A stretch of DNA of 64,000 nt from a virus. The stretch lies in the IMG/VR virus record IMGVR_UViG_3300033273_000833, positions 1 to 64,000 of that record; one strand, given 5' to 3'. The translations under genes were made by a program, and so were the position numbers. The notes beneath the pieces were generated by a model, which saw only the letters and a list, made by a program, of their open reading frames with translations, was not told where the DNA came from and searched no databases. This document shows positions 1 to 64,000 of this stretch, piece after piece. How positions within the stretch are numbered: the stretch's first letter is position 1; every line of letters begins with the position of its first letter.

Positions 1-186
1 GGTAGCGGTAATGAAAACAACGCTGCTGATAGCATGACCGTAGGTTACGGAAACTTAAACGAAGATGACGCTGATGGCTCACATGTATTTGGCAGAAAGA
101 ATACTTCAGATTCTTTCAGAGCAACTACGATTGGTAGTGGTAATTTTGTAAGCGGAAACTATGCGTCAACTGTTGGTTATGGTAAT
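1..186 (+). repeat. Long direct repeat within fibre gene, copy 1
   Basis: This segment is nearly identical to 1579-1764, with scattered single-base differences. The preceding block 133-318 likewise matches 1447-1632. Most substitutions are silent or conservative, which suggests recent duplication or gene conversion inside the adhesin head. Confidence 0.85.
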
Positions 187-2820
187 GATGTAACCACGGC
201 TGGCGTAAGAACCCATACGATTGGTATGGAGAACGTAGCCAACGCAGAAGATTCTGTTATGGTTGGTAGCGGTAATGAAAACAACGCTGCTGATAGTATG
301 ACCGTAGGTTATGGAAACGTTAATAATGCTATCAATAACATGACCGTAGGTTACGGAAATCTCAATAAGGATGGCGCTGGTGGTTCTCATATTTTTGGGA
401 GAACAAATACCTCAAATTCTTTCAGAGCAACTACGGTTGGTAGTGGAAACTTTGTTACTGGAGATTTTGCTTCAACCATTGGTTACGGGAACTATATAAC
501 TAATTCAGGATCTAGAGCTCATACATTCGGAATGGAAAATACGGCAAACGCCAGAGATTCTATTTTAATAGGTAGTGGAAACTTAAATGAAGGGCACGAC
601 TCTTTAACTGTAGGTTATGGCAACATTAACCAAGGTATTCATTCTCATATTTTTGGTAGAGATAATAGAACAAGCGGAGATACATCTTTAACTTTTGGAA
701 TTAATAATTACGTTGGCTCTGAAACCGCAACAATTGTAGGAAACGCTAACTATGTTGAGGGTAAAGATTCTAGAACTTTTGGTTTTGGGAATACAGTAAC
801 TGAAAGTGGTCTTCGTAGCCATTCTATTGGTAACGACAATATTTTGAATGGGAAAGATTCTTTTATTCTTGGTAGTGGTAATGAAAATAATTCTATTGAT
901 TCAATATTAATTGGTTATAATAATAAAAATTTATTAGATGCTTATGTTAATGGTGATGAATCTTTTCTAATTGGTGACTCTAATATCAATTGGTCTAAAA
1001 AGCATACTATTATAGGATTTAATAATACTGGCAGTGGAAGCAATTCTTTCACAATAGGTAGAGATAATTTAAGCGACTTCTTTGGGGAGGATGGTTACGT
1101 TGTTGGTATAGCGAATGAAAATAATGGTGAGATGAGTCATATTATAGGGAATAGAAACTATAATTGCCAGTCAGAGAATACTGCTATTTTTGGACACGAT
1201 AATATGGTTAGAGCTTGTTGTGATAATAGGCAGGATAATTTCCCTCAAGCTGATTGGTCTCATGTTTTTGGTAGGGGTAATCATGTTTTTTCATTTAAGT
1301 CTAATGTTTTTGGAAGTGAAAATATTGCGAGTGGTCAATATTCACATATTGGCGGTTTTGGTAATTTTAGCTTTACAGAAACTTACAGGCCTCATATTTT
1401 TGGAATTAATAATACTGGGTGGGATGGCGATTCTATAACTATAATTGGTAGTGGAAATGCTGTGAGCGGAGACTATGCGTCAACTATCGGTTACGGTAAT
1501 GATGTAACTGCGTCTGGAGAAAGAGCTCATACGATTGGTATGGAGAACGTAGCCAACGCAGAAGATTCTGTGATGGTTGGTAGCGGTAATGAAAACAACG
1601 CTGCCGACAGCATGACCGTAGGTTACGGAAACTTAAACGAGGATGACGCTGATGGCTCACATGTATTTGGCAGAAAGAATACTTCAGATTCTTTCAGGGC
1701 AACTACGGTTGGCAGTGGTAATTTTGTAAGCGGAGATTATGCGTCAACTTTCGGTTATGGTAATTATGTGACTACGTCTGGCGCTAGGACACATACATTC
1801 GGTACGGAGAATATTTCAAATGGATCTAATTCTTTAGTTGTTGGTAGTGGTAACATTAATAATGGAAGTGACTCAGCTATATTTGGCTATGGAAATTTAA
1901 TAAAAGAAAATACATTAAATGGTTCGATTTTTGGAAAAGGAATAACTTTAGATATCAATGACGCTTTCCAGTTTGGACCAAATGATAGTGGTAAGGTAAC
2001 TATTCTTGAAAATGGTCATATTGGTATAGGTTCAACTGGAGAAACTGCTTTTGAATCTCCTTCTGAATTATTGCATTTGTTTGATGGGAATGCATTATTC
2101 GAATCTAAGGATAATGGTGGTGAGGTTAGATTTTACAATAACTTAGAAGAGCCTGATTTTCATAATCCATCTCAAGACGACATAAGGTTTGTGGTTTCTG
2201 GAGCAAACCAAAGAATTCAAGGTGATTTAATATTGTCAACAGGAATTGGCAAGAAGGGGCAGACTTTACACGGCAGAATATTTCAAGAAGCAACTCATAA
2301 CGAAAAAATATCTGGAATGAATTGGGGTAGGGCTGTATACGGTCCGTTTGATACATGTGATCATGATTTATTCGTCACTCATCCTAATAAGGTTGATATT
2401 ATAACAGGTACAGATGGTAGCATTAATGAACATAAGGTTGGGATTCATGCTGCTGAAGATTTTTGTAACTCCTTAAATAATCCAGATAGCATGATACCTG
2501 AAGAAGGTAGGAAGATTCTTTATGCCCCTAGACCTCATGACCCTCATGGAGTTTTATATAATGTTCAACCTACTGGAGCGATTTTTGCTAGATATACTAT
2601 ATATGAAGTACCTGAAATGGATATTTATAGCGCAGTACTACCTTCCGCGCAACTGAATAGCGGAGCAGCTTATACTATTAAGAATGTAGGCAAGGGAAAA
2701 ACTAATGTATTTGTAGAGGGACAAGATAAACTGGATATGTTATTCACAGGATTCATGATTGAGGCTAGATTTGAAAGTCATACATTTATTAGCGATGGAA
2801 GAGGCTGGTTTATAGTTTAA
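1..2820 (+). CDS. Repetitive fibre/adhesin protein (5' end outside window)
   Basis: The frame is open from base 1, so the true start lies upstream; 939 codons are visible. About the first 640 residues are a degenerate repeat of roughly 14 residues built around the cores GSGN, GYGN and HxFGxxN. This resembles the left-handed beta-roll head of YadA-like trimeric adhesins and phage fibres. After the repeats comes a segment with GIGSTGE and LLHLFDG, like the shaft-to-tip junction in the other fibres here (19553, 33149), and a C-terminal globular part ending SDGRGWFIV, common at fibre tips. The gene is followed after 5 nt by the next fibre gene, so all four left-hand genes are probably co-transcribed. 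A trimeric, surface-exposed fibre is inferred from the repeat; the receptor is unknown. An alternative is a whisker or other decoration protein. Confidence 0.8.
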   Translation, partial: GSGNENNAADSMTVGYGNLNEDDADGSHVFGRKNTSDSFRATTIGSGNFVSGNYASTVGYGNDVTTAGVRTHTIGMENVANAEDSVMVGSGNENNAADSMTVGYGNVNNAINNMTVGYGNLNKDGAGGSHIFGRTNTSNSFRATTVGSGNFVTGDFASTIGYGNYITNSGSRAHTFGMENTANARDSILIGSGNLNEGHDSLTVGYGNINQGIHSHIFGRDNRTSGDTSLTFGINNYVGSETATIVGNANYVEGKDSRTFGFGNTVTESGLRSHSIGNDNILNGKDSFILGSGNENNSIDSILIGYNNKNLLDAYVNGDESFLIGDSNINWSKKHTIIGFNNTGSGSNSFTIGRDNLSDFFGEDGYVVGIANENNGEMSHIIGNRNYNCQSENTAIFGHDNMVRACCDNRQDNFPQADWSHVFGRGNHVFSFKSNVFGSENIASGQYSHIGGFGNFSFTETYRPHIFGINNTGWDGDSITIIGSGNAVSGDYASTIGYGNDVTASGERAHTIGMENVANAEDSVMVGSGNENNAADSMTVGYGNLNEDDADGSHVFGRKNTSDSFRATTVGSGNFVSGDYASTFGYGNYVTTSGARTHTFGTENISNGSNSLVVGSGNINNGSDSAIFGYGNLIKENTLNGSIFGKGITLDINDAFQFGPNDSGKVTILENGHIGIGSTGETAFESPSELLHLFDGNALFESKDNGGEVRFYNNLEEPDFHNPSQDDIRFVVSGANQRIQGDLILSTGIGKKGQTLHGRIFQEATHNEKISGMNWGRAVYGPFDTCDHDLFVTHPNKVDIITGTDGSINEHKVGIHAAEDFCNSLNNPDSMIPEEGRKILYAPRPHDPHGVLYNVQPTGAIFARYTIYEVPEMDIYSAVLPSAQLNSGAAYTIKNVGKGKTNVFVEGQDKLDMLFTGFMIEARFESHTFISDGRGWFIV
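1579..1764 (+). repeat. Long direct repeat within fibre gene, copy 2
   Basis: Partner of the repeat at 1-186. The high nucleotide identity, in contrast to the diverged repeats between 600 and 1440, marks it as a recent copy. Confidence 0.85.
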
Positions 2821-2825
2821 ATGAA

Positions 2826-5800
2826 ATGGCTAAGAAAAATAATGTAAGATATAAGCCTGAATTAACTCAGAGAAAAAATACTGACAAATTTGTAGGAGAA
2901 GGTATCTCCAGCAAAGATTTTATAGTATTAAACGATAATAAGATTGGTATTAATTTGCCAGAAAATATTATTGGCGAATTAGGTAGTATTGATCCAGACG
3001 TAGCTCTCGATATTGTTGGTGGGATACACGCTACTGAAAATGTTGAAGCGAGTGGCCATGCTGAGTTTGGTGAATATGGTAAGTTTGGAGGAAATATTGA
3101 TGGCGGCGGATACCTTCGAGTGAGGGATGAGATTACTGGTGGTGGGTATCTCAGAATGGGTGGAGATATAGATGGTGGTGGGCATCTTAAGGTAAGGGAT
3201 GAAATTACTGGCGGTGGCTATCTTAGGATGGGTGGAGGCGGTACTTTTGGCGGAGACTTGTATGTAGGAGGTAGTGTTTTCTCTACAGGAGAATATAATA
3301 TATACGGGAATACTTATTTGCATCAAGACGTTTTTATTCGTGATGATTTATTAGTTAGTGGCGACTCTCAATTTTTAGATTCTGTGGTAATGGGAGATCC
3401 TTATGAAGAAGATATGGCAACTTTTTCTGGATCAGAAATTACTTTAGGAGCTCGAGAGTCTGGAGTTTTGGCTGAATTTGATAATGGGATAAGATTTTAC
3501 GAAAGGCCTACAGTTAGTGGTACAGGGGTTATGCTCATTGGTGAAATTAACGATACTGTATTAACTGAATTAAGGGTTGATGGTGATGGAGAATTAACTG
3601 GAGATTTAACAGTTGGAGGCAATCTTTATGTTTCTGGAGATACTTTTGTTCAGTCGGTTACAGATGTATCAGTTACTGGAGATATTAGCGGTTATATAGT
3701 AGAAGGTCAAAGTGGAGTTTTTGAAACTGGTTTCTTTGAGAGCGGTAACTTTAATAAATTAACTGTTAATGAATTTCTGGGAATCGTTCAAGAGCTTTCT
3801 GTAGAAAGCGGGATAACATCAAGTGGTTTTAATGTTTTAACGGAAGCAGACACTGGCGTATATAATGACTTGTTTTATTTAAACTCAAATCCTAGTGGGT
3901 ATATAACTGAGGCTGAAGCAATTGCTAGATTTGAGCCGCCTCCCCCCGATCCTTTTTGTTTTTTTTACGATGCAGAAAATCATAATGGACAAATACTAAA
4001 AACATATTACCCCCAAACGGTAGCAAATAGACCTGATATACTTTTATCTGGTATTGAAGTAAAGGAAGCTTCGGATTTAAGCCTAAAACTAAGATACCAT
4101 GGCCCTAATTATGCTTACGCTGGAACTGGATATATAAATGAAATACGAATATTACCTCAATTTGTAAATGAATACGGAACAGGTACTAGAGCATTTAACG
4201 GTGTTTTAAGAAGTTCTTATGTTAATAAGCAGGTGGTGACTGGAGAAGCGAATGGAAGAGAGGCTTTTATAACAATAGAGGAAATAGGAGAACCTCCGAT
4301 TCCAACAGATATGTATATTGACCTTTATTCCAATTCCATACCCAAACCTGGAGAGCAACAAGGTTCTACAGCATTAAAAGAAGATGATAAAATTAATGTT
4401 TTTGTGGAGTTCGATAACCAAAAAGCCAGAACGATAACTATTCTTGATTCGGGGATATCTAAGAATGAAGAGGTTTATTATAATACTGAAATGAATGATG
4501 GAACTTACCCCAATACTTTTACTTTTGAGGATATTGGAGGTGGTAGCGGTAGAGCAACAATGCAACTTACTGTTTCTGAATTGGCGGGTAATCATGGTTT
4601 CGCAATAAAAACAACCAATAAAGTTTTAGATGAGTCAGAAGGTATTGATTCTGTAAGCTTGGGTTCTTTAAGCGGGGTCAGGCTTTTAGATCAAACTTAC
4701 CCATATATATCTGCATCAATAGCTCCTGATAGTGGTTCTTATAGTTCTGCGTTTGGATTAAATAATGTGACAGGATTGCATTATGATGTTTTAAATAGTA
4801 CGGGTAGTTATTTTATAGTTGATACTAATATATCAAATTGGAGCGATAGTATAGATTATGTCACTTATACAAAAGGGTTAAATGGTCTAAGAGATAGATA
4901 TAATTTATATAATAATATAGTTTTGAGTTCTAATGCGGTTGATTTTTCTTCTGCTGAAGAAGTTTTGTCTAGTACTGGAGATTTTGGCGCAAAAGTAATT
5001 GAATATAAAACAGGATTTCATAGCGAAGAAATATTAAGAATTTCAGGTTTTAGGGCTGCGAACGGAGCGTCTGATGTTTTAGATTTTACTGTACCTGTTG
5101 AAAATGGTCCTCAGATACTTGATTTGTATGTGGACGATACCCCGCATTACGCTCAAGCTCCTCATATTACTGGTAGTACAGAGATTAAAGGTGGTGATAA
5201 GATAAGCGGATTTGCTTACGTTGCGACGAAAGGGATATTAGAATTATCTGACACTAATAATCCAGCTGATTTTAAAAACCATATAGAATTTAAATTAGAT
5301 GATTACGGAATAAGTGAAGGAACTAACTGGTTTCACCCCGCTTCAGTCGAGCATTATTGTAATATCGATAACACAGGAACTCCTGAAGAAAAAGTTATGT
5401 TTGGATTCGCAATTGATGTGACAGACTTAGTGTCAAGAGATTCTTCAGATACATTTAAATTAAACTCAAGAATTCATACAGATAATAAAGAGAGTAACAT
5501 GCTGCATCAATTCGATCAGGATACTTTTAGTGGATCTTCTAATTATATCAATAGCCAATACTCCTCAGAAGAGTCGTCAAGTAGTTATATTTACAAGGCA
5601 GGCAGTGGTACGGGGGTAAACTGTTATGAGTACGAAGGGCGTTTTTCAGCAAGCCCCAGGCAGGTAAATAATGGAGATGTTCCAGCTTTATACTTGTCGG
5701 GCGTAGACTACCCCATAAATCAAAGTGGGTTAAAAAATTCTGAAACTGCTACCATTCATTTTGAGAAAGAAAATATAGATACTTTGTACATAGATGACAC

Positions 5801-7091
5801 TGACTTGGGGGGAGCTGGGGAACTTAATTTTAATAATCAAAATAATTTTACGAATATAGAAAAACAAGTAGCTACTTTGACCGTTACAGCTATTCAAACT
5901 AGTAACATTAAATATAACGGTAATGCATATTCGAGCGGAGTACAGTCTGCAGGAACTGTGACTGTGGAAATTACAAATGGAAGTGTTCATTTTGGACTTT
6001 GTAATGATATAGAAATTAATTTTACAGGGTTAGGGGTGTCGAGCACAGGAAGTTTTAATATATCAATATCTGGCACGACACTAATAATTAACTGTCCTTT
6101 TAATTATAGTAATGGCAATTGGTATTTTCCTAATATTGGCCAAGTAATGAATTTTATAAATAGTCAGGCTGGCCTTTCTGCCACGAAATCAAGCTCAGTA
6201 AATGCTAGCAAATCAGGCTTAGAGGCGCCAATCGGAGGAGGTTGGGCTGGGGGGCAGACTAAACCGCTTTCAGCTGTGCAAATTCTTGGTCCAAGAGGAT
6301 TTCCTTTAGTTGAGAAAGATGTTTCTAGGTTGGCTGGCTCTTATAATGTATCTACGGATAATTTTACTATATCAGGAACAAAAACGTCAAACGGGTTGAG
6401 AACTTCAATTTCGGATACTGTTAATATAGCTAATGTTGCGCCCACTTTTACTGTGCAAGATTTACCTGCTTCATTGAAGTCTACGTATGGCACAACAAAT
6501 AACACGACTTTCTATATACAGGCAACTCAACAATTGCATAGAGAATTATCTCTTGAACTAGACCCCAGTCAATCTAATCAACCTTCATTATCTAAATCAG
6601 TAAAAAATGCTTTACCAACAAACTCTCCGAATAATTTTATTATTGGAGTGACTGACGCTGATACAAGGGGTCAATTTTCTTTTGAATTTACAGGATCAGG
6701 TATAGGAGGCCAAGAAATTACTTCTTTAACAAATCAAAATTATACAATAGGAGGCTTTACTGAAAGAGAGGTTTTTGCATCACATCAAAGCTTAGCTGCA
6801 GGGTTGGCTGAGCTTTCAGGCGTAACCGTACAAGATCCAAATGATATAAATATGGAAAATGTATCAAAGGGCGGCACGGCTACTAATGGAGGTACAGTAT
6901 TTAATTATAAGAGTTATTCCGACGGGGTGCAGATGGATAATTCGATAAATTTTGTCAATCAATTTACCACAACTAATTCACAAGGAATAACTACAGGACA
7001 GGGTGCGACGCATGTATTTAACTTGGATAAAAACAACAGAGCAGCTAATGCGGTTCCGCCAGGAGCTAAATTTATAGTAAGCGAGGATTAA
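2826..7091 (+). CDS. Large tail-fibre-like structural protein
   Basis: This is a 1421-residue protein. Near residues 50-65 it has a segment reading as an alanine-rich DIVGGIHATENVEASG motif typical of the start of phage fibre shafts. Residues about 95-140 hold tandem glycine-rich GGYLRV/GGYLRM repeats. Residues about 255-300 hold a GNLYVSGDTFVQSVTDVSV block that recurs in the next gene. A proline run (PPPPDPF) near residue 378 separates the shaft from a long beta-rich region that may contain Ig-like modules. No enzymatic motif was seen. An ATG also exists at 2821 out of frame; 2826 is the first in-frame start. It sits between two fibre genes and is probably in the same transcript. A structural role is inferred from composition and neighbours. 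Confidence 0.75.
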   Translation: MAKKNNVRYKPELTQRKNTDKFVGEGISSKDFIVLNDNKIGINLPENIIGELGSIDPDVALDIVGGIHATENVEASGHAEFGEYGKFGGNIDGGGYLRVRDEITGGGYLRMGGDIDGGGHLKVRDEITGGGYLRMGGGGTFGGDLYVGGSVFSTGEYNIYGNTYLHQDVFIRDDLLVSGDSQFLDSVVMGDPYEEDMATFSGSEITLGARESGVLAEFDNGIRFYERPTVSGTGVMLIGEINDTVLTELRVDGDGELTGDLTVGGNLYVSGDTFVQSVTDVSVTGDISGYIVEGQSGVFETGFFESGNFNKLTVNEFLGIVQELSVESGITSSGFNVLTEADTGVYNDLFYLNSNPSGYITEAEAIARFEPPPPDPFCFFYDAENHNGQILKTYYPQTVANRPDILLSGIEVKEASDLSLKLRYHGPNYAYAGTGYINEIRILPQFVNEYGTGTRAFNGVLRSSYVNKQVVTGEANGREAFITIEEIGEPPIPTDMYIDLYSNSIPKPGEQQGSTALKEDDKINVFVEFDNQKARTITILDSGISKNEEVYYNTEMNDGTYPNTFTFEDIGGGSGRATMQLTVSELAGNHGFAIKTTNKVLDESEGIDSVSLGSLSGVRLLDQTYPYISASIAPDSGSYSSAFGLNNVTGLHYDVLNSTGSYFIVDTNISNWSDSIDYVTYTKGLNGLRDRYNLYNNIVLSSNAVDFSSAEEVLSSTGDFGAKVIEYKTGFHSEEILRISGFRAANGASDVLDFTVPVENGPQILDLYVDDTPHYAQAPHITGSTEIKGGDKISGFAYVATKGILELSDTNNPADFKNHIEFKLDDYGISEGTNWFHPASVEHYCNIDNTGTPEEKVMFGFAIDVTDLVSRDSSDTFKLNSRIHTDNKESNMLHQFDQDTFSGSSNYINSQYSSEESSSSYIYKAGSGTGVNCYEYEGRFSASPRQVNNGDVPALYLSGVDYPINQSGLKNSETATIHFEKENIDTLYIDDTDLGGAGELNFNNQNNFTNIEKQVATLTVTAIQTSNIKYNGNAYSSGVQSAGTVTVEITNGSVHFGLCNDIEINFTGLGVSSTGSFNISISGTTLIINCPFNYSNGNWYFPNIGQVMNFINSQAGLSATKSSSVNASKSGLEAPIGGGWAGGQTKPLSAVQILGPRGFPLVEKDVSRLAGSYNVSTDNFTISGTKTSNGLRTSISDTVNIANVAPTFTVQDLPASLKSTYGTTNNTTFYIQATQQLHRELSLELDPSQSNQPSLSKSVKNALPTNSPNNFIIGVTDADTRGQFSFEFTGSGIGGQEITSLTNQNYTIGGFTEREVFASHQSLAAGLAELSGVTVQDPNDINMENVSKGGTATNGGTVFNYKSYSDGVQMDNSINFVNQFTTTNSQGITTGQGATHVFNLDKNNRAANAVPPGAKFIVSED

Positions 7092-7092
7092 T

Positions 7093-8793
7093 ATGGGAGC
7101 TTTTGAAGATTTTGTAAATGAAAACTTAGGTAAAAGATTGCCTATGCTTGAGGATCATGGGCATCCTCATTCAAGCTCAAAGGCGGCAGGTATAATTGGT
7201 TCGAGGTATTTAGATTTAGATACAAATTATTTATACGAAAAAACTGGCGAAAATAATACTCAAGATTGGGTCAAGATTGCTACAATTGGAGATGCTAGAG
7301 ATATAGCTAGAGGGCCTAATTTTTCAATACAATTTAATAGTGGAGACCTTCTGGGCGGTAGCGAGTATTTGATATTTTCAGGTAATGAACTTAGTGGGGT
7401 TAGTGGAAGTTTTGATAATTTAAGAATAAGTGGTCAAGATGTATTAACTGGAATTGATGCCGTTAGGACAACTGCAGGAGGCCCAGACTATGCAATTCAG
7501 TATGGTAGTGGTACAGGGTTTTACGGAAGTTCTAATTTAATATATTCTGGAGAGCAGTTGAGTGGCGCCAGTGGATTTTTTGATGACTTTAAAGTTACTG
7601 GAGATTTAGCTGTAGGCGGAAACCTTTATGTATCAGGAGAAACTTTCATTCAGTCTGTAACTGATGTTTCTGTAACTGGAGATATTAGTGGACATCGCAT
7701 TGAGGGTACTAGTGGAGTATTTGACATAACAACTGGAGCGAGTGGAGCTTTTGCTGATCAACTAACAATTAGTGGGGTCTCAGTTTTAACTGGAATTGAA
7801 ACAGGGCATTTTGTTACTACAGGTCAGACGGGAGACTTTGTGACTAGTGGTGAAACAGGGCATTTTGTTACTACAGGTCAGACGGGAGACTTTGTGACTA
7901 GTGGTGAAACAGGAATTTTTGTTACTACAGGTCAGACGGGAGACTTTGTGACTACTGGATTTTCTGGCTTGGTAAAAATTACATCAGGACAATTTACCGA
8001 ACAGCTCACAATCAGCGGGAACCCAGTTTTGACTGGAGCAGTTGGGGCTCGCCCTGAAGGTCCAGATTTTGCTGTACAATTTGGTAGCGGAGATACTTTA
8101 AGCGGTAATCAATATCTTTTATATTCTGGGAATCAACTTAGTGGAGCTAGCGGTTTTTTTGATGATTTTTTAGTTTCTGGAGTTTCTCAAGTTACATCAG
8201 GACAATTTACCGAACAGCTCACAATCAGCGGGAACCCAGTCTTGACTGGATTTGAAGATGTTACGGCTACTCCTGGGGGACCCGAATTATCTATACAGTT
8301 TAACAGCGGAAACGAATTTCACGGAACTTCTGGGTTACTATATAAGTCAGGCCAACTCAGTGGCGTAAGCGGTATTTTTCAAGAAGATTTGCAAGTTGGC
8401 TTAGATGAAGAGTCTCCAGTCTTGCTGGTTGCCGAAGACAATACTGTTGATATTTTTGGAAATTTATTAGTTTCTGGAATTTCGAGCGGAATAAGTGGTG
8501 TCTTTGATAATATAGTAATAAATGGATGGAATCCTGTAGTTACGGGACAATTTGCGGAATCGGATTCTTTTACTGATATAGAATACAATTCAAGTGGAGA
8601 TATAACAGGATCCTTAAACTGGACAGATAATGGCAGATCAACTTTAATAAAAGTAAAGCAATTTAATTACAATGAGTCTGGTCTGCTAACTGGTGTAATC
8701 TCTAGGGATGGAACATACACAGAACAACTAACGAAAATATTAACATATGATTCGAGCGGAAATCTTGAATCAATACAAAAAGATTATATATGA
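7093..8793 (+). CDS. Tail-fibre-like protein with tandem 18-residue repeats
   Basis: This 566-residue protein starts 1 nt after the previous stop, with GAGG about 8 nt upstream. The N-terminus (about residues 1-70) looks globular, with YLDLDTNYLYEKTG as in structural proteins that carry a short collar domain. The rest is a shaft of repeated ISG, VLTG and FDDF units. Residues about 237-290 are three tandem copies of an 18-residue unit rich in FVTTGQTGDF. Blocks reading roughly GPDxAIQxGSG occur four times. The GNLYVSG-xTFIQSVTDVSV block is shared with the preceding gene, evidence of domain shuffling. The C-terminal part (SDSFTDIEYNSSGDITGS onward) looks like a small beta domain. It probably encodes a fibre or fibre-connector. 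Confidence 0.75.
   Translation: MGAFEDFVNENLGKRLPMLEDHGHPHSSSKAAGIIGSRYLDLDTNYLYEKTGENNTQDWVKIATIGDARDIARGPNFSIQFNSGDLLGGSEYLIFSGNELSGVSGSFDNLRISGQDVLTGIDAVRTTAGGPDYAIQYGSGTGFYGSSNLIYSGEQLSGASGFFDDFKVTGDLAVGGNLYVSGETFIQSVTDVSVTGDISGHRIEGTSGVFDITTGASGAFADQLTISGVSVLTGIETGHFVTTGQTGDFVTSGETGHFVTTGQTGDFVTSGETGIFVTTGQTGDFVTTGFSGLVKITSGQFTEQLTISGNPVLTGAVGARPEGPDFAVQFGSGDTLSGNQYLLYSGNQLSGASGFFDDFLVSGVSQVTSGQFTEQLTISGNPVLTGFEDVTATPGGPELSIQFNSGNEFHGTSGLLYKSGQLSGVSGIFQEDLQVGLDEESPVLLVAEDNTVDIFGNLLVSGISSGISGVFDNIVINGWNPVVTGQFAESDSFTDIEYNSSGDITGSLNWTDNGRSTLIKVKQFNYNESGLLTGVISRDGTYTEQLTKILTYDSSGNLESIQKDYI
7801..7962 (+). repeat. Three tandem 54-nt repeats in fibre gene
   Basis: Units at 7801-7854, 7855-7908 and 7909-7962 encode an 18-residue TGHFVTTGQTGDF-type unit. 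The first two are essentially identical and the third diverges at its ends. They are in frame, so copy number can vary without breaking the gene. Confidence 0.9.
7981..8037 (+). repeat. 57-nt direct repeat, copy 1
   Basis: It matches 8194-8250 with one visible mismatch and encodes the fibre shaft unit TSGQFTEQLTISGNPVLTG. The partner lies 213 nt downstream in the same gene. Confidence 0.9.
8194..8250 (+). repeat. 57-nt direct repeat, copy 2
   Basis: Partner of 7981-8037. The pair brackets a 156-nt segment that could be deleted or duplicated in frame by recombination. Confidence 0.9.
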
Positions 8794-11225
8794 GCTTTTC
8801 ATTATCAGGAGGATTAATTACTCAATCAGGAACCGATGCAAATCTTAGTGGTTTAGCCTCAGTTGCTGGAGTTGTGGCTACAGATGATGATCCTACTGGT
8901 AGAGGTATAATTATTTACGATATGGGGAGTCTTAGATTAAGAATAACTGGAACTTTGTCTCATGATCCAGATAAAGAAATAATGATTTTTCATCATACAA
9001 AATCCAATAGTAGTAACTCTACAATCGAAAGAGTTCTATCTATTGCTGGCGGCGGAACTTATAATTATGGTATAAGAACAAGTTATAGTGGAAAAGTTGG
9101 ATATTCTTCTGGTTGTGGTTTAATTTTTTCAGGCAGGCCTTTTACTAATTGGCATCCATCAGATAGCGCAATTCATATTGATAGTGCAACTGCAAATTTT
9201 GTATGTAGAGGCGGGATTATTCAGTCGAATAAAGGTTTTTATTTATCTGGTAATGTAGATATTGAAGAAACAGTATTTCTCAATATGACTAATAGGTTTT
9301 CGATGGAAGTTAGAACCTTTGGTCGCAACGATATAGTTACTGATAGGGCTCAAAATATTATTTTAGCAGGAGGGGTTTCAATTATGGATGCTAGAAGAAT
9401 GTCCGAGCAATCGATGATATTCAGAAAAGGTGCAGTTTCTAGGGTATTTGGGGATTATTTCGAGACAGAATTAAAAGATTTTGATGTATCTAAAAATACA
9501 TTTGATTATGACATTGGTAATTGCGCGAATGATACTCAAATGATAGCAGATCATCATATCGTGAACTCAAAAACTGGTAGTGACGTTAGAACTATGTGGA
9601 GAAACACTACTGGGAATGGCAGCCAGCAGGGTAATACTTTTATACATAAAGAAGTTTTATTAAATATCAAAGATAGAGCTGGTGTTGCAATTCAGGGAGT
9701 AAAAATGTACCTATCTGATAATCCTTCTTCTTTTGCTAAGTCAGTATCCTATACAACAAGTCATTCTAGTTATGTATATTCTGCGCCGACATTGTCAACG
9801 GCAACCATAACTAATGCAGGAAAAACAATTTCTTACGACTACACGAGTGCAATTGTATATGAAAAGACTAGTGATGCCGCAGGTAATATTGCTAAATTTA
9901 AAGTTTTAACGGCTACTCATTTTTTAGATAAAAATGCAAATGATGTAAGCGCTTCTCAATATTATACTTCATTTGCGTCAGGGAAATGGAGGGAAAGTGA
10001 TAACGCAGAACCTGCATACACAGACTGGGACACAACTAGATTTGGGGGATTTTATAAAGTTGATAGAAGATCTAATTCTAATACTAATACCGATGATTTT
10101 ACTTTTAATTTTTGCTCATATGATCATGCATTGTCATCAACGACGCAGGAGCTAAAAGGAATAGGTGAATTATTGATTAATTCAATTCTTCTTGGCGATC
10201 CAGCAATAACTGAAAATAAAGCGACGGCTGACGCTTATGCTGTAATAGAGAATTCAGAAAAATTTTACAATAGAGCTAAAGCATATCTTTATGATAACTT
10301 TTCTGGAGAAACATCTACTATAGTATCTAGAGATGGAGATACAATAGATGCTGGATCATATGATGTAACGATTGATAATTCAGCTGGGCAGCCTTTTGGC
10401 TTAAGCGGAAATACTATAACAATTAAATCATCTTCTTTTACTGGAAATATTACAACATCTGGGACTGTAACTTTAGTTGGAAGTATTAATTATGTTGGTA
10501 CGATCACTGATGTAAATGGCACTAGATCATTCGGATCTTATCAAATTAAAAATTTAGTAAATGGTAGCAGGGTACAGGTATACAATGCAACAACAGGTGT
10601 AGAAATTTATAATGCAGTAGTTAATGCTACTAGCTTAACAGAAGGGTTTACTAATACGGGAGGGACGGCGATGAACGCTAACGACAATATGCGGGTTAGA
10701 GTTGCCTACCAGAATGGAGCAACAGCAAAAGAACCTCAAGAGTTATTAGCCACTTGTCAGTATCCAACTTGGGAGGTTAGCGCCAACCAGGTAGATGCAA
10801 CTCAATATAATAATTATTCAGTTGATGGTAGTACTATTGCGGAATTTTCTCTAGATATAGGTACAGGCAAAATTGAGGTAGATATAGATGATACTGATAA
10901 TAGTACAACAGTACAAAGAGTTGCTTCTTGGTACTACGCGGAGTTGATGGAACCCGCTGGAATATCTGATTTATTTGGAGCTATTGACTGGATCGAAGAT
11001 AATCAAATTGCAATTGATCAATCTAAGGTTGATTTATTATTAGATAATGTAAAGGCAGTTCCGCTGATTCTAAAAGGCGGTAGATTATATAGGCTTGATG
11101 GAACAACTATTATTGCTTCTAGTAGTAATTCAATACAAATAGATTACGCTCCAGTTTATATAGCTAATGCTCCTTTGATAGAAAAAATTGATAAAAATAC
11201 AAAACTAATACCAGCGCTACTCTAA
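8790..11225 (+). CDS. Large structural protein, probable fibre or baseplate-associated
   Basis: This 811-residue protein overlaps the preceding stop as ATGA. It opens with SFSLSGGLITQSGTD and is rich in Gly, Ser, Thr and Asn, with a probable beta-sheet fold. Residues about 500-620 hold a segment of short beta-like units (GNTITIKSSSFTGNITTSG) compatible with a beta-helix. The C-terminal part holds AVPLILKGGRLYRLDG followed by a short beta segment. No signal peptide or catalytic motif was seen. It is the last of four co-directional fibre genes and ends 3 nt before the convergent small gene at 11228, with no obvious terminator between. I do not recognise a specific family; a virion role is inferred from context. 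Confidence 0.65.
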   Translation: MSFSLSGGLITQSGTDANLSGLASVAGVVATDDDPTGRGIIIYDMGSLRLRITGTLSHDPDKEIMIFHHTKSNSSNSTIERVLSIAGGGTYNYGIRTSYSGKVGYSSGCGLIFSGRPFTNWHPSDSAIHIDSATANFVCRGGIIQSNKGFYLSGNVDIEETVFLNMTNRFSMEVRTFGRNDIVTDRAQNIILAGGVSIMDARRMSEQSMIFRKGAVSRVFGDYFETELKDFDVSKNTFDYDIGNCANDTQMIADHHIVNSKTGSDVRTMWRNTTGNGSQQGNTFIHKEVLLNIKDRAGVAIQGVKMYLSDNPSSFAKSVSYTTSHSSYVYSAPTLSTATITNAGKTISYDYTSAIVYEKTSDAAGNIAKFKVLTATHFLDKNANDVSASQYYTSFASGKWRESDNAEPAYTDWDTTRFGGFYKVDRRSNSNTNTDDFTFNFCSYDHALSSTTQELKGIGELLINSILLGDPAITENKATADAYAVIENSEKFYNRAKAYLYDNFSGETSTIVSRDGDTIDAGSYDVTIDNSAGQPFGLSGNTITIKSSSFTGNITTSGTVTLVGSINYVGTITDVNGTRSFGSYQIKNLVNGSRVQVYNATTGVEIYNAVVNATSLTEGFTNTGGTAMNANDNMRVRVAYQNGATAKEPQELLATCQYPTWEVSANQVDATQYNNYSVDGSTIAEFSLDIGTGKIEVDIDDTDNSTTVQRVASWYYAELMEPAGISDLFGAIDWIEDNQIAIDQSKVDLLLDNVKAVPLILKGGRLYRLDGTTIIASSSNSIQIDYAPVYIANAPLIEKIDKNTKLIPALL

Positions 11226-11227
11226 TA

Positions 11228-11422
11228 TTAAATTGGAGGTTTATCGTCGTTTTTTATTTTTTTTAACAAATCTTGCTTTTCATCCTCATTCATTTTATTG
11301 TATAAAAAAATTGCTAATTCTTTTATTCTAAATAATCTTTTTTCTGGAGTTCCGTTTACAAAATATAATATCATTGAGCCTAATAGCTTGCTGGTTAGGT
11401 ATTTAATTATTTTTTCCCTCAT
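11228..11422 (-). CDS. Small hypothetical protein, 64 aa
   Basis: This is a short, charged, probably helical protein with a hydrophobic patch (LGSMILYFVNG) near residue 20 and a lysine- and aspartate-rich tail. It is convergent with the fibre gene and separate from the glycosyltransferase operon. A GTG-TACATA element ends 8 nt upstream of its ATG (11431-11439), the spacing seen at other genes here, which supports it being real. I cannot assign a function. Confidence 0.55.
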   Translation of the reverse strand: MREKIIKYLTSKLLGSMILYFVNGTPEKRLFRIKELAIFLYNKMNEDEKQDLLKKIKNDDKPPI

Positions 11423-11430
11423 TATAAATG

Positions 11431-11439
11431 TATGTACAC
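11431..11439 (-). promoter_or_regulatory. GTG-TAnnnn upstream element (64-aa gene)
   Basis: On the minus strand it reads GTG TACATA, then 8 nt, then the ATG of the small gene. It is one of the recurrent GTG-TA elements in this window, weakly matching a -10 box. Confidence 0.35.
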
Positions 11440-11480
11440 ATTATATAACGAAGAATCGTGTTAATTAAGATTAAATATAA

Positions 11481-12479
11481 TTATTTTATAAACCAAGAAT
11501 TGTACTCGTTTTTAAGACTCCTTACTTTTTCTTCTATAGTTGCAAAAAAATTACAATGAAGTATCGCATTTTCTTGGTATTTTTCAGTAAATCTTCTTGT
11601 GTGAGTCGTAAATCTAAAAGGAAACCTAAAGGGATTTAATGGCTGACAATTTTCTTCCAATACTTTGGCAGGAAATACATTATCAGATAGTAATGTTTTG
11701 GCTAGGTTTGGTTCATCTCTACTTGCAGTCATCCACTCTTGATCATTTGTGGCTGATTCAGCTAAAGACCATTGTTTGTCTATAGCTTGATGAAGTAAAT
11801 CAAAACAGAATTTAGAAAATCTAAAGTGTAAAAAGCCAGAACAGAGAGAGCTTCCTTTTTTCGGAATTAATTCATATAACTTTTGGTAAGAGTAACCAAG
11901 CGATTCAATAGCTAACACTTCTTTATCCGCATCCCTGAGTTTTGGCTCAGAGAATCTGCACCTAAATTCTTCAAACGAGATATCACATTTTAATGACGGC
12001 GCTATGAAGTCGTCCCACATACTATCAGAGCTTCTAGGGTTTTTAGTTCCACCACTTTGGTATTCAAAATTGAAATTACTAAAATATTTAAATGGATTTT
12101 TATAAAAAACTACATCATTGTCTGACCATAATACATTGAAACCTGATGATAAAATTTTTAAGACAAGAGGAAACTTCTGGAAAGTCATATGACCAAAAGT
12201 TTTTGAATCAAAGTGTCCAGCTTCCGTAACTTCTATATCAAAAGGTAATAATATGCAGTGGTCATGAATTTCGTGAAGAGCTGTATACGCTTTTTCATCT
12301 GTACAAAAAACTATAAAATTATTTAGTTTTATTTTTTTCAAGCTTTCGATGGCATTTTTGCAAATAGTAGTTTGACCGAAGTTGGTCATGAAAACTATTA
12401 TTTCTTTATTTATTGATTTTTTTTGAATTTTTTTAGTAAACTCTTTATTCCAGTTGTCTGATATATATAGTTTTTTCAT
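11481..12479 (-). CDS. Nucleotide-diphospho-sugar transferase-like glycosyltransferase
   Basis: This 332-residue protein is a predicted GT-A fold sugar transferase of the Nucleotid_trans type (plant RGXT-like). The key evidence is the block around residues 120-140 reading FNVLWSDNDVVFYKNP, with the metal-binding DxD (D-N-D), and the upstream strand NFIVFCTDEKAYTAL. A C-terminal segment with FRFTTHTRRFTEKY could form the acceptor site. No signal peptide or membrane segment was seen, so it probably acts in the host cytoplasm using a nucleotide sugar. It is the promoter-distal gene of a leftward cassette. A GTG-TAAATA element lies 11 nt upstream of the start, so it may also be transcribed separately. 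The substrate cannot be read from the sequence. Confidence 0.75.
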   Translation of the reverse strand: MKKLYISDNWNKEFTKKIQKKSINKEIIVFMTNFGQTTICKNAIESLKKIKLNNFIVFCTDEKAYTALHEIHDHCILLPFDIEVTEAGHFDSKTFGHMTFQKFPLVLKILSSGFNVLWSDNDVVFYKNPFKYFSNFNFEYQSGGTKNPRSSDSMWDDFIAPSLKCDISFEEFRCRFSEPKLRDADKEVLAIESLGYSYQKLYELIPKKGSSLCSGFLHFRFSKFCFDLLHQAIDKQWSLAESATNDQEWMTASRDEPNLAKTLLSDNVFPAKVLEENCQPLNPFRFPFRFTTHTRRFTEKYQENAILHCNFFATIEEKVRSLKNEYNSWFIK

Positions 12480-12490
12480 ATTAATTTCTT

Positions 12491-12499
12491 TATTTACAC
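12491..12499 (-). promoter_or_regulatory. GTG-TAAATA upstream element
   Basis: It lies in the 24-nt gap between two glycosyltransferase genes. The hexamer ends 11 nt before the ATG of the 332-residue gene. It is a candidate internal promoter of the GTG-TA class. Confidence 0.35.
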
Positions 12500-12503
12500 T
12501 AGA

Positions 12504-13460
12504 TTATTTTTTAAATATATTGACTACATCATTGTAATGTACTGATTTACGCATCTTCTCAAAAAACGAATCTTCAAAAAAAGAGTAGGCATTAATATCT
12601 ACACAATGTCTTTCAAATATATTTGATAATAATTTTATGAATTTAATTCTGCAGATCATCATTTGTTTAATGTGAGTCTCTCGTATTTCTTTTGGGTTAA
12701 AATACTTACCCTTAACTCTACTAACGGCTTTCGCTACATCATCTGGGTCCGCTTCAGTAATGATTGAATTATTTATATTATACCAAAAGTCTCTACCCCC
12801 TTGAGATTGTGTAGATACGACTGGGGTTCCGCACAGTAAATATTCAGAAGAAGAAAAACATGCCCCTTCTATTTCAGATAAACAGAGCCCGCACACACTC
12901 TCATTTATTAAGGATACCATTTCTGTTCTGCTATATTTTTTATCTGGATCATTTACACAATCAGGAATTTCACAAACATCCTTTCCGTGATTATTGCCTC
13001 CTGCCGCTAGTGCTAGATTATTTATTTTAGAGCATAAAAAATGTCTTTTAAACGCTGATCTTCTGGCTGTATATAAAGCACTGTATTTTTTCTCAGAATT
13101 AGTTATTTTAAATTTTCTTTCATCAAGCCATGCATTTTGATTAATTACGTCTCCAGTTAATTGATGTTCAAATCCAAAAATATTTTCTTCTTGATTGTTA
13201 AACATGATGAAAAACTGTTCAGGATTTAAACCTAAAGACTCTATTGCGAATTTACTTTTTTTAGCCGCAGTTTCATCGAAAAACCAGCCACAAATAACAA
13301 AAAAATAATCTGTTTCTTTTATTTCGTCTTTAACCTCTTTGAGCCATTTGTAGTTATGTTCTATGTTTTCAATTATGAAAATCCTGCAATTGTGATGGTT
13401 TAAGTAATGCCTAAATGGAAAGAAATCATTGGGCCAGGTATATAAATCACTTTCTCTCAT
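12504..13460 (-). CDS. GT-B fold glycosyltransferase (GT4-like)
   Basis: This 318-residue protein has a C-terminal half reading LSEIEGACFSSSEYLLCGTP, followed by VVSTQSQGGRDFWYN, the typical nucleotide-sugar-binding region of GT-B enzymes. Its E-x7-E-like motif begins at the first glutamate. The N-terminal half is weaker but contains hydrophobic strands (YFFVICGWFFDE). It overlaps the upstream gene by 14 nt and is transcribed with it. No membrane anchor was seen. A retaining sugar transferase is inferred; donor and acceptor are unknown. Confidence 0.75.
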   Translation of the reverse strand: MRESDLYTWPNDFFPFRHYLNHHNCRIFIIENIEHNYKWLKEVKDEIKETDYFFVICGWFFDETAAKKSKFAIESLGLNPEQFFIMFNNQEENIFGFEHQLTGDVINQNAWLDERKFKITNSEKKYSALYTARRSAFKRHFLCSKINNLALAAGGNNHGKDVCEIPDCVNDPDKKYSRTEMVSLINESVCGLCLSEIEGACFSSSEYLLCGTPVVSTQSQGGRDFWYNINNSIITEADPDDVAKAVSRVKGKYFNPKEIRETHIKQMMICRIKFIKLLSNIFERHCVDINAYSFFEDSFFEKMRKSVHYNDVVNIFKK

Positions 13461-14388
13461 AATTATTATAGTAATTTCTTATACATTTTACAAAATTATT
13501 TTTTGATATATCGTTAAAGGCTTTAAAGCAGTTTTCCCTAAGAAAGTTTTCTCTGTCTGGGGTTATTGATTTTAGTACGTCCCTGAGCGTGGAATATTCT
13601 GATTCTTTAATTTTTATACAGCAATCGTTCCAGTCTAGTGAGTTTATTTTTGGCAGACTCCAGTTGTCTGATAAAAAAATTGGTATGGCTCCAGCCCCTA
13701 AGGATTCAAAAAAACGAATGGAAGATGGTCCCGCTCCGCTCGGGCATAATGAAAATCGACTTCTAGCTACAATTTCGTTGTAAAAGATTGTTTGCTCTTC
13801 TTCTATGTATTCTTGCATTGGATTAGTCTTGATGCCTTTAAGTTGTTCTCCATATACTGTATTATTAAACCTCCACTTTTGCCTTTGTACTACAACGCTG
13901 TTTGATGGATGGGAATCTTTAAAGATTTTTAATCTTATGTTTGATATGTAACTTTTTGCGTGACAGCCTATGAATGAATACCATATATCTTTTTTTGTTG
14001 GAACTGGTACATTAACTGGATATAATGGGAAAGGTTCAACTTTAATTCCATTATGAGTAGGTTCGTTATCTACTGCGTGAGGAGCGAATACTGTTGAGAC
14101 TCCAATTCTTTTAAGTATTTGAGTTATTTCTCTATATCTATAGCTTTGGCAAATTGTGAACGTCTCTTTATCGGATAGGTCTAACCTCTTTAACTCTTTA
14201 ATAAAATCTTCAGACATTTTTTTATTTTTAGCGTTTCCAAAATTTAAATTGTCGATAACAGGGGCCCAAGGTACGGCTAGGTATCTTATGTCTGATTTAA
14301 TTGGATTTGAGTTTAAACAATCGAAAGAGTGTCCTTCTGTTATAACTGGAGTTTGCCAGGGGAAAATATCTTTATATAAAATTTCCAT
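13447..14388 (-). CDS. Exostosin-like (GT47-type) glycosyltransferase
   Basis: This 313-residue protein matches the exostosin family pattern. It has a strand-turn YSFIGCHAKSYISNIR near residue 140 and the diagnostic block SRFSLCPSGAGPSSIRFFES, then LGAGAIPIFLSDNW near residues 210-250. This is the region that binds the nucleotide sugar in GT47 enzymes. There is no signal peptide, so it is a soluble phage version. It overlaps both neighbours (1 nt upstream, 14 nt downstream), indicating translational coupling in the cassette. Exostosin-like genes occur in giant viruses and some aquatic phages. The acceptor is unknown. Confidence 0.8.
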   Translation of the reverse strand: MEILYKDIFPWQTPVITEGHSFDCLNSNPIKSDIRYLAVPWAPVIDNLNFGNAKNKKMSEDFIKELKRLDLSDKETFTICQSYRYREITQILKRIGVSTVFAPHAVDNEPTHNGIKVEPFPLYPVNVPVPTKKDIWYSFIGCHAKSYISNIRLKIFKDSHPSNSVVVQRQKWRFNNTVYGEQLKGIKTNPMQEYIEEEQTIFYNEIVARSRFSLCPSGAGPSSIRFFESLGAGAIPIFLSDNWSLPKINSLDWNDCCIKIKESEYSTLRDVLKSITPDRENFLRENCFKAFNDISKNNFVKCIRNYYNNYERK

Positions 14389-14924
14389 TAATCTAAATAT
14401 ATATTATACAAAAGTAGGTTAGTTTTTTCAGCAAAAATAAACTTTAATAGTCTGGTTTCGATTGGATCAAAGTCATTATCTTGATCATAAAAATCTTTTA
14501 ACGAGATACTAAACTCAAATTTAGATTCGGTGTTTAATTCTTCTTTTTTAAAATTTAAAGATGTAAAGGATATACTAATTTTTTTTTCTTTAGTAAAGTG
14601 GTCTTTTGGTATAATTTTACTAGGAGATTCATTTTCGTCTTTGTCTACGAATGATATTTTTATATCTTTCGTGTTGGATATTTTACAAGAAAAATTTAGA
14701 GTAGAATATTCTCCGATATCCATTTCGCACCAGTTTTTCTGTAAAGGTAATACTGCCGCGCACCAATTTTTCCTTCCGTTATGTATGATTGGTAGGACAA
14801 ATTGTCCATTTTGCGACTCTATTGGAATCTTTGTTGGCGTATGTTCGTTAATTAAATTTCCAGCCCAGCTAGCCTTTAGTTCTGGAACTAAACACATTTT
14901 AGGGCTAAAAATATTATACATCAT
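14388..14924 (-). CDS. Galactose-binding-like (CBM/CIA30-type) beta-sandwich protein
   Basis: This 178-residue protein has the alternating pattern of a jelly-roll carbohydrate-binding domain. It shows GEYSTLNFSCKISNTKDIKI, then a charged loop, SFVDKDENESPSK, later FEFSISLKDF and a final strand NLLLYNIYLD. This resembles CBM11 or CIA30-like sandwiches. It contains no obvious catalytic residues. It overlaps the upstream gene by 4 nt and the downstream exostosin-like gene by 1 nt. It may bind the glycan made by its neighbours or present an acceptor. The family call is tentative. Confidence 0.5.
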   Translation of the reverse strand: MMYNIFSPKMCLVPELKASWAGNLINEHTPTKIPIESQNGQFVLPIIHNGRKNWCAAVLPLQKNWCEMDIGEYSTLNFSCKISNTKDIKISFVDKDENESPSKIIPKDHFTKEKKISISFTSLNFKKEELNTESKFEFSISLKDFYDQDNDFDPIETRLLKFIFAEKTNLLLYNIYLD

Positions 14925-16405
14925 AATTCAGAGAGTAAACCTTCGTCGTTTAAGTATATTATATTTTCATTAATATTATTTTCTTCAATATAATCAAACT
15001 TACCTGCTTTTAGGTATTCAGAGCAACTTATAGAGTGAAATATTTTTTCGTCAGCTATATCCATAAATGATAGATTTGATCGATCTAGGAATAAATGTGC
15101 ACCTATGTTCATTAGTGGGATTCTCTGATCTAAATTAATTGTCTTGTTGTTCCCTTTTATTGGAAAGTACGATACTTCTTCAGGCAGGTTTGTTTTGAGT
15201 TCTAGTTCTCCGTAAACCAAATCAAGAAAAACTATTTCGTGCTCTGGGTGATTTTTTAATATAGACTCTAATTTATTTGAACATTTTTTAAATCCACAAT
15301 CATTAATTACTAATAAAATATTTTGTTTTTCTAAATATATTAATGACTCATCTATGATTCCATACTCATAGGCGTCTCTATATAATAATTCATTGTGTCT
15401 TCCTGATACCGAAAGATTTAATGTGTTCCATGCTTTTTCATGAATTAAATGGTAAAGATCTGTCATATTGTCTTTGGCGTAATGGAATTTTTTAAAAATT
15501 CCCCATAATACAGTGTCCCAATGAGGTTCTCCTATAATTAAGTCTGGTATGTATTTACGCAGACAAAGGTAGACTCCTTTCTTTATCGCAAAACCATCAA
15601 CCCCTGTAGTTTTTGTGATATATTTTTCTGAATAAACTTGATCTAAGTTTTCATATTTTTTTTCATCAATTTCTTTAACAAAATATTGTATTATGTCTTC
15701 ATTTTGATTAAGTAAATTTTTGTAAATATCTGTAGATAGTGGACAATCTAGATTTGTGTATAAAATATAATCATTTTCACTGCAGTGATCGCTTGCAGTG
15801 TCTAGCATATCTAATAGGAATGCGAAATCTTTAGGGGCTCCAATTTCTGTTTTAGCTGAACGAGATAACTCAACTCCTGCCCATGCCCATTTTAATCTTT
15901 CTCCTGCTATTGAGCTGCAAGACATTAGTTTTGTTTTATTTTTGTTAGCTAATTTAAATGATTCAAGGGTTAATTTAACTCTTTTTTTGAGAGATTTTGA
16001 TTGTATAGATTTAGGGTCTATATAATTAAATACATGAATAATTTGGTTCGCATTTTTTCGAACTAAAGACTGGTTGATTTTCGTGTTTTCAAAAAGTTTC
16101 ATTGGGTTTTTATCTGTAAAGGTTAAATAGTCTACGCATGAAGTTTCTGGTTTGTATATTTTTTTCCATAAATATCTTTCATAGCCTCTTTCTGAATTTT
16201 TTAAATGAAAGTGCTTTCTATTCTCTTGTAAGATTTTATTATCTAACCAGCTTAATATTCTCTCATTTATCTCAGTCCATGTAGACCGTGGTAAATTGCT
16301 CCGCGTACTACTAGTGTCCCTAGTTTTTTGACTACTAGTTTTGCAGCCTTTTTGATTATTAACTGGGCCATTAGCTCTTAGAAGTTTATTGATTGAAAAC
16401 GCCAT
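14921..16405 (-). CDS. Putative GT-A-like glycosyltransferase
   Basis: This 494-residue protein heads the leftward cassette. The first 45 residues are polar and basic and look disordered. The middle (residues about 160-340) has features of a sugar transferase: the strand NDYILYTNLDCPLSTDIYKN, where NLDC could be a modified DxD, then TTGVDGFAIKKG and IGEPHWDTVLWGIFKK, like the acceptor and base region of GT-A enzymes. The last 130 residues hold a second alpha/beta segment (NILLVINDCGF, HEIVFLDLVYGE). I am fairly sure it is a sugar-processing protein and not sure of the family. A GTG-TAATAT element (16433-16441) lies 27 nt upstream. Confidence 0.55.
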   Translation of the reverse strand: MAFSINKLLRANGPVNNQKGCKTSSQKTRDTSSTRSNLPRSTWTEINERILSWLDNKILQENRKHFHLKNSERGYERYLWKKIYKPETSCVDYLTFTDKNPMKLFENTKINQSLVRKNANQIIHVFNYIDPKSIQSKSLKKRVKLTLESFKLANKNKTKLMSCSSIAGERLKWAWAGVELSRSAKTEIGAPKDFAFLLDMLDTASDHCSENDYILYTNLDCPLSTDIYKNLLNQNEDIIQYFVKEIDEKKYENLDQVYSEKYITKTTGVDGFAIKKGVYLCLRKYIPDLIIGEPHWDTVLWGIFKKFHYAKDNMTDLYHLIHEKAWNTLNLSVSGRHNELLYRDAYEYGIIDESLIYLEKQNILLVINDCGFKKCSNKLESILKNHPEHEIVFLDLVYGELELKTNLPEEVSYFPIKGNNKTINLDQRIPLMNIGAHLFLDRSNLSFMDIADEKIFHSISCSEYLKAGKFDYIEENNINENIIYLNDEGLLSEL

Positions 16406-16432
16406 GAGTTTTTCCGAGAATATTCATAAGAT

Positions 16433-16441
16433 ATATTACAC
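16433..16441 (-). promoter_or_regulatory. GTG-TAATAT element, probable promoter of glycosyltransferase cassette
   Basis: On the minus strand it reads GTG TAATAT, 27 nt before the first ATG of the cassette. It shares a 78-nt divergent intergenic region with the element serving the GHKL gene. Confidence 0.4.
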
Positions 16442-16468
16442 GTTTTATGTTTATTTTGAGTGTTTAGT

Positions 16469-16477
16469 GTGTATATC
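16469..16477 (+). promoter_or_regulatory. GTG-TATATC element upstream of GHKL gene
   Basis: The hexamer ends 6 nt before the ATG at 16484, too close for a normal 5' leader with a ribosome binding site. No Shine-Dalgarno sequence is visible. Confidence 0.4.
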
Positions 16478-16483
16478 AATAGT

Positions 16484-18178
16484 ATGAAAGAGTTGCAAAA
16501 TATAAGAATAAGAACTGGGTCTAATATAAGTTCAATATTACAATCTACCGTTACTTTACCTCAAGCTTTTACTGAATTAGTTAAAAATTCTATACAGAAC
16601 TTATCTACTTTTGTTAAAATTGATATTCTTGATGATAAGATTTTGATCGAGGATGATGGGCGAGGTTTCTCTGTGGGTAAAGATGATTCTGGTATGACGG
16701 ATTTTGATAAATATTTTGTATTTGGCAATTCATATGATAATACTGGTGGAGTTGGCATGAGGTTGGGTCATATGGGTATTGGGGGTAAGTTGTCCAATGA
16801 TAAGTTATCTAAAAATAAGTCACCTGACTGGTCTATACATACAAAAAATAGCCAGGGCAGTTGTTTTACTGTTAACTATAAACCTGAAAAAAATGAATTC
16901 CTTGATGATTATTATCCAGAATTGATTGAGGTTGAAAATGAAGAATGCATAGTTTCTTCAGATACAGGAACTGTCGTGGTTATTAATAGTATTAATGAAA
17001 GCTTGAGGGATTCTGGCACTTTGCATAAAATAGAGGTAGAGCTTAAAACTTTTTTTGGATTTTTGGTCAGTAAATTAAAATCAGAAAATAAAAAATTTTC
17101 TATTACTTTAAATGGGAAATCTTTAGATTTTGACTATGTACTTCCAGGTACTGCATTTAGGACAATAAATAAAAGATTTTATTACGAAATTGATGAAGAG
17201 GTGAGGGTATCTGAAGTTCAATTTAATTTGTCTTTGGTTAAAACTCGATCTTTACTAGATAAGCATCCCGTTAAAAATGTAGAAATTATTTCAAATGTTA
17301 AAATATGTAATTTAAGCTTAGGAGATCCAGAGTTATTACAACATACGTATGAAGTTTTGTCTAGAAAGCATGGAGAGATTATAGAGGTTGAGTCAGAAGT
17401 TGTTAATTTGTTTAGAAATTTAGTAGGGTTCGTTTCTTGTTCAGATTTAAGTTCTGTTATGGATAAAGGCGGAATGCCTGCTAAAGATTTATCGCATCAT
17501 CAGTTAAGAGAAGATCATCCGATGACTGCCCCTTTTATGGAAAAAGTTTATGAAGTCATTGTAGACGTTTTAAGAACTTATTTAAGTATTAGATATAAAA
17601 GTAGGTATGAAAAATTCGATGAAATTGTTGAAGAAATAACAAGTTTCCTGAAAAATTCGAATGACATTGATGAAAGATTTTTAGTGAAAGCAGATTTAGG
17701 CGTAGATTCTACTAAGGATATTGTCGAAAATGATATAATTAATTCTGCTCAGTCTGCAGCTAATAATAAGAGAGAGTTTGATCCTTGTTCAAAAAAACAT
17801 GAAGACTCTTCTAATTGGGAAACTAGGGTAGATTCAGAAAAAAAGGAAGGATTGAAAGATAAGCCTTTAGTAAATTTTGAAGGAAAATCTCTAATAAATT
17901 ATGAAGTCGTAGATTTTGGAGAAGGATTTTCTAGAGAGATGTCTCGCTTTAATGACATCGGCGAACTTAAAGTTTTAATAAATTCTACTAATATTAAGTT
18001 TATGAGAATAGATGAATCTGTAAACCCTTTGCTTATGGCTATGCATATAGCTGAATGTATTATTATGGAAGTTGCAGAATATAATAACCCGATGATAACC
18101 CCAAAACAGCTTCAGGATAAAATTTCATTATTTTATGAACAAAGTTATAATTCACTAAAAGATAGGTTCTTGGATTGA
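16484..18178 (+). CDS. GHKL (Bergerat-fold) ATPase of unknown role
   Basis: This 564-residue protein, counted from the ATG at 16484, carries all the Bergerat ATP-binding motifs: FTELVKNSIQN (catalytic E, Mg-binding N) near residue 31, EDDGRGFS near 60, RLGHMGIGGK near 95 and DTGTVVVINS near 165. The middle may be an S5-like transducer; the last 200 residues are helical, with a polar linker near residues 420-470. There is no TOPRIM, histidine-kinase HAMP or MutL endonuclease motif, so it is not clearly topoisomerase, kinase or MutL. An in-frame GTG at 16460 would add eight residues; I prefer 16484 because of the upstream element spacing. It lies between the sugar cassette and a J-domain gene. 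Candidate roles are a chaperone-like or MORC-like DNA clamp, or counter-defence; none is shown. Confidence 0.75.
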   Translation: MKELQNIRIRTGSNISSILQSTVTLPQAFTELVKNSIQNLSTFVKIDILDDKILIEDDGRGFSVGKDDSGMTDFDKYFVFGNSYDNTGGVGMRLGHMGIGGKLSNDKLSKNKSPDWSIHTKNSQGSCFTVNYKPEKNEFLDDYYPELIEVENEECIVSSDTGTVVVINSINESLRDSGTLHKIEVELKTFFGFLVSKLKSENKKFSITLNGKSLDFDYVLPGTAFRTINKRFYYEIDEEVRVSEVQFNLSLVKTRSLLDKHPVKNVEIISNVKICNLSLGDPELLQHTYEVLSRKHGEIIEVESEVVNLFRNLVGFVSCSDLSSVMDKGGMPAKDLSHHQLREDHPMTAPFMEKVYEVIVDVLRTYLSIRYKSRYEKFDEIVEEITSFLKNSNDIDERFLVKADLGVDSTKDIVENDIINSAQSAANNKREFDPCSKKHEDSSNWETRVDSEKKEGLKDKPLVNFEGKSLINYEVVDFGEGFSREMSRFNDIGELKVLINSTNIKFMRIDESVNPLLMAMHIAECIIMEVAEYNNPMITPKQLQDKISLFYEQSYNSLKDRFLD

Positions 18179-18200
18179 GTATAATCTGTAGATTTGAATT

Positions 18201-18980
18201 ATGAAAGTTAATAAAATATCTTATCTGACGAGCTGTATGGGGAGAGTTCATCATTTGAAGCAAACTTTTATACAAAATATTAAAGATGCGGAGAATTCAG
18301 ATATCGAGATAGAATTTGTATTATTAAACTGGAATTCTAATGACGGTTTGAATGATTGGTTTTTTAAGGTTGTCGTACCAGAAGTGTCTCAGCAGAAAGA
18401 TCTTGATGAAAATAACTGTATTGGTATTAAAAATTCGAAAAACAAAATAAAATATTTACGAACAAAAAAGCAAAAATACTTTCACATGTCTCAAACTAAA
18501 AATATAACAGCTAAGAATTCATCAGGAAATATTTTGTGTTGGGTTGATGCCGACAACTATATCACAAATGGATTCACTGATCATATTTTATCAGTTGCTG
18601 AATCTCCAGAAGTTAACTCATTGTTACTAAGGCCTGAGTCTGGCAGTGATTCTGCGGGAAAAATTGTTATCGATAGAGAAAGCTTTTTCTCTGTAAATGG
18701 TTACGATGAATCGATGTATGGATGGGGGTTTGAGGATGATGATTTTAGATCTAGAGTTCAAAAATCAAACAAGAATATACATTTTGAAACTTACCCTTTA
18801 TGCTTCTCTAAATCTTTACAGCATGGAACTGCAGAAAGAATTCAAAACTATGATCTAGAGAATACTTCAGGAGGTTTATGTAGGGATAGGAATTTAGAAA
18901 TTTCAAAAATAAATTTAAGTAAAAATATATATACTGCAAACTCTGGGAAATCATGGGGAGATATTCATCAATTATTATAA
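18201..18980 (+). CDS. GT-A galactosyltransferase-like protein (GT7-C type)
   Basis: This 259-residue protein has an N-terminal strand KISYLTSCMGRVHHLKQTF typical of GT2/GT7 donors, a metal-binding DxD in CWVDADNY near residue 116, and the C-terminal block VNGYDESMYGWGFEDDDFRS. That block matches the galactosyltransferase C-terminal domain, with a W-G-F-E-D-D-D motif carrying the catalytic acid. It is soluble, with no membrane anchor. A TATAAT at 18180-18185 overlaps the preceding stop and lies 15 nt from the ATG, but I see no good -35. It is separate from the leftward sugar cassette but functionally allied to it. The substrate is unknown. Confidence 0.8.
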   Translation: MKVNKISYLTSCMGRVHHLKQTFIQNIKDAENSDIEIEFVLLNWNSNDGLNDWFFKVVVPEVSQQKDLDENNCIGIKNSKNKIKYLRTKKQKYFHMSQTKNITAKNSSGNILCWVDADNYITNGFTDHILSVAESPEVNSLLLRPESGSDSAGKIVIDRESFFSVNGYDESMYGWGFEDDDFRSRVQKSNKNIHFETYPLCFSKSLQHGTAERIQNYDLENTSGGLCRDRNLEISKINLSKNIYTANSGKSWGDIHQLL

Positions 18981-18992
18981 AATATTAATAAA

Positions 18993-19544
18993 GTGGAAGC
19001 TTTTAAGAAAAAGTATTTTCAAAAACTAAAGTATAAGTCCAAGTATATTAATTTGGAGTACGAAGAATCCGTAGAGATATATAATCAAGCTAAATTTGAA
19101 TTCTTAAAGTCTGTGTCTGAATATGCAAATAAATCTGAAAAAGAAAATCCATTTTTAAATAATATTCAAAAGGAAGAAACTAAGAAGGATAAAATTAATG
19201 GAGATGGTAAAAAGATATATAGAGAAATAGTAAATAAAACTCATCCAGATAAGTTGATAAATATTAATGAAGATAAAAAAGAGGAGTTGCAGAGTTTGTA
19301 TAACGAAGCTTCTCAAGCTAAAAATAAAAATGATTTAGATAGTTTATTTCGCATAGCTTCTAGATTAAACATTGAGAATGAAGACATAACAATAGACTCT
19401 ATTAATAGAATAGAGCAACAGATAAAAGAGAAGGAGGATTATATAGAAAAAATACATAAAGATGTTGCGTGGATATGGTATTACGCTAATAAGAAAGAAA
19501 GGGACATAATATTGAAGAATATTTTTTCAAAAATGTGTAACTAA
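18993..19544 (+). CDS. J-domain (DnaJ-like) protein
   Basis: This 183-residue protein starts with GTG. Residues 73-120 have the J-domain pattern: a helix (KKIYREIVNK), then the invariant HPD at residues 84-86, then a second helix EELQSLYNEASQAKNKND. The HPD loop is what stimulates Hsp70 ATPase. The N-terminal 65 residues are lysine-rich and coiled; the C-terminus (about 130-183) is another charged helical region in place of the zinc-finger and substrate domains of classical DnaJ. It lies 12 nt after the galactosyltransferase-like gene and 8 nt before fibre genes. It could recruit host DnaK for fibre assembly or for another phage step; this is inferred. Confidence 0.7.
   Translation: MEAFKKKYFQKLKYKSKYINLEYEESVEIYNQAKFEFLKSVSEYANKSEKENPFLNNIQKEETKKDKINGDGKKIYREIVNKTHPDKLININEDKKEELQSLYNEASQAKNKNDLDSLFRIASRLNIENEDITIDSINRIEQQIKEKEDYIEKIHKDVAWIWYYANKKERDIILKNIFSKMCN
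19535..19543 (+). promoter_or_regulatory. GTG-TAACTA element upstream of fibre gene
   Basis: It overlaps the end of the J-domain gene. The hexamer ends 9 nt before the ATG at 19553. It is very similar to the element at 47507 (GTG TAACCT). Confidence 0.4.
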
Positions 19545-19552
19545 TTATAGTC

Positions 19553-20578
19553 ATGAGCTATATTCCAGAATATCACGAGAATTATTATAATGTAGAAGGT
19601 ACTGCGTATAATCAAGGTAAGATAGGCATAGGAACCTTTAAGCCTGTAGATTTATTACATGTAAGTGGGGGTAATATAAGGGTGGATGGTAGCGGTTATG
19701 TTAATGGAGATTTAAATATAACTGGAAATTTAAATGTTTACGGAGACTCTACAATAGGTTATACTGAGACTGTAGCTGCTGAAGATAAAAATATAGAACT
19801 TAATGTTAAAACTGGTGTGATTGGATCAAATTCTCATGCAGGAGCCCTAACTGATGATGTAGGTGCTCACGAAGGAGGATTGACTTTAAAGAGTATAGAG
19901 GGAGACCATACCTGGAATTGGTTGAATGATAATACAGGAGAAATTGTAAAAGCATGGTCTTCGAATGAAAATATAATTTCCACTGGAGATAATAAAATAT
20001 TTTTTAGAGATACTGGTTTGTTTATTCATAGCCCTTCTGATGGGTTATTGAGACTGCATTCAGATAGAGATGTCGATGTAGTTGGAGACCTAAGGGCTCA
20101 TAATAATGTTCATGTCGGAGAAAATTTATATGTATCTGGCAGTGGGTATGTTAGGGAAGATTTATATGTTTCTGGTAGCGGGTATGTAGAAAATAATTTA
20201 TATGTATCTGGTAATAGCTATGTGGAGAATAATTTATACTTAACAGGCAGTGGTTTTATTGAAGATGATTTGTATATTTCTGGTAGCGGTTTTATTGAAG
20301 ATGAGTTGCATGTTACTGGAAAAGCTTTTTTTAATAATAGAGTTGATGTAAGTGGGAATTTAAATTTTACTGGTGAATTGTCTGACCCTAATGATCCAGA
20401 TTACATATTAAGTGGGTTGAGATTTAATGGTGTTCCTTGGCGTCAAGCTATATGGGTAGATGCTCCAGACACTACAGGGTCTCAAGGTACTTCTGGGGAG
20501 ATTGCTCACGATGATGACTATTTTTATGTATGTATAAGTGAGAATAACTGGAAGAGATCAGCCTTAACAACTTGGTAG
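19553..20578 (+). CDS. Tail-fibre-like protein
   Basis: This 341-residue protein contains IGIGTFKPVDLLHVSGG near residue 25, a motif common at fibre shaft starts. A block with AAEDKNIELNV follows, then a shaft of seven or more repeats of the form LYVSGSGYVENN, and a C-terminal domain ending NNWKRSALTTW. DKNIEL-type blocks recur twice in the next gene. The terminal segment (DYFYVCISENNW) is typical of phage fibre tips. It is followed after 9 nt by the 1024-residue fibre. It is probably a late gene; a GTG-TA element precedes it. Confidence 0.75.
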   Translation: MSYIPEYHENYYNVEGTAYNQGKIGIGTFKPVDLLHVSGGNIRVDGSGYVNGDLNITGNLNVYGDSTIGYTETVAAEDKNIELNVKTGVIGSNSHAGALTDDVGAHEGGLTLKSIEGDHTWNWLNDNTGEIVKAWSSNENIISTGDNKIFFRDTGLFIHSPSDGLLRLHSDRDVDVVGDLRAHNNVHVGENLYVSGSGYVREDLYVSGSGYVENNLYVSGNSYVENNLYLTGSGFIEDDLYISGSGFIEDELHVTGKAFFNNRVDVSGNLNFTGELSDPNDPDYILSGLRFNGVPWRQAIWVDAPDTTGSQGTSGEIAHDDDYFYVCISENNWKRSALTTW

Positions 20579-20587
20579 TTATAAAAG

Positions 20588-23500
20588 ATGAGTATCCAAA
20601 GGGCAATATTCATCAAATTATCAGGAGCTGAACCTTATGCTGGTGGTGACTGGAATGAATACCATGAATCTCCAGTATATATAGATACTAGCAAGACTGG
20701 TATTATTATCAGAGATGATTTTAATGTTAGTGGAGATGCGTATTTTGATTCTGGATCTTATTTTAGCGGGCACTTGTATCAGCATCAGGATTATAATTCA
20801 TATCTCTCTGGTAAACTTTTTGTTAATAAAACTGGTTATGTTTCAGGAGATTTAAATATATTAAAAGATTTAGATGTTTCGGGAGCTGTTGATATCTCTG
20901 GAGAGGTTTCTATTACTGGATCTACTAGAATAGAGAACGATTTAAATGTAAGTGGAGATTTAGATATAACTGGAAACTCTTATTTACAAAGCAATTTATA
21001 TTTAAATCAAACAGGATATATTACTGGAGACTTAAATATACTTAAAAAACTGCATCTTTCTGGAGAGGGTAATTTTTACTCTGCACCTAAAGTTCATGAT
21101 GATCTTTATGTGAGTGGAGATTCTATTTTATCAGGAAATAAATATATTAGCGGACAGTTAAATGTTTTAAATAAAGCTCACGTTTCTGGAGATTTAGTTG
21201 TAGAGCAGACTGGTTACGTAGAGAGAGACTTATTTGTTGGTGGAGATTTGTTTGTTTCTGGAGAAAAAACCATAATTAATACTTCTGAGTTAGTAATAGA
21301 GGATAAGAATATTCAACTAGCTTGGTCGTCGGGGGATGTCGGTAAATTTTCCAGAGGTCAGCTTGATGGCGCTGGAATAACAATAGTTGCTACGGGAGAA
21401 GGTAACTCTACTGAGGATATTTTATTTGTTTATGATGAAGGTTATGATGCATTAAATAGTAATGTAAATGTTTTTGTTTCGGAAGATTTGTTTGTAGAAA
21501 AAACAGGGCATATAAATAACTTAGTAGCATCTGGTTATTCTTTGTTTAAGGATAATATTAGGTTGAATAAAACTGGTTATTTTGAAGATGATGTATTTTT
21601 ATCAACAGGGTATGCGAAAGATATTGTAATTTCTGGTACAGGGCATAATCAAGAATTAATTGTTAGCGGAAATTCTTTATTTAAGGATGATGTATTTGTA
21701 GAAACAACAGGTTATATTAGTGGAGATTTGGAGGTAACGGGAGATGTTAGGGTAACTGGAGATGTTTATATTAGTGGAAATTTAGAATTTAACCATGTAA
21801 CTATACCAGGTAATTTATACATAAAAGATAAATTGTATGCAGAAAGCGGAGTTGTTTCTTCAGGAGATTTTATACTATCTAAAACTGGGTATGTTAGTGG
21901 CGACTTTAATGTAAAAGATGTACTAAAAGTTTCTGGTTCTGGTGATATAGAGGAGCTTTTTGTAAATACAGGAAAAATAAATGATATTGAAGTTTCTGGA
22001 GGCGCAGCTTTTGATGATGTAGTTAAAATTCATGAAACTGGATATGTGGGTAAATTACTAGAAGTTAGTGGAGTATCTAATTTTAAAAATAATTTATATT
22101 TAGATAAAACGGGGTATATTTCTGGTGATTTAGACATATCTGGGACGGGTTATATTACTGGAGACTTGAATGTAACAGGTAATGTAAATGTGACTGGGGA
22201 TGTAGTTGTTGGGGGAACTTTTATACCTCTTACTCACCAAAGTGTTCCTGGTAATTTCTATATAGGTGATAGGCTTTACGCTAAGAATGGGATAAACTCA
22301 TCTGGGTATTTATTATCTGAAGGTCAAATAACAGGACAGCAAGGGCTGGTTGTTAGTGGGTATAGTTATTTTGGGAATATTGATTCTACGGGTAGCGTTA
22401 ACTTATCAGGTGACGTAACTGTTACAGGAGATTTAGATTTATCTGGAAACTCTACCTTAACTGGAGATCTTACTCATACTGGAAGAGTTAATAGATCGGG
22501 AGTTACTGATCATAGGGGTGATTTAAATTTAAGTGGTAATTTAGATATTACAGGTGATGTATTCATTGATGGTAATATATATAATACTGGTAATAATTTT
22601 ATATTGGATACTACAACACTCAGGGTTTATGATAAAAATATTGAGCTAGCTACTGGTAGCGGCTATGGTAATCTAAGAAGAAATGAGTTGGATGGGGCAG
22701 GTATTACTATTAAAGCTTCTGGCGATAATAATGATATTGAATTATTATATAAGAATTCTGATGTAGCTTTGCATACTAATGTATCATTTTTGACTTCAGG
22801 TGATGTAACCACTAAACAAACTGGTTACATATACGAAGATTTAAATGTAGGTAAAAACTTAGATGTCTCAGGAGATTCAAACCTGAAAAAGAATTTATTT
22901 TTAGATCAAACAGGTTATATTTTAGGCGATCTAAATATACTCAAGGATCTTGACGTTTCTGGTAATGTAGATATCTCTGGAGAAACTACGATCACTGGAG
23001 CAACCAGGATCGAAGATAAACTTGATGTCAGTGGTACGCTTGATGTAACTGGAAAAACATTTTTACAAAGTGATTTACATGTAGGTCAAACTGGGTATAT
23101 AACTGGAGATTTTAATATTCTAGGTTTGACAAATATTACTGGAGCAACTAAGATTGAGAATCACCTTGATATCAGTGGAACTCTTGACGTAACTGGAAAA
23201 AGCTTCCTTCACAGTGATTTACACGTAGGACAAACTGGGTATATAACTGGAGACTTGAATGTAAGCGGTTCTGGTAGGTATGGCGGTGATGTGCTTTTAG
23301 AAAATAGTCAAAGTGGATTAGCTGTCTCTGCTATCGCTGGTGTTGGTACAGGAATTAGAGTTAATGATTGGATAGTTGACCATACTGTCATACAAACAGA
23401 CATTAATAATAAATCATTCACGGAACAATTAATTAATGGACCTTTAGCTAGCAACATCATCTCAATGAATGCTACCGTTTTCAGAAATAACGATAGTATA

Positions 23501-23662
23501 GCTTATTCAGTATACTCTGTAGCTAATCCATCTCAAGACCCTGATGGTCCAGGTTATAATTTCGAAATATCTTATAGCGGAAATACAGTTAAGGTAGTTG
23601 ATTTGGATGATGCATTGAGAATAGCAGACGAAGTTACTATTGATATAAGATATAAATCTTGA
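20588..23662 (+). CDS. Long repetitive tail-fibre shaft protein
   Basis: This 1024-residue protein is almost entirely built from units of about 14-18 residues such as TGYISGDLNILKDLDVSG. It therefore most likely forms a long trimeric beta-structured fibre shaft. Two internal copies of a DKNIxLA-DGAGITI block (about residues 237-285 and 690-735) break the shaft, as do two copies of a PGNxYIxDxLYA block. The N-terminus (SIQRAIFIKLSGAEPYAGGDWNEYHESP) may attach to the virion. The C-terminal 110 residues (from GLAVSAIAGVGTGIRV) look globular and end in a beta-rich tip. It converges with the leftward operon with only 1 nt between stops. Confidence 0.8.
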   Translation: MSIQRAIFIKLSGAEPYAGGDWNEYHESPVYIDTSKTGIIIRDDFNVSGDAYFDSGSYFSGHLYQHQDYNSYLSGKLFVNKTGYVSGDLNILKDLDVSGAVDISGEVSITGSTRIENDLNVSGDLDITGNSYLQSNLYLNQTGYITGDLNILKKLHLSGEGNFYSAPKVHDDLYVSGDSILSGNKYISGQLNVLNKAHVSGDLVVEQTGYVERDLFVGGDLFVSGEKTIINTSELVIEDKNIQLAWSSGDVGKFSRGQLDGAGITIVATGEGNSTEDILFVYDEGYDALNSNVNVFVSEDLFVEKTGHINNLVASGYSLFKDNIRLNKTGYFEDDVFLSTGYAKDIVISGTGHNQELIVSGNSLFKDDVFVETTGYISGDLEVTGDVRVTGDVYISGNLEFNHVTIPGNLYIKDKLYAESGVVSSGDFILSKTGYVSGDFNVKDVLKVSGSGDIEELFVNTGKINDIEVSGGAAFDDVVKIHETGYVGKLLEVSGVSNFKNNLYLDKTGYISGDLDISGTGYITGDLNVTGNVNVTGDVVVGGTFIPLTHQSVPGNFYIGDRLYAKNGINSSGYLLSEGQITGQQGLVVSGYSYFGNIDSTGSVNLSGDVTVTGDLDLSGNSTLTGDLTHTGRVNRSGVTDHRGDLNLSGNLDITGDVFIDGNIYNTGNNFILDTTTLRVYDKNIELATGSGYGNLRRNELDGAGITIKASGDNNDIELLYKNSDVALHTNVSFLTSGDVTTKQTGYIYEDLNVGKNLDVSGDSNLKKNLFLDQTGYILGDLNILKDLDVSGNVDISGETTITGATRIEDKLDVSGTLDVTGKTFLQSDLHVGQTGYITGDFNILGLTNITGATKIENHLDISGTLDVTGKSFLHSDLHVGQTGYITGDLNVSGSGRYGGDVLLENSQSGLAVSAIAGVGTGIRVNDWIVDHTVIQTDINNKSFTEQLINGPLASNIISMNATVFRNNDSIAYSVYSVANPSQDPDGPGYNFEISYSGNTVKVVDLDDALRIADEVTIDIRYKS

Positions 23663-23663
23663 A

Positions 23664-24041
23664 TTAGAAATCTATCTTAAAATTTTTAGTGTCTATATTT
23701 TTTTTATCTAAGTGATGTTTTGTTCCGTTTCGTTTTTTTGCGTAATCTTTAAAATATTTTTGCTTTATCGGATCAACCCCTCCATTTTGCTCCGCTCTTT
23801 TTGCTGAAAGTTCAGCGCTCGCATCCAGCATGTCTCCAAGTGTGCCTTTTTTGTTTTTAGTTTTATTGACAAAATCATTGTTGTCCCAAGGATTTATTGA
23901 AGCTTCTGTATTTAGATTTGGTGAATGATAAATTCTTTCCCATTTTACTCCATCAATTATAAGCTCTTTAATTTGATCCATATGAAAGAAAACTTCTTCA
24001 TATTTTTCTTCGTCTGGATGCTTAAATAGGTATATTGGCAT
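23664..24041 (-). CDS. FmdB-like conserved phage protein lacking cysteines
   Basis: This 125-residue protein begins MPIYLFKHPDEEKYEEVFF, which resembles the FmdB/zinc-ribbon family start (MPIYEYxCxxCG), but the cysteines are absent, so no zinc can bind there. The rest is polar, with DMLDASAELSAKRAEQNGG and a lysine-rich tail. Such proteins occur in T4-like phages without clear function. Its start overlaps the previous stop as TAATG, so it is translationally coupled. It is the last gene of the 27338-23664 operon. Confidence 0.5.
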   Translation of the reverse strand: MPIYLFKHPDEEKYEEVFFHMDQIKELIIDGVKWERIYHSPNLNTEASINPWDNNDFVNKTKNKKGTLGDMLDASAELSAKRAEQNGGVDPIKQKYFKDYAKKRNGTKHHLDKKNIDTKNFKIDF

Positions 24042-25117
24042 TACATTATTTTGTTTAATAAAGTGTCAACTGTATTAGAGTATGTAAATTTTGACGCTGT
24101 CTCTAATCCTTTTTCATTTTTTTGTTTAGCTAAAGATTCAGATTTTTCAAATGCTTCGATTACACTTTCTGGAGAAAATATATTTGTTAATCCTTGATTG
24201 TATGCAGTATTTTCATGGAAAAATTTTCCATCATAAATAGGTATTTGGCTTGAAGGGTTAATTAGTATAGAGTTTTCGTTATTAGCCCAATCTTTATGGC
24301 TTGTGTGATTTAGTACTATACTCCATTTACCTAAACATGTTGCGTTAAAAGATGGCAAATTCCAGCCTTCTGCTCCGCTTAAACCTGATAAATCAATGTC
24401 TATTGCATTTAAAAAGTCATTAACTTCTGAGTTGGTTTTTAACCTTGGTAAAAATGATATATTCGAAAAGCTTTTTCCGCCAAATAGTATATTTAATCTT
24501 TGGTTTAACTCTCCCTGCTTCATGAATGGATTTTCAATTACACAGGTAAGTCGAAATTTATTATTATTTCCATATTTTTCTGCCCAAGAACTTAATATTA
24601 TTTCATGATTTTTTCTTTTTTCAAACTTTCCCATTAAGCCAAAATGAATAATGTCGTCTGATAAGTACTGCTTTCCTGTTACATGAAAATCTTCATCAAA
24701 TCCCATTGGACAAAATGAAGAATTAGGACAACTATCCTTGAAGCAATCTAAAGCGTGATTGGAACTAAAGAAAACGTGATCTTGGAAGTTTGCTAAAGTT
24801 TTTTCTTGTTCTGTAGGTTGGTCAGTTTCGTAAAAAGTTAACAAAGTTTGGTTTTTGGAGATTCTATTTTCAGATCCGTTGAGATGCCATAGCTGTAAGC
24901 ATGGCGTGTCGCTTTTTAAATTTACGTACCTTGTGTTAATCGACTCTTCCAGCCATTTCTTGAACTCTGTAGACATTTTATCAAACGCTGTCACTTCTAT
25001 ATTTCCATGTGGGAATATTTTAGTATCAATATTTTTTTTATGCAACTCTTTTAGTATATTGTAAGCTACATTTCCGAAAGATAGTGAATTAATTGGGCAT
25101 TTGACTATTAAACTCAT
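24041..25117 (-). CDS. GT-B fold glycosyltransferase (GT4-like)
   Basis: This 358-residue protein has an N-terminal half with NSLSFGNVAYNILKELHKK, a typical acceptor-side start of GT4 enzymes. A linker holds FGLMGKFEKRKNHEIIL near residue 170, the classical G-K-x-x-x-R-K-N donor-binding segment. Toward the C-terminus, IDLSGLSGAEGWNLPSFNA carries the E-G-W-N-L-P motif. The enzyme should be retaining and use a nucleotide sugar. No membrane segment was seen. It has its own sigma70-like promoter (25122-25149) whose -10 ends 4 nt before the ATG, so the mRNA is predicted to be nearly leaderless. Confidence 0.85.
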   Translation of the reverse strand: MSLIVKCPINSLSFGNVAYNILKELHKKNIDTKIFPHGNIEVTAFDKMSTEFKKWLEESINTRYVNLKSDTPCLQLWHLNGSENRISKNQTLLTFYETDQPTEQEKTLANFQDHVFFSSNHALDCFKDSCPNSSFCPMGFDEDFHVTGKQYLSDDIIHFGLMGKFEKRKNHEIILSSWAEKYGNNNKFRLTCVIENPFMKQGELNQRLNILFGGKSFSNISFLPRLKTNSEVNDFLNAIDIDLSGLSGAEGWNLPSFNATCLGKWSIVLNHTSHKDWANNENSILINPSSQIPIYDGKFFHENTAYNQGLTNIFSPESVIEAFEKSESLAKQKNEKGLETASKFTYSNTVDTLLNKIM

Positions 25118-25121
25118 ATGT

Positions 25122-25149
25122 ATTATAAATTATAAATTATATTATTCAA
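25122..25149 (-). promoter_or_regulatory. Sigma70-like promoter, leaderless arrangement
   Basis: On the minus strand: TTGAAT, 16 nt, TATAAT, then 4 nt to the ATG of the glycosyltransferase at 25117. Confidence 0.6.
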
Positions 25150-25490
25150 TAGCTTTTTTTGTGCAAGTGTCCTTCCGCTAACATTATTTCATTTATGCTA
25201 TTATTTTTATCTCTATCTGTATAAAGTACGCCTAAGACTCTACCAAACTTACCACAACCAAATGACTCTAAATATATTTCTTCATTTGTAGATATTATTT
25301 TTTCTAAAAATTTTTTTGATTTTATACCTAACTCTTTTTCTTTCTTATTTCTGGTTCTGGTTTCTGGAGCATTAACTTCGTAAAACCTTATTCGTTTTTC
25401 GACGAAAGTATTAAATCCAAGGTCTATTACGGCGTCTACTGTGTCACCGTCTACGACTTTAATTATTGATTTTATTTTATAGTAATACAT
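25146..25490 (-). CDS. Staphylococcal-nuclease-like (thermonuclease) protein
   Basis: This 114-residue protein covers the SNase OB-fold core. It has KVVDGDTVDAVIDLGF near residue 10 (Ca-binding D and DGDT), RIRFYEVNAPETR near residue 33 with the catalytic arginine and glutamate, and GRVLGVLYTDRDKN near residue 84. No signal peptide is present, unlike secreted nucleases, so it probably acts inside the infected cell on DNA or RNA. The start overlaps the end of ssb by 1 nt and it is in the same leftward operon. Possible roles are host DNA breakdown or repair. Confidence 0.8.
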   Translation of the reverse strand: MYYYKIKSIIKVVDGDTVDAVIDLGFNTFVEKRIRFYEVNAPETRTRNKKEKELGIKSKKFLEKIISTNEEIYLESFGCGKFGRVLGVLYTDRDKNNSINEIMLAEGHLHKKSY

Positions 25491-25903
25491 TAGAATGGTA
25501 TATCATCCATTCTTGCATAATCTTCAGCGTCATCCTCAATAAAAACATTACTGTCAGAATCACTTTCTACTGGAACTACTTTTTTTTGTTCAGGTTTTTT
25601 ATCTCCTAGATCGTACTTCAGTAATTTAATGTAATCAACTAAGCAGTATAACCTTGATCTAGTTTGATTGTCTTTAGTTTTCCATGAGTTGTATCTCATT
25701 TTACCATCTATCAATACTGGCTTGCCTTTTTTGAGTTGAGGTAAGCAGTATTCTGCCTTTTTTCCCCATACTTCAGCGTCAATATAAGTTACTGTGTCCA
25801 TATCGTTAATTGCTATTGTAAAATTTACAACTAAATTATCTCCTTTAACTCTTTTAGCTACAGCGTCTTTAGTCAAATTTCCCATTCCTGAGTATCTATT
25901 CAT
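25490..25903 (-). CDS. ssb: Single-stranded DNA-binding protein
   Basis: This 137-residue protein has the OB-fold start MNRYSGMGNLTKDAVAKRV, then VVNFTIAINDMD, YIDAEVWGKKAEYCLPQLKK and GKPVLIDGKMRYNSW, the standard SSB series of strands. The C-terminus ends MDDIPF, the acidic tip that docks bacterial SSB partners (helicases, recombination proteins, polymerase clamp loader). Its start overlaps the sigma-like gene by 8 nt. It is in the leftward operon with dUTPase. A second possible ssDNA-binding protein lies at 62211. Confidence 0.92.
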   Translation of the reverse strand: MNRYSGMGNLTKDAVAKRVKGDNLVVNFTIAINDMDTVTYIDAEVWGKKAEYCLPQLKKGKPVLIDGKMRYNSWKTKDNQTRSRLYCLVDYIKLLKYDLGDKKPEQKKVVPVESDSDSNVFIEDDAEDYARMDDIPF

Positions 25904-26510
25904 TTATGTTAATTATTCTCCTTAACTCTTTTATTGTTTTCTTGTGAAGGTTTATGCATCCTTGAATGGATAAGCCTACTTCTTCATGGATTAATCTCCA
26001 GGGTTTTATTTTATTATCCTTGTAAGAAAAATACCTAAGTTCAAATATTTTCTTAACCCTTTGATCTTTATGATTTTGTAAAAAACTATTTATTTTATTA
26101 AATAATTCTTTTGAATCTGATTTAATTAAATTAGAAACATGCTCTTCTTCGCTTAAAAAAGAGACCCAGTCTAGTTTTATTTCATCACAACTAATCTCTG
26201 GTTTTTTCTTGCTTTTATTGTAATTGTTTAGGCATAAATATTTCGCTTGATTGCCTAGGTGTGTTACGAATTTAACATTTTTTGAGAAGTCGAAGCTTTG
26301 TACAGCTTTATATATGTGATAATCTTTCTCACATAAAAGATCTTCTCTGTTTGAATACTCGCTATTTTCAGGAACATAGTGCTTTACCATTTCTATAAAA
26401 ATTCCTGAATGAGCTTCTATTATTCTATTTAAATTTGTCTCGACATTACAATCGTTTTGTATCTCTTCGATAACTTGATTTTCTTCGATAATTTGATTTT
26501 GCTTAATCAT
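25896..26510 (-). CDS. RNA polymerase sigma factor, gp55-like (late)
   Basis: This 204-residue protein has a central region 2-like block: NREDLLCEKDYHIYKAVQSF then DFSKNVKFVTHLGNQAKYL, matching core-binding and -10-recognition helices of sigma70-family phage late sigma factors (T4 gp55). The C-terminal part, IHEEVGLSIQGCINLHKKTI, reads as a short region 4-like helix-turn-helix. There is no region 1.1. It is expected to redirect host RNA polymerase to phage promoters, possibly the GTG-TAnnnn elements described here. It overlaps dut by 4 nt upstream and ssb by 8 nt downstream. Confidence 0.75.
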   Translation of the reverse strand: MIKQNQIIEENQVIEEIQNDCNVETNLNRIIEAHSGIFIEMVKHYVPENSEYSNREDLLCEKDYHIYKAVQSFDFSKNVKFVTHLGNQAKYLCLNNYNKSKKKPEISCDEIKLDWVSFLSEEEHVSNLIKSDSKELFNKINSFLQNHKDQRVKKIFELRYFSYKDNKIKPWRLIHEEVGLSIQGCINLHKKTIKELRRIININE

Positions 26511-27028
26511 GATCCTGTGCTACCAAAACCTCCTTTACCTCTTAATCCTTGAGGTGTGTTTTTAAAACCATCTATTGATATTTTGTTATGCTTGCAAAAA
26601 ATAACCTGAGCTATTTTATCCCCATGTTTGTAGATTTTAGATTTATTAACCGCATTTAATCCGACTGATATATCATCATTATTCTTAATGATATGGAGAT
26701 CTTCTGGTTGATAAATGTATTTAAATCTTAGCTTTATGGAGTTTTTGTATCCAGAATCTATGACGCCAACGCTATTACATAAAAGCAAGTTATACTTGCT
26801 TATGCTAGATCTAGGGTAAACTTTTGCATAATAAGTATACCCCTCTTTTTCGTCGAAATCAAACTCGACCTTGGTGTCGTATTCGATGTAAGAGATACTC
26901 TTGTAAAGATTAGCCATCCATACTTCTCCAACTATTCTAGGAGAACTATCTGCTACCAAGTCATAACCAGCATCTCCGTCGTTTTGCGGCTCCAATATGT
27001 TTTTCTTGTTTGCTATTTTAAGATTCAT
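26507..27028 (-). CDS. dut: dUTP diphosphatase
   Basis: This 173-residue protein carries the five motifs of trimeric dUTPases: DGDAGYDLVAD (1), YPRSSISKYNL (2), GVIDSGYKNSIKL (3), GDKIAQVIF (4) and RGKGGFGSTGS (5, the P-loop-like arm over the active site). It hydrolyses dUTP to dUMP, keeping uracil out of phage DNA and supplying dTMP synthesis. It is slightly longer than the bacterial enzyme, with an insert between motifs 1 and 2. It overlaps the upstream gene by 11 nt. Confidence 0.93.
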   Translation of the reverse strand: MNLKIANKKNILEPQNDGDAGYDLVADSSPRIVGEVWMANLYKSISYIEYDTKVEFDFDEKEGYTYYAKVYPRSSISKYNLLLCNSVGVIDSGYKNSIKLRFKYIYQPEDLHIIKNNDDISVGLNAVNKSKIYKHGDKIAQVIFCKHNKISIDGFKNTPQGLRGKGGFGSTGS

Positions 27029-27338
27029 TTTTTTGAATTGAGTTTATTATTTGATCTAAATCTTTTGATAAATCATGTAGTCCTGCATTAGACAATATTT
27101 TGGGTGAGTAACAAAATGAGCATGATTCTATATTGGCTTCACTTCCTGAATATTCAGATAAATCAGTGACCATAATAGTAGGTGATATTTTCATATCCTT
27201 ATCACCCTCATAGGCTAATGATACAGCTTGAGTTGCGGCCTCCAAAACTGTTTCTGCTTTTATGGTTATCTCCCAGTTACCTGATGTGACTAAATATATT
27301 TTTTTAGTTTTCTCTCTTTCTGTATTTCTAAATGTCAT
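27018..27338 (-). CDS. Small hypothetical protein, first gene of leftward operon
   Basis: This 106-residue protein has a compact N-terminal alpha/beta pattern (KKIYLVTSGNWEITIKAETV then EAATQAVSLAYEG) and two cysteines in SCSFCYSP near residue 72. I do not recognise the family; similar small proteins sit near dUTPase genes in aquatic T4-like phages as far as I recall. It is driven by a clear sigma70-like promoter (27345-27373) whose -10 ends 6 nt before the ATG. Confidence 0.6.
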   Translation of the reverse strand: MTFRNTEREKTKKIYLVTSGNWEITIKAETVLEAATQAVSLAYEGDKDMKISPTIMVTDLSEYSGSEANIESCSFCYSPKILSNAGLHDLSKDLDQIINSIQKNES

Positions 27339-27530
27339 GATTAAATCATATACGAAAATTAATTCTAAGTCAATACTAAATAATTTTATATATATTGGTT
27401 ATTCGAAGTTATGCAATACAATATATTATTTATATTATATACTACGGTAGAGATTATATATAGTTAAAGTATTAAATCAAGCAAAAAAAATAAATTTGAA
27501 AAAAAAAATTAATTTCACAAAATATAATGT
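27339..27530. other. Divergent intergenic region, AT-rich
   Basis: This 192-bp gap between divergent genes is very A/T-rich, with a poly-A stretch at about 27482-27510. It contains the leftward promoter at 27345-27373. A TATAAT lies at 27523-27528 only 2 nt before the ATG at 27531, and I could not pair it with a convincing -35. A short + strand ORF here has no support. It is also roughly where the + strand changes from T/G-rich to A/C-rich. Confidence 0.5.
27345..27373 (-). promoter_or_regulatory. Sigma70-like promoter of the leftward operon
   Basis: On the minus strand: TTGACT, 17 nt, TATGAT, then 6 nt to the ATG at 27338. The predicted transcription start coincides with the start codon, so the transcript should be leaderless. 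Confidence 0.65.
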
Positions 27531-28433
27531 ATGAAGCATAGAAGATTTTCATCCCAAAACCATCCTATTGATATATCATTTCAAACAGTAAAAACAATTC
27601 ATACTACAGATGGCTCACCAAAAATAGAAATCATTAAAATTAAAGACCACGGATTGTGCTTGACAATGGAGGATGATATACAATTCTTGGAATCACAGCA
27701 CGAAACCTATCACGAGGTCTTCACACATACTCCATGCCGATACACAAACCAAATTGAAGATATACTTATTCTCGGAGGAGGGGATGGAGGTGTTGCCACA
27801 GAAATATTAAAATATCCTTCTGTAAAAAAAGTCACTATCGTCGACTTATCAAAAGAGGTAGTTGATCTATCCATTAAATATTTTCCAAAGATTTCCAGAG
27901 GACTGCAAGACCCCAAAACAGAAATTATCTATGATAACGCATGCTCTTGGATAAAAGATCATGAAAAAAAATATGATTTAATTTTTATAGACACAACTGA
28001 TTTTAACTTTAAGCACAATAATGATAATACAGTATTAGACCCATCTTGCTCAGAATCAAAAAAAATTAATTTGCGAGACTCTAATAATATATTTGCTTGC
28101 TTGAAAAATTTAAACGAAACAGGAATTATAGTATTCAACCATGACTTTTGCGGCCTAGACTCACACTCAATCTACGTGAAAGAAAATTTCTTAAGAAAAA
28201 AAATAAAAGACACTATACCTTTTACATCAAACATTCCATATTTTCCAGGAAACCAATATTGCTTTATCATGTGCAGTAATCAAGAATTTAAGAAGTTTAA
28301 CGAGTTAGACTTTTCAATAAATAATATAGATACAAGAATTTACAATAGAAATTCACATCTAGCCTCCCTCTTTATAAGCAAGGAGTATGAAGACTTCTTT
28401 CCTGGCCTTAAAATGGATATAGAAAAATGTTAA
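27531..28433 (+). CDS. speE: Spermidine synthase-like aminopropyltransferase
   Basis: This 300-residue protein has the polyamine synthase fold. Residues 57-65 include the HETYHE segment for substrate and decarboxylated-SAM binding. Residues 78-90 hold LILGGGDGGVATE, residues 101-106 VTIVDL with the acidic ribose-binding residue, and residues 149-157 DLIFIDTTD with the catalytic aspartate. The reaction transfers an aminopropyl group from decarboxylated SAM to putrescine or a related amine, in the cytoplasm. Length is normal for SpeE. No speD (SAM decarboxylase) is visible in the window, so dcSAM would come from the host. A role in condensing phage DNA or supporting host growth is inferred. It could also be a related aminopropyl- or methyltransferase. 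Confidence 0.8.
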   Translation: MKHRRFSSQNHPIDISFQTVKTIHTTDGSPKIEIIKIKDHGLCLTMEDDIQFLESQHETYHEVFTHTPCRYTNQIEDILILGGGDGGVATEILKYPSVKKVTIVDLSKEVVDLSIKYFPKISRGLQDPKTEIIYDNACSWIKDHEKKYDLIFIDTTDFNFKHNNDNTVLDPSCSESKKINLRDSNNIFACLKNLNETGIIVFNHDFCGLDSHSIYVKENFLRKKIKDTIPFTSNIPYFPGNQYCFIMCSNQEFKKFNELDFSINNIDTRIYNRNSHLASLFISKEYEDFFPGLKMDIEKC

Positions 28434-28452
28434 TAACTTATTAACTTAGCTA

Positions 28453-28481
28453 TTGACTTCAATCCTATTTATTGTTAGAAT
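28453..28481 (+). promoter_or_regulatory. Sigma70-like promoter upstream of nrdA
   Basis: TTGACT, 17 nt, TAGAAT, with TG one base upstream of the -10 (extended -10). It would give a leader of about 45 nt. A second GTG-TAAAAT element (28517-28525) sits closer to the ATG. Confidence 0.55.
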
Positions 28482-28516
28482 TATTTTTAATTTGAAAAGA
28501 AAATTCCCCAACAATC

Positions 28517-28525
28517 GTGTAAAAT
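28517..28525 (+). promoter_or_regulatory. GTG-TAAAAT element upstream of nrdA
   Basis: The hexamer ends 7 nt before the ATG at 28533. Together with the TTGACT promoter, nrdA may have two starts, one with a leader and one leaderless. Confidence 0.4.
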
Positions 28526-28532
28526 AATATTC

Positions 28533-30986
28533 ATGGAAATAAAGGTTAAGAAAAGAAACGGTAGACTAGAAAATTTTGAAGTAGAAAAAATAAACGCAAG
28601 CGCTCAGAGAGCATGTGAAAACATCACAGACGTATCTCCGAGTGAAATTATACTCGACGCACAATTACAATTATATGACAAAATAACAACAGCAGAAATA
28701 GATAAAGCTCTAATACTCTCAGCAAGAGAAAAGATAGAAAAAGAGCCAAATTACTCATTCGCAGCAGCCCAACTGTTATTGAATACTGTATACAAGGAAG
28801 TATTTAAAGAAGGAGTAGATTCAGACACATTTAAACTACAATATAGAAAGAATTTTATACAAAACACAAAAAGATTAGTAAAACTAAATAGATTAGACAA
28901 AAGGCTATTAGAATTTGACTTGGTAAAACTATCTGAATCTCTAAAAATTAGAAGAGACAAGCAATTTAAATATTTAGGGATACAGATACTTACCGATAGA
29001 TATTTTATTAGGTCTGATAATAAAATCATGGAAGCTCCTCAATCCTTTTGGATGAGAGTCGCTATGGGTTTATCTCTAAACGAAGAAAATAAAAATGAAA
29101 AAGCAATTGAATTTTATGACTTAATAAGTCAAATGTTGTATACTCCATCAACCCCAACTTTATTTAATAGTGGAACAACACATTCACAACTTAGCTCCTG
29201 TTATCTTAATACTTTTGATGATAGTATTGATGGTATCTTTGACGGTGCTTGGCAGGAAGCTAGAAAATCAAAATACGCTGGTGGGCTTGGCCTTGATGTT
29301 ACCCCTTTTCGTTCTACAGGTTCTCATATTCAGGGAACTAATGGTATCTCTAGTGGCCTTGTACCATGGCTTAAGATATACAACGATCTTTTGGTGGCTG
29401 TAAATCAAGGCGGAAAGCGCCCAGGAGCTGGCTGCGCTTACTTAGAACCCTGGCATTTAGATTTTGAAGATTTTCTAAATTTAAGAAGGAATACAGGGGA
29501 CGATAGACTGCGTTGTCATGACATGAACACTGCTTCTTGGGTTCCAGATGAATTCATGCGTAGAGTAAAGAATGAAGACGCTTGGTATTTCTTTGATCCA
29601 AAAGATACTGAAGATGAGAATGGAAAAACCCTTCACGATCTTTTTGGAGAGGAGTTTGATAATCGATACGACGAGCTATGTAAAGCAGCAGACGCAGGTT
29701 CAATTAAAAATTATCGAATAATTCCTGCGAAAGAATTGTGGAAAAAAATGCTCAAAGTATTATTCGAAACATCACACCCATGGAATACCTTTAAAGATCC
29801 ATGTAATATTCGATACACAAATCAACACCAAGGAGCAGTTCGAAGCTCTAATCTTTGTACAGAAATCACACTCCACACAAAATCCTCAAAATATAAAAGC
29901 GGAGAAAAGACGGAGGTTGGCGAAACAGCTGTATGTAACCTAGGTTCAGTTAACTTAAGGAATCATTTAACTGAGAAAACGGCTCATGGTTCATCAAGTT
30001 ATGCGATTGATTACAAAAAATTAGAATCAACAATCCACACAGCAATTAGGATTTTAGATAACGTAATTGATTTAAATTTTTACCCAACCAAAGAAGCTCA
30101 AAACTCAAACTTTAAACATCGACCAATCGGACTAGGAATGATGGGTTTACATGACATCCTACATATGCTAGAGATTCAAATCGATAGTGACGAAGCTGTT
30201 AAATTTAATGATAAACTTTTTGAATTCTACTCCTGTCATGCTATTTATGCTAGTTCAAAACTAGCTAAAGAAAAAGGTTCTTATCAAAGTTATGAAGGGT
30301 CGTTATGGAGTCAAAATATACTACCGATTGATTCTTTTAATAATTTAATGTTATACAGGAAAAATAAAACAAAAGGATCTGAGACTCTAAAGGAGTGGGA
30401 TCAAGTAAGAAAACATATAAATGAATTTGGTATGCGCAATTCCAATGTTATGGCCATCGCTCCAACAGCTACTATTGGCTACATTAACGGGATAGAACAA
30501 AGCATAGAACCTAATTTTTCTGTTCTTTTTGTTTACGAAAATAAAAGTGGAAACTTTTTTATAACTAATGAACATTTTGTGAAAGATATGAAAAATAGAG
30601 ATTTATGGTCTACCGAAATGGCAACACTAGTTAAAGATGTTGACGGAGACTTATCGCTTTTAACAGAAGTAATACCTGACGAATTAAAAAATAAATACAA
30701 AACAGCATTTGACAGAGATATGTTTAAACTAATTAAATGCAACTCCGTTCGCCAAAAATGGATAGACCAGGCAGTCAGCTTCAATCTTTACAACAAAACC
30801 ACATCCTTAAAGTATTTAAATGATATTTATACAGCAAGCTGGGAATCTGGATTAAAAACCACATACTATTTGAGGAATAGAGCTGCAAGTAAAGTTGAGA
30901 AATCCACATCCCCAGAAGAGCAGGCTCCCTCAGCTTGCAGTATTGAAGCAATGAAGAACGGAGAAACATGTGAAAGCTGTCAATAG
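28533..30986 (+). CDS. nrdA: Class I ribonucleoside-diphosphate reductase, large subunit
   Basis: This 817-residue protein has an N-terminal ATP-cone (VKKRNGRLENFEVEKINA) for allosteric control. The catalytic residues are present: C223 in LSSCYL and C468 in AVCNLG (the redox pair), with N440, C442 and E444 in NLCTEI. C442 is the thiyl radical site. The C-terminus ends CESCQ, the CxxC pair that re-reduces the active site. It converts NDPs to dNDPs for phage DNA synthesis with NrdB, whose gene lies 14.7 kb downstream. A Nudix gene follows by 14 nt. A few inserted stretches, for example around residues 360-380, make it longer than E. coli NrdA. Confidence 0.95.
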   Translation: MEIKVKKRNGRLENFEVEKINASAQRACENITDVSPSEIILDAQLQLYDKITTAEIDKALILSAREKIEKEPNYSFAAAQLLLNTVYKEVFKEGVDSDTFKLQYRKNFIQNTKRLVKLNRLDKRLLEFDLVKLSESLKIRRDKQFKYLGIQILTDRYFIRSDNKIMEAPQSFWMRVAMGLSLNEENKNEKAIEFYDLISQMLYTPSTPTLFNSGTTHSQLSSCYLNTFDDSIDGIFDGAWQEARKSKYAGGLGLDVTPFRSTGSHIQGTNGISSGLVPWLKIYNDLLVAVNQGGKRPGAGCAYLEPWHLDFEDFLNLRRNTGDDRLRCHDMNTASWVPDEFMRRVKNEDAWYFFDPKDTEDENGKTLHDLFGEEFDNRYDELCKAADAGSIKNYRIIPAKELWKKMLKVLFETSHPWNTFKDPCNIRYTNQHQGAVRSSNLCTEITLHTKSSKYKSGEKTEVGETAVCNLGSVNLRNHLTEKTAHGSSSYAIDYKKLESTIHTAIRILDNVIDLNFYPTKEAQNSNFKHRPIGLGMMGLHDILHMLEIQIDSDEAVKFNDKLFEFYSCHAIYASSKLAKEKGSYQSYEGSLWSQNILPIDSFNNLMLYRKNKTKGSETLKEWDQVRKHINEFGMRNSNVMAIAPTATIGYINGIEQSIEPNFSVLFVYENKSGNFFITNEHFVKDMKNRDLWSTEMATLVKDVDGDLSLLTEVIPDELKNKYKTAFDRDMFKLIKCNSVRQKWIDQAVSFNLYNKTTSLKYLNDIYTASWESGLKTTYYLRNRAASKVEKSTSPEEQAPSACSIEAMKNGETCESCQ

Positions 30987-31000
30987 AAATAACTTTCAGA

Positions 31001-31417
31001 ATGAATAAAAAAATACAGGCAGCTGGCGTCGGAATAACACACAAGGGAAGCGTTTTATTAGCTAAAAGGATAGAAAAGTACAAAGGAAAGCCTGTCCCAT
31101 ACCCAGGGTATTGGTCTATTTTTACTGGCACAGTAGATGACGGAGAGTCTTTGGTTGACTGTGCAGCAAGAGAATTAATGGAAGAATCTCAAATTAAATT
31201 AGATCCAAAAACTTTCGTATTTATAAAAACCATATCAAGAGAAGATACAGATCTATCAGTATTCTTTGTGGAATCCGACGAACTATTAGTACCTATATTA
31301 AATGAAGAAAGCATGGGATACGGATGGTTCTCTATAAATAGTTTAGATAGTTTTACTGAAAAACTTGACGATGAAATACTAAACTCAATCAAAACTTGGC
31401 ATAGTAAATGCAAATAG
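31001..31417 (+). CDS. Nudix hydrolase
   Basis: This 138-residue protein has the Nudix box GTVDDGESLVDCAARELMEE (G-x5-E-x7-R-E-x2-E-E) at about residues 45-65, binding Mg for cleavage of nucleoside diphosphates linked to X. The N-terminus AAGVGITHKGSVLLAKR is typical for the MutT-like core. The substrate cannot be told; oxidised nucleotides or NDP-sugars are possible. It follows nrdA by 14 nt and is likely co-transcribed, consistent with nucleotide housekeeping. Confidence 0.88.
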   Translation: MNKKIQAAGVGITHKGSVLLAKRIEKYKGKPVPYPGYWSIFTGTVDDGESLVDCAARELMEESQIKLDPKTFVFIKTISREDTDLSVFFVESDELLVPILNEESMGYGWFSINSLDSFTEKLDDEILNSIKTWHSKCK

Positions 31418-31445
31418 TATATTAGGTTGCTCAATTAAGAGGGCC

Positions 31446-31466
31446 TCGAGTGCCAAAAGGTCTCGA
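31446..31466 (+). other. Hairpin in the leader of the Hsp20 gene
   Basis: TCGAG at 31446-31450 pairs with CTCGA at 31462-31466; inside, CC and GG can pair around an AAAA loop. No U-run follows, so it is not a typical terminator. It precedes an AAGGA ribosome binding site (31474-31478) spaced 9 nt before the ATG. A thermosensor or stability element is possible but not shown. Confidence 0.35.
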
Positions 31467-31487
31467 ATAATAAAAGGAATAAAAAAT

Positions 31488-31964
31488 ATGTCACAGTTAA
31501 ATAAAGGAACGGGTAGCTCCTTAACGAGCCCAATAACTAGAGAAGAAATATTCAGCCCAATAGAATCTTTTTTAGATTCTTTTTTTAATGATTCTTTCTC
31601 GGCTTTATCTAATTCATCAGGTATTTCTGTGTACGATAAATACAGTTATCCGAAAGTTGATATTATACAAAATGAAAAAGATATGTTAATCGAAGCAGAA
31701 ATCCCTGGATTATCCAAGGAAGATGTATCAGTTGAGCTAGAGAAAAATATCCTAACGATATCAGGCGTATCCAGAAAAGATAAGTCTTCAGATAAAACAA
31801 ATTACATACGCAGAGAAATAAAACGCTCTTCTTTTAAAAGATCATTCACAATATCTGATTCTTTAAATAAAGAAAAAATTAAAGCTGATTTTAAAGATGG
31901 AATATTAAATATTACTATACCTAAAAATAAACCAGACTCTGTAAAAAAATTGAAAATATTATAA
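31488..31964 (+). CDS. Small heat-shock protein (Hsp20/alpha-crystallin)
   Basis: This 158-residue protein has the alpha-crystallin domain at residues about 55-150. It starts YPKVDIIQNEKDMLIEAEIP, followed by LSKEDVSVELEKNILTISG, an IRREIKRSSFKRSF strand and the C-terminal KADFKDGILNITIPKNK with the conserved DGIL. It is an ATP-independent holdase that oligomerises; similar genes occur in cyanophages and other aquatic T4-like phages. Unlike most neighbours it has an evident Shine-Dalgarno-like AAGGA and a leader of at least 70 nt with a hairpin. Confidence 0.92.
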   Translation: MSQLNKGTGSSLTSPITREEIFSPIESFLDSFFNDSFSALSNSSGISVYDKYSYPKVDIIQNEKDMLIEAEIPGLSKEDVSVELEKNILTISGVSRKDKSSDKTNYIRREIKRSSFKRSFTISDSLNKEKIKADFKDGILNITIPKNKPDSVKKLKIL

Positions 31965-31971
31965 ATTTAAA

Positions 31972-32000
31972 TTGACTTTTTTTTATCTTCATGTTACTCT
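31972..32000 (+). promoter_or_regulatory. Sigma70-like promoter with extended -10
   Basis: TTGACT, 17 nt, TACTCT, preceded by TG at the extended -10 position; the ATG at 32007 follows 6 nt later. A TATAAT directly abuts the ATG at 32001-32006, but at 23-nt spacing it is a poor partner for this -35. Confidence 0.55.
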
Positions 32001-32006
32001 TATAAT

Positions 32007-33125
32007 ATGAAGTTAATAAATGTAGTATTATTTTTTGTTTCAGCTCAACTAGCTTTTTCTTTTGCTCCAAGCTCTCTTAAGGACGCAACATTTGAAGTAG
32101 TTGGCGACTATACGTACTTACATTTACTTCACCCAGATTATTTTGATGCAGCGCTTTACGGCACCAAGTCTAAATACTCTATAAAATTTAAGAAAAATAA
32201 TCAAGCAGTCTTATTCGAAGAAGGATTAAACACAGCTACATATGAATATTATTACAAAAAAAATAGTGATACGTCCGCCTCCTTAACTATTGAAACTACA
32301 TACAGCACAACAATTTTAGTAAACTTAACCTTTTCTTCTGATTCTTCAGGTACAGGCAGTTATACAGAAACTCATATTTCTAATGAAGTATGGTCTAGAA
32401 GTAATTTATCTTTTACATTTACGCAGCTCCTTGATCTAAATAATCCAAACAATTGGTATTTGTTCGGAGGTTACTGGCACCAGCCATCTACGAACACCTA
32501 CGTAACTCCTTCGAAATTTGGTAACGGTGCTGGTTATATAAAAGAGGGAGAAAGGAAGATAATTAACGATACTACTATACCTGCAGATCATTTAAGGTGG
32601 TTTAAATTTGCAAACAAATACTACTGGCAACAAGCTAATAATATTTTTATTACGATTTCTGATTTCACTCAAGGTAACTTTGATAACGTATTCAAACTAT
32701 CTAACGAAGAAATCGATCAAATAGTCGCGGAAGATACTTCTTGGTATAAGTTTGGACGTGAGTATTATAACCCCAAAATGAATATCACAGTGCTAGATAC
32801 GGATGTAGATAACTCTGAATACGCTGACGAAATTAAAACGTATTTTAGCAATGAACCTCGATCTCCATATTATGGATATAAGTCACAAAAATCAGATCAG
32901 GAAGTCATTGCTGACCCATCATACACGCCGATACAAAATAACGCAGGATTCTTTCTTAGTGATGGTTGGATTTTTTCTCCTAAACATGGTTGGATTTTCA
33001 CAAACTCTACCATTTACCCTTATTTCTATCTCAATAAAACCAACTCTTGGTACTGCTATAAGATGGAAGAGGGCTCATCAATGGTATATGATTACAAGTT
33101 AAACAACTGGATCTTTGATTTTTAA
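32007..33125 (+). CDS. Secreted protein with Trp/Tyr-rich C-terminal repeats
   Basis: This 372-residue protein has an N-terminal signal peptide (MKLINVVLFFVSAQLAFSFA, hydrophobic core, A-x-S cleavage region). Residues 24-130 form a beta-rich region with short Y-x-Y-x-K units. From about residue 150 a W-and-Y-rich series of sheets appears: NNWYLFGGYW, then GWIFSPKHGWIFTNS and NSWYCYKMEE. Such endings are, in my experience, characteristic of Verrucomicrobiota secreted proteins. It could be a host-derived gene acting at the host surface, for instance superinfection exclusion or attachment to particles. No enzyme motif was seen. The promoter in front of it makes it an independently expressed gene. 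Confidence 0.6.
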   Translation: MKLINVVLFFVSAQLAFSFAPSSLKDATFEVVGDYTYLHLLHPDYFDAALYGTKSKYSIKFKKNNQAVLFEEGLNTATYEYYYKKNSDTSASLTIETTYSTTILVNLTFSSDSSGTGSYTETHISNEVWSRSNLSFTFTQLLDLNNPNNWYLFGGYWHQPSTNTYVTPSKFGNGAGYIKEGERKIINDTTIPADHLRWFKFANKYYWQQANNIFITISDFTQGNFDNVFKLSNEEIDQIVAEDTSWYKFGREYYNPKMNITVLDTDVDNSEYADEIKTYFSNEPRSPYYGYKSQKSDQEVIADPSYTPIQNNAGFFLSDGWIFSPKHGWIFTNSTIYPYFYLNKTNSWYCYKMEEGSSMVYDYKLNNWIFDF

Positions 33126-33143
33126 ATACAATAAGTGTAATAT
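33115..33143 (+). promoter_or_regulatory. Sigma70-like promoter / GTG-TAATAT element
   Basis: TTGATT, 17 nt, TAATAT (with GTG immediately upstream at 33135), 5 nt before the ATG at 33149. The -35 lies inside the last codons of the preceding gene. Both promoter types coincide here. Confidence 0.5.
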
Positions 33144-33148
33144 TCTAT

Positions 33149-34300
33149 ATGAGTATTGCGCGATTTAGTGATCTTCCAGAAAAAAATAATCCATCAACAG
33201 GAGATTATGTTGTAGGTTATGAAAAATCTTCATTTATGGATGAAAAGAAGTATTCAATAAAAGAATTATTCTCTTTATACTCCTCACTAGATCAAGAAAT
33301 CTCAGGTAAGCGAATTTTTCATAATATTGAATACGCTGGAGGTCTTACTATCGACGATATTTCAGGCGTAGATAAACAAGTTTCAAAAATCGTCAAACAA
33401 ACCCCTATAGAATTTATTGGCGAAGCGGATGGTTTTACGACTCCTAGAGCTTGGATAAATGAAATACATTACGATAATAGATGCGTAGACATAAAAGAGT
33501 TCGTAGAAGTCTGTGGGCATACAGGTCTAGACCCAAGAAGATTAACCATTATACATTATAAGTCAGATGGGTACATGTACCAAACCCATCAATTTTGCGA
33601 AAAAGATGGATGCGTCGATCCAGAGCCTTTTGCTTACACGCTAACAGGAACATCATTTGAAAACGTTGTCGGGGACTTTGGTTTTGAAGCAGCGCCAATG
33701 TCTGGGATATCTAATGATACTGACTATGGTTTTGCTTTAGTTTATGACTACCAAGAAACTGGAGAAAGAGTCTTGCAATTAATAAGTTATGAAGGTAGTG
33801 GTCAACAAATTTCTTTTGTAGCAAAAGACGGCCCTGCGTCAGGGATGAGATCCCACGACATTATAGCTATCCAAGACCCAGATGTTCAAGAAATTTTATG
33901 CGAAGAATTAAGAACTCTTCAGCTTTTTGGCACAGGTAATAGATATTCTGATTTTGAATGGAGATTCCCAACAGAGCATCAATTAGAAACAAGCGGATAC
34001 TTAAACCACGATCAAGGATTCAAAACTATAGATGGAGATAAAGATCGGCTACCTTTTGAATCAAGGCTTGGAGTTAACACAAAAAACCCCTTAGATACAT
34101 TACATGTTAAAGGGGGGATCACAGCAGAGGGTAATTTATTAATTTATGGCCCCGACTCAGGACATTATGGACAACACAGAAAAACTCTAGTTAGAATTGA
34201 AAACCTACCTTCAGAACAAGACTTTCATAATATACCACCAAACACGCTATATAGAAGTGGACATCATTTAATGGTAAAACCAACAGACTTAAGAGACTAA
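33149..34300 (+). CDS. Fibre-associated protein with lamin-tail-like domain
   Basis: This 383-residue protein has a short N-terminal segment (ARFSDLPEKNNPSTGDYVVG) like those on phage structural proteins. Residues about 95-240 have the pattern AWINEIHYDNRCVDIKEFVE and LDPRRLTIIHYKSDGYMY, which resembles the lamin-tail (LTD) beta-sandwich found in secreted bacterial proteins. Near residue 315 come LGVNTKNPLDTLHVKGG and a short shaft, matching the fibre motif in 19553 and in the first gene. It lies just upstream of the putative holin. A virion-surface binding role is inferred. Confidence 0.6.
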   Translation: MSIARFSDLPEKNNPSTGDYVVGYEKSSFMDEKKYSIKELFSLYSSLDQEISGKRIFHNIEYAGGLTIDDISGVDKQVSKIVKQTPIEFIGEADGFTTPRAWINEIHYDNRCVDIKEFVEVCGHTGLDPRRLTIIHYKSDGYMYQTHQFCEKDGCVDPEPFAYTLTGTSFENVVGDFGFEAAPMSGISNDTDYGFALVYDYQETGERVLQLISYEGSGQQISFVAKDGPASGMRSHDIIAIQDPDVQEILCEELRTLQLFGTGNRYSDFEWRFPTEHQLETSGYLNHDQGFKTIDGDKDRLPFESRLGVNTKNPLDTLHVKGGITAEGNLLIYGPDSGHYGQHRKTLVRIENLPSEQDFHNIPPNTLYRSGHHLMVKPTDLRD

Positions 34301-34301
34301 A

Positions 34302-34736
34302 ATGGGACCAATACTAAATACAATAATAGGAGCGGGAATAAAAATAGGAGTTAACCTTATTAACGCTTGGTTAATGCAAAAGCATCAAGCTCAAATGTTG
34401 ATGGCGGCGAGAGACCAAGCTTTAGTAGAAGCGTTACTTAAAAATCAATCAGAACAAGCTAAAGATCCTTTTGTTAAAGTAACTAGAAGGGTTTTATTCA
34501 TGAGTATAACATTCACTATGTGCTTTCTGATGATTTACTACGCCTTAAACCCTGGAATTTCATATGATGTAATAGTACCTAAAGGTGATGGAGCTAGATG
34601 GAGTATTTTTTCTTGGATTTTTGGTGGAAAAGAATGGGAGATGGTTCAGATGACAGGAGGGCTACTTTTAAGTTCTTTTTTTGATCTTTGTTTTATGGTT
34701 GTGGGTTTTTATGCAGTACCCAGTAAAATGAGATGA
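34302..34736 (+). CDS. Holin-like small membrane protein
   Basis: This 144-residue protein has an amphipathic N-terminal region (GPILNTIIGAGIKIGVNL, residues 2-19), a polar helix, then two hydrophobic stretches at about residues 63-82 and 116-138. The layout resembles the three-TM GTA-type holins found in many aquatic phages. It is followed with a 4-nt overlap by a candidate spanin, supporting a lysis cassette; however no endolysin is seen nearby. Holin function is inferred, and a tail-associated membrane protein is possible. Confidence 0.5.
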   Translation: MGPILNTIIGAGIKIGVNLINAWLMQKHQAQMLMAARDQALVEALLKNQSEQAKDPFVKVTRRVLFMSITFTMCFLMIYYALNPGISYDVIVPKGDGARWSIFSWIFGGKEWEMVQMTGGLLLSSFFDLCFMVVGFYAVPSKMR

Positions 34737-35032
34737 AATACTTAATACTAATAACACTACTTTTATCATCTTGTTTTTCAGCTAATATAAAAAACAGTAA
34801 AAATTACATTAAAGATGAGACTATAACTTTAGAAACAATAGACACAAACCGAGACGGCAATTTATCTATATCAGAAATTAATTCATTTAAGAGACAATCA
34901 ACATCAAACAAATCAGATCCATTCAAGATATTTTTAGTTTTAATTAGTTTAGTTTTATTAATATCATCGTCTCCTTATGTAATAAATTCAATTAAGAATA
35001 AGTATGTCTCTAAGAATAAACAGAAGGAATAA
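34733..35032 (+). CDS. Lipoprotein with EF-hand and C-terminal TM segment, candidate unimolecular spanin
   Basis: This 99-residue protein combines three elements. The first is a lipoprotein signal peptide, lipobox LSSC with C14, giving an outer-membrane lipid anchor. The second is an EF-hand-like loop at residues 37-48 (DTNRDGNLSISE) with Asp, Asn, Asp, Gly and Glu in the canonical places. The third is a hydrophobic segment at residues 64-84 near the C-terminus, placed to sit in the inner membrane. This is the architecture of unimolecular spanins such as T1 gp11, which fuse the two membranes at the last step of lysis. The EF-hand is unusual. It follows the holin-like gene. Confidence 0.55.
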   Translation: MKYLILITLLLSSCFSANIKNSKNYIKDETITLETIDTNRDGNLSISEINSFKRQSTSNKSDPFKIFLVLISLVLLISSSPYVINSIKNKYVSKNKQKE

Positions 35033-38000
35033 TTTTCTAGAGATCAAAGAGGGTTCTAATTTAAAAATATTCAGAGCCCCAACTAGAGACCCCAATCAAA
35101 TCCCTGATCATGATTTTGCATACCACTTAGGCTATCATAATGGAAACAATTATGGCCTATCATCAAACCCACAATTTCATGTTAATTCTGACAGCGAATA
35201 CTATAGCAGCTCTGCGCTAAAATTTAATGGCACTGAATTTTTAGAGAGTAAAGAAATTAATCTATTAAACAAAAACAGTTTTTCTATTTCTACATGGGTC
35301 AACACAGAATCAGAGTTAGAAGAATTCCTAGTAACTGATGTAGATTCGTCAGGCGACGGTTCATTTTATTTAAAATCTAATAACGCCAGCGGTAGGCCAG
35401 AATTTGGAATATATAATGGAGTTAATGAGTTTGCATATGTAACTGGAAATAGTGGCATAAATGATGGTGATTGGCATCTAATTAACATTAATTTTAGCTG
35501 CGATAAACCAAACGAAGAAGTTTCTATAGAATTATACATAGATTCTTTTCTTCAAGAATCAAAATCTCTTAGCGGGATTCTTCATTTAGATTCTTTGTCT
35601 GGTAACGGCTTATGGGAAACAAGAAAACTTGAGGCTTCAAAATTAACAGACGACGATCAAACTTCATACATAGAAATGACTAACAGTCAAGAAGAATCAG
35701 ATCTGTATTTCGCTGAACCAATCACTGGAGGGATAGATAAAATAAGGTATCGAGCCATCAATGACGAAGCTAACTTTGGGGAAATCAAAACCTCATTAAT
35801 ATTAAAAAATAAAGACACGTCAGAAATTTCGACATGGGAACTCCAATCTTTCAAAAGCTCCAACTTTGATAACCAAAAAGCAATCAGCAACCCAACCCCT
35901 TTATATTTTGGACAAACTCCATTTCCACCACCCATACCAGAAAAAGGAATATCTTACGGCCCAGTAGAAAGCGTCTTCACCGCAGGCTGCCCATCAGAAT
36001 GCTTGTCGTATGATAATAGTTTGAAAACTTGGTTTCCAATACAGGATTACAGCATTTCATCGCCTCATGCAAGTAGAGTTATTATAAATATCCCCACAAT
36101 AAAACAATATGTATATGCTGGAAGCCCAAAAATTACAATCCAAGCAGGCGGAGTTTTTACGATTTACAGCAGCCACATAAACTCAAGCACAACTTTAAAC
36201 GTTATCTTTCTACCAATTGGATCCACCCCAAGCCTGACAGTAAACGAAACAACTAATACCATAGATATATCATACCCAAAAAGAAATTCATATTTTAGTT
36301 CAACAGATCCAGCCCTAGTAGATATACTAAACTTTATTAATAATCAAGATAACTTTACAGCAACAACAACAGCTACGACTTACTATAAAAATCAACCCAT
36401 GCGTGGATTAAATGACGGATCATACCAAGCAACAGATGAAACTGAATCCACAAACCCACAAGCCCATTATCCACTAAGAGCTGAAGACGCAAGAGATTAC
36501 GAAACAAACAGCTCTGGCGACGTCATCAACCACGAAGAGCAATATATATACGCAAACTTCAACACCTGGCAAACTGAAGCTCCCTTTCTATATGGACACG
36601 ATTGGGACTCGGCAAACTTTACAAACTACGAAATACTAGGTATTCGCTATCATTACAGCTCAGAACTATCAAATAGCTCAACAAATGGGATGACATTTTC
36701 AAGAATCATTGAATTTGGACTATACTTAAATAACACAGAATATGATTTATGGACATTTCTTCCCCTCAATAACTTTTCAGGATTAACTTCCAATATAAAC
36801 AATCAAAATAATTTCACAATAGGATCGTCTTCTTCAAATAACAAAGAAAAGTTTTATAAAGGAGAAATAGATCAATTAATTATTTTTGATAAAACAATCT
36901 CTCAAGATGAAATAAATTTTTTATATAATAATAATAGAGATAATGTATCGTACTCGAAAGAGCTAGCTGAAGACATGAAGGTAATTTCTTGGTATGACTT
37001 TGCTAATTCCGAAATTGTTGGATGGGACAGGCATTATAGAAAATCAGAAAAAAATGTAGCAAGACTTTATCACCTAAACAACACCAGAAAAGACTCAAGT
37101 TCATATGCAGTATTGCCTGAAGAATTTGGCGATATACAATATTCTAATGATGTTTTTAAGTTTTCTGATTATTCTGCATATTTCGACGGAGAAACTTATT
37201 TATTCGACGAAGGAGGTAAAGAACTTTCTTTTCATGGGAATTTTACAATAGATGTTTTCTTAAATTTTGCTCAAATACCAGGCGCAGACAGACAGGAGTT
37301 ATTAAGAACAAATCATTTCAAAAAAACAGGAACAAGTTTAAGTATTTATTTCCAAAACAATAGGTTATATTTCGACATGTATTTAGGTCTCAAGCAATTC
37401 ATGTTTATAGAAAGTAATGAGCTAGATATTTCTACTGACATTTTTTTTCATGTCGCAATATGTAGAGACAGGGAAAATGTTTATCTATTTTTTGATCGAA
37501 AGATTTGCGGACAAGCATCATTCCCATATTACCTACCAATTGATAACGCTTCAGAAGGTTTATATATTTTTAATGAATTTAATGGGTATGCTCAAGATTT
37601 CAGAATTATTACCGAAGCTTGTTTATATCAACCTGAAAAAGATATTGATGAGTTTACCAATAGGCTTAGTTCCGAATTTTATGAAAGAAACATTTTAACC
37701 ACTACATCACACTATCCAATAACTAAAAAAGTAGAATTTAATGATAGTGACGGCATATACATACCGTCAAAACATTTCATCGAAACCGCTCATGACCACA
37801 AAGCGTTTAATTTTCATAAAAACAGTTTCTCAATAATTGGCTGGTTCAGATTAGAAAACTTAATTAAATCTGGCTTCATATTAGGCTCCTGGAACGACGA
37901 AGGGGGAAACAGTCATAGTTACGCAATTAGGTACGTTAAAAACTTCAGAGACCAAGTAAACACTTTGGTGTTTCTCGCATCTGAAGATGGTACTAACTTT

Positions 38001-41000
38001 AGATCCGTTAGAACAATTAAGTTAAAAAATAATATAATGCGATCCGATAGATGGTATTTTTTCGCAGTAACTTATGATACTAATACTCAAAAATTAAAGT
38101 TTTTCTTATACGATCAACTTAGCTTTATAGATTCAAGCGAAGGTTTAGTAAATCAATTTTTTACTATATCGAGAAGAGACGACTTCCAAATTAATGGAGT
38201 AAAACACACCGAAGAAAGTGATACTTTTTTAGATATGTCTTTATCTCAATTATTCTTTTTAAACAAGCCAGCCTCTTTAGCTGAAATCGAGTCCTTCTGG
38301 AATTCTGGGGGAGGAATAAAATACAAAGAATCAATAGACTTAAATCGCTATGTTATAGCTTGGTTCGATTTCCCAGAAGGCTCCTTATTAGACCTACACA
38401 ACCAGAACCATTTAACTTCTTCTACAGCTTTTACAATTACAGAAGGTAGACGTAAGTTAGAAGCTAAAGATGATGAGGCTGAGATATTTTTAGTAAAGCC
38501 AACTATAGGTAATAATATATTATTTAATCTAGCTGAACATCGGCCCACATACGAAACTAACGGTATAAACAATCTACATTCTTTGCAATTTGATCAAACA
38601 AAAACCCCCTTCTTAGACTCTAATTTTACTTTAAACTTTAATACAGATTTTTCTTTTTATTTTTGCTTCAAATCTTCTGGAACAAATTCAGAGTTTAGGC
38701 CAATTGTAGATTTTTCTAATTCAGCAACACAGGGGCTATCAGTTTTATGGAAAGATACTCCAGAATCAAACTACCCAGGAATTTTAAAATTAATTGTAAA
38801 CAATCAAGAATTAGTATTTGAAAACGAACCTTTTATTAGAGACATAAATGTTGTAAACATAGAATGGAACAGAAAGAAGGAAAGAGTATTTTTATCATTA
38901 AATAACTCTAGACTTTCATCAGCTCCAAAGTCTCTAAAAAATACAGCAATCCATTTAAATTTTTCACAGACACCCATGTCTCTAGGCAAGTTTTATTATG
39001 ATAGCGAAAACGAATTAGGTAATTTCAACGGATTCCTTTCTGAGATATTATACCACTATGGATTAGCTCAAGTAGAAACACTTCAGTATTTTTCAGACAA
39101 ATATAACGCAATTCATCCTGGCACTAGCCCAGAGTATATATATGACGATGATGAACCTGCTATATTTTTTAATGTATCACAAATTAAACAATACATACAA
39201 GAAGGAACTAGCTATCTAGGAAGAATTCAATGCTCTCTATCAAATCCTATTTACTCAACAATTGAAAATAGCAATATTACAATTAACGAAAATGGAGACA
39301 TCTATTTAATAAGTCCAGCAGATAGAGATATAGATTCGTATCAGTATACAGTCATAACTTCAGACCAAGACTCAGATATTGAACAGTCTATGAGCTTTAT
39401 CACTTACGTTCAAAAGGACACGGTCATAGCTACTGTAGATACTAGTAATATCAAAACATTCTTAGCTGACAATGAAACCTCAAAAGGGACGGATTTAGGC
39501 TGTTTATCAGCCAACGAATCAGTCACATGGTCAACTCAAGATTCTTTGATAACAATAAACCCATACAGCGGCTGCATTACATTAAATGAAGATATTCCAC
39601 CTGGTACAGAGTCTATAGACTTTACAGTTTCAACATTAGATACAGAGGAAAACATTACTTCGTCAACAATAACCTTAACAATCTACAATCCAATAAGATC
39701 CTCTGAGTTAATATTTAAAAGTTCATACCCAAGTCCCACAATTGAACTAGATTATATACTTGAACCTGGGCAAGAATATATCGAAGTTGACTTCAATGAC
39801 GGCTTAGGCTACAGGTTAGTACATTACAATAATTTAACTTCGCCTATACCATCAAACTTTAGTACAGCAAACATTTTTCACAAAAACTCTCAAATATACA
39901 GCAACTACTTAAACAGCAATTATTGGAACGATTTTAATAAGTCGATACCCTTAATATCTTTACAGGATATCGCCTATCATGAATACGAAGAAAACTCTTT
40001 CGAGCAAGAATCCAGAGTTAAGTCTTATCAATTTATTAATAATTGGCAAGAATCAGATGTGCCAGAATCAGAAAATCTTTACCAAACTTTTAAATTCTCA
40101 GATATAAATCACTCAGACTTTAGTAATGCTCAAAATATAATCAACAATCTAAGTTATAAAATTGACAGGCAGTACCTAGAAGACGAAGATAACATTAATT
40201 ACAATGACAGGCTAGTATGGAGAAGAATTAGATTCACCCTATCCTCTAATCACTACTTTAAAATCAGAGGCAAATTTATATCCCTAAACGCAAGGCGTTA
40301 CGGATATAACGAAGGCGTCGATACGGGTTCTGAAAATCTAGCTGAACTAACTTTAATAGCCGATGAAGACTCAGTTCTGCAAAAGACATCATTTAATGGT
40401 TTTGACATCTCAAATCTTACATTAAATATAGAAACCGATCAATTAGTTGATTTAACAAAGTTTTTACAAGGATGTCGAATTGCAGACATTTCAATAATTA
40501 ATTTCAATACTTCAAATGTACTATGTATGTCAAATTTTGCTTCGAGAATGTACAGCAAAAATACCGTAGACCCAAGTGACTCAAGTCGGTCATTATTACC
40601 TATAAAAAATTTAATACAAAATGACATAGATTTTTCAAATGTATTAACTATTGATAGATTTTTATACGATTCACATGATTTTACCTACTCAAGCCAATTC
40701 AACGCAACACTTATTAATGGATACCAAGAAACCGATGTAACATCCTGCGAAGAAAACTGGGATCAGTGGCTGTTGGATAATAATAGTAACCACGAACACG
40801 ATATTAATTTATCCCAAGCCGATTTCAGCAATTTACTATCTATGAGTGAATCCTTCAGGGGCTGGTGTTCAAATTTTCAAGTCATATTTGATACTCAAAC
40901 TACAAAGACTTATACAAAAGTAAAAAATATGTACAGATGCTTCAGCGAGTGCCAGATCGGCATACATCCAATTTTATCAAATATAGTTAAATTCGTCTCT

Positions 41001-44000
41001 TTATCCAACTATAACCATAGTAGCATTTATCCTACCCAACAAAAAATTGTATCATCATTATCTTATAGATCAAGTGAATACGCTACAGATTATTCATACA
41101 GCAGCTATAGGTCGGAAAGAGACAATTATTTCTTTTTCGAATATTCAGACGAAAGAGTGATTAAGACGACTTATGGCGATACAGGTACAATTATACATAA
41201 CAACAAAGTTTATTCAAATAGCGCAAATCATTATCTACCAGAACTACAAGTCACACCAGTATTAATACCTTTTTTCACAAAAACAACAGTAGATTTAAGC
41301 TTATTCACAAATGGACTCAAAGATATTAGTTATCTATTTAGAGAGTTTTATAGTTTTTCTGATATTAATTTCACAAACCAATTAAAATCAACAAATTTTT
41401 CAGAAGTTATTGATATTAAAAAACTTTTTACTTCTAGTTTCTTGATTCAAAATATAACATTTCCAAATAATTCTAACCTAGCTCCCTCAAACATCAAAGA
41501 TTCCTCAGCTATGTTTAGCGAATGTTACACTTTAAAAAATGTTAACAATTTCGAATACATGTCTATACCAAACTCTGAAAGTTGTGAAAACATGTTTTAT
41601 TATTGCGTAGACCTCAAATCCATAAAAATACCTCACTTAAATAAAGTAAAGTCTCTACATAGAATGTTTTATCATTGCATCAATCTATCATTAATAGAAG
41701 GCTCTACAGATGCATTTGGATACGGAGGCCCTAACTCTACAGGTTTAATTGATCTAGAGGACGGCTCAGAATGCTTTTATAAAAATGAAAAATTAAAAAC
41801 CTTAAACTTATCTAATATAACTTCAACTAAATTATCAAATATTAATAAAATGTTTTATGGTTGCAGAAGACTTTCATCGATTTATATTGGAGAAACATAC
41901 GTCAATGAAGGATCAGCATCTAATAGTGATAAAAATTTCTACCTAGGTAATGTGACCACTGCGAATTTAGCCTTTTTTCAATGTGAATTCTTAAGATGGT
42001 TCTGTCGAAAAGGAGAAAATATTTTTGACATAGAAAGAATTAATTTGCAAAATTGCTCCAGTGCGGTAGGCATCTTCAGATATTGCTTTAGACCTCTTTT
42101 TCTAGACCTTCAAGATGTTATATTAAACCCTTTACGAAGCACTAATACCTACGACTACCCAAATGATATAGGAAAATTCTTACAACCAATAAGCTTTTGG
42201 GATTTTTCGCAAAGCTTAGAGGATAATCTATTAGAAGCCTGCACATATCCAGATAAGTATTCAGAGCTGGTTGATTATTTTTTTCAAGAACAAGACTTAC
42301 TAGACTCTGGAGATTTTGATCTCGCGAGTAAACCTCCTGTATTTAAAAAAGGTACAGAAGTTTCGAATTTCCCTCAAGCCGAAATAGAAGGGTTAGTAGA
42401 CAAAGGTGATTTCAATATTGAAATCATACTTGCTCACAACAGCTCTTTTGATTTAAGATACATAAAAGCGATAATCTCGCCAAACTACGAGCACTATGAT
42501 TTGTTCCTAAACTCACTAACAGACGGAACTTCAATCAATACAGTTAGAATTTTCTGGACTTACTCCACCCACCCGAACGAAAGTTCTATATTAACCAACC
42601 ATTTCGGCACGAGCGCAATTACTCCTTACGAATTTTTTATAGCTCAAGGAGGAAATTACGAAGGAGAATTATGTATCTTTATAAAAGATAGAAACTCAAC
42701 CGTTCAAGATATAATCGAAGCTAATCGGGGTCCAGGCATCAAATTTGAAACTCTGCTTGATGTAGAAGCAGATCCTATCGGCACCTTAGACCTAGACGGG
42801 TCTCCTCAATACTCCTCAGGGAGCTTAAGTAATAGCTCAAATTCTTCATACATTTCCGCTAATTATGCAATTAAGCCTTGGTTTACCTACCGAAGCAATT
42901 TAATTTTAGATTTAAACGAAAACTCTGGAATTAATTTAGCTAACGCTTTTAGAAACTGCACCCTTATTGAAAATGTATTCATAAAAGGCTCTTCAGCAAA
43001 AATAAATAATTTTTCTGGAGCCTTCGGTCACAACACATCACTCAGGTATTGTGACACATCTAGCATAAATTTCTTAGATAATTACACAAGTGAATCTGCT
43101 TTTTTTAACTGCTTAAACCTTAGGCAGGTCAATCTTGGTTCTAATTTCTTACCTCAAAATAATCAAAATAGAAACCTAAGAAGTATGTTCATGTATTGTG
43201 ATTTTTTAGTTAAAATAGATAATGATTGTGCTGATTGGTATGGACCAAACTTAAAAACAATAGAAAACTTGTTTAACAGATGTAGTTTATTAAAGCAAAT
43301 TAATCTATCCAACTTAAGTCCAGTAAAATGTAAATATATGGATTTTGCTTTTCTTTCTTGCACAAGCCTAGAATCTCTCGATTTAACAAACTTCAACAGC
43401 CATAAACTGCAGTCTTTAAAGAGCGCGTTTAGCCACTTATCTTTAAAATCATATTCAGGTCTACTAAATTACTATTACAACCCATCAGCTCTTAGATTAA
43501 ATTACCTACCTTCTGCAAAAATAATTCCTTATACTATTGCATATGAAGACATACTCTACAACTCAAACACAAATACGTCTGTATTTTTTAGTAATTCCTA
43601 CCTAAATATGCTAAGAGAAGGAGATAGATTCACAGAGCTTTTCTCATGCGCTTCAAAATTTGGTCCACTTAAATTCGAAATCCCCGAATTACACAACATT
43701 TCATCAACGCGCGTAGATCTTGATTTATCCAGCCTGGATTTATCGAACGTAAGAGACGCGACCTCACTAGATTCGCTTGATGGAAGCTTGGGTTATAGTA
43801 GCTCCTATGTAAGATACGGCATAGCCAGGAACCCAGACGATACCTTTGATATAGAAGCTCTACACTCTAGAGGCCTGTGGAGACACGATGACTATAATTA
43901 TATCTCAGAAAATACATTAACAATAAATAGTGAAGGAGAAATTACTTCTATAGAAGAACCATTATATATATCAAACTATAACAGTAATTACGAAGACAAT

Positions 44001-45701
44001 CTTGACCATCAAAATTATCTCACTTACACTTATGGTACATTATATACACTTTCGTTAAATCCTAGAGCTACCGAGATGAATCCATACGACAGAGAAGCGA
44101 CAACAGATGATATTATAAACAGCGCCTCAGACCCAGATCTCGAATACCAATCAACAGAAAAAGGTTTTAACGCGGGCAACGGCGCCAGAATGAATGATTC
44201 TCGTGGTTACAATAATGATCGACACCCAGAAACGACTTTACTATCAAACGGCTCGAATGCTCTTTCTAATCTTTTTTATAATTCAAAAATTAATAATTTA
44301 AAAATAGGAGGAAGTTTTGAGATTCCAAACATTGAACCGACTTTAAAAACATATGATTACGGACATGGTATAAATTTTAATTCAGATGCCGATAATTTTT
44401 TTAATTTTGAAAAAAATTCAAATGATCCAAGTTATGCAGCAAGTAACCCTTACTTTTCTGATGAAAACCACAGTAATAAATGGAGCACAAGCGTTAGGGG
44501 GGTTAGAGCTCCAAGTCCATTATCAATGTTTCGTAGTTCGTATATAAATAACCTAGAAATATCAAATAATTTCCTTCAGTCATGTGAAAAATCTTATGCT
44601 TTAACCGCTATGTTCTATATGGCTAACATCTCAAGTTCGACAGGCTTAGATTTTACAAAACTCAAGACAGATAGCGCAATTTATATGGATCAACTTTTCT
44701 TCGGATATAACGGTACAAACATAAACACCTCCACATTCAAAACCAGCAAAGCTGTAACGATAAAAAATCTTTTTTACAACATCTATAACATATTTAATCA
44801 TAATATAATTACAACAAGCTGGGACACGAGCAATGTCAAGAATTTTGAACACGCTTTCGCTTGGCCCGCAACTACAGGAGGCTCAAACCAAACAGAAGTA
44901 GATAGCATTCTATCCACCTTTGAAATCAACCTATCGGGACTTTCATTCAATTCAGCAGAATTAATTAGAGGAATATTTTGGTACAATAATATTAACTACA
45001 TGATACTACCAACAAATAATTTATTAAGACCTTCTTCTAGAAAAATTTTTACACTAAATAATGTATTCGCAAATTCTGGACGATTTGGTTCATCGACGCC
45101 GTATTCCTTTGCCTTGCCACATTCAAATGAAGATATATTGACAAAAGTTAACGCTTTTTTAAGCTTTCTTGAGCCAGGGCTAACCAATAGAATATCCCTT
45201 AACTCAGCTTTCAATGCTCTAACTCCAGGTAATCAACAAACTACTGAAGATAACCCGACTTACGGATATTACAACACAGACAACAGCTCAAGAAGATCTC
45301 AGCCATATATTTTAGATTTAACGCCTATTGTAGGCAAGTCTATAACGTCATTATATTCTACATTTTTAACATATTTTGGCGGACAGCTAGCAAAGTCTCC
45401 TTTCATAACATCTATCACTAACATTGAGAATTTGTCATTTGACGAAGAAGTAGACGCCTATGACCTATTTAGCGCACTCAGAAGAGTCCATCCAGATTTA
45501 GCAATGAATTTATCTTCTTGGTGTTTGCCTAACGTAGATTATACAGAAAGCGATTTTTTTGATCAAAACAATATACACAATAGCCCTCAGGCCCCAATAT
45601 ACAGCTTTGTAGTATCTGATAGTCAAGGCGGGTATCACGAAAAATCTTCTGCCGCTAATGCAGGAGTTACTTTACCTAATTTTGGTGAACCTTGTGCATA
45701 A
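35004..45701 (+). CDS. Giant adhesin-like protein with LamG domains and BspA-type leucine-rich repeats
   Basis: This single open frame encodes 3565 residues and overlaps the previous gene by 29 nt. In order: four LamG/concanavalin-like modules (residues about 60-210, 700-880, 920-1100 and 1180-1360); two cadherin-like beta modules (about 1380-1470 and 1475-1560); then a stretch to the C-terminus with irregular BspA/DUF285-type repeats marked by units like ENMFYYCVDLKSIKIPHLNK and LHRMFYHCINLSLIEG. No signal peptide or membrane anchor was seen. It is probably a virion-attached receptor-binding or attachment protein; the LamG modules suggest sugar binding. It lies between the lysis-like genes and nrdB. 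Confidence 0.7.
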   Translation: MSLRINRRNNFLEIKEGSNLKIFRAPTRDPNQIPDHDFAYHLGYHNGNNYGLSSNPQFHVNSDSEYYSSSALKFNGTEFLESKEINLLNKNSFSISTWVNTESELEEFLVTDVDSSGDGSFYLKSNNASGRPEFGIYNGVNEFAYVTGNSGINDGDWHLININFSCDKPNEEVSIELYIDSFLQESKSLSGILHLDSLSGNGLWETRKLEASKLTDDDQTSYIEMTNSQEESDLYFAEPITGGIDKIRYRAINDEANFGEIKTSLILKNKDTSEISTWELQSFKSSNFDNQKAISNPTPLYFGQTPFPPPIPEKGISYGPVESVFTAGCPSECLSYDNSLKTWFPIQDYSISSPHASRVIINIPTIKQYVYAGSPKITIQAGGVFTIYSSHINSSTTLNVIFLPIGSTPSLTVNETTNTIDISYPKRNSYFSSTDPALVDILNFINNQDNFTATTTATTYYKNQPMRGLNDGSYQATDETESTNPQAHYPLRAEDARDYETNSSGDVINHEEQYIYANFNTWQTEAPFLYGHDWDSANFTNYEILGIRYHYSSELSNSSTNGMTFSRIIEFGLYLNNTEYDLWTFLPLNNFSGLTSNINNQNNFTIGSSSSNNKEKFYKGEIDQLIIFDKTISQDEINFLYNNNRDNVSYSKELAEDMKVISWYDFANSEIVGWDRHYRKSEKNVARLYHLNNTRKDSSSYAVLPEEFGDIQYSNDVFKFSDYSAYFDGETYLFDEGGKELSFHGNFTIDVFLNFAQIPGADRQELLRTNHFKKTGTSLSIYFQNNRLYFDMYLGLKQFMFIESNELDISTDIFFHVAICRDRENVYLFFDRKICGQASFPYYLPIDNASEGLYIFNEFNGYAQDFRIITEACLYQPEKDIDEFTNRLSSEFYERNILTTTSHYPITKKVEFNDSDGIYIPSKHFIETAHDHKAFNFHKNSFSIIGWFRLENLIKSGFILGSWNDEGGNSHSYAIRYVKNFRDQVNTLVFLASEDGTNFRSVRTIKLKNNIMRSDRWYFFAVTYDTNTQKLKFFLYDQLSFIDSSEGLVNQFFTISRRDDFQINGVKHTEESDTFLDMSLSQLFFLNKPASLAEIESFWNSGGGIKYKESIDLNRYVIAWFDFPEGSLLDLHNQNHLTSSTAFTITEGRRKLEAKDDEAEIFLVKPTIGNNILFNLAEHRPTYETNGINNLHSLQFDQTKTPFLDSNFTLNFNTDFSFYFCFKSSGTNSEFRPIVDFSNSATQGLSVLWKDTPESNYPGILKLIVNNQELVFENEPFIRDINVVNIEWNRKKERVFLSLNNSRLSSAPKSLKNTAIHLNFSQTPMSLGKFYYDSENELGNFNGFLSEILYHYGLAQVETLQYFSDKYNAIHPGTSPEYIYDDDEPAIFFNVSQIKQYIQEGTSYLGRIQCSLSNPIYSTIENSNITINENGDIYLISPADRDIDSYQYTVITSDQDSDIEQSMSFITYVQKDTVIATVDTSNIKTFLADNETSKGTDLGCLSANESVTWSTQDSLITINPYSGCITLNEDIPPGTESIDFTVSTLDTEENITSSTITLTIYNPIRSSELIFKSSYPSPTIELDYILEPGQEYIEVDFNDGLGYRLVHYNNLTSPIPSNFSTANIFHKNSQIYSNYLNSNYWNDFNKSIPLISLQDIAYHEYEENSFEQESRVKSYQFINNWQESDVPESENLYQTFKFSDINHSDFSNAQNIINNLSYKIDRQYLEDEDNINYNDRLVWRRIRFTLSSNHYFKIRGKFISLNARRYGYNEGVDTGSENLAELTLIADEDSVLQKTSFNGFDISNLTLNIETDQLVDLTKFLQGCRIADISIINFNTSNVLCMSNFASRMYSKNTVDPSDSSRSLLPIKNLIQNDIDFSNVLTIDRFLYDSHDFTYSSQFNATLINGYQETDVTSCEENWDQWLLDNNSNHEHDINLSQADFSNLLSMSESFRGWCSNFQVIFDTQTTKTYTKVKNMYRCFSECQIGIHPILSNIVKFVSLSNYNHSSIYPTQQKIVSSLSYRSSEYATDYSYSSYRSERDNYFFFEYSDERVIKTTYGDTGTIIHNNKVYSNSANHYLPELQVTPVLIPFFTKTTVDLSLFTNGLKDISYLFREFYSFSDINFTNQLKSTNFSEVIDIKKLFTSSFLIQNITFPNNSNLAPSNIKDSSAMFSECYTLKNVNNFEYMSIPNSESCENMFYYCVDLKSIKIPHLNKVKSLHRMFYHCINLSLIEGSTDAFGYGGPNSTGLIDLEDGSECFYKNEKLKTLNLSNITSTKLSNINKMFYGCRRLSSIYIGETYVNEGSASNSDKNFYLGNVTTANLAFFQCEFLRWFCRKGENIFDIERINLQNCSSAVGIFRYCFRPLFLDLQDVILNPLRSTNTYDYPNDIGKFLQPISFWDFSQSLEDNLLEACTYPDKYSELVDYFFQEQDLLDSGDFDLASKPPVFKKGTEVSNFPQAEIEGLVDKGDFNIEIILAHNSSFDLRYIKAIISPNYEHYDLFLNSLTDGTSINTVRIFWTYSTHPNESSILTNHFGTSAITPYEFFIAQGGNYEGELCIFIKDRNSTVQDIIEANRGPGIKFETLLDVEADPIGTLDLDGSPQYSSGSLSNSSNSSYISANYAIKPWFTYRSNLILDLNENSGINLANAFRNCTLIENVFIKGSSAKINNFSGAFGHNTSLRYCDTSSINFLDNYTSESAFFNCLNLRQVNLGSNFLPQNNQNRNLRSMFMYCDFLVKIDNDCADWYGPNLKTIENLFNRCSLLKQINLSNLSPVKCKYMDFAFLSCTSLESLDLTNFNSHKLQSLKSAFSHLSLKSYSGLLNYYYNPSALRLNYLPSAKIIPYTIAYEDILYNSNTNTSVFFSNSYLNMLREGDRFTELFSCASKFGPLKFEIPELHNISSTRVDLDLSSLDLSNVRDATSLDSLDGSLGYSSSYVRYGIARNPDDTFDIEALHSRGLWRHDDYNYISENTLTINSEGEITSIEEPLYISNYNSNYEDNLDHQNYLTYTYGTLYTLSLNPRATEMNPYDREATTDDIINSASDPDLEYQSTEKGFNAGNGARMNDSRGYNNDRHPETTLLSNGSNALSNLFYNSKINNLKIGGSFEIPNIEPTLKTYDYGHGINFNSDADNFFNFEKNSNDPSYAASNPYFSDENHSNKWSTSVRGVRAPSPLSMFRSSYINNLEISNNFLQSCEKSYALTAMFYMANISSSTGLDFTKLKTDSAIYMDQLFFGYNGTNINTSTFKTSKAVTIKNLFYNIYNIFNHNIITTSWDTSNVKNFEHAFAWPATTGGSNQTEVDSILSTFEINLSGLSFNSAELIRGIFWYNNINYMILPTNNLLRPSSRKIFTLNNVFANSGRFGSSTPYSFALPHSNEDILTKVNAFLSFLEPGLTNRISLNSAFNALTPGNQQTTEDNPTYGYYNTDNSSRRSQPYILDLTPIVGKSITSLYSTFLTYFGGQLAKSPFITSITNIENLSFDEEVDAYDLFSALRRVHPDLAMNLSSWCLPNVDYTESDFFDQNNIHNSPQAPIYSFVVSDSQGGYHEKSSAANAGVTLPNFGEPCA

Positions 45702-45707
45702 ATTTTA

Positions 45708-45736
45708 TTGACATTGATCTTTTTTTAACTTATAAT
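45708..45736 (+). promoter_or_regulatory. Consensus sigma70 promoter upstream of nrdB
   Basis: TTGACA, 17 nt, TATAAT, an exact match to both consensus boxes. The ATG is 16 nt after the -10, giving an mRNA leader of about 10 nt. Confidence 0.75.
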
Positions 45737-45752
45737 CGTTATATATAAAATT

Positions 45753-46766
45753 ATGAAAGATAAAACTGGAGAACTATTAACAAAAAATATTGCAGGAGTA
45801 AATAGAATTTTACCTCATAAACATAAATACGCATGGGATTTATTTTTAAAAAGTTGCGCAAACAATTGGATGCCTACAGAAATTTCTATGCAAAATGACA
45901 TCCAACAATGGAAAAACAATGAAATCACAGAAGATGAAAAACTCTTGGTTAAGCGCTGCCTTGGATTCTTTGCTGGATCTGAGTCTTTGGTTGGTAATAA
46001 TTTGCTTTTGTCAGCTTTTAGATTTATTACTGACGCTGAGTGTCGTCAGTACATTTTGCGTCAAGCGTTTGAAGAAAGCTTACACAACTTGACCGTAGTA
46101 TATATATGCGACAGTCTAGATCTTGATATAGAAGAGGTCTTTACTGCCTACGAAACAATACCTAGTATAAAAGCAAAAGATGACTTCTTAATGAATATAA
46201 CCAACGACATCAGTAGGCAAGACTTTGATCCTCACACAAAAGAAGGCAAGCAAGAAATTCTAAGGAACTTTCTAACGTACTGGATTGTATGCGAGGGTAC
46301 ATTCTTCTTCAGCGGCTTCGCAATGCTTTTGGCGCTAGGCAGACAAAACAAGCTTCAAGGAATTTCGGATCAAATTAAATATACATTGAGGGACGAAAGT
46401 TCACACATTGCATTTGGAACTTATTTAATTAATACATTAATCGAGCAGAATCCTTCTATATGGACTAAGGCAATTCAAGATGAATTTGTCGAACATATAA
46501 AAAAGGCTGTAGAGCTAGAAATCGCATATGCACATGATGTACTTCCTACTGGAATTTTAGGATTAAATGCAGAAATGTTCGTCGATTATATGCACTACAT
46601 CGGCAATAGAAGGTTAGAAGCAATAGGTCTAGACTATCGTTTTCCTAGTGATAAAAACCCTTTCCCTTGGCTAGGAGAAGTTGTTGACGTACAAGCTATG
46701 GGTAACTTTTTTGAAAGAAGGGTTAGGGAGTACCAGCAAAGCGGATCTTTAGAAGACGATTTCTAA
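45753..46766 (+). CDS. nrdB: Class I ribonucleotide reductase small subunit, tyrosine-less (class Ic-like)
   Basis: This 337-residue protein is an R2 ferritin-like fold with metal-ligand positions E77 (in GSESLV), E108 and H111 (in EESLHNLT), a C-E-G-T-F glutamate near residue 177 and RDESSH near residue 214. The first ligand is Glu where E. coli has Asp84. The position four after H111, where E. coli has the radical Tyr122, is Val115. Both substitutions match the Chlamydia-type class Ic R2 that uses a Mn/Fe cofactor. The C-terminal tail ends LEDDF, which should dock NrdA. It is transcribed from its own consensus promoter, far from nrdA. Confidence 0.92.
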   Translation: MKDKTGELLTKNIAGVNRILPHKHKYAWDLFLKSCANNWMPTEISMQNDIQQWKNNEITEDEKLLVKRCLGFFAGSESLVGNNLLLSAFRFITDAECRQYILRQAFEESLHNLTVVYICDSLDLDIEEVFTAYETIPSIKAKDDFLMNITNDISRQDFDPHTKEGKQEILRNFLTYWIVCEGTFFFSGFAMLLALGRQNKLQGISDQIKYTLRDESSHIAFGTYLINTLIEQNPSIWTKAIQDEFVEHIKKAVELEIAYAHDVLPTGILGLNAEMFVDYMHYIGNRRLEAIGLDYRFPSDKNPFPWLGEVVDVQAMGNFFERRVREYQQSGSLEDDF

Positions 46767-46767
46767 A

Positions 46768-47454
46768 TTACTTATCTTTCTTTTTCTTACTCGATTCTTG
46801 AGCTTTTTTTAAGGACTTAGGGTCTGGGTAATCTTTATCTCCAGGTTTTGCTGGTTTATAATTTTTACCCATTCTTTTTTTCTTGTTTCTAATATTTTCC
46901 CAAAGCCCAGGTTTTGAAGCGTCGGATTCTTTTTCCTTGCTAGGAGTTTTATCTTTTTTATCTTCCTTAGTATCTTTGCCTTTTTTTTGTAAAATTTTCT
47001 TTTGGAGAGCTGGAGGTAACTTTTTTTGTTCTTTTGTTAGTTCGGCATCCGATTCATCTAGAAAAGATACCATCTCTTCCTCGGCTTGTTGCTCTCCTTT
47101 AGTCATTTTGGTAACGCTTTTCTTACTCCACATTTTACAACTCCAATATTTAGCTTTCGTTTTAGGTCCAGGATTATCGCAACCATGCCTAGCCCTAAAA
47201 CTTTTACGCCTTGCAGGATCGTCCCGCTTAATAGACATATTTGGGTCCCCGAAATTAACTTTCACTACGTTGCCTTTATCGTTTTTAACGTAAACAGAAA
47301 ACTTCTTAGGTCCACCAGGAGTTCTAAAGGGTTTATTTAATTTTTTTCCTTTATTTTCCTCTGCAGCCCAAGCTTCTTCCGAAATAAATTCTTCATTTCC
47401 TTGTTGTGCTAATAGTTGATCTTTAATTTGTTGAGTAAAATCTAATTCTTTCAT
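46768..47454 (-). CDS. Conserved phage protein with Arg/Cys-rich core, unknown function
   Basis: This 228-residue protein has a conserved block at about residues 50-120 with KKFSVYVKNDKGNVVKVNFG, SFRARHGCDN and YWSCKMW. The C-terminal third is lysine-rich and ends with GLWENIRNKKKRMGKN and KPGDKDYP. I recognise this pair of motifs from other T4-like phage proteins but not a function. The charge suggests nucleic acid or capsid contact. It converges with nrdB (1-nt gap), and a GTG-TAAAAT element ends 5 nt before its start. Confidence 0.6.
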   Translation of the reverse strand: MKELDFTQQIKDQLLAQQGNEEFISEEAWAAEENKGKKLNKPFRTPGGPKKFSVYVKNDKGNVVKVNFGDPNMSIKRDDPARRKSFRARHGCDNPGPKTKAKYWSCKMWSKKSVTKMTKGEQQAEEEMVSFLDESDAELTKEQKKLPPALQKKILQKKGKDTKEDKKDKTPSKEKESDASKPGLWENIRNKKKRMGKNYKPAKPGDKDYPDPKSLKKAQESSKKKKDK

Positions 47455-47459
47455 ACATA

Positions 47460-47468
47460 ATTTTACAC
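47460..47468 (-). promoter_or_regulatory. GTG-TAAAAT element upstream of minus-strand virion-like gene
   Basis: On the minus strand GTG TAAAAT is followed by 5 nt and the ATG at 47454. It lies 39 nt from the divergent element at 47507 in the same intergenic region. Confidence 0.45.
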
Positions 47469-47506
47469 TGTGTTTATGTAATAAATAAAACTTTTTTCAC
47501 TTTTTT

Positions 47507-47515
47507 GTGTAACCT
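47507..47515 (+). promoter_or_regulatory. GTG-TAACCT element
   Basis: The hexamer ends 5 nt before the ATG at 47521. It closely resembles 19535-19543. No -35 consensus is visible. Confidence 0.4.
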
Positions 47516-47520
47516 TAGTC

Positions 47521-47916
47521 ATGGAATATAGCAAGCAAGGCGTACCAGGAAAATTAATAAATACTCAATTAGCTTCAACTAATTTAGCAGAAGTCACTGA
47601 GTTCGAAGGTCAGAGAATCCAATCAGCATATTTTTCTACTTGCGGAGAAAGCATAGGCATACAAGCTCCCGAAGGAAGGAGTATTGTAATTACTGATGTA
47701 ATCCATGGAGCAACAGGAGGAACAACTGGTGATAGTACCGACCTAGAACTATGCTTTAAAGACTCAAAAACTTCAAACGCCTCAACTAGAGTAGTCTTTT
47801 TAGTAATGCCAGCCAGAACCACTCACACGTTTTTCACTCCCATACTTTTGCCTGCTGGAAAATTTTTAAATTTCCGCAGCGGTTCCGATTTAACAATTTG
47901 TTATTATATAGTTTAG
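47521..47916 (+). CDS. Small beta-rich protein, probable virion component
   Basis: This 131-residue protein has alternating hydrophobic residues typical of a beta-sandwich (SIVITDVIHGATGG then LELCFKD and VVFLVMPART). There is no signal peptide, Walker motif or zinc motif. It ends with TICYYIV. The GTG-TA element at 47507 suggests the same regulation as the fibre genes. I do not recognise a family; a head-decoration or small structural role is a guess. Confidence 0.5.
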   Translation: MEYSKQGVPGKLINTQLASTNLAEVTEFEGQRIQSAYFSTCGESIGIQAPEGRSIVITDVIHGATGGTTGDSTDLELCFKDSKTSNASTRVVFLVMPARTTHTFFTPILLPAGKFLNFRSGSDLTICYYIV

Positions 47917-47918
47917 TC

Positions 47919-47947
47919 TTGACTTTTGTTGACTAATTGCCTATAAT
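47919..47947 (+). promoter_or_regulatory. Sigma70-like promoter, leaderless arrangement
   Basis: TTGACT, 17 nt, TATAAT, then 6 nt to the GTG start at 47954. The expected transcription start is at or near the GTG. Confidence 0.65.
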
Positions 47948-47953
47948 TATAAG

Positions 47954-48292
47954 GTGATTAAAAATAATAACAAAAAAGACATTCTATCAAATATTGTTGA
48001 TATTCCTAAAACACAAAAAAGAGCTTTTTGGGCGAGAGAATTTAAAATACTTAATGACTTAATGAGCATCTTTCCTAACGAAAAGTTTTGGAATGTAATT
48101 AATTTTAAAGAAAAAAAAGATTCTTTAATATTTTATAAATCAGAGCATGGCTTGAAGATACTTAAAGCTTTGTACAATGAATACAACTATCAACCAAAAA
48201 CAACCCCTAAAATAAAATTAGGGGAAAAATTTGGAGAAGACAAAATTATACCATCTAACAATAAAACAATTAAAAACTTTCTATCATCATGA
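47954..48292 (+). CDS. Hypothetical protein upstream of RecA-like gene
   Basis: This 112-residue protein uses a GTG start directly after the promoter. It is lysine-rich and helical at the N-terminus (DIPKTQKRAFWAREFKILND) with a C-terminal flexible tail. It ends 4 nt inside the recombinase gene (ATGA overlap), so it is translationally coupled to it. It could be a partner of the recombinase, but no domain is recognised. A perfect 7-bp inverted repeat with a 7-nt loop lies at 48204-48224 inside this gene. Confidence 0.55.
   Translation: MIKNNNKKDILSNIVDIPKTQKRAFWAREFKILNDLMSIFPNEKFWNVINFKEKKDSLIFYKSEHGLKILKALYNEYNYQPKTTPKIKLGEKFGEDKIIPSNNKTIKNFLSS
48204..48224. other. Perfect hairpin inside the 112-aa gene
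   Basis: CCCCTAA at 48204-48210 and TTAGGGG at 48218-48224 can form a 7-bp stem with a 7-nt loop. On the minus strand a TTGTTTTT tract follows, which would look like a terminator for antisense transcription. It may be a coincidence of codon choice. Confidence 0.3.
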
Positions 48293-49395
48293 CAGACACA
48301 CAATCAAATACATTTTTAAAATCTTTTTTAAAAAACAATAAAGAATACCATTATAACTTCGAAGAAGAGATAGACTATAAGGTTTCGAGCGGCAGTCTTA
48401 GAATGGATTTCGAGCTTGGAGGAGGATTCGGTCCAGGTCTACATAGATTTGTTGGCATGAATGAAGGAGGAAAAACATCAGAATCTTTAGAAGTTATGAA
48501 AAACTTTTTAAATACGCAGGAAAAAAGTAAAGGTTTTTTTATCAAAGCTGAAGGTCGGTTAAGTCCCGAAATGAGATTAAGGTCAGGAATAAACTTTGTA
48601 TTCTCTGAAGATGATTGGGTAGAAGGAACATGTTTTGTTTTTGAAAGCAATGTTTACGAAACAGTACTAGAAGTTATGAAAATGCTAATACTTAATAACG
48701 ATGATGGAAACAAATACTGTTTCGTATTAGATTCTTTAGACGGTCTGATAACTAAAGATGACTTAAATAAATCTTTTGAAGACGCGCATAAAGTTGCTGG
48801 AGGAGCCTTATTGGGAGCGAAGTTCATGCAAAGAATGAGTATATCTTTAGCTAAAAGGGGACATATGGCAATATTTATATCTCAAGTAAGAGCTGATATT
48901 AAACTCGATCCATACTCAAAAGCCCCCGTAAGACAAACAAGCGCTACTGGAGGCAATGCCTTATTGCATTTTGCAAATTTTATATTAGAGTTTCAGCCTA
49001 GATTTAAAAAAGATATTATCCTAGAAGACTCAGCCAAACCAGTCTGTCCAGATAAAAACCCAATGCTTGGACACCTAGTCAGTATAACGGTCAAAAAGTC
49101 TCCTAATGAAAAAACCAATTATACATTAAATTATCCAATTAAATATGGTAGACAAGGGGGTAACTCAGTATGGGTGGAAAGAGAAATTATAGACATGTTA
49201 TATTTATGGGGATATATAAATAAAAAAGGAGCATGGATTAGCGTCGAAGAAGAATTTATTAATATATTAAAAGATAATAAATTTGATTTTCCTGAAAAAA
49301 TACAGGGTGATTCAAAATTAAATAACCATCTTGAAGAAAACCCTGATATGGTTAAATTTTTAATAAAGCATTTTAAAGAAATTATATCTAAGTGA
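48289..49395 (+). CDS. RecA/UvsX-like recombinase
   Basis: This 368-residue protein has Walker A GMNEGGKT at residues 56-63, and a Walker B-like strand KYCFVLDSLDGL near residue 145. Two conserved RecA-core blocks follow: RGHMAIFISQVRADI near residues 190-205 and the SATGGNALLHFAN loop near 220. It should form filaments on ssDNA for strand exchange, recombination-dependent replication and repair. Its C-terminal 60 residues are acidic and variable. It is followed by a nuclease gene whose start overlaps by 4 nt. Confidence 0.88.
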   Translation: MTDTQSNTFLKSFLKNNKEYHYNFEEEIDYKVSSGSLRMDFELGGGFGPGLHRFVGMNEGGKTSESLEVMKNFLNTQEKSKGFFIKAEGRLSPEMRLRSGINFVFSEDDWVEGTCFVFESNVYETVLEVMKMLILNNDDGNKYCFVLDSLDGLITKDDLNKSFEDAHKVAGGALLGAKFMQRMSISLAKRGHMAIFISQVRADIKLDPYSKAPVRQTSATGGNALLHFANFILEFQPRFKKDIILEDSAKPVCPDKNPMLGHLVSITVKKSPNEKTNYTLNYPIKYGRQGGNSVWVEREIIDMLYLWGYINKKGAWISVEEEFINILKDNKFDFPEKIQGDSKLNNHLEENPDMVKFLIKHFKEIISK

Positions 49396-49799
49396 AATTT
49401 AAAACCACCTCAGGAGTAATAAAAAGAGCCAAAACTCCTAAAAAGTATTTCATTGATTGGGAGGGAGAAAGCAAAAGCAAATTTCAAAAAAATGTTAAAA
49501 AATTTTTATTTGACTTCTGGAGGTATGATGTTGTGCTAGAAGAGTTTCCTATTCCTGGAAGCAGATTATCTATAGATTTTTTTAACGTAAACAAAAAAAT
49601 AGCTGTTGAAGTTCAAGGCGATCAGCACATAAAATATGTACCCTACTTTCATCAAACAAAAGGTAATTATCTACATCAATTAAGAAAAGACAAGGATAAA
49701 GAAAATTTTTGCAATATAAATGATATTATTTTGGTCGAAATTTTCACTGATGACGTTATATCTATAGATTTATTTAAAAAGTATAATATAGATTTATAG
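49392..49799 (+). CDS. PD-(D/E)XK-type endonuclease (VSR/DUF559-like)
   Basis: This 135-residue protein uses a GTG start overlapping the stop of the recombinase gene. The nuclease core reads SIDFFNVNKKIAVEVQGDQH, where D and EVQ fit the D-x(n)-E-x-Q/K catalytic pattern of Vsr/DUF559 nucleases, followed by the helix LRKDKDKENFCNIN with basic residues. It might process recombination intermediates or cut host DNA. Coupling to the recombinase gene favours a recombination role. Confidence 0.65.
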   Translation: MKFKTTSGVIKRAKTPKKYFIDWEGESKSKFQKNVKKFLFDFWRYDVVLEEFPIPGSRLSIDFFNVNKKIAVEVQGDQHIKYVPYFHQTKGNYLHQLRKDKDKENFCNINDIILVEIFTDDVISIDLFKKYNIDL

Positions 49800-49807
49800 T
49801 GTAATGG
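49799..49807 (+). promoter_or_regulatory. GTG-TAATGG element, decides start of the 85-aa gene
   Basis: The hexamer ends 5 nt before the ATG at 49813. An upstream ATG (49804) would fall inside the element, which favours the downstream start. Confidence 0.35.
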
Positions 49808-49812
49808 TTTTT

Positions 49813-50070
49813 ATGAGAGATTTTGATCCAGACAACCTTGGGCAATTTGAAATGCCCGACGAAATATTTGAAAAAATATATGAACTATCAGGAGGTACAG
49901 AAGAATCCTCCAAAGGATTTTTATTGGCCTATGTAAATAGTGTTGGCGAGCCTATTATTCACTCTAAAGCACCTAATCAAATTGTTCATATGGGGCTAAT
50001 AAAAGCTATAGAGCAATTTTTAATTCAAATGGAATCTCAGGAGGATATACCTCCATCTTCTGAAGATTAG
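49813..50070 (+). CDS. Small acidic hypothetical protein
   Basis: This 85-residue protein, counted from the ATG at 49813, could also start 3 codons earlier at 49804. It is acidic, with segments FDPDNLGQFEMPDEIFEKI, then a possible amphipathic helix and a Glu/Ser-rich tail (QEDIPPSSED). No domain is recognised. It sits between the nuclease gene and dnaB, so it may belong to the replication group. Confidence 0.5.
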   Translation: MRDFDPDNLGQFEMPDEIFEKIYELSGGTEESSKGFLLAYVNSVGEPIIHSKAPNQIVHMGLIKAIEQFLIQMESQEDIPPSSED

Positions 50071-50072
50071 TG

Positions 50073-50101
50073 TTGACTTTTAAAGTTTTTCTTGGTATCA
50101 T
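50073..50101 (+). promoter_or_regulatory. Sigma70-like promoter with extended -10 upstream of dnaB
   Basis: TTGACT, 17 nt, TATCAT, with TG at the extended position; the ATG follows 6 nt later, leaderless arrangement. Confidence 0.65.
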
Positions 50102-50107
50102 TTTAAT

Positions 50108-51622
50108 ATGATATCGTCAAACGAACTCGAACAACATGTTTTGGCTGGACTAATTAGGTATCCAGATATATTCCATGATATAGAATATTTTATTGATGAA
50201 AAAGATTTTTACGATGAAGACTCTATAGTTCATAAAACTATATTTAAAATCATCAAGCAATTAGCAAATGCATCAGAACCTATAGATCCAGTCATTATAG
50301 CAGAAAGAATTAATTCAATCGGAATTAGTTTTGAAGATAATATAAATGTTTCTGACTATGTTCAAGCTCTCTCAATGAGAAGAGTTGCCAAGAACCAAGT
50401 AATTTCTTCTTGTAAGGAGCTCAAAAAATTAACAGTCAAAAGAGAAATATGCAACTCTGCCAAAGAAGTTATATCGGCAGTTAAGCGAATGCCAGCAGAA
50501 TCGTCTTACTCTGAAATTGTGGGAGAAGCAGATTCGGTTTTTAATAAAACTATTAATGTTTTTGACTCAGGGCAAGATGCCCCGATTAATATATATGAGA
50601 ACATGGAGTCTATGGTAGAAGAGTTGGGCAATAACCCAGTCACCGACTTTGGGCTTAAAGGGCCTCATAAAAAACTACATGATTTATACGGCTCGCTTTT
50701 GCGCCCAGGAAACATTACAGTTATTACCGCAAGGTCTGGAGTAGGTAAGACTCAATTTTGCATGGATTTTTGCACCAAGGTTTCAGCGGAACATAATATA
50801 CCTATTCTTCATTTTGATAACGGAGAAATGAGCTTTGAAGAACTGACAATGAGGCAGTGTGCGGCTTTAAGCGGGGTCCCCTTGCATCTATGTGAGACAG
50901 GGAAATGGAGGACTGCTGGTGAAGAAGTCTGCAATAAGATTAGGTCAGTATTTCCAAAAGTTAAAGGCTTGCAGTTCTATTACCAAAACGTAGGAGGTCT
51001 TTCTGTCAATGAAATGATTAGCTTAGTCAAAAGATTTTACTATGGTAAAATCGGAAGGGGCAACCCTTTGATATTGAGCTTCGACTACATCAAAACTTCT
51101 TATTCCGAAAATAGTTCTAACATGAAAGAGTGGGAGCAAATAGGCAAAATGGTTAACGACTTCAAGAAGTGCATACAAAGAGATATTGTAGTTGACGGTA
51201 AACCAGTGATACCAATGATTACTAGTGTTCAAACAAACAGAATGGGAATCAGTCAAAACAGAAACTCTGATTCCGTCGTGGAAGATGAAAGCGTAGTATC
51301 TCTCTCTGATAGGATAACGCAGTTTTGCTCGCACATGTTTTTCTTAAGGCCGAAAACAACCGACGAAATAGAGTCTGACATGGGTTTCGGTACTCATAAA
51401 TTAATTAATCTAAAATCTAGACACCTAGGCGATGATGTTTTTGGGGCGTTAGAACCCGTAAAGATGCCTGACGGAAGATTAAAAAAGAACTATATTAATT
51501 TGAATTTTGATAATTTTGGAATAACCGAAGTAGGAGATCTTAGAGATTTAGTCGAGCACTTAGAAGCTTCAGGAGAACCATTAATGGATGGAGAATCTGA
51601 ACTTCCTGATCTTTTTTCTTAA
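50108..51622 (+). CDS. dnaB: Replicative DNA helicase, DnaB-like
   Basis: This 504-residue protein has an N-terminal helical domain (SSNELEQHVLAGLIRYPDIF) and a RecA-fold C-terminal domain. Walker A is TARSGVGKTQFCMDF near residue 210, followed by FDNGEMSFEELTMRQ, Walker B-like LILSFDYIKT near 322, and the arginine-containing MFFLRPKT region near 415. It unwinds DNA at the fork on the lagging-strand template and loads or recruits the adjacent primase. Length matches bacterial DnaB (about 470). The next gene follows 3 nt downstream. Confidence 0.92.
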   Translation: MISSNELEQHVLAGLIRYPDIFHDIEYFIDEKDFYDEDSIVHKTIFKIIKQLANASEPIDPVIIAERINSIGISFEDNINVSDYVQALSMRRVAKNQVISSCKELKKLTVKREICNSAKEVISAVKRMPAESSYSEIVGEADSVFNKTINVFDSGQDAPINIYENMESMVEELGNNPVTDFGLKGPHKKLHDLYGSLLRPGNITVITARSGVGKTQFCMDFCTKVSAEHNIPILHFDNGEMSFEELTMRQCAALSGVPLHLCETGKWRTAGEEVCNKIRSVFPKVKGLQFYYQNVGGLSVNEMISLVKRFYYGKIGRGNPLILSFDYIKTSYSENSSNMKEWEQIGKMVNDFKKCIQRDIVVDGKPVIPMITSVQTNRMGISQNRNSDSVVEDESVVSLSDRITQFCSHMFFLRPKTTDEIESDMGFGTHKLINLKSRHLGDDVFGALEPVKMPDGRLKKNYINLNFDNFGITEVGDLRDLVEHLEASGEPLMDGESELPDLFS

Positions 51623-51625
51623 TCA

Positions 51626-52678
51626 ATGAGCCCTGAAACAATCAAATCTGTATTAAATGAGTTGGGGTATAATTTAGTAGACAGAGGGTCTTACTGGCAA
51701 ACAAACGCTCTTTTTAGGAACGGAGACAACTCTACAGCAATACAGATATATAAAAATTCTGGAGTATGGAAGGACTATGTGTCAGGAACTTCATTCATGC
51801 CCTTTAAGAGTTTAATTCAAGCTACTCTTAAAACTAATGATAAACAAATTATAAATAAATATTTAAAGAATGTTGACACTCTTGACTTAGATAGCGTCGA
51901 ACGTCAATATAAGCCTACTCAAAAAATTATGTCAGAAGAAATATACCCTAAATCAGATATAGATAAATTTTTACCTCATTATAAATTTTATGAAAATAAA
52001 GGTATATCTAAATCTATTTTACAAAAATTAAAGTCAGGATTCTGCACAGAAGGTAAGATGCATAATCGATTTGTATTCCCTGTTTTTAATGAAAGCGGAA
52101 TGATTCATGGATTAGCTGGTAGAGATATGCTTAAAGATGCTGCGAATAGACCCAAATGGAAACACATGGGTCAGAAAAACAACTGGATATACCCCTTATA
52201 CGACGAAGACTCTTTAGCCAGAGAACACATAAACAACAAAGAGGAAGTCATTTTAGTTGAAAGTATAGGAGATTTATTATCTTTACACGAGTCAGGTATT
52301 TACAATTGTCTTGTAACTTTCGGGCTCTCTGTTTCGCCTAAAATGATATGCGCTTTAGTTTCTTTGGCTCCTAAAAAAATAATATTATCTTTCAATAATG
52401 ACTCAGACAAAGAAGAGAACAGGGGTGCAGATGCCTGTGTTAAAAACTATTTAAAACTATTAGATTACTTTGATCAAAATTCATTATATATATGCTTGCC
52501 TACAAAAAATGATTTTGGAGATATGAATATAGATGAAGTATCACAGTGGCAAATTAAATTATCCAATATAGACCAACCAAAACAACAAGAATATATTTTA
52601 AAAAGATCAAGCGAATTAAGATCTAATAAAAAATTAGCTGAAAGCTTATACAAAAAAACGAAAAAAATAAAATTATGA
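51626..52678 (+). CDS. DnaG-type primase (TOPRIM), zinc cysteines absent
   Basis: This 350-residue protein has an N-terminal region with the shape of a CHC2 zinc finger (YWQTNALFRNGDNSTAIQIY then GVWKDYVSGTSF), but without any of the Cys/His ligands. The TOPRIM is at residues about 200-280: EVILVESIGDLLSLHES with the catalytic glutamate, then KKIILSFNNDSDKEENRGAD carrying a degenerate D-x-D (N-D-S-D). It makes RNA primers for DnaB-coupled replication. The C-terminus is short and lacks a recognisable DnaB-binding domain. The start is 3 nt after dnaB, so the two are co-transcribed. Confidence 0.82.
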   Translation: MSPETIKSVLNELGYNLVDRGSYWQTNALFRNGDNSTAIQIYKNSGVWKDYVSGTSFMPFKSLIQATLKTNDKQIINKYLKNVDTLDLDSVERQYKPTQKIMSEEIYPKSDIDKFLPHYKFYENKGISKSILQKLKSGFCTEGKMHNRFVFPVFNESGMIHGLAGRDMLKDAANRPKWKHMGQKNNWIYPLYDEDSLAREHINNKEEVILVESIGDLLSLHESGIYNCLVTFGLSVSPKMICALVSLAPKKIILSFNNDSDKEENRGADACVKNYLKLLDYFDQNSLYICLPTKNDFGDMNIDEVSQWQIKLSNIDQPKQQEYILKRSSELRSNKKLAESLYKKTKKIKL

Positions 52679-53709
52679 AACGTGATGTTAGATTATCTGC
52701 TAGTAGAATTAGTACATTAAAAAAATGCAGTTGGACATATTGGGTAAAGTACGTACTCAAGCTTCCTGACACAACCAATGCTGGAGCAAGTAGAGGTTGG
52801 ATCTGTCACTTGATCTTTGAAATTCTTGGTGAGCCGCGACACAAGAAAGTTTATGATCGGCTTTTAGTGGCAAAAGATATTTTTGAAGTTGAGTCAATCA
52901 AGAGGCTCGTAATGCATCATGCTCGTAAAATGAATGTTGATGACGCAGAAAATCTTCAGCTCATTAGCGATATGACAATGGCTGGCTTGAACTTTGATTT
53001 CTTTGGAGACACATTCGCAAAACCTGATTTAGCTATTTCTGAAAAAGAATTCTTGCTTGATGTAGATGAAGATGGTAAAAGATATAAAGTTTTAGGTTTT
53101 ATTGATAAATTATTTCTTTATAAATCTGCCAGTAAAGCTTTAATCAGAGATTTTAAAAGCAGTAAGAGCGTATTTAAAGGCAAAGACCTTGAAGATAACC
53201 TACAAGACTTAATCTACTGCTTGGCAGTAAAAAGAATGTTTCCTGAATACAAAAACAGAGTAATGGAGTTTTTGTTTCTGAAGTTTAATCTAGAGTCAAA
53301 GGGTAAAGTAATGATGCCTACAATTCCTGATGACGAGTTAGATGGGTTTGAATACGAACTCACACAAATCCAAGACTACTTGGAGAACTTTTCAGAGAAA
53401 GATGCTATGTCTAATTTTGCAGCCGACCAAGGATTCCCTAAAGATGGAAGCTTCGGAGGTTTATTAGCTTGCGGTAAAGATGGCTTTAAAATGAGTCGGG
53501 GCTCCCCAGTTTTAGACGAGAACGGAGAGCCAATAAAAGCGTTTATATGTCCCTTCAGAAAAGGTTTTAATTATTATGTATTAATTAATTCGGAAAACAA
53601 AATAATCAAAAGCTCATTTGAAAATGAAAAAGAAAAGCTTGTCGCAAAAGAAGGCGAGACTATTGAATTAAGAGAGTACAAAGGATGCCCTAAATGGATT
53701 AACTCATAG
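52675..53709 (+). CDS. RecB/Cas4-family PD-(D/E)XK exonuclease
   Basis: This 344-residue protein begins with SASRISTLKKCSWTYWVKYV, the typical first helix of the PDDEXK_1 family. It then has VLGFIDKLF with the first aspartate, LIRDFKSSKSV (D-x-K) and LQDLIYCLAV (QxxxY). It lacks the four-cysteine iron-sulfur cluster arrangement. Such proteins act as 5'-3' exonucleases in replication and recombination. It overlaps the primase stop by 4 nt and overlaps the convergent LamG-like gene by 6 nt. Confidence 0.8.
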   Translation: MKRDVRLSASRISTLKKCSWTYWVKYVLKLPDTTNAGASRGWICHLIFEILGEPRHKKVYDRLLVAKDIFEVESIKRLVMHHARKMNVDDAENLQLISDMTMAGLNFDFFGDTFAKPDLAISEKEFLLDVDEDGKRYKVLGFIDKLFLYKSASKALIRDFKSSKSVFKGKDLEDNLQDLIYCLAVKRMFPEYKNRVMEFLFLKFNLESKGKVMMPTIPDDELDGFEYELTQIQDYLENFSEKDAMSNFAADQGFPKDGSFGGLLACGKDGFKMSRGSPVLDENGEPIKAFICPFRKGFNYYVLINSENKIIKSSFENEKEKLVAKEGETIELREYKGCPKWINS

Positions 53710-54621
53710 GCGATTATAACCCCAAGAAGAACGCAAAAACGCGTTCCAGTCTTTATAAGTATGACCAGCATCTAAAGAGCTCTCTTGCCCCCATTTATGA
53801 GCTAAATACCCTTCTATTTTTTCAACCATAGTATCATCAGTATACACAACACATTCAGCAATAAAACCTTCTAGGGAGAATTGACCATTTTCATTAACAC
53901 CCAGTCTAAAGCGATTAAAGGTATTATCGCCAGTATCTCCAGAAACTTTTTGAGTTCCATTTACTCTAATAAAAGAAGTAGCCGATGAATCCAATTTAAT
54001 TGTAATTAATGAGTTTGAGCCCACCATGACTGGACTTAAGCCGCTGGCAGTAATTACTTTAGCGCCACCAGCGTCTCCACCATAAACCTGCAAAGTCGCG
54101 CCACCACTTGCAGATCTAGCCATCATTCTATTTCCCCCAGACGTAGTATTTGTTAAAGCAAATAAAAAATGCTGAGGATTTGTAGGTCCTGTATCAACAC
54201 GAAAAATTAAACTCACTAAAAAATCTTGATTAGCCCTACTAAAAGAAAAAGATTCGTTCGACAAACCGCTAGTAGTACCCGCATATTCCATAACATTTAA
54301 ATTATTTAAAGTTCTCGTATTTGTTGTAGGTGCAGTATTGGCATTAGTTAAACTTGGTACTGTTAAATTAACCCCGTTACCGCTTTTGTCATTCCATTGA
54401 CTTACAGCATTTGATGTATGCTGAATTGTTGAAGTATCACTGGCATCCCACCAAGCGACTGTCGAAATTTCGCTAGGAGACCAAGGAATAATAATTTGCC
54501 TATTTAATGCATCAAGAATTTCATTCACTTTATTTCTTGTTTCATTAAGATCTACTTGAGTTTGATCAGAGTTTAATTTATCTACCATTTCAATATTTAT
54601 TACACTATTTCGTCTTGACAT
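53704..54621 (-). CDS. Phage structural protein with LamG-like domain
   Basis: This 305-residue protein starts with a helical segment (residues 1-40). A concanavalin-like beta-sandwich then opens with WWDASDTSTIQHTS and VSQWNDKSGNGVNL and closes with IEGYLAHKWGQ. The pattern is frequent in aquatic phage structural proteins. It is the only minus-strand gene in the replication region and converges with the exonuclease gene, sharing 6 nt. A TATAAT lies 20 nt upstream of the start (54642-54647) on the minus strand. A capsid or tail decoration role is inferred. Confidence 0.65.
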   Translation of the reverse strand: MSRRNSVINIEMVDKLNSDQTQVDLNETRNKVNEILDALNRQIIIPWSPSEISTVAWWDASDTSTIQHTSNAVSQWNDKSGNGVNLTVPSLTNANTAPTTNTRTLNNLNVMEYAGTTSGLSNESFSFSRANQDFLVSLIFRVDTGPTNPQHFLFALTNTTSGGNRMMARSASGGATLQVYGGDAGGAKVITASGLSPVMVGSNSLITIKLDSSATSFIRVNGTQKVSGDTGDNTFNRFRLGVNENGQFSLEGFIAECVVYTDDTMVEKIEGYLAHKWGQESSLDAGHTYKDWNAFLRSSWGYNRL

Positions 54622-54643
54622 TTTGATTTCAACATGCTATCAT
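54615..54643 (+). promoter_or_regulatory. Sigma70 promoter (TTGACA) with extended -10 upstream of the polymerase genes
   Basis: TTGACA, 17 nt, TATCAT, with TG at the extended position, 9 nt before the ATG at 54653. The -35 overlaps the start region of the minus-strand gene. Confidence 0.65.
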
Positions 54644-54652
54644 TATACTTAT

Positions 54653-55381
54653 ATGATACCTTTATTTAAAAGCCACTATTCTATAGGTAAATCAATACTT
54701 ACTTTAAAGAATCCCGAAAAAGCAGAAGAAGGTGGTCCAGATAGCATTTTCTCAATTGCTCAAGAACATGAATTAAAACAAGTTTGTTTAGTGGAAGACT
54801 CTCTGGTTGGCTTTTTAGAAGCTAAAAAAACCTGTGAAGAAGTAGGTATAAATTTATATTTTGGACTTCGCATTGAAATAGAGAATGGAAGTTTGTATAA
54901 AGTTATCATTTTTGCAAAGAATAGCGAAGGCGTTAAAGACTTAAACAGTATATACAGTAACAAGTTTTGCTCTGAAGATAAATTTTCCATAGACTCACTA
55001 AAGTTGTTATGGACAGATAATCTTTTACTCGTTATCCCCTTTTACGACTCTTTCATTTTCAACAATACATTATCATTTACTGGATGTATGCCCGACTTTA
55101 ACTTCACGAATCCTTCTTTTTTTATAGAAAATAATGGTTTACCGTTTGATCACATTGTTCGCAAAAAAGTTACAGATTACTGCGAATCAAACAGCTACGA
55201 AACCCTAGAAGCCAAAAGTATCTATTATAAAAATAAATCCGATTTTGATGCATGGCTTACTTACAAAATCGCGACTAATAGGAGATTTGGAAAAAACCAA
55301 TCTTTATATTGCCCAAATTTTGATCACCTAGGAAGTGATGAATTTTGCTTTGAATCCTACCTTAATAAAAATGGCAGATAA
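54653..55381 (+). CDS. DNA polymerase III alpha, PHP-domain fragment as separate gene
   Basis: This 242-residue protein, counted from the ATG at 54653, is the N-terminal PHP-like part of DnaE-type polymerases: PLFKSHYSIGKSILTL near the start, IFSIAQEHELKQVCLVEDS and GINLYFGLRIEIEN. In canonical DnaE the first motif carries metal-binding histidines; here the first appears as lysine (K6), so the PHP is probably inactive. A TTG at 54623 would extend it, but the promoter overlaps that, so 54653 is favoured. It overlaps the DnaQ-like gene by 11 nt. Confidence 0.65.
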   Translation: MIPLFKSHYSIGKSILTLKNPEKAEEGGPDSIFSIAQEHELKQVCLVEDSLVGFLEAKKTCEEVGINLYFGLRIEIENGSLYKVIIFAKNSEGVKDLNSIYSNKFCSEDKFSIDSLKLLWTDNLLLVIPFYDSFIFNNTLSFTGCMPDFNFTNPSFFIENNGLPFDHIVRKKVTDYCESNSYETLEAKSIYYKNKSDFDAWLTYKIATNRRFGKNQSLYCPNFDHLGSDEFCFESYLNKNGR

Positions 55382-56012
55382 ATTACTTAGATTTAATAAA
55401 AAACAGAAATATATATATTTTGATTTTGAAACTTGTGGCCTTAATTTAGCCTCAAAAGAAAACAAACCTTGGCAGCTTGCGTTTATAGTATCCGATGGAA
55501 CTAAGATCGTTTCAGAAAAAGATTATTTAATCAAGTGGGACACTCTTGATATTTCTGATGGAGCTGCAAAAACAACAGGATTCTCTAGAGCGAAATATAA
55601 CAAGCTTTCTGTTGATCCAACAATGGTTCTCGATGAATTTGAGAAATACATTTATGACGATCAATATTTAATTATAGGACACAATATACTTGGTTTTGAT
55701 GTTTATATACATAATATATTTAGAAAGCTACTAGGCAGAGATACAGACTACTCTTATATAAACAGATGCATCGACACACTGTCTTTATCTAAAGCTAAAT
55801 TAAAAGAAATTAAATTCGATAAAAATCAAACTTTAATTAATTGGCAATATAGATTAAACTCTTTTAGAGAAAGAGGCATGAAGTGTAGCTTAAAAGTAAT
55901 GTGCAAATTATATGATATACCCTTTGATGAATCAAAATTGCATGATGCATTATATGATATTAGAATTAACAAATTATTATTCGAGAAATTAATATGGCAA
56001 ATAGATATTTAA
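55371..56012 (+). CDS. DnaQ-like DEDDh 3'-5' exonuclease
   Basis: This 213-residue protein, counted from the ATG at 55371 (an in-frame ATG at 55335 would extend it by 12 residues), has DEDD motifs: motif I in YFDFETCGLNL (D18, E20), motif II in GHNILGFDVYIHN and motif III in HDALYDIRINK (H and D). This is the proofreading exonuclease fold of DnaQ or the PolC insert. It lies exactly between the PHP gene and the catalytic gene, overlapping both (11 and 19 nt). It should supply the proofreading activity that a degenerate PHP lacks. Confidence 0.85.
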   Translation: MADKLLRFNKKQKYIYFDFETCGLNLASKENKPWQLAFIVSDGTKIVSEKDYLIKWDTLDISDGAAKTTGFSRAKYNKLSVDPTMVLDEFEKYIYDDQYLIIGHNILGFDVYIHNIFRKLLGRDTDYSYINRCIDTLSLSKAKLKEIKFDKNQTLINWQYRLNSFRERGMKCSLKVMCKLYDIPFDESKLHDALYDIRINKLLFEKLIWQIDI

Positions 56013-58570
56013 AATTTAAAGAAAACTTTTCAAACTACGATGATTGTATTGACCCAGGAGTAAAGCTGCCTGAGATCAATATCACTGCAAAACAAAAAAA
56101 AGAATTAAAATGCAATCCTGATTGTTCAAACTTAGACTACCTTAAGGCTTTATGCTGGAAGGGAGTTAGGGATAAAGGTATAGACAAACTCAAGAACAAA
56201 CAAGACTATTATGATAGAGCTAAAACAGAGTTAGAAATTTTAGACAAACTCGGGTTTGTTGACTATATTTTATTGAATTGGGATATTCTTAATTATTGCC
56301 ACGAAAACGATATTCCGACAGGGCCAGGACGAGGCTCTGCTGCAGGTTCCTTAGTTCTTTTTCTCATCAGGGTTACAAACATTGACCCTGTCAAATATGA
56401 TTTATTTTTTGAGAGATTTGTTAGTGAGAGTCGAGCAAAGAAAATTGAAAAAAATGGAGTTACATACTTGGACGGCAGTTTGCTAGCGGATATTGATAAT
56501 GACATTTCTTACGAGCGAAGAAAAGATGTTATCTCTTATATAGAAAATAGGTTTCCAGGCAGGACTGCCAAGATTTTAACGCTAAATACATTGAGTGGTA
56601 AACTCTGCATTAAGGAATGTGGCAAAATTGTAAAAGAGTTATCAGAACAAGATGTCAATCTAGTCAGTTCTTATATACCGAAAAGATTTGGCGAGGTAGC
56701 TCCTTTGAGAGAAGCTTATAATGAGTCTCAAAAGTTCAAGGAATGGGTGGATTCTAACGATAAAATATTTAAAATCGCAAAAAAAATAGAAGGACTCAAC
56801 AAAAATACTGGAGTCCATCCCTCAGGGATAGCAATCTGCCACCAAGAAATCAGTAGAGCTTGCCCCATACAAAAAACCAATGATGGAGCACTCGTTACAG
56901 GCTATGATATGAATTGGGTAGCAGAGTTAATGGTTAAATTTGATATCCTAGGACTAAGAACATTAACAGTTATCCACGACACTTGCAAGCAGTTAAACAT
57001 TTCCCCAGAAAGCATTGATTTAAACTCAAAATCAATTTTTAAACCACTTAAAAATCTAGAAAATCCACATGGTTTATTTCAAATTGAGGCTGACACAAAC
57101 TTTCGGGTGTGTAAAAAGATTAAACCATCAAGTCTAGAAGAGCTTAGTGCCGTTGTTGCTATTGCTCGCCCAGGAGCCTTAGAGTTTATGGATAATTACT
57201 CAGACTATACTCGGACAGGCGACTTTCAAAGCGTACATCCTTTCTTTGATGAAGTCTTAAATTATACAGGAGGCATTCCTCTGTATCAAGAACAGCTAAT
57301 GAAAATGGCAGTTAAAGTCGGGTTTACTCTTGATGAAGCAGAGCAATTAAGAAGAATAGTTGGCAAAAAGAAGGTTAAAGAAATGCCTCAATGGAAATCG
57401 AAAATTGCAGAAAAAATTCGAGAGAAAAATTTAGAAGAAGAGATAGGAGAAGTTTTATGGAAGGTTGCGGAAGATAGCGCTAACTACTCTTTTAATAAAT
57501 CTCACTCTATATCTTATGCAACTCTTGCAGCATGGACAGTTTATTTGAAATTCAAGTATCCAAAACAATTCTTCTTAAGTCTTTTGAAGATGACGGAATA
57601 TGAACCATCTCCACAAGAAGAAATAAGTAAAGTATCTAGAGAATTAGGCTTTTTTAATATACAACTCTTGCAACCTGATTTAATTAAATCAAATATGGAT
57701 TTTTCTATTGAAGGAGAAAACATCAGATTCGGCCTAAATAGCATTAAGGGCGTAAGTAATAAGTCTCTAGCTAATATTAATTCTTTCATTAAAGAAAATG
57801 AAAGTGCTTCCAATAAATTCGAACTATTTCTATGCGCTAAAGAGTGTGGCATAAACATTGGTATATTATGCGGCCTCATACAAGCAGGAGCTCTTCAGAC
57901 AGAAAATAAATCAAGAGCTAGAACCGTACTAGAAGCCCAAGCTTTTAATATATTAACCGACAGAGAGAAAAGATTATTCACTCAAATTGGTTCAGATTTT
58001 AACTATGATATATTAACAGCAGTATCAACGTGCATATCAAAAAACCTTCTCGGAGATAATGGAAAACCTATTATGTCGGAAAAGAGATTTCAAACATTTA
58101 AAACTAAATTAGGCCCATACAAAGAGATCTATGAGAAAAATAAAGCTTATGAACAGTTTGCAAACTGGTATTTCGAAACTAAATTATTAGGTTACAGCTA
58201 TTCTACAACCCTACAGAAAGTATTCAGTACGGATAAAAATAGATTTTATAATACTTATGAACATTCAACCTTTGAAAAAGGCGAAAGAGTTAAGATGGTC
58301 TGCGTAGTGGAAGATGTTTTGTCTGGGGTTAGTAGAAACGGAAATAAGTACATTAAAATGTCTCTGCATGATGAGGTTGGATCAGTTCAAGCTATGATAG
58401 GAGACTTCAGAACACCGAATTTAACTAAATATAAAGACTCAGGAGGAGTAACTCCTAAAAAAGACAATATCGTAATTATTGTTGGTGAAAAAAGCGATGA
58501 CATTATCTTTGTAGACAGGATGTCTATAATGGATGACAGGATCTATATGAAACTTAGTGACTTAAAATAG
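55994..58570 (+). CDS. dnaE: DNA polymerase III alpha catalytic subunit (DnaE-type, without PHP)
   Basis: This 858-residue protein starts beyond the PHP domain. It contains GPGRGSAAGSL near residue 111, the catalytic ADIDNDISYERR with D166 and D168, the TGVHPSG motif and KFDILGLRTLT with D317, corresponding to E. coli D401, D403 and D555. The C-terminal half has the tandem helix-hairpin-helix region and an OB fold (FEKGERVKMVCVVEDVLSG). It is smaller than E. coli DnaE (1160), mostly because PHP is a separate gene. Family C polymerases replicate bacterial chromosomes and some large phages. Confidence 0.93.
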   Translation: MANRYLKFKENFSNYDDCIDPGVKLPEINITAKQKKELKCNPDCSNLDYLKALCWKGVRDKGIDKLKNKQDYYDRAKTELEILDKLGFVDYILLNWDILNYCHENDIPTGPGRGSAAGSLVLFLIRVTNIDPVKYDLFFERFVSESRAKKIEKNGVTYLDGSLLADIDNDISYERRKDVISYIENRFPGRTAKILTLNTLSGKLCIKECGKIVKELSEQDVNLVSSYIPKRFGEVAPLREAYNESQKFKEWVDSNDKIFKIAKKIEGLNKNTGVHPSGIAICHQEISRACPIQKTNDGALVTGYDMNWVAELMVKFDILGLRTLTVIHDTCKQLNISPESIDLNSKSIFKPLKNLENPHGLFQIEADTNFRVCKKIKPSSLEELSAVVAIARPGALEFMDNYSDYTRTGDFQSVHPFFDEVLNYTGGIPLYQEQLMKMAVKVGFTLDEAEQLRRIVGKKKVKEMPQWKSKIAEKIREKNLEEEIGEVLWKVAEDSANYSFNKSHSISYATLAAWTVYLKFKYPKQFFLSLLKMTEYEPSPQEEISKVSRELGFFNIQLLQPDLIKSNMDFSIEGENIRFGLNSIKGVSNKSLANINSFIKENESASNKFELFLCAKECGINIGILCGLIQAGALQTENKSRARTVLEAQAFNILTDREKRLFTQIGSDFNYDILTAVSTCISKNLLGDNGKPIMSEKRFQTFKTKLGPYKEIYEKNKAYEQFANWYFETKLLGYSYSTTLQKVFSTDKNRFYNTYEHSTFEKGERVKMVCVVEDVLSGVSRNGNKYIKMSLHDEVGSVQAMIGDFRTPNLTKYKDSGGVTPKKDNIVIIVGEKSDDIIFVDRMSIMDDRIYMKLSDLK

Positions 58571-58571
58571 A

Positions 58572-58589
58572 GTGTAATTTATATATAAT
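58572..58589 (+). promoter_or_regulatory. GTG-TAATTT element and TATAAT upstream of clpC-like gene
   Basis: GTG TAATTT at 58572-58580 is followed by TATAAT at 58584-58589, ending 5 nt before the ATG at 58595. The -35 is weak. Either hexamer might be used; the second gives a leaderless arrangement. Confidence 0.4.
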
Positions 58590-58594
58590 ATTAT

Positions 58595-61039
58595 ATGAGT
58601 ACAGAACCACAAGCAAATTTTACACCACGGTGTCAAGCTGTAATAAACGAATCTAAAAAGTTATGCTCGAAGCTGAGGCATGACTCAGTTGAGCCAATTC
58701 ATTTATTTTCGTGCGTTATCTCAAATCAATTCAGCGTAATACCTGATTTATTGGCCACATACTCAATAACTATTGACGAGGCAATTACATGCGTTTCAGC
58801 CAATCTTACCAAAGTTAAGCCTATAGACAGAAACAGCACATTTAATATTCATTTTTCGAAAGATTGTAAAGAAGTAATTTTTGCCGCTATAGAGATTTCG
58901 GAACAACTAATGCATCCGTACGTAGGAATAGAACATTTATTAGTTGCTATACTAGAACAAAAAGACTCCCTAGTTTCTTCCACTTTAGAATCTTTATCTA
59001 TTGACTCGAAAGAATTTCATACTTTATTACACAATCAACTTTTTTTAGCTCAAGGAATTGAGTCTATTGGAACAGGCTTTGGTTCACCTTCCTCAAACGT
59101 CAAGAAGTCTAGCAAACAACAACAGCAATCATCCTCTTATCCCCACATAGAAAAGTATTGCAAAAATTTAAATAAAATTGCAGAACAAGATGGTTTTGCA
59201 AAGCTTGTGAGTAAAGAAAATGAACTTAAAGTACTGTGCGAAATATTGTGTCGAAAAAATAAAAACAATCCAATCTTGCTTGGTGAGCCAGGAGTCGGAA
59301 AAACTGCAGTCATCGAAGGCTTGGCCTCGTCTATAGTTGATCAAAGCTGTCCAAACATACTTCTAAACAAAACTATTTTTTCTTTAGATTTAGGTCTACT
59401 AGTTGCGGGAACTAAATACAGAGGTCAATTTGAAGAAAGACTCAAAAAACTTCTCAATGAATTTAAAAACTTTAAAAGCGCAATTTTATTCATTGACGAA
59501 ATACATACAATCATTGGTGCTGGGGGAGCAGAAGGTTCCATGGATGCCTGCAATATTCTTAAGCCAGCTCTAGCTAGAGGAGAGCTTGCTTGCATTGGCG
59601 CCACAACTTTGTCTGAATTCAAAAAGACCATAAGGAAAGACGGAGCAATGTCCAGAAGATTTCACCCAATCACCATAAATGAGCCATCAACATCAGAAAC
59701 TCTAAAAATACTAACTGGAATCTGTCCCTTTTACGAAAAATATCATAAAGTAAAATACGAGAAACAAGCATTAGCTTATTGCGTAAACTTAGCTGAAAAA
59801 TACATTAACGAAGGCAACTTTCCAGATAAAGCAATAGATCTACTTGATCATGCTGGAGCAAAATGTAAAATTAAACACTTTAATATACCAGATACAATAA
59901 AAGATATAGAAAAAACAATATCAGAAAGAATAGATACAACATCTTATTTAACAAACGGAGCGTTGACTGAAGATTTAGAAGATCTGTTTGCAAAATATGA
60001 ATCTATGCTAAAAGATTGGGACGAAGATTACGAAAAAAATTTACCAGTAATTACCAAGGATGATATTTTGAACATAGTATCTGAACAATGCAATATCTCT
60101 ATTAAAGATATGGATGAATCAACAATTGATAAAGCTAAGTCATTAAATAGGTTTTTGTCAAGAAAACTTATAAACCAAAAAGATGCTATAAAATCTTTAT
60201 GCAATTGCCTCAAAAGAAACTTATGCGGACTAAAAGAACCTCACAAGCCCTTTGGATCATTTCTCTTTCTTGGTTCAACTGGAGTAGGAAAAACTTATTT
60301 ATCTAAGCTTTTAGCTTCTCACTTATTCCAGTCGAAAAACTCTTTCATATCAATAGATATGTCTGAGTATTCTGAAAAAAATTCTATATCAAAATTTATT
60401 GGTTCAGCCCCAGGTTATGTAGGTTACGAAGAAGGGGGAGGGTTGGTTGAAAAAATAAGAGCCACTCCTCATGCCGTCATTTTGTTTGATGAAATAGAAA
60501 AAGCCCACCCTGATGTATTGAACGTTTTATTACAAATTTTAGACGAAGGATCTTTAACTGACAACACAGGTTACTCAGCTGATTTTTCTAAAGCAATAAT
60601 TATTGCAACAAGTAATATAGGTTCAGACAAAATAATCGAAAATAAATCAATGGGATTTATGTCTAGTCCAGAAACTCCAGAAGCTTTAGCTATAAAAGAT
60701 CTTGAAAAATCTATGAGGCCAGAATTAATAAATAGATTCGATGAAATTATTGTATTCAATCAATTAAAAGACGATGACTTTAGATCAATTATCAATATTG
60801 AAATTTCCAAAATTAGAGCAATGCTTAAAAAATCTAAACTACAATTATCTGTAGACGAAAAAGCTTTAGAATATTTTTATAATTTGAATTTCGATAAAAA
60901 ATATGGAGCCAGGTTTATATCAAGAACACTAAAAAATGAGCTTCAAAATCCTTTATCTGATTTTATACTCAAAAACTATGGTCTTAAAAAGATCAATGTA
61001 ACAACAGACAAACATGGAAGAAGAATCAAATTACATTAA
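58595..61039 (+). CDS. ClpC/ClpA-type AAA+ unfoldase
   Basis: This 814-residue protein has a double Clp N domain (residues 1-150), NBD1 with Walker A GEPGVGKT at 230-237 and Walker B ILFIDE at 297-302, a short middle region (about 425-490), NBD2 with GSTGVGKT at 560-567, and sensor sequences. The middle is much shorter than ClpB, so it is not a disaggregase of that type. A loop with MGF at residues 686-688 occupies the place of the ClpP-docking IGF/IGL loop of ClpA and ClpC, so it may pair with the host ClpP. No clpP gene is in the window. The last 26 nt overlap the next gene. Confidence 0.88.
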   Translation: MSTEPQANFTPRCQAVINESKKLCSKLRHDSVEPIHLFSCVISNQFSVIPDLLATYSITIDEAITCVSANLTKVKPIDRNSTFNIHFSKDCKEVIFAAIEISEQLMHPYVGIEHLLVAILEQKDSLVSSTLESLSIDSKEFHTLLHNQLFLAQGIESIGTGFGSPSSNVKKSSKQQQQSSSYPHIEKYCKNLNKIAEQDGFAKLVSKENELKVLCEILCRKNKNNPILLGEPGVGKTAVIEGLASSIVDQSCPNILLNKTIFSLDLGLLVAGTKYRGQFEERLKKLLNEFKNFKSAILFIDEIHTIIGAGGAEGSMDACNILKPALARGELACIGATTLSEFKKTIRKDGAMSRRFHPITINEPSTSETLKILTGICPFYEKYHKVKYEKQALAYCVNLAEKYINEGNFPDKAIDLLDHAGAKCKIKHFNIPDTIKDIEKTISERIDTTSYLTNGALTEDLEDLFAKYESMLKDWDEDYEKNLPVITKDDILNIVSEQCNISIKDMDESTIDKAKSLNRFLSRKLINQKDAIKSLCNCLKRNLCGLKEPHKPFGSFLFLGSTGVGKTYLSKLLASHLFQSKNSFISIDMSEYSEKNSISKFIGSAPGYVGYEEGGGLVEKIRATPHAVILFDEIEKAHPDVLNVLLQILDEGSLTDNTGYSADFSKAIIIATSNIGSDKIIENKSMGFMSSPETPEALAIKDLEKSMRPELINRFDEIIVFNQLKDDDFRSIINIEISKIRAMLKKSKLQLSVDEKALEYFYNLNFDKKYGARFISRTLKNELQNPLSDFILKNYGLKKINVTTDKHGRRIKLH

Positions 61040-62171
61040 AACATTTCAGGAAGAATTTGAGCCAGACTCACACTCTTTTGTAAATGAATATTTTCAATTA
61101 TTTAAATCTAATTTTGAAAACAATAAGTTACCTAAAGAAATACGGTTCTTGGATGATCATGCTTATAGAATTTCTGCGCCAACCACTAATAAAACATACC
61201 TAACTGCTTTTTTTTCAAAGCCTGGAGAGCAATCTTATATTGGTAAATTTTCTCTAGCAGATGATGGAGCTGATATTAAAAAAGAATATAAAATTTTAAA
61301 GCATCTACAGAAAAAGAAGGTATGCCCAGAAGTATTATATTACGGAGAGCTTGACGATGAATTAGGTGTCAATTTTCTATTCACTACTGTAGAAGGGGTA
61401 GACAACAACCTAAATGGAACCAACCCTCAATTCTGGTGGGATAAAAATAAAGAAGTTTTAATCGATAAACTTTTATGTATTCACAAATATAGAAATGAAT
61501 TGTCTATTTCGTCTCACGATAATATTTTAATAAGTGAGTTTTTCGAAAACATTTTATTTGAAGAAGAGAATCTTTTTGAGTATATATTCCAATCTGATTC
61601 CGATCAATCATTATTTGACTTTATATCTAAATGTAAAGAAATTTCCTTAAAAATATGTTCTAAGCTTGATGCGAAAGATTTGGTATTGTGTCATAATAAT
61701 CTTTGCAAGTCTTCAGTTTTGTTTGAGCCAAATTCGGAAGAGAAATTTAAGTTTATTAATTTTCATAAAGCTATTATCGCTCCTCCAGCTATTGACCTAT
61801 TATCCATTTACCATAGATTATCTCTTGAAGAAGATGATGTATTTAGATCTTTTGATTTAACAAACTTTAGAGAACTTAAGTCTTTGTATGAAAGCCAAAG
61901 TGGTAAAGAAATTGATTTTTCTCAAGACATTAGGTTTTTGAACACTATTCAAAGGATGCTTTTGTTAGTGTACGAAAATAACTTTCCTCCAGTTACGCTT
62001 TTTCAATCTAATCCTTTGTTAAAATTTAGAACTCGCACAGCAGAATTAAAACACTTAAAAGAAAGGTTTCTTTCTATAATTAATCATAAAGACTTTAGTT
62101 ATTCAGATGACTTTTTTGAATACGATAACATGAATAAAATGCCTTTTAAAGAACTATTACTGTATGGATAA
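61014..62171 (+). CDS. APH-fold pseudokinase-like protein
   Basis: This 385-residue protein has the aminoglycoside-phosphotransferase-like kinase shape: an N-lobe with SYIGKFSLAD (K78) and a helix with E91, then a catalytic-loop equivalent CHNNLCKSSVLF at 226-237 and KFINFHKAIIAPPAIDLLSI at 246-265. In active APH enzymes the loop reads HGDLxxxN and the DFE-like motif is IDWE/IDFE. Here Asp is Asn229, the Mg-binding Asn is Ser234 and the metal Asp is Asn249, so phosphate transfer seems lost. It starts within the ClpC-like gene and is co-transcribed. It may be an adaptor; this is inferred. Confidence 0.6.
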   Translation: MEEESNYIKTFQEEFEPDSHSFVNEYFQLFKSNFENNKLPKEIRFLDDHAYRISAPTTNKTYLTAFFSKPGEQSYIGKFSLADDGADIKKEYKILKHLQKKKVCPEVLYYGELDDELGVNFLFTTVEGVDNNLNGTNPQFWWDKNKEVLIDKLLCIHKYRNELSISSHDNILISEFFENILFEEENLFEYIFQSDSDQSLFDFISKCKEISLKICSKLDAKDLVLCHNNLCKSSVLFEPNSEEKFKFINFHKAIIAPPAIDLLSIYHRLSLEEDDVFRSFDLTNFRELKSLYESQSGKEIDFSQDIRFLNTIQRMLLLVYENNFPPVTLFQSNPLLKFRTRTAELKHLKERFLSIINHKDFSYSDDFFEYDNMNKMPFKELLLYG

Positions 62172-62177
62172 TTTGTA

Positions 62178-62205
62178 TTGAATATTTTTATATTATATAT
62201 ATAAT
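62178..62205 (+). promoter_or_regulatory. Sigma70-like promoter, leaderless arrangement
   Basis: TTGAAT, 16 nt, TATAAT, then 5 nt to the ATG at 62211. The sequence is similar to the promoter at 25122-25149. Confidence 0.55.
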
Positions 62206-62210
62206 AATTC

Positions 62211-62780
62211 ATGAGTATAGCTCTTTATAAACCAAATAGTAAAAATACTGGAACTGCAGTTAACCTCAGGGTAGGTTCAGGCAAATACAACATACCCGCT
62301 CTTTATATTGGAGCTATTCAGCAGTACAGTTGGGATGAATCAAGGAAGCTTGGATCCTTCAGTGAAAATGCAAAAAACCCAGATAAAACAATTAACATTA
62401 AATTAAATGAGTTTGAATGCGGTGAGATTTTAAACTCCATTAGAGACAGGGTAGAGTACTCAACTTTCCATAAATTCGATGACAACCAAACTGTAATTAA
62501 GTTTACTCCCTGGGATAAGCAAAGAAAAATTTCTAAATATAATCCTCAAACTAAAACTTTTGATGAAAAATCAGTCACCGTAAGCGCATTTGGTTTAACT
62601 ATCACCAGAAATGGAAACCAAAGCTTTAAAATATCAATAGAGCCAGGAGAAGTTAGGGTAATAGAAGAGTTCATTAAAAATTATCTCACTGATTTTTTTA
62701 AATCTAAATCAGAAAACTTAGAAAAAAATAAAGAAAACACTTCTACAACAGAAAGCCTATCAGAAGACCCTCCTTTTTGA
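62211..62780 (+). CDS. Probable ssDNA-binding protein (whirly/PC4-like) with SSB-type tail
   Basis: This 189-residue protein has a beta-rich core with GSGKYNIPALYIGAIQQYSW, LNEFECGEILNSIRDR and EPGEVRVIEEFIKNYL. The arrangement of conserved Trp/Phe strands and a final helix resembles whirly or PC4-like ssDNA-binding folds, but I am not certain. The C-terminus ends SLSEDPPF, similar to the acidic D-D-x-P-F tip of SSB. It has its own promoter and is coupled to the next gene by a 1-nt overlap of stop and start. A recombination, repair or transcription role is possible. Confidence 0.5.
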   Translation: MSIALYKPNSKNTGTAVNLRVGSGKYNIPALYIGAIQQYSWDESRKLGSFSENAKNPDKTINIKLNEFECGEILNSIRDRVEYSTFHKFDDNQTVIKFTPWDKQRKISKYNPQTKTFDEKSVTVSAFGLTITRNGNQSFKISIEPGEVRVIEEFIKNYLTDFFKSKSENLEKNKENTSTTESLSEDPPF

Positions 62781-64000
62781 TGAAAAAAGTTTTAATCCAC
62801 AGCAATCATTCGAAAGCCTTTACGGGTTTCGGAAAACACACAAAAAACCTTCTTATCTACCTACAAAAAACAGGTAAGTATGAAATTGTGGAGTTTGCTA
62901 ACGGAAGAAAGTGGTCAGATCCATCTCTTTTAAAAATGCCCTGGAAGACATATGGCTCAGCTCCAGATAGCCAGGTTGTAACGGAAAGGGCTGCTCGAGA
63001 CCCAAAACTAAAAAGACACCTAGGTTATGGAGGGATAATGATCGATGAGGTCATAGAAAAAGAAAAGCCTGATGTTTACATTGGAATAGAAGACATCTGG
63101 GCATTTAGCGGTTACTGGGAAAAGCCTTGGTGGAATAAAATAAATCATGCAGTATGGACAACTCTAGACAGTTTACCAATTCTGCCTGAAGCAGTAAATG
63201 CAGCGCCCAGGATTAAAAATTATTTCGTGTGGGCATCTTTCGCTGAAAAAGCAATGCATAAACTTGGTCACGATCACGTTAAAATGATTAGAGGATCTTT
63301 AGATACAGATCATTTTTTCAAGCTACCCAATCAATCACGAATTCAACTTAGGTCATCTTTTAATATTAAAGAGCAAGACTTTATTATCGGATTTGTTTTT
63401 AGAAACCAATTAAGAAAAAGCGTCCCAAATCTGCTCGATGGCTTTAAAATATTTAGAGAAAAAAATCCAACTTCTAACGCAAAATTACTTTTGCATACTA
63501 ATTGGTCGGAGGGTTGGGATATTCCAAGGTTATTAAAAGAAAAAGAAATTGACTCATCACTCATTCTCACCACATACTATTGCCCGAAATGTAAAAATTA
63601 TGAAGTCAAACCTTTTGTTGGTCAACAGCAAAATTGTAAATTCTGTGGCTCAGAAAAAACTCAAAACACTACAGGAGTTAACAGCGGGGTATCAGAAGAT
63701 CAGCTAAACGAAGTATATAATTTAATGGACGTCTATTGCCATCCTTTTACATCAGGAGGCCAAGAAATACCAATACAAGAAGCCAAACTAACAGAGCTAG
63801 TGACTCTAGTAACTAATTATAGCTGCGGAGAAGATTGTTGCACAGATGAAAGCGGAGGCTTACCGCTCAACTGGAAAGAATACAGAGAACCTGGCACACA
63901 ATTTATTAAAGCTACCACAGATCCATTTAGCATATATAAACAATTAAATAAAGTTTTTAATATGAACAAAAAAGACTTAGAAAAAAGGGGTCAACTCGCA
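62780..64000 (+). CDS. GT-B fold glycosyltransferase with zinc-knuckle insert (3' end outside window)
   Basis: This frame runs open to the window end, with 407 codons visible. It has the GT4 start MKKVLIHSNHSKAFTGFGKH, a middle FIIGFVFRNQLRKSVPNLLD (donor-binding G-x-x-x-R-x-x-x-R-K pattern) and a C-terminal SGGQEIPIQEAKLTELVTLV with the E-x7-E motif. A C-x2-C-x14-C-x2-C insert (C268, C271, C286, C289) sits in the donor half and looks like a zinc knuckle. Its start overlaps the preceding stop by 1 nt. It is the seventh glycosyltransferase-type gene here. Confidence 0.8.
   Translation, partial: MKKVLIHSNHSKAFTGFGKHTKNLLIYLQKTGKYEIVEFANGRKWSDPSLLKMPWKTYGSAPDSQVVTERAARDPKLKRHLGYGGIMIDEVIEKEKPDVYIGIEDIWAFSGYWEKPWWNKINHAVWTTLDSLPILPEAVNAAPRIKNYFVWASFAEKAMHKLGHDHVKMIRGSLDTDHFFKLPNQSRIQLRSSFNIKEQDFIIGFVFRNQLRKSVPNLLDGFKIFREKNPTSNAKLLLHTNWSEGWDIPRLLKEKEIDSSLILTTYYCPKCKNYEVKPFVGQQQNCKFCGSEKTQNTTGVNSGVSEDQLNEVYNLMDVYCHPFTSGGQEIPIQEAKLTELVTLVTNYSCGEDCCTDESGGLPLNWKEYREPGTQFIKATTDPFSIYKQLNKVFNMNKKDLEKRGQLA

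Follow-up and report, generated by a model that had tools for sequence, protein, structure and literature searches.

A 3565-residue LamG and BspA-type repeat protein encoded between nrdA and nrdB of a phage is a candidate virion-attached adhesin

The window analysed here comprises bases 1–64000 of the 203,067-bp virus record IMGVR_UViG_3300033273_000833 (G000). Genes typical of a phage are present in the window or elsewhere in the record, including those for a tail sheath, a DnaE-type DNA polymerase, a DnaB helicase, a primase, a large terminase, and both ribonucleotide reductase subunits (nrdA and nrdB). The source of the phage is probably marine, and genes with DUF1501 and DUF1549/DUF1553 give a mere hint of the host. 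Outside the tail gene cluster, between nrdA and nrdB, lies an inserted block in which Nudix and HSP20 are accompanied by a signal-like protein, a 383-aa protein, a pair of small membrane proteins, and a giant ORF (Table 1). No significant family match was found for the 372-aa signal-like protein, no match in Pfam or PHROG for the 383-aa protein, and no family match for the 144-aa membrane protein. The 99-aa ORF overlaps the start of the giant by 29 nt and is also present in the related contigs L105 and L106.

Table 1. Features of the window; G003, L105, and L106 are related contigs described in the text
Feature	Positions	Strand	Remarks
Domain X copy in tail sheath ORF 2826–7091	5913..6227	+	
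Segment aa 584–785 of tail-cluster ORF 8790–11225	10539..11144	+	matches a module close to the C-terminus in the giants of relatives
nrdA, ribonucleotide reductase large subunit	28533..30986	+	upstream flank of the inserted block
372-aa protein	32007..33125	+	N-terminal hydrophobic signal-like segment; 63–65% conserved
383-aa protein	33149..34300	+	NTKNPLDTLHVKG motif; by eye like this phage's structural/fibre N-termini; 79–80% conserved
144-aa membrane protein	34302..34736	+	holin-like in appearance only; 88–90% conserved
99-aa ORF	34733..35032	+	lipobox-like LLSSC, weak EF-hand match, C-terminal hydrophobic segment
Giant ORF	35004..45701	+	3565 aa, ~407 kDa, pI 4.8, ATG start, 0 internal stops
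Candidate N-terminal anchor MSLRINRRNNFLEIKEGSNLKIF	35004..35072	+	identical in all homologues
LamG/concanavalin-A-like region	35247..39038	+	four Laminin_G_3 stretches; putative 3' limit
Domain X in the giant, aa 358–480	36075..36443	+	in-frame insertion, absent here from G003, L105, L106
Two cadherin-like repeats, aa 1381–1570	39144..39713	+	weakly supported
BspA/DUF285 repeat block 1, aa 2106–2303	41319..41912	+	repeat matrix, DUF285 Pfam
BspA/DUF285 repeat block 2, aa 2643–2802	42930..43409	+	repeat matrix, Pfam, structure model
BspA/DUF285 block 3, aa 3202–3286	44607..44861	+	best Pfam DUF285 stretch
C-terminal cap with SSWC...PC motif	45510..45701	+	end of the giant
Perfect sigma-70-type promoter match, TTGACA-17-TATAAT	45708..45736	+	just before nrdB
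nrdB, ribonucleotide reductase small subunit	45753..46766	+	downstream flank

An ORF scan confirmed the single uninterrupted frame described in an earlier note, which runs from ATG to its end without a stop; the probability of so long an open frame arising by chance at the local base composition is ~1e-119. The same note had called the gene large even for a jumbo phage. It is indeed large, but it holds no record: the homologues in L105 and L106 have 4948 and 4941 aa, and an ORF of Vibrio phage vB_VhaM_pir03 spans 19,254 bp. The giant is clearly not a pseudogene, a possibility that had been raised. Its frame is intact, and both a pseudogene and an assembly artefact are ruled out by the intact homologues in these two other contigs and by purifying selection. 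No direct DNA repeats of note that could drive repeat expansion were seen in the gene.

Searches of the PDB with the sequence of each half of the giant gave no match at E < 0.05. In an annotated phage collection, the N-terminal half was without a match and the C-terminal half gave only weak DUF285-type matches. The first 23 residues are invariant among the homologues, and the first 80 contain no hydrophobic stretch (the maximum 19-residue Kyte–Doolittle mean is −0.49), in agreement with the reported absence of a signal peptide. Such a peptide is usual in cellular DUF285/BspA proteins. The four LamG-like modules recognized earlier correspond to four stretches of Pfam Laminin_G_3 (PF13385) above the curated cut-off (75.3 bits versus a gathering threshold of 27.6, E = 7e-21), the best of which covers aa 82–191. 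Glycan binding is common among LamG folds. A LamG sandwich at aa 745–870 is the best-modelled part of the N-terminal half (pLDDT 70–88), and a Foldseek search with the low-confidence model of aa 1–1200 matched laminin LG4-5 pairs (E = 4.5e-8). Matches of this half to clostridial neurotoxin binding domains were also returned; they were not taken as toxin homology, because they reflect only the jelly-roll fold common to laminin LG. As for the two cadherin-like modules, a profile of three sequences of aa 1381–1570 matched nothing but cadherins in the PDB, and weakly so (Cadherin-17, E = 0.011; protocadherin-19, E = 0.62), but no Pfam match was obtained.

The C-terminal half contains three stretches of DUF285 (PF03382; 45.8 bits versus a gathering threshold of 25, E = 6e-12). 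An iterated repeat matrix, applied at a 1-in-10,000 shuffle threshold, detected, apart from a match at aa 68 that is apparently false, about 12 repeats in islands at aa 2106–2303, at aa 2643–2802, and at about aa 3251; the remainder of aa 1800–3565 is degenerate or non-repeat. Thus, DUF285/BspA-type repeats are present as had been proposed, but they are patchy and do not fill a long region. PARCEL elements consist of tandem, palindromic units of ~75 nt; in the DNA of the giant gene, no tandem array was seen, and the repeats found are short and scattered. Since the AlphaFold models of the giant are mostly of low confidence (mostly pLDDT < 50), only their LamG and LRR islands were used. In the model of aa 2600–3565, moderate confidence is reached only at the repeat islands (pLDDT 55–78), and the best Foldseek matches are LRR proteins, including the leucine-rich cell surface protein 4gt6, all with E > 0.1. 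These islands may be LRR-like, and the BspA part appears as separate islands more than as an unbroken solenoid.

For comparison, 80 loci that carry a related DNA polymerase were retrieved. G003 (IMGVR_UViG_3300046168_000070), whose polymerase is 97% identical to that of this phage, has the genes in the same order: nrdA, Nudix, HSP20, 371 aa, 383 aa, 144 aa, ~100 aa, giant, and nrdB. A profile search identified the intact giants of L105 and L106, both fragmentary records, at the same nrdA/nrdB locus, and a separate scan found a partial copy in L113. The giant gene of G003 shows frame breaks, which are probably assembly errors because L106 is nearly identical there and intact, and because overlapping G003 contig ends differ by a frameshift.

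Between the window and G003, dN/dS of the giant is 0.15 for aa 1–357, 0.25 for aa 481–880, and 0.28 for aa 1381–1570. These values, given only where dS could be estimated, are rough because synonymous sites are close to saturation. For the flanking genes, dN/dS is 0.01–0.04 where computable, and for the 372-aa gene it is 0.12. By this measure of sequence divergence, aa 1–357 and 481–1570 are under purifying selection. It has to be considered that the giant is a recently acquired cellular adhesin gene with no role for the phage, as LamG, cadherin, and BspA are families found mainly in cells. Yet purifying selection and intact frames across divergent relatives argue against this already disfavoured explanation, as does the lack of a close cellular homologue: a genome scan with a few short patterns gave only two distant BspA proteins, from a Clostridia MAG and a Treponema MAG. 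We regard it as highly improbable.

Sequence identity falls along the locus, from 65–98% for most flanking genes to 53–59% for the N-terminal half of the giant, and the C-terminal half is either replaced or alignable only in patches of 22–32% identity. L105 and L106 are 82–92% identical to each other in the N-terminal half, 93–99% in a middle block, and 53–73% in the BspA blocks, a mosaic that points to recombination, with the BspA parts changing faster. Beyond the end of the window protein, their giants extend further, through an Ig-like module (by eye), an FGE/C-type-lectin module, and a DxSGS segment that appears VWA-like by eye, a reading for which Pfam gave no confirmation. The FGE-sulfatase domain (PF03781, E = 1e-32) has as its nearest structures GldK/PorK lipoproteins and Treponema denticola variable protein 1. 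A diversity-generating retroelement acting on this domain was considered and rejected, as no reverse transcriptase (RVT_1) was found in the records of G000, G003, L105, or L106, the latter two being fragments.

In distant relatives (e.g., L023, L025, L026, L029, and L036), the two ribonucleotide reductase genes either adjoin each other or have one or two smaller genes, but no giant, between them. The block thus appears to be an insertion of the subclade or, less likely, to have been lost elsewhere; gain as cargo is the reading we infer from these gene orders. The promoter scan is a sequence match and does not show function, but the match preceding nrdB would make expression of this gene possible without read-through of the giant, so nrdB may be expressed separately.

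The genes just before the giant encode the signal-like, possibly secreted protein, the 144-aa membrane protein, and the lipobox/EF-hand membrane protein, a set that would also fit an envelope or lysis function. Together with these proteins, the giant might act on the envelope of the infected cell or within it, in surface remodelling, superinfection exclusion, cell aggregation, or help at lysis, and cellular BspA and LamG proteins are typically surface proteins. We consider such a role unlikely, given that the giant has neither a signal peptide nor a hydrophobic anchor and that it has domain X and another module in common with tail-cluster proteins.

Domain X consists of 123 residues inserted within the conserved N-terminal half of the giant. 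Profile searches also located it in the gene at G000:194685-195935, in the G003 counterpart of that gene, and at other positions within the giants of relatives. The gene at 194685–195935 belongs to the run leading into the sheath gene: the last ORF of the record and the first ORF of the window form one ORF in G003. In viral contigs scanned with a profile, domain X was confined to the clade of this phage, and a PDB profile search with it returned no match. The presence of domain X in the tail sheath and one further tail-cluster gene ties the giant to parts of the virion. Such modules, common to giants and tail-cluster proteins, are the strongest clue we have, albeit a hint, that the giant may belong to the particle; they do not prove its assembly into the tail. 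Tentatively, the locus could be a module-exchange site, at which the giant gene trades whole domains with the tail sheath gene and tail-cluster genes of the same phage and replaces its BspA tip. This somewhat doubtful reading covers domain X and the Ig-like, propeller-like, FGE/C-type-lectin, and VWA-like modules jointly. If it is true, the clade re-tools its surface by recombination and not by a diversity-generating retroelement.

Taken together, the giant is probably a very long, modular, virion-attached, and fast-diversifying adhesin. The invariant N-terminus and the LamG/cadherin-like half (aa 1–1570) would form a scaffold built into or onto the particle, from which the C-terminal half with its BspA islands would project outward. 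The distal half may have a carbohydrate or a protein as its ligand, either at the surface of the host or in the host's surroundings; that its target is the extracellular matrix or a host surface layer, as had been suggested, is a guess. Expression of the giant would be late and separate from that of nrdB. Receptor-binding ends of phage fibres are usually exchanged and diversified, and the comparison of close relatives shows the same for the distal half of the giant. As in fibres, modules are common to the giant and the phage's own virion proteins, and a conserved N-terminus is followed by a diversified distal part; the gene lies outside the tail module, and no tail-fibre, baseplate, or chaperone family was matched, PHROG matches being only weak. 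Intact homologues, purifying selection, the lack of a signal peptide, and BspA proteins in fibre position elsewhere also support an adhesin. A virion-delivered, surface-binding protein, as originally proposed, agrees with these features and with the viral particles discussed below, but the repeat tract is less regular than envisaged.

The giant could also be virion-borne without choosing receptors; as a head or whisker fibre, it would keep phage particles close to hosts by attachment to polysaccharide, mucus, or particle matrix. The glycan binding known for LamG folds, the position of the gene away from the tail genes, and the missing block at nrdA/nrdB in distant relatives are all compatible with such a fibre. 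We nevertheless judge it quite unlikely, as the fast C-terminal turnover and the BspA proteins in fibre position elsewhere fit receptor binding equally or better.

A giant DUF285 ORF of a phage has already been published (vB_VhaM_pir03), and the present gene extends that kind; in the literature searched, no description of its module combination or of the nrdA/nrdB locus was found. The adhesin proposed here provides a clear evolutionary case for viral DUF285/BspA proteins, which are poorly understood: at one and the same locus, the scaffold is conserved and the tip swapped, and modules are common to the giant and tail proteins. With this pattern, the role of viral DUF285 proteins becomes testable as host-surface recognition. 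Furthermore, putative surface-binding chains of 3500–5000 residues can be encoded away from the tail genes of a phage, at places where no annotation pipeline would search for them.

BspA-like/DUF285/PARCEL surface proteins are known from bacteria and protists (PMC2996958, PMC2843621). The giant resembles these cellular proteins in its DUF285 repeats of ~25 residues, above the Pfam cut-off, but differs in having no signal peptide, few and degenerate repeats, and no tandem repeat DNA of the sort seen in many genes for such proteins. In vB_VhaM_pir03 (MT811961), ORF200, the 19,254-bp ORF, contains DUF285, for which the authors give no function, and ORF287 is a BspA family LRR surface protein (PMC7765460). 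ORF287 lies directly 3' of nrdB (DUF285, E = 6e-55). Both phages thus have a very large DUF285 ORF, and ORF287 is likewise next to nrdB; yet pir03 belongs to another phage group, and ORF287 has a much stronger DUF285 score and neither LamG nor any other Pfam family.

BspA repeats are used in tail-fibre position in two contigs of unrelated phages. In L115 (IMG/VR 3300032038_000037), DUF285 (5e-78) is fused to Tail Collar (3e-26), and in L114 (IMG/VR 3300021387_001758), a BspA protein follows a long tail-module ORF. Unlike the giant, these proteins have 770–1260 aa and regular repeats and lie beside tail genes, with Tail Collar in L115. BspA proteins also adjoin fibre-type proteins with the motif GIGT.TPNERLTVSGNI in L088 and L125. 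Within the polymerase clade of the present phage, a DUF285 protein lies beside fibre-type proteins in G047, and DUF285 occurs in 3 of 14 further partial records. Finally, purified particles of Aureococcus anophagefferens virus (AaV) contain the DUF285 proteins AaV_052 and AaV_382 and four LamG proteins (PMC7507832). AaV is a eukaryotic giant virus, and the two module types of the phage giant lie on separate proteins in its particles, not on one chain.

The giant gene overlaps by 29 nt the end of a 99-aa ORF, which is also kept in relatives of the phage. On the other side of the giant, the 228-aa protein adjoining nrdB differs in the near relative G003, in which approximately 235 additional residues interrupt it while its ends match; this interruption is possibly an intein or another inserted element. 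Further along, a protein with a virion structural match sits amid replication genes on the opposite strand. It shares only 29% identity with its syntenic counterpart in G003, whereas the neighboring proteins share about 89–98%.

Features in the window, the whole phage record (G000) and other phage loci (L105 and L106, relatives with intact giants; L115, unrelated contig IMG/VR 3300032038_000037)
Feature	Location	Strand	Attributes
99-aa ORF	window 34733-35032	+	Lipobox-like motif, weak EF-hand match, C-terminal hydrophobic segment
Sigma-70-type promoter match	window 45708-45736	+	Perfect match, inside the 51-nt giant-nrdB gap
228-aa protein	window 46768-47454	minus	Compared with G003 version, L100:7703-9094
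Protein matching a PHROG virion structural family	window 53704-54621	minus	phrog_10356, E 4e-22
DUF1549/DUF1553 (PSCyt2/PSD1), then DUF1501 protein	G000:104263-108243		Locus L006, outside the window
4948-aa protein	L105:6056-20902		C-terminal FGE/C-type-lectin-like and VWA-like segments
4941-aa protein	L106:10001-24826		C-terminal FGE/C-type-lectin-like and VWA-like segments
1260-aa protein	L115:9143-12925		BspA repeats fused with phage Tail Collar domain

The pairing of DUF1549/DUF1553 and DUF1501 proteins is known mainly from Planctomycetota and Verrucomicrobiota, and the pair encoded by the phage hints at its host, a hint qualified by the presence of DUF1501 on its own in further phyla. Both proteins retain 83–91% identity across several relatives (L024-L026), although the polymerases of these relatives are only ~63% identical.

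For the longer giants of L105 and L106, the nearest counterparts of the FGE/C-type-lectin-like segment are GldK/PorK and Treponema TvpA.
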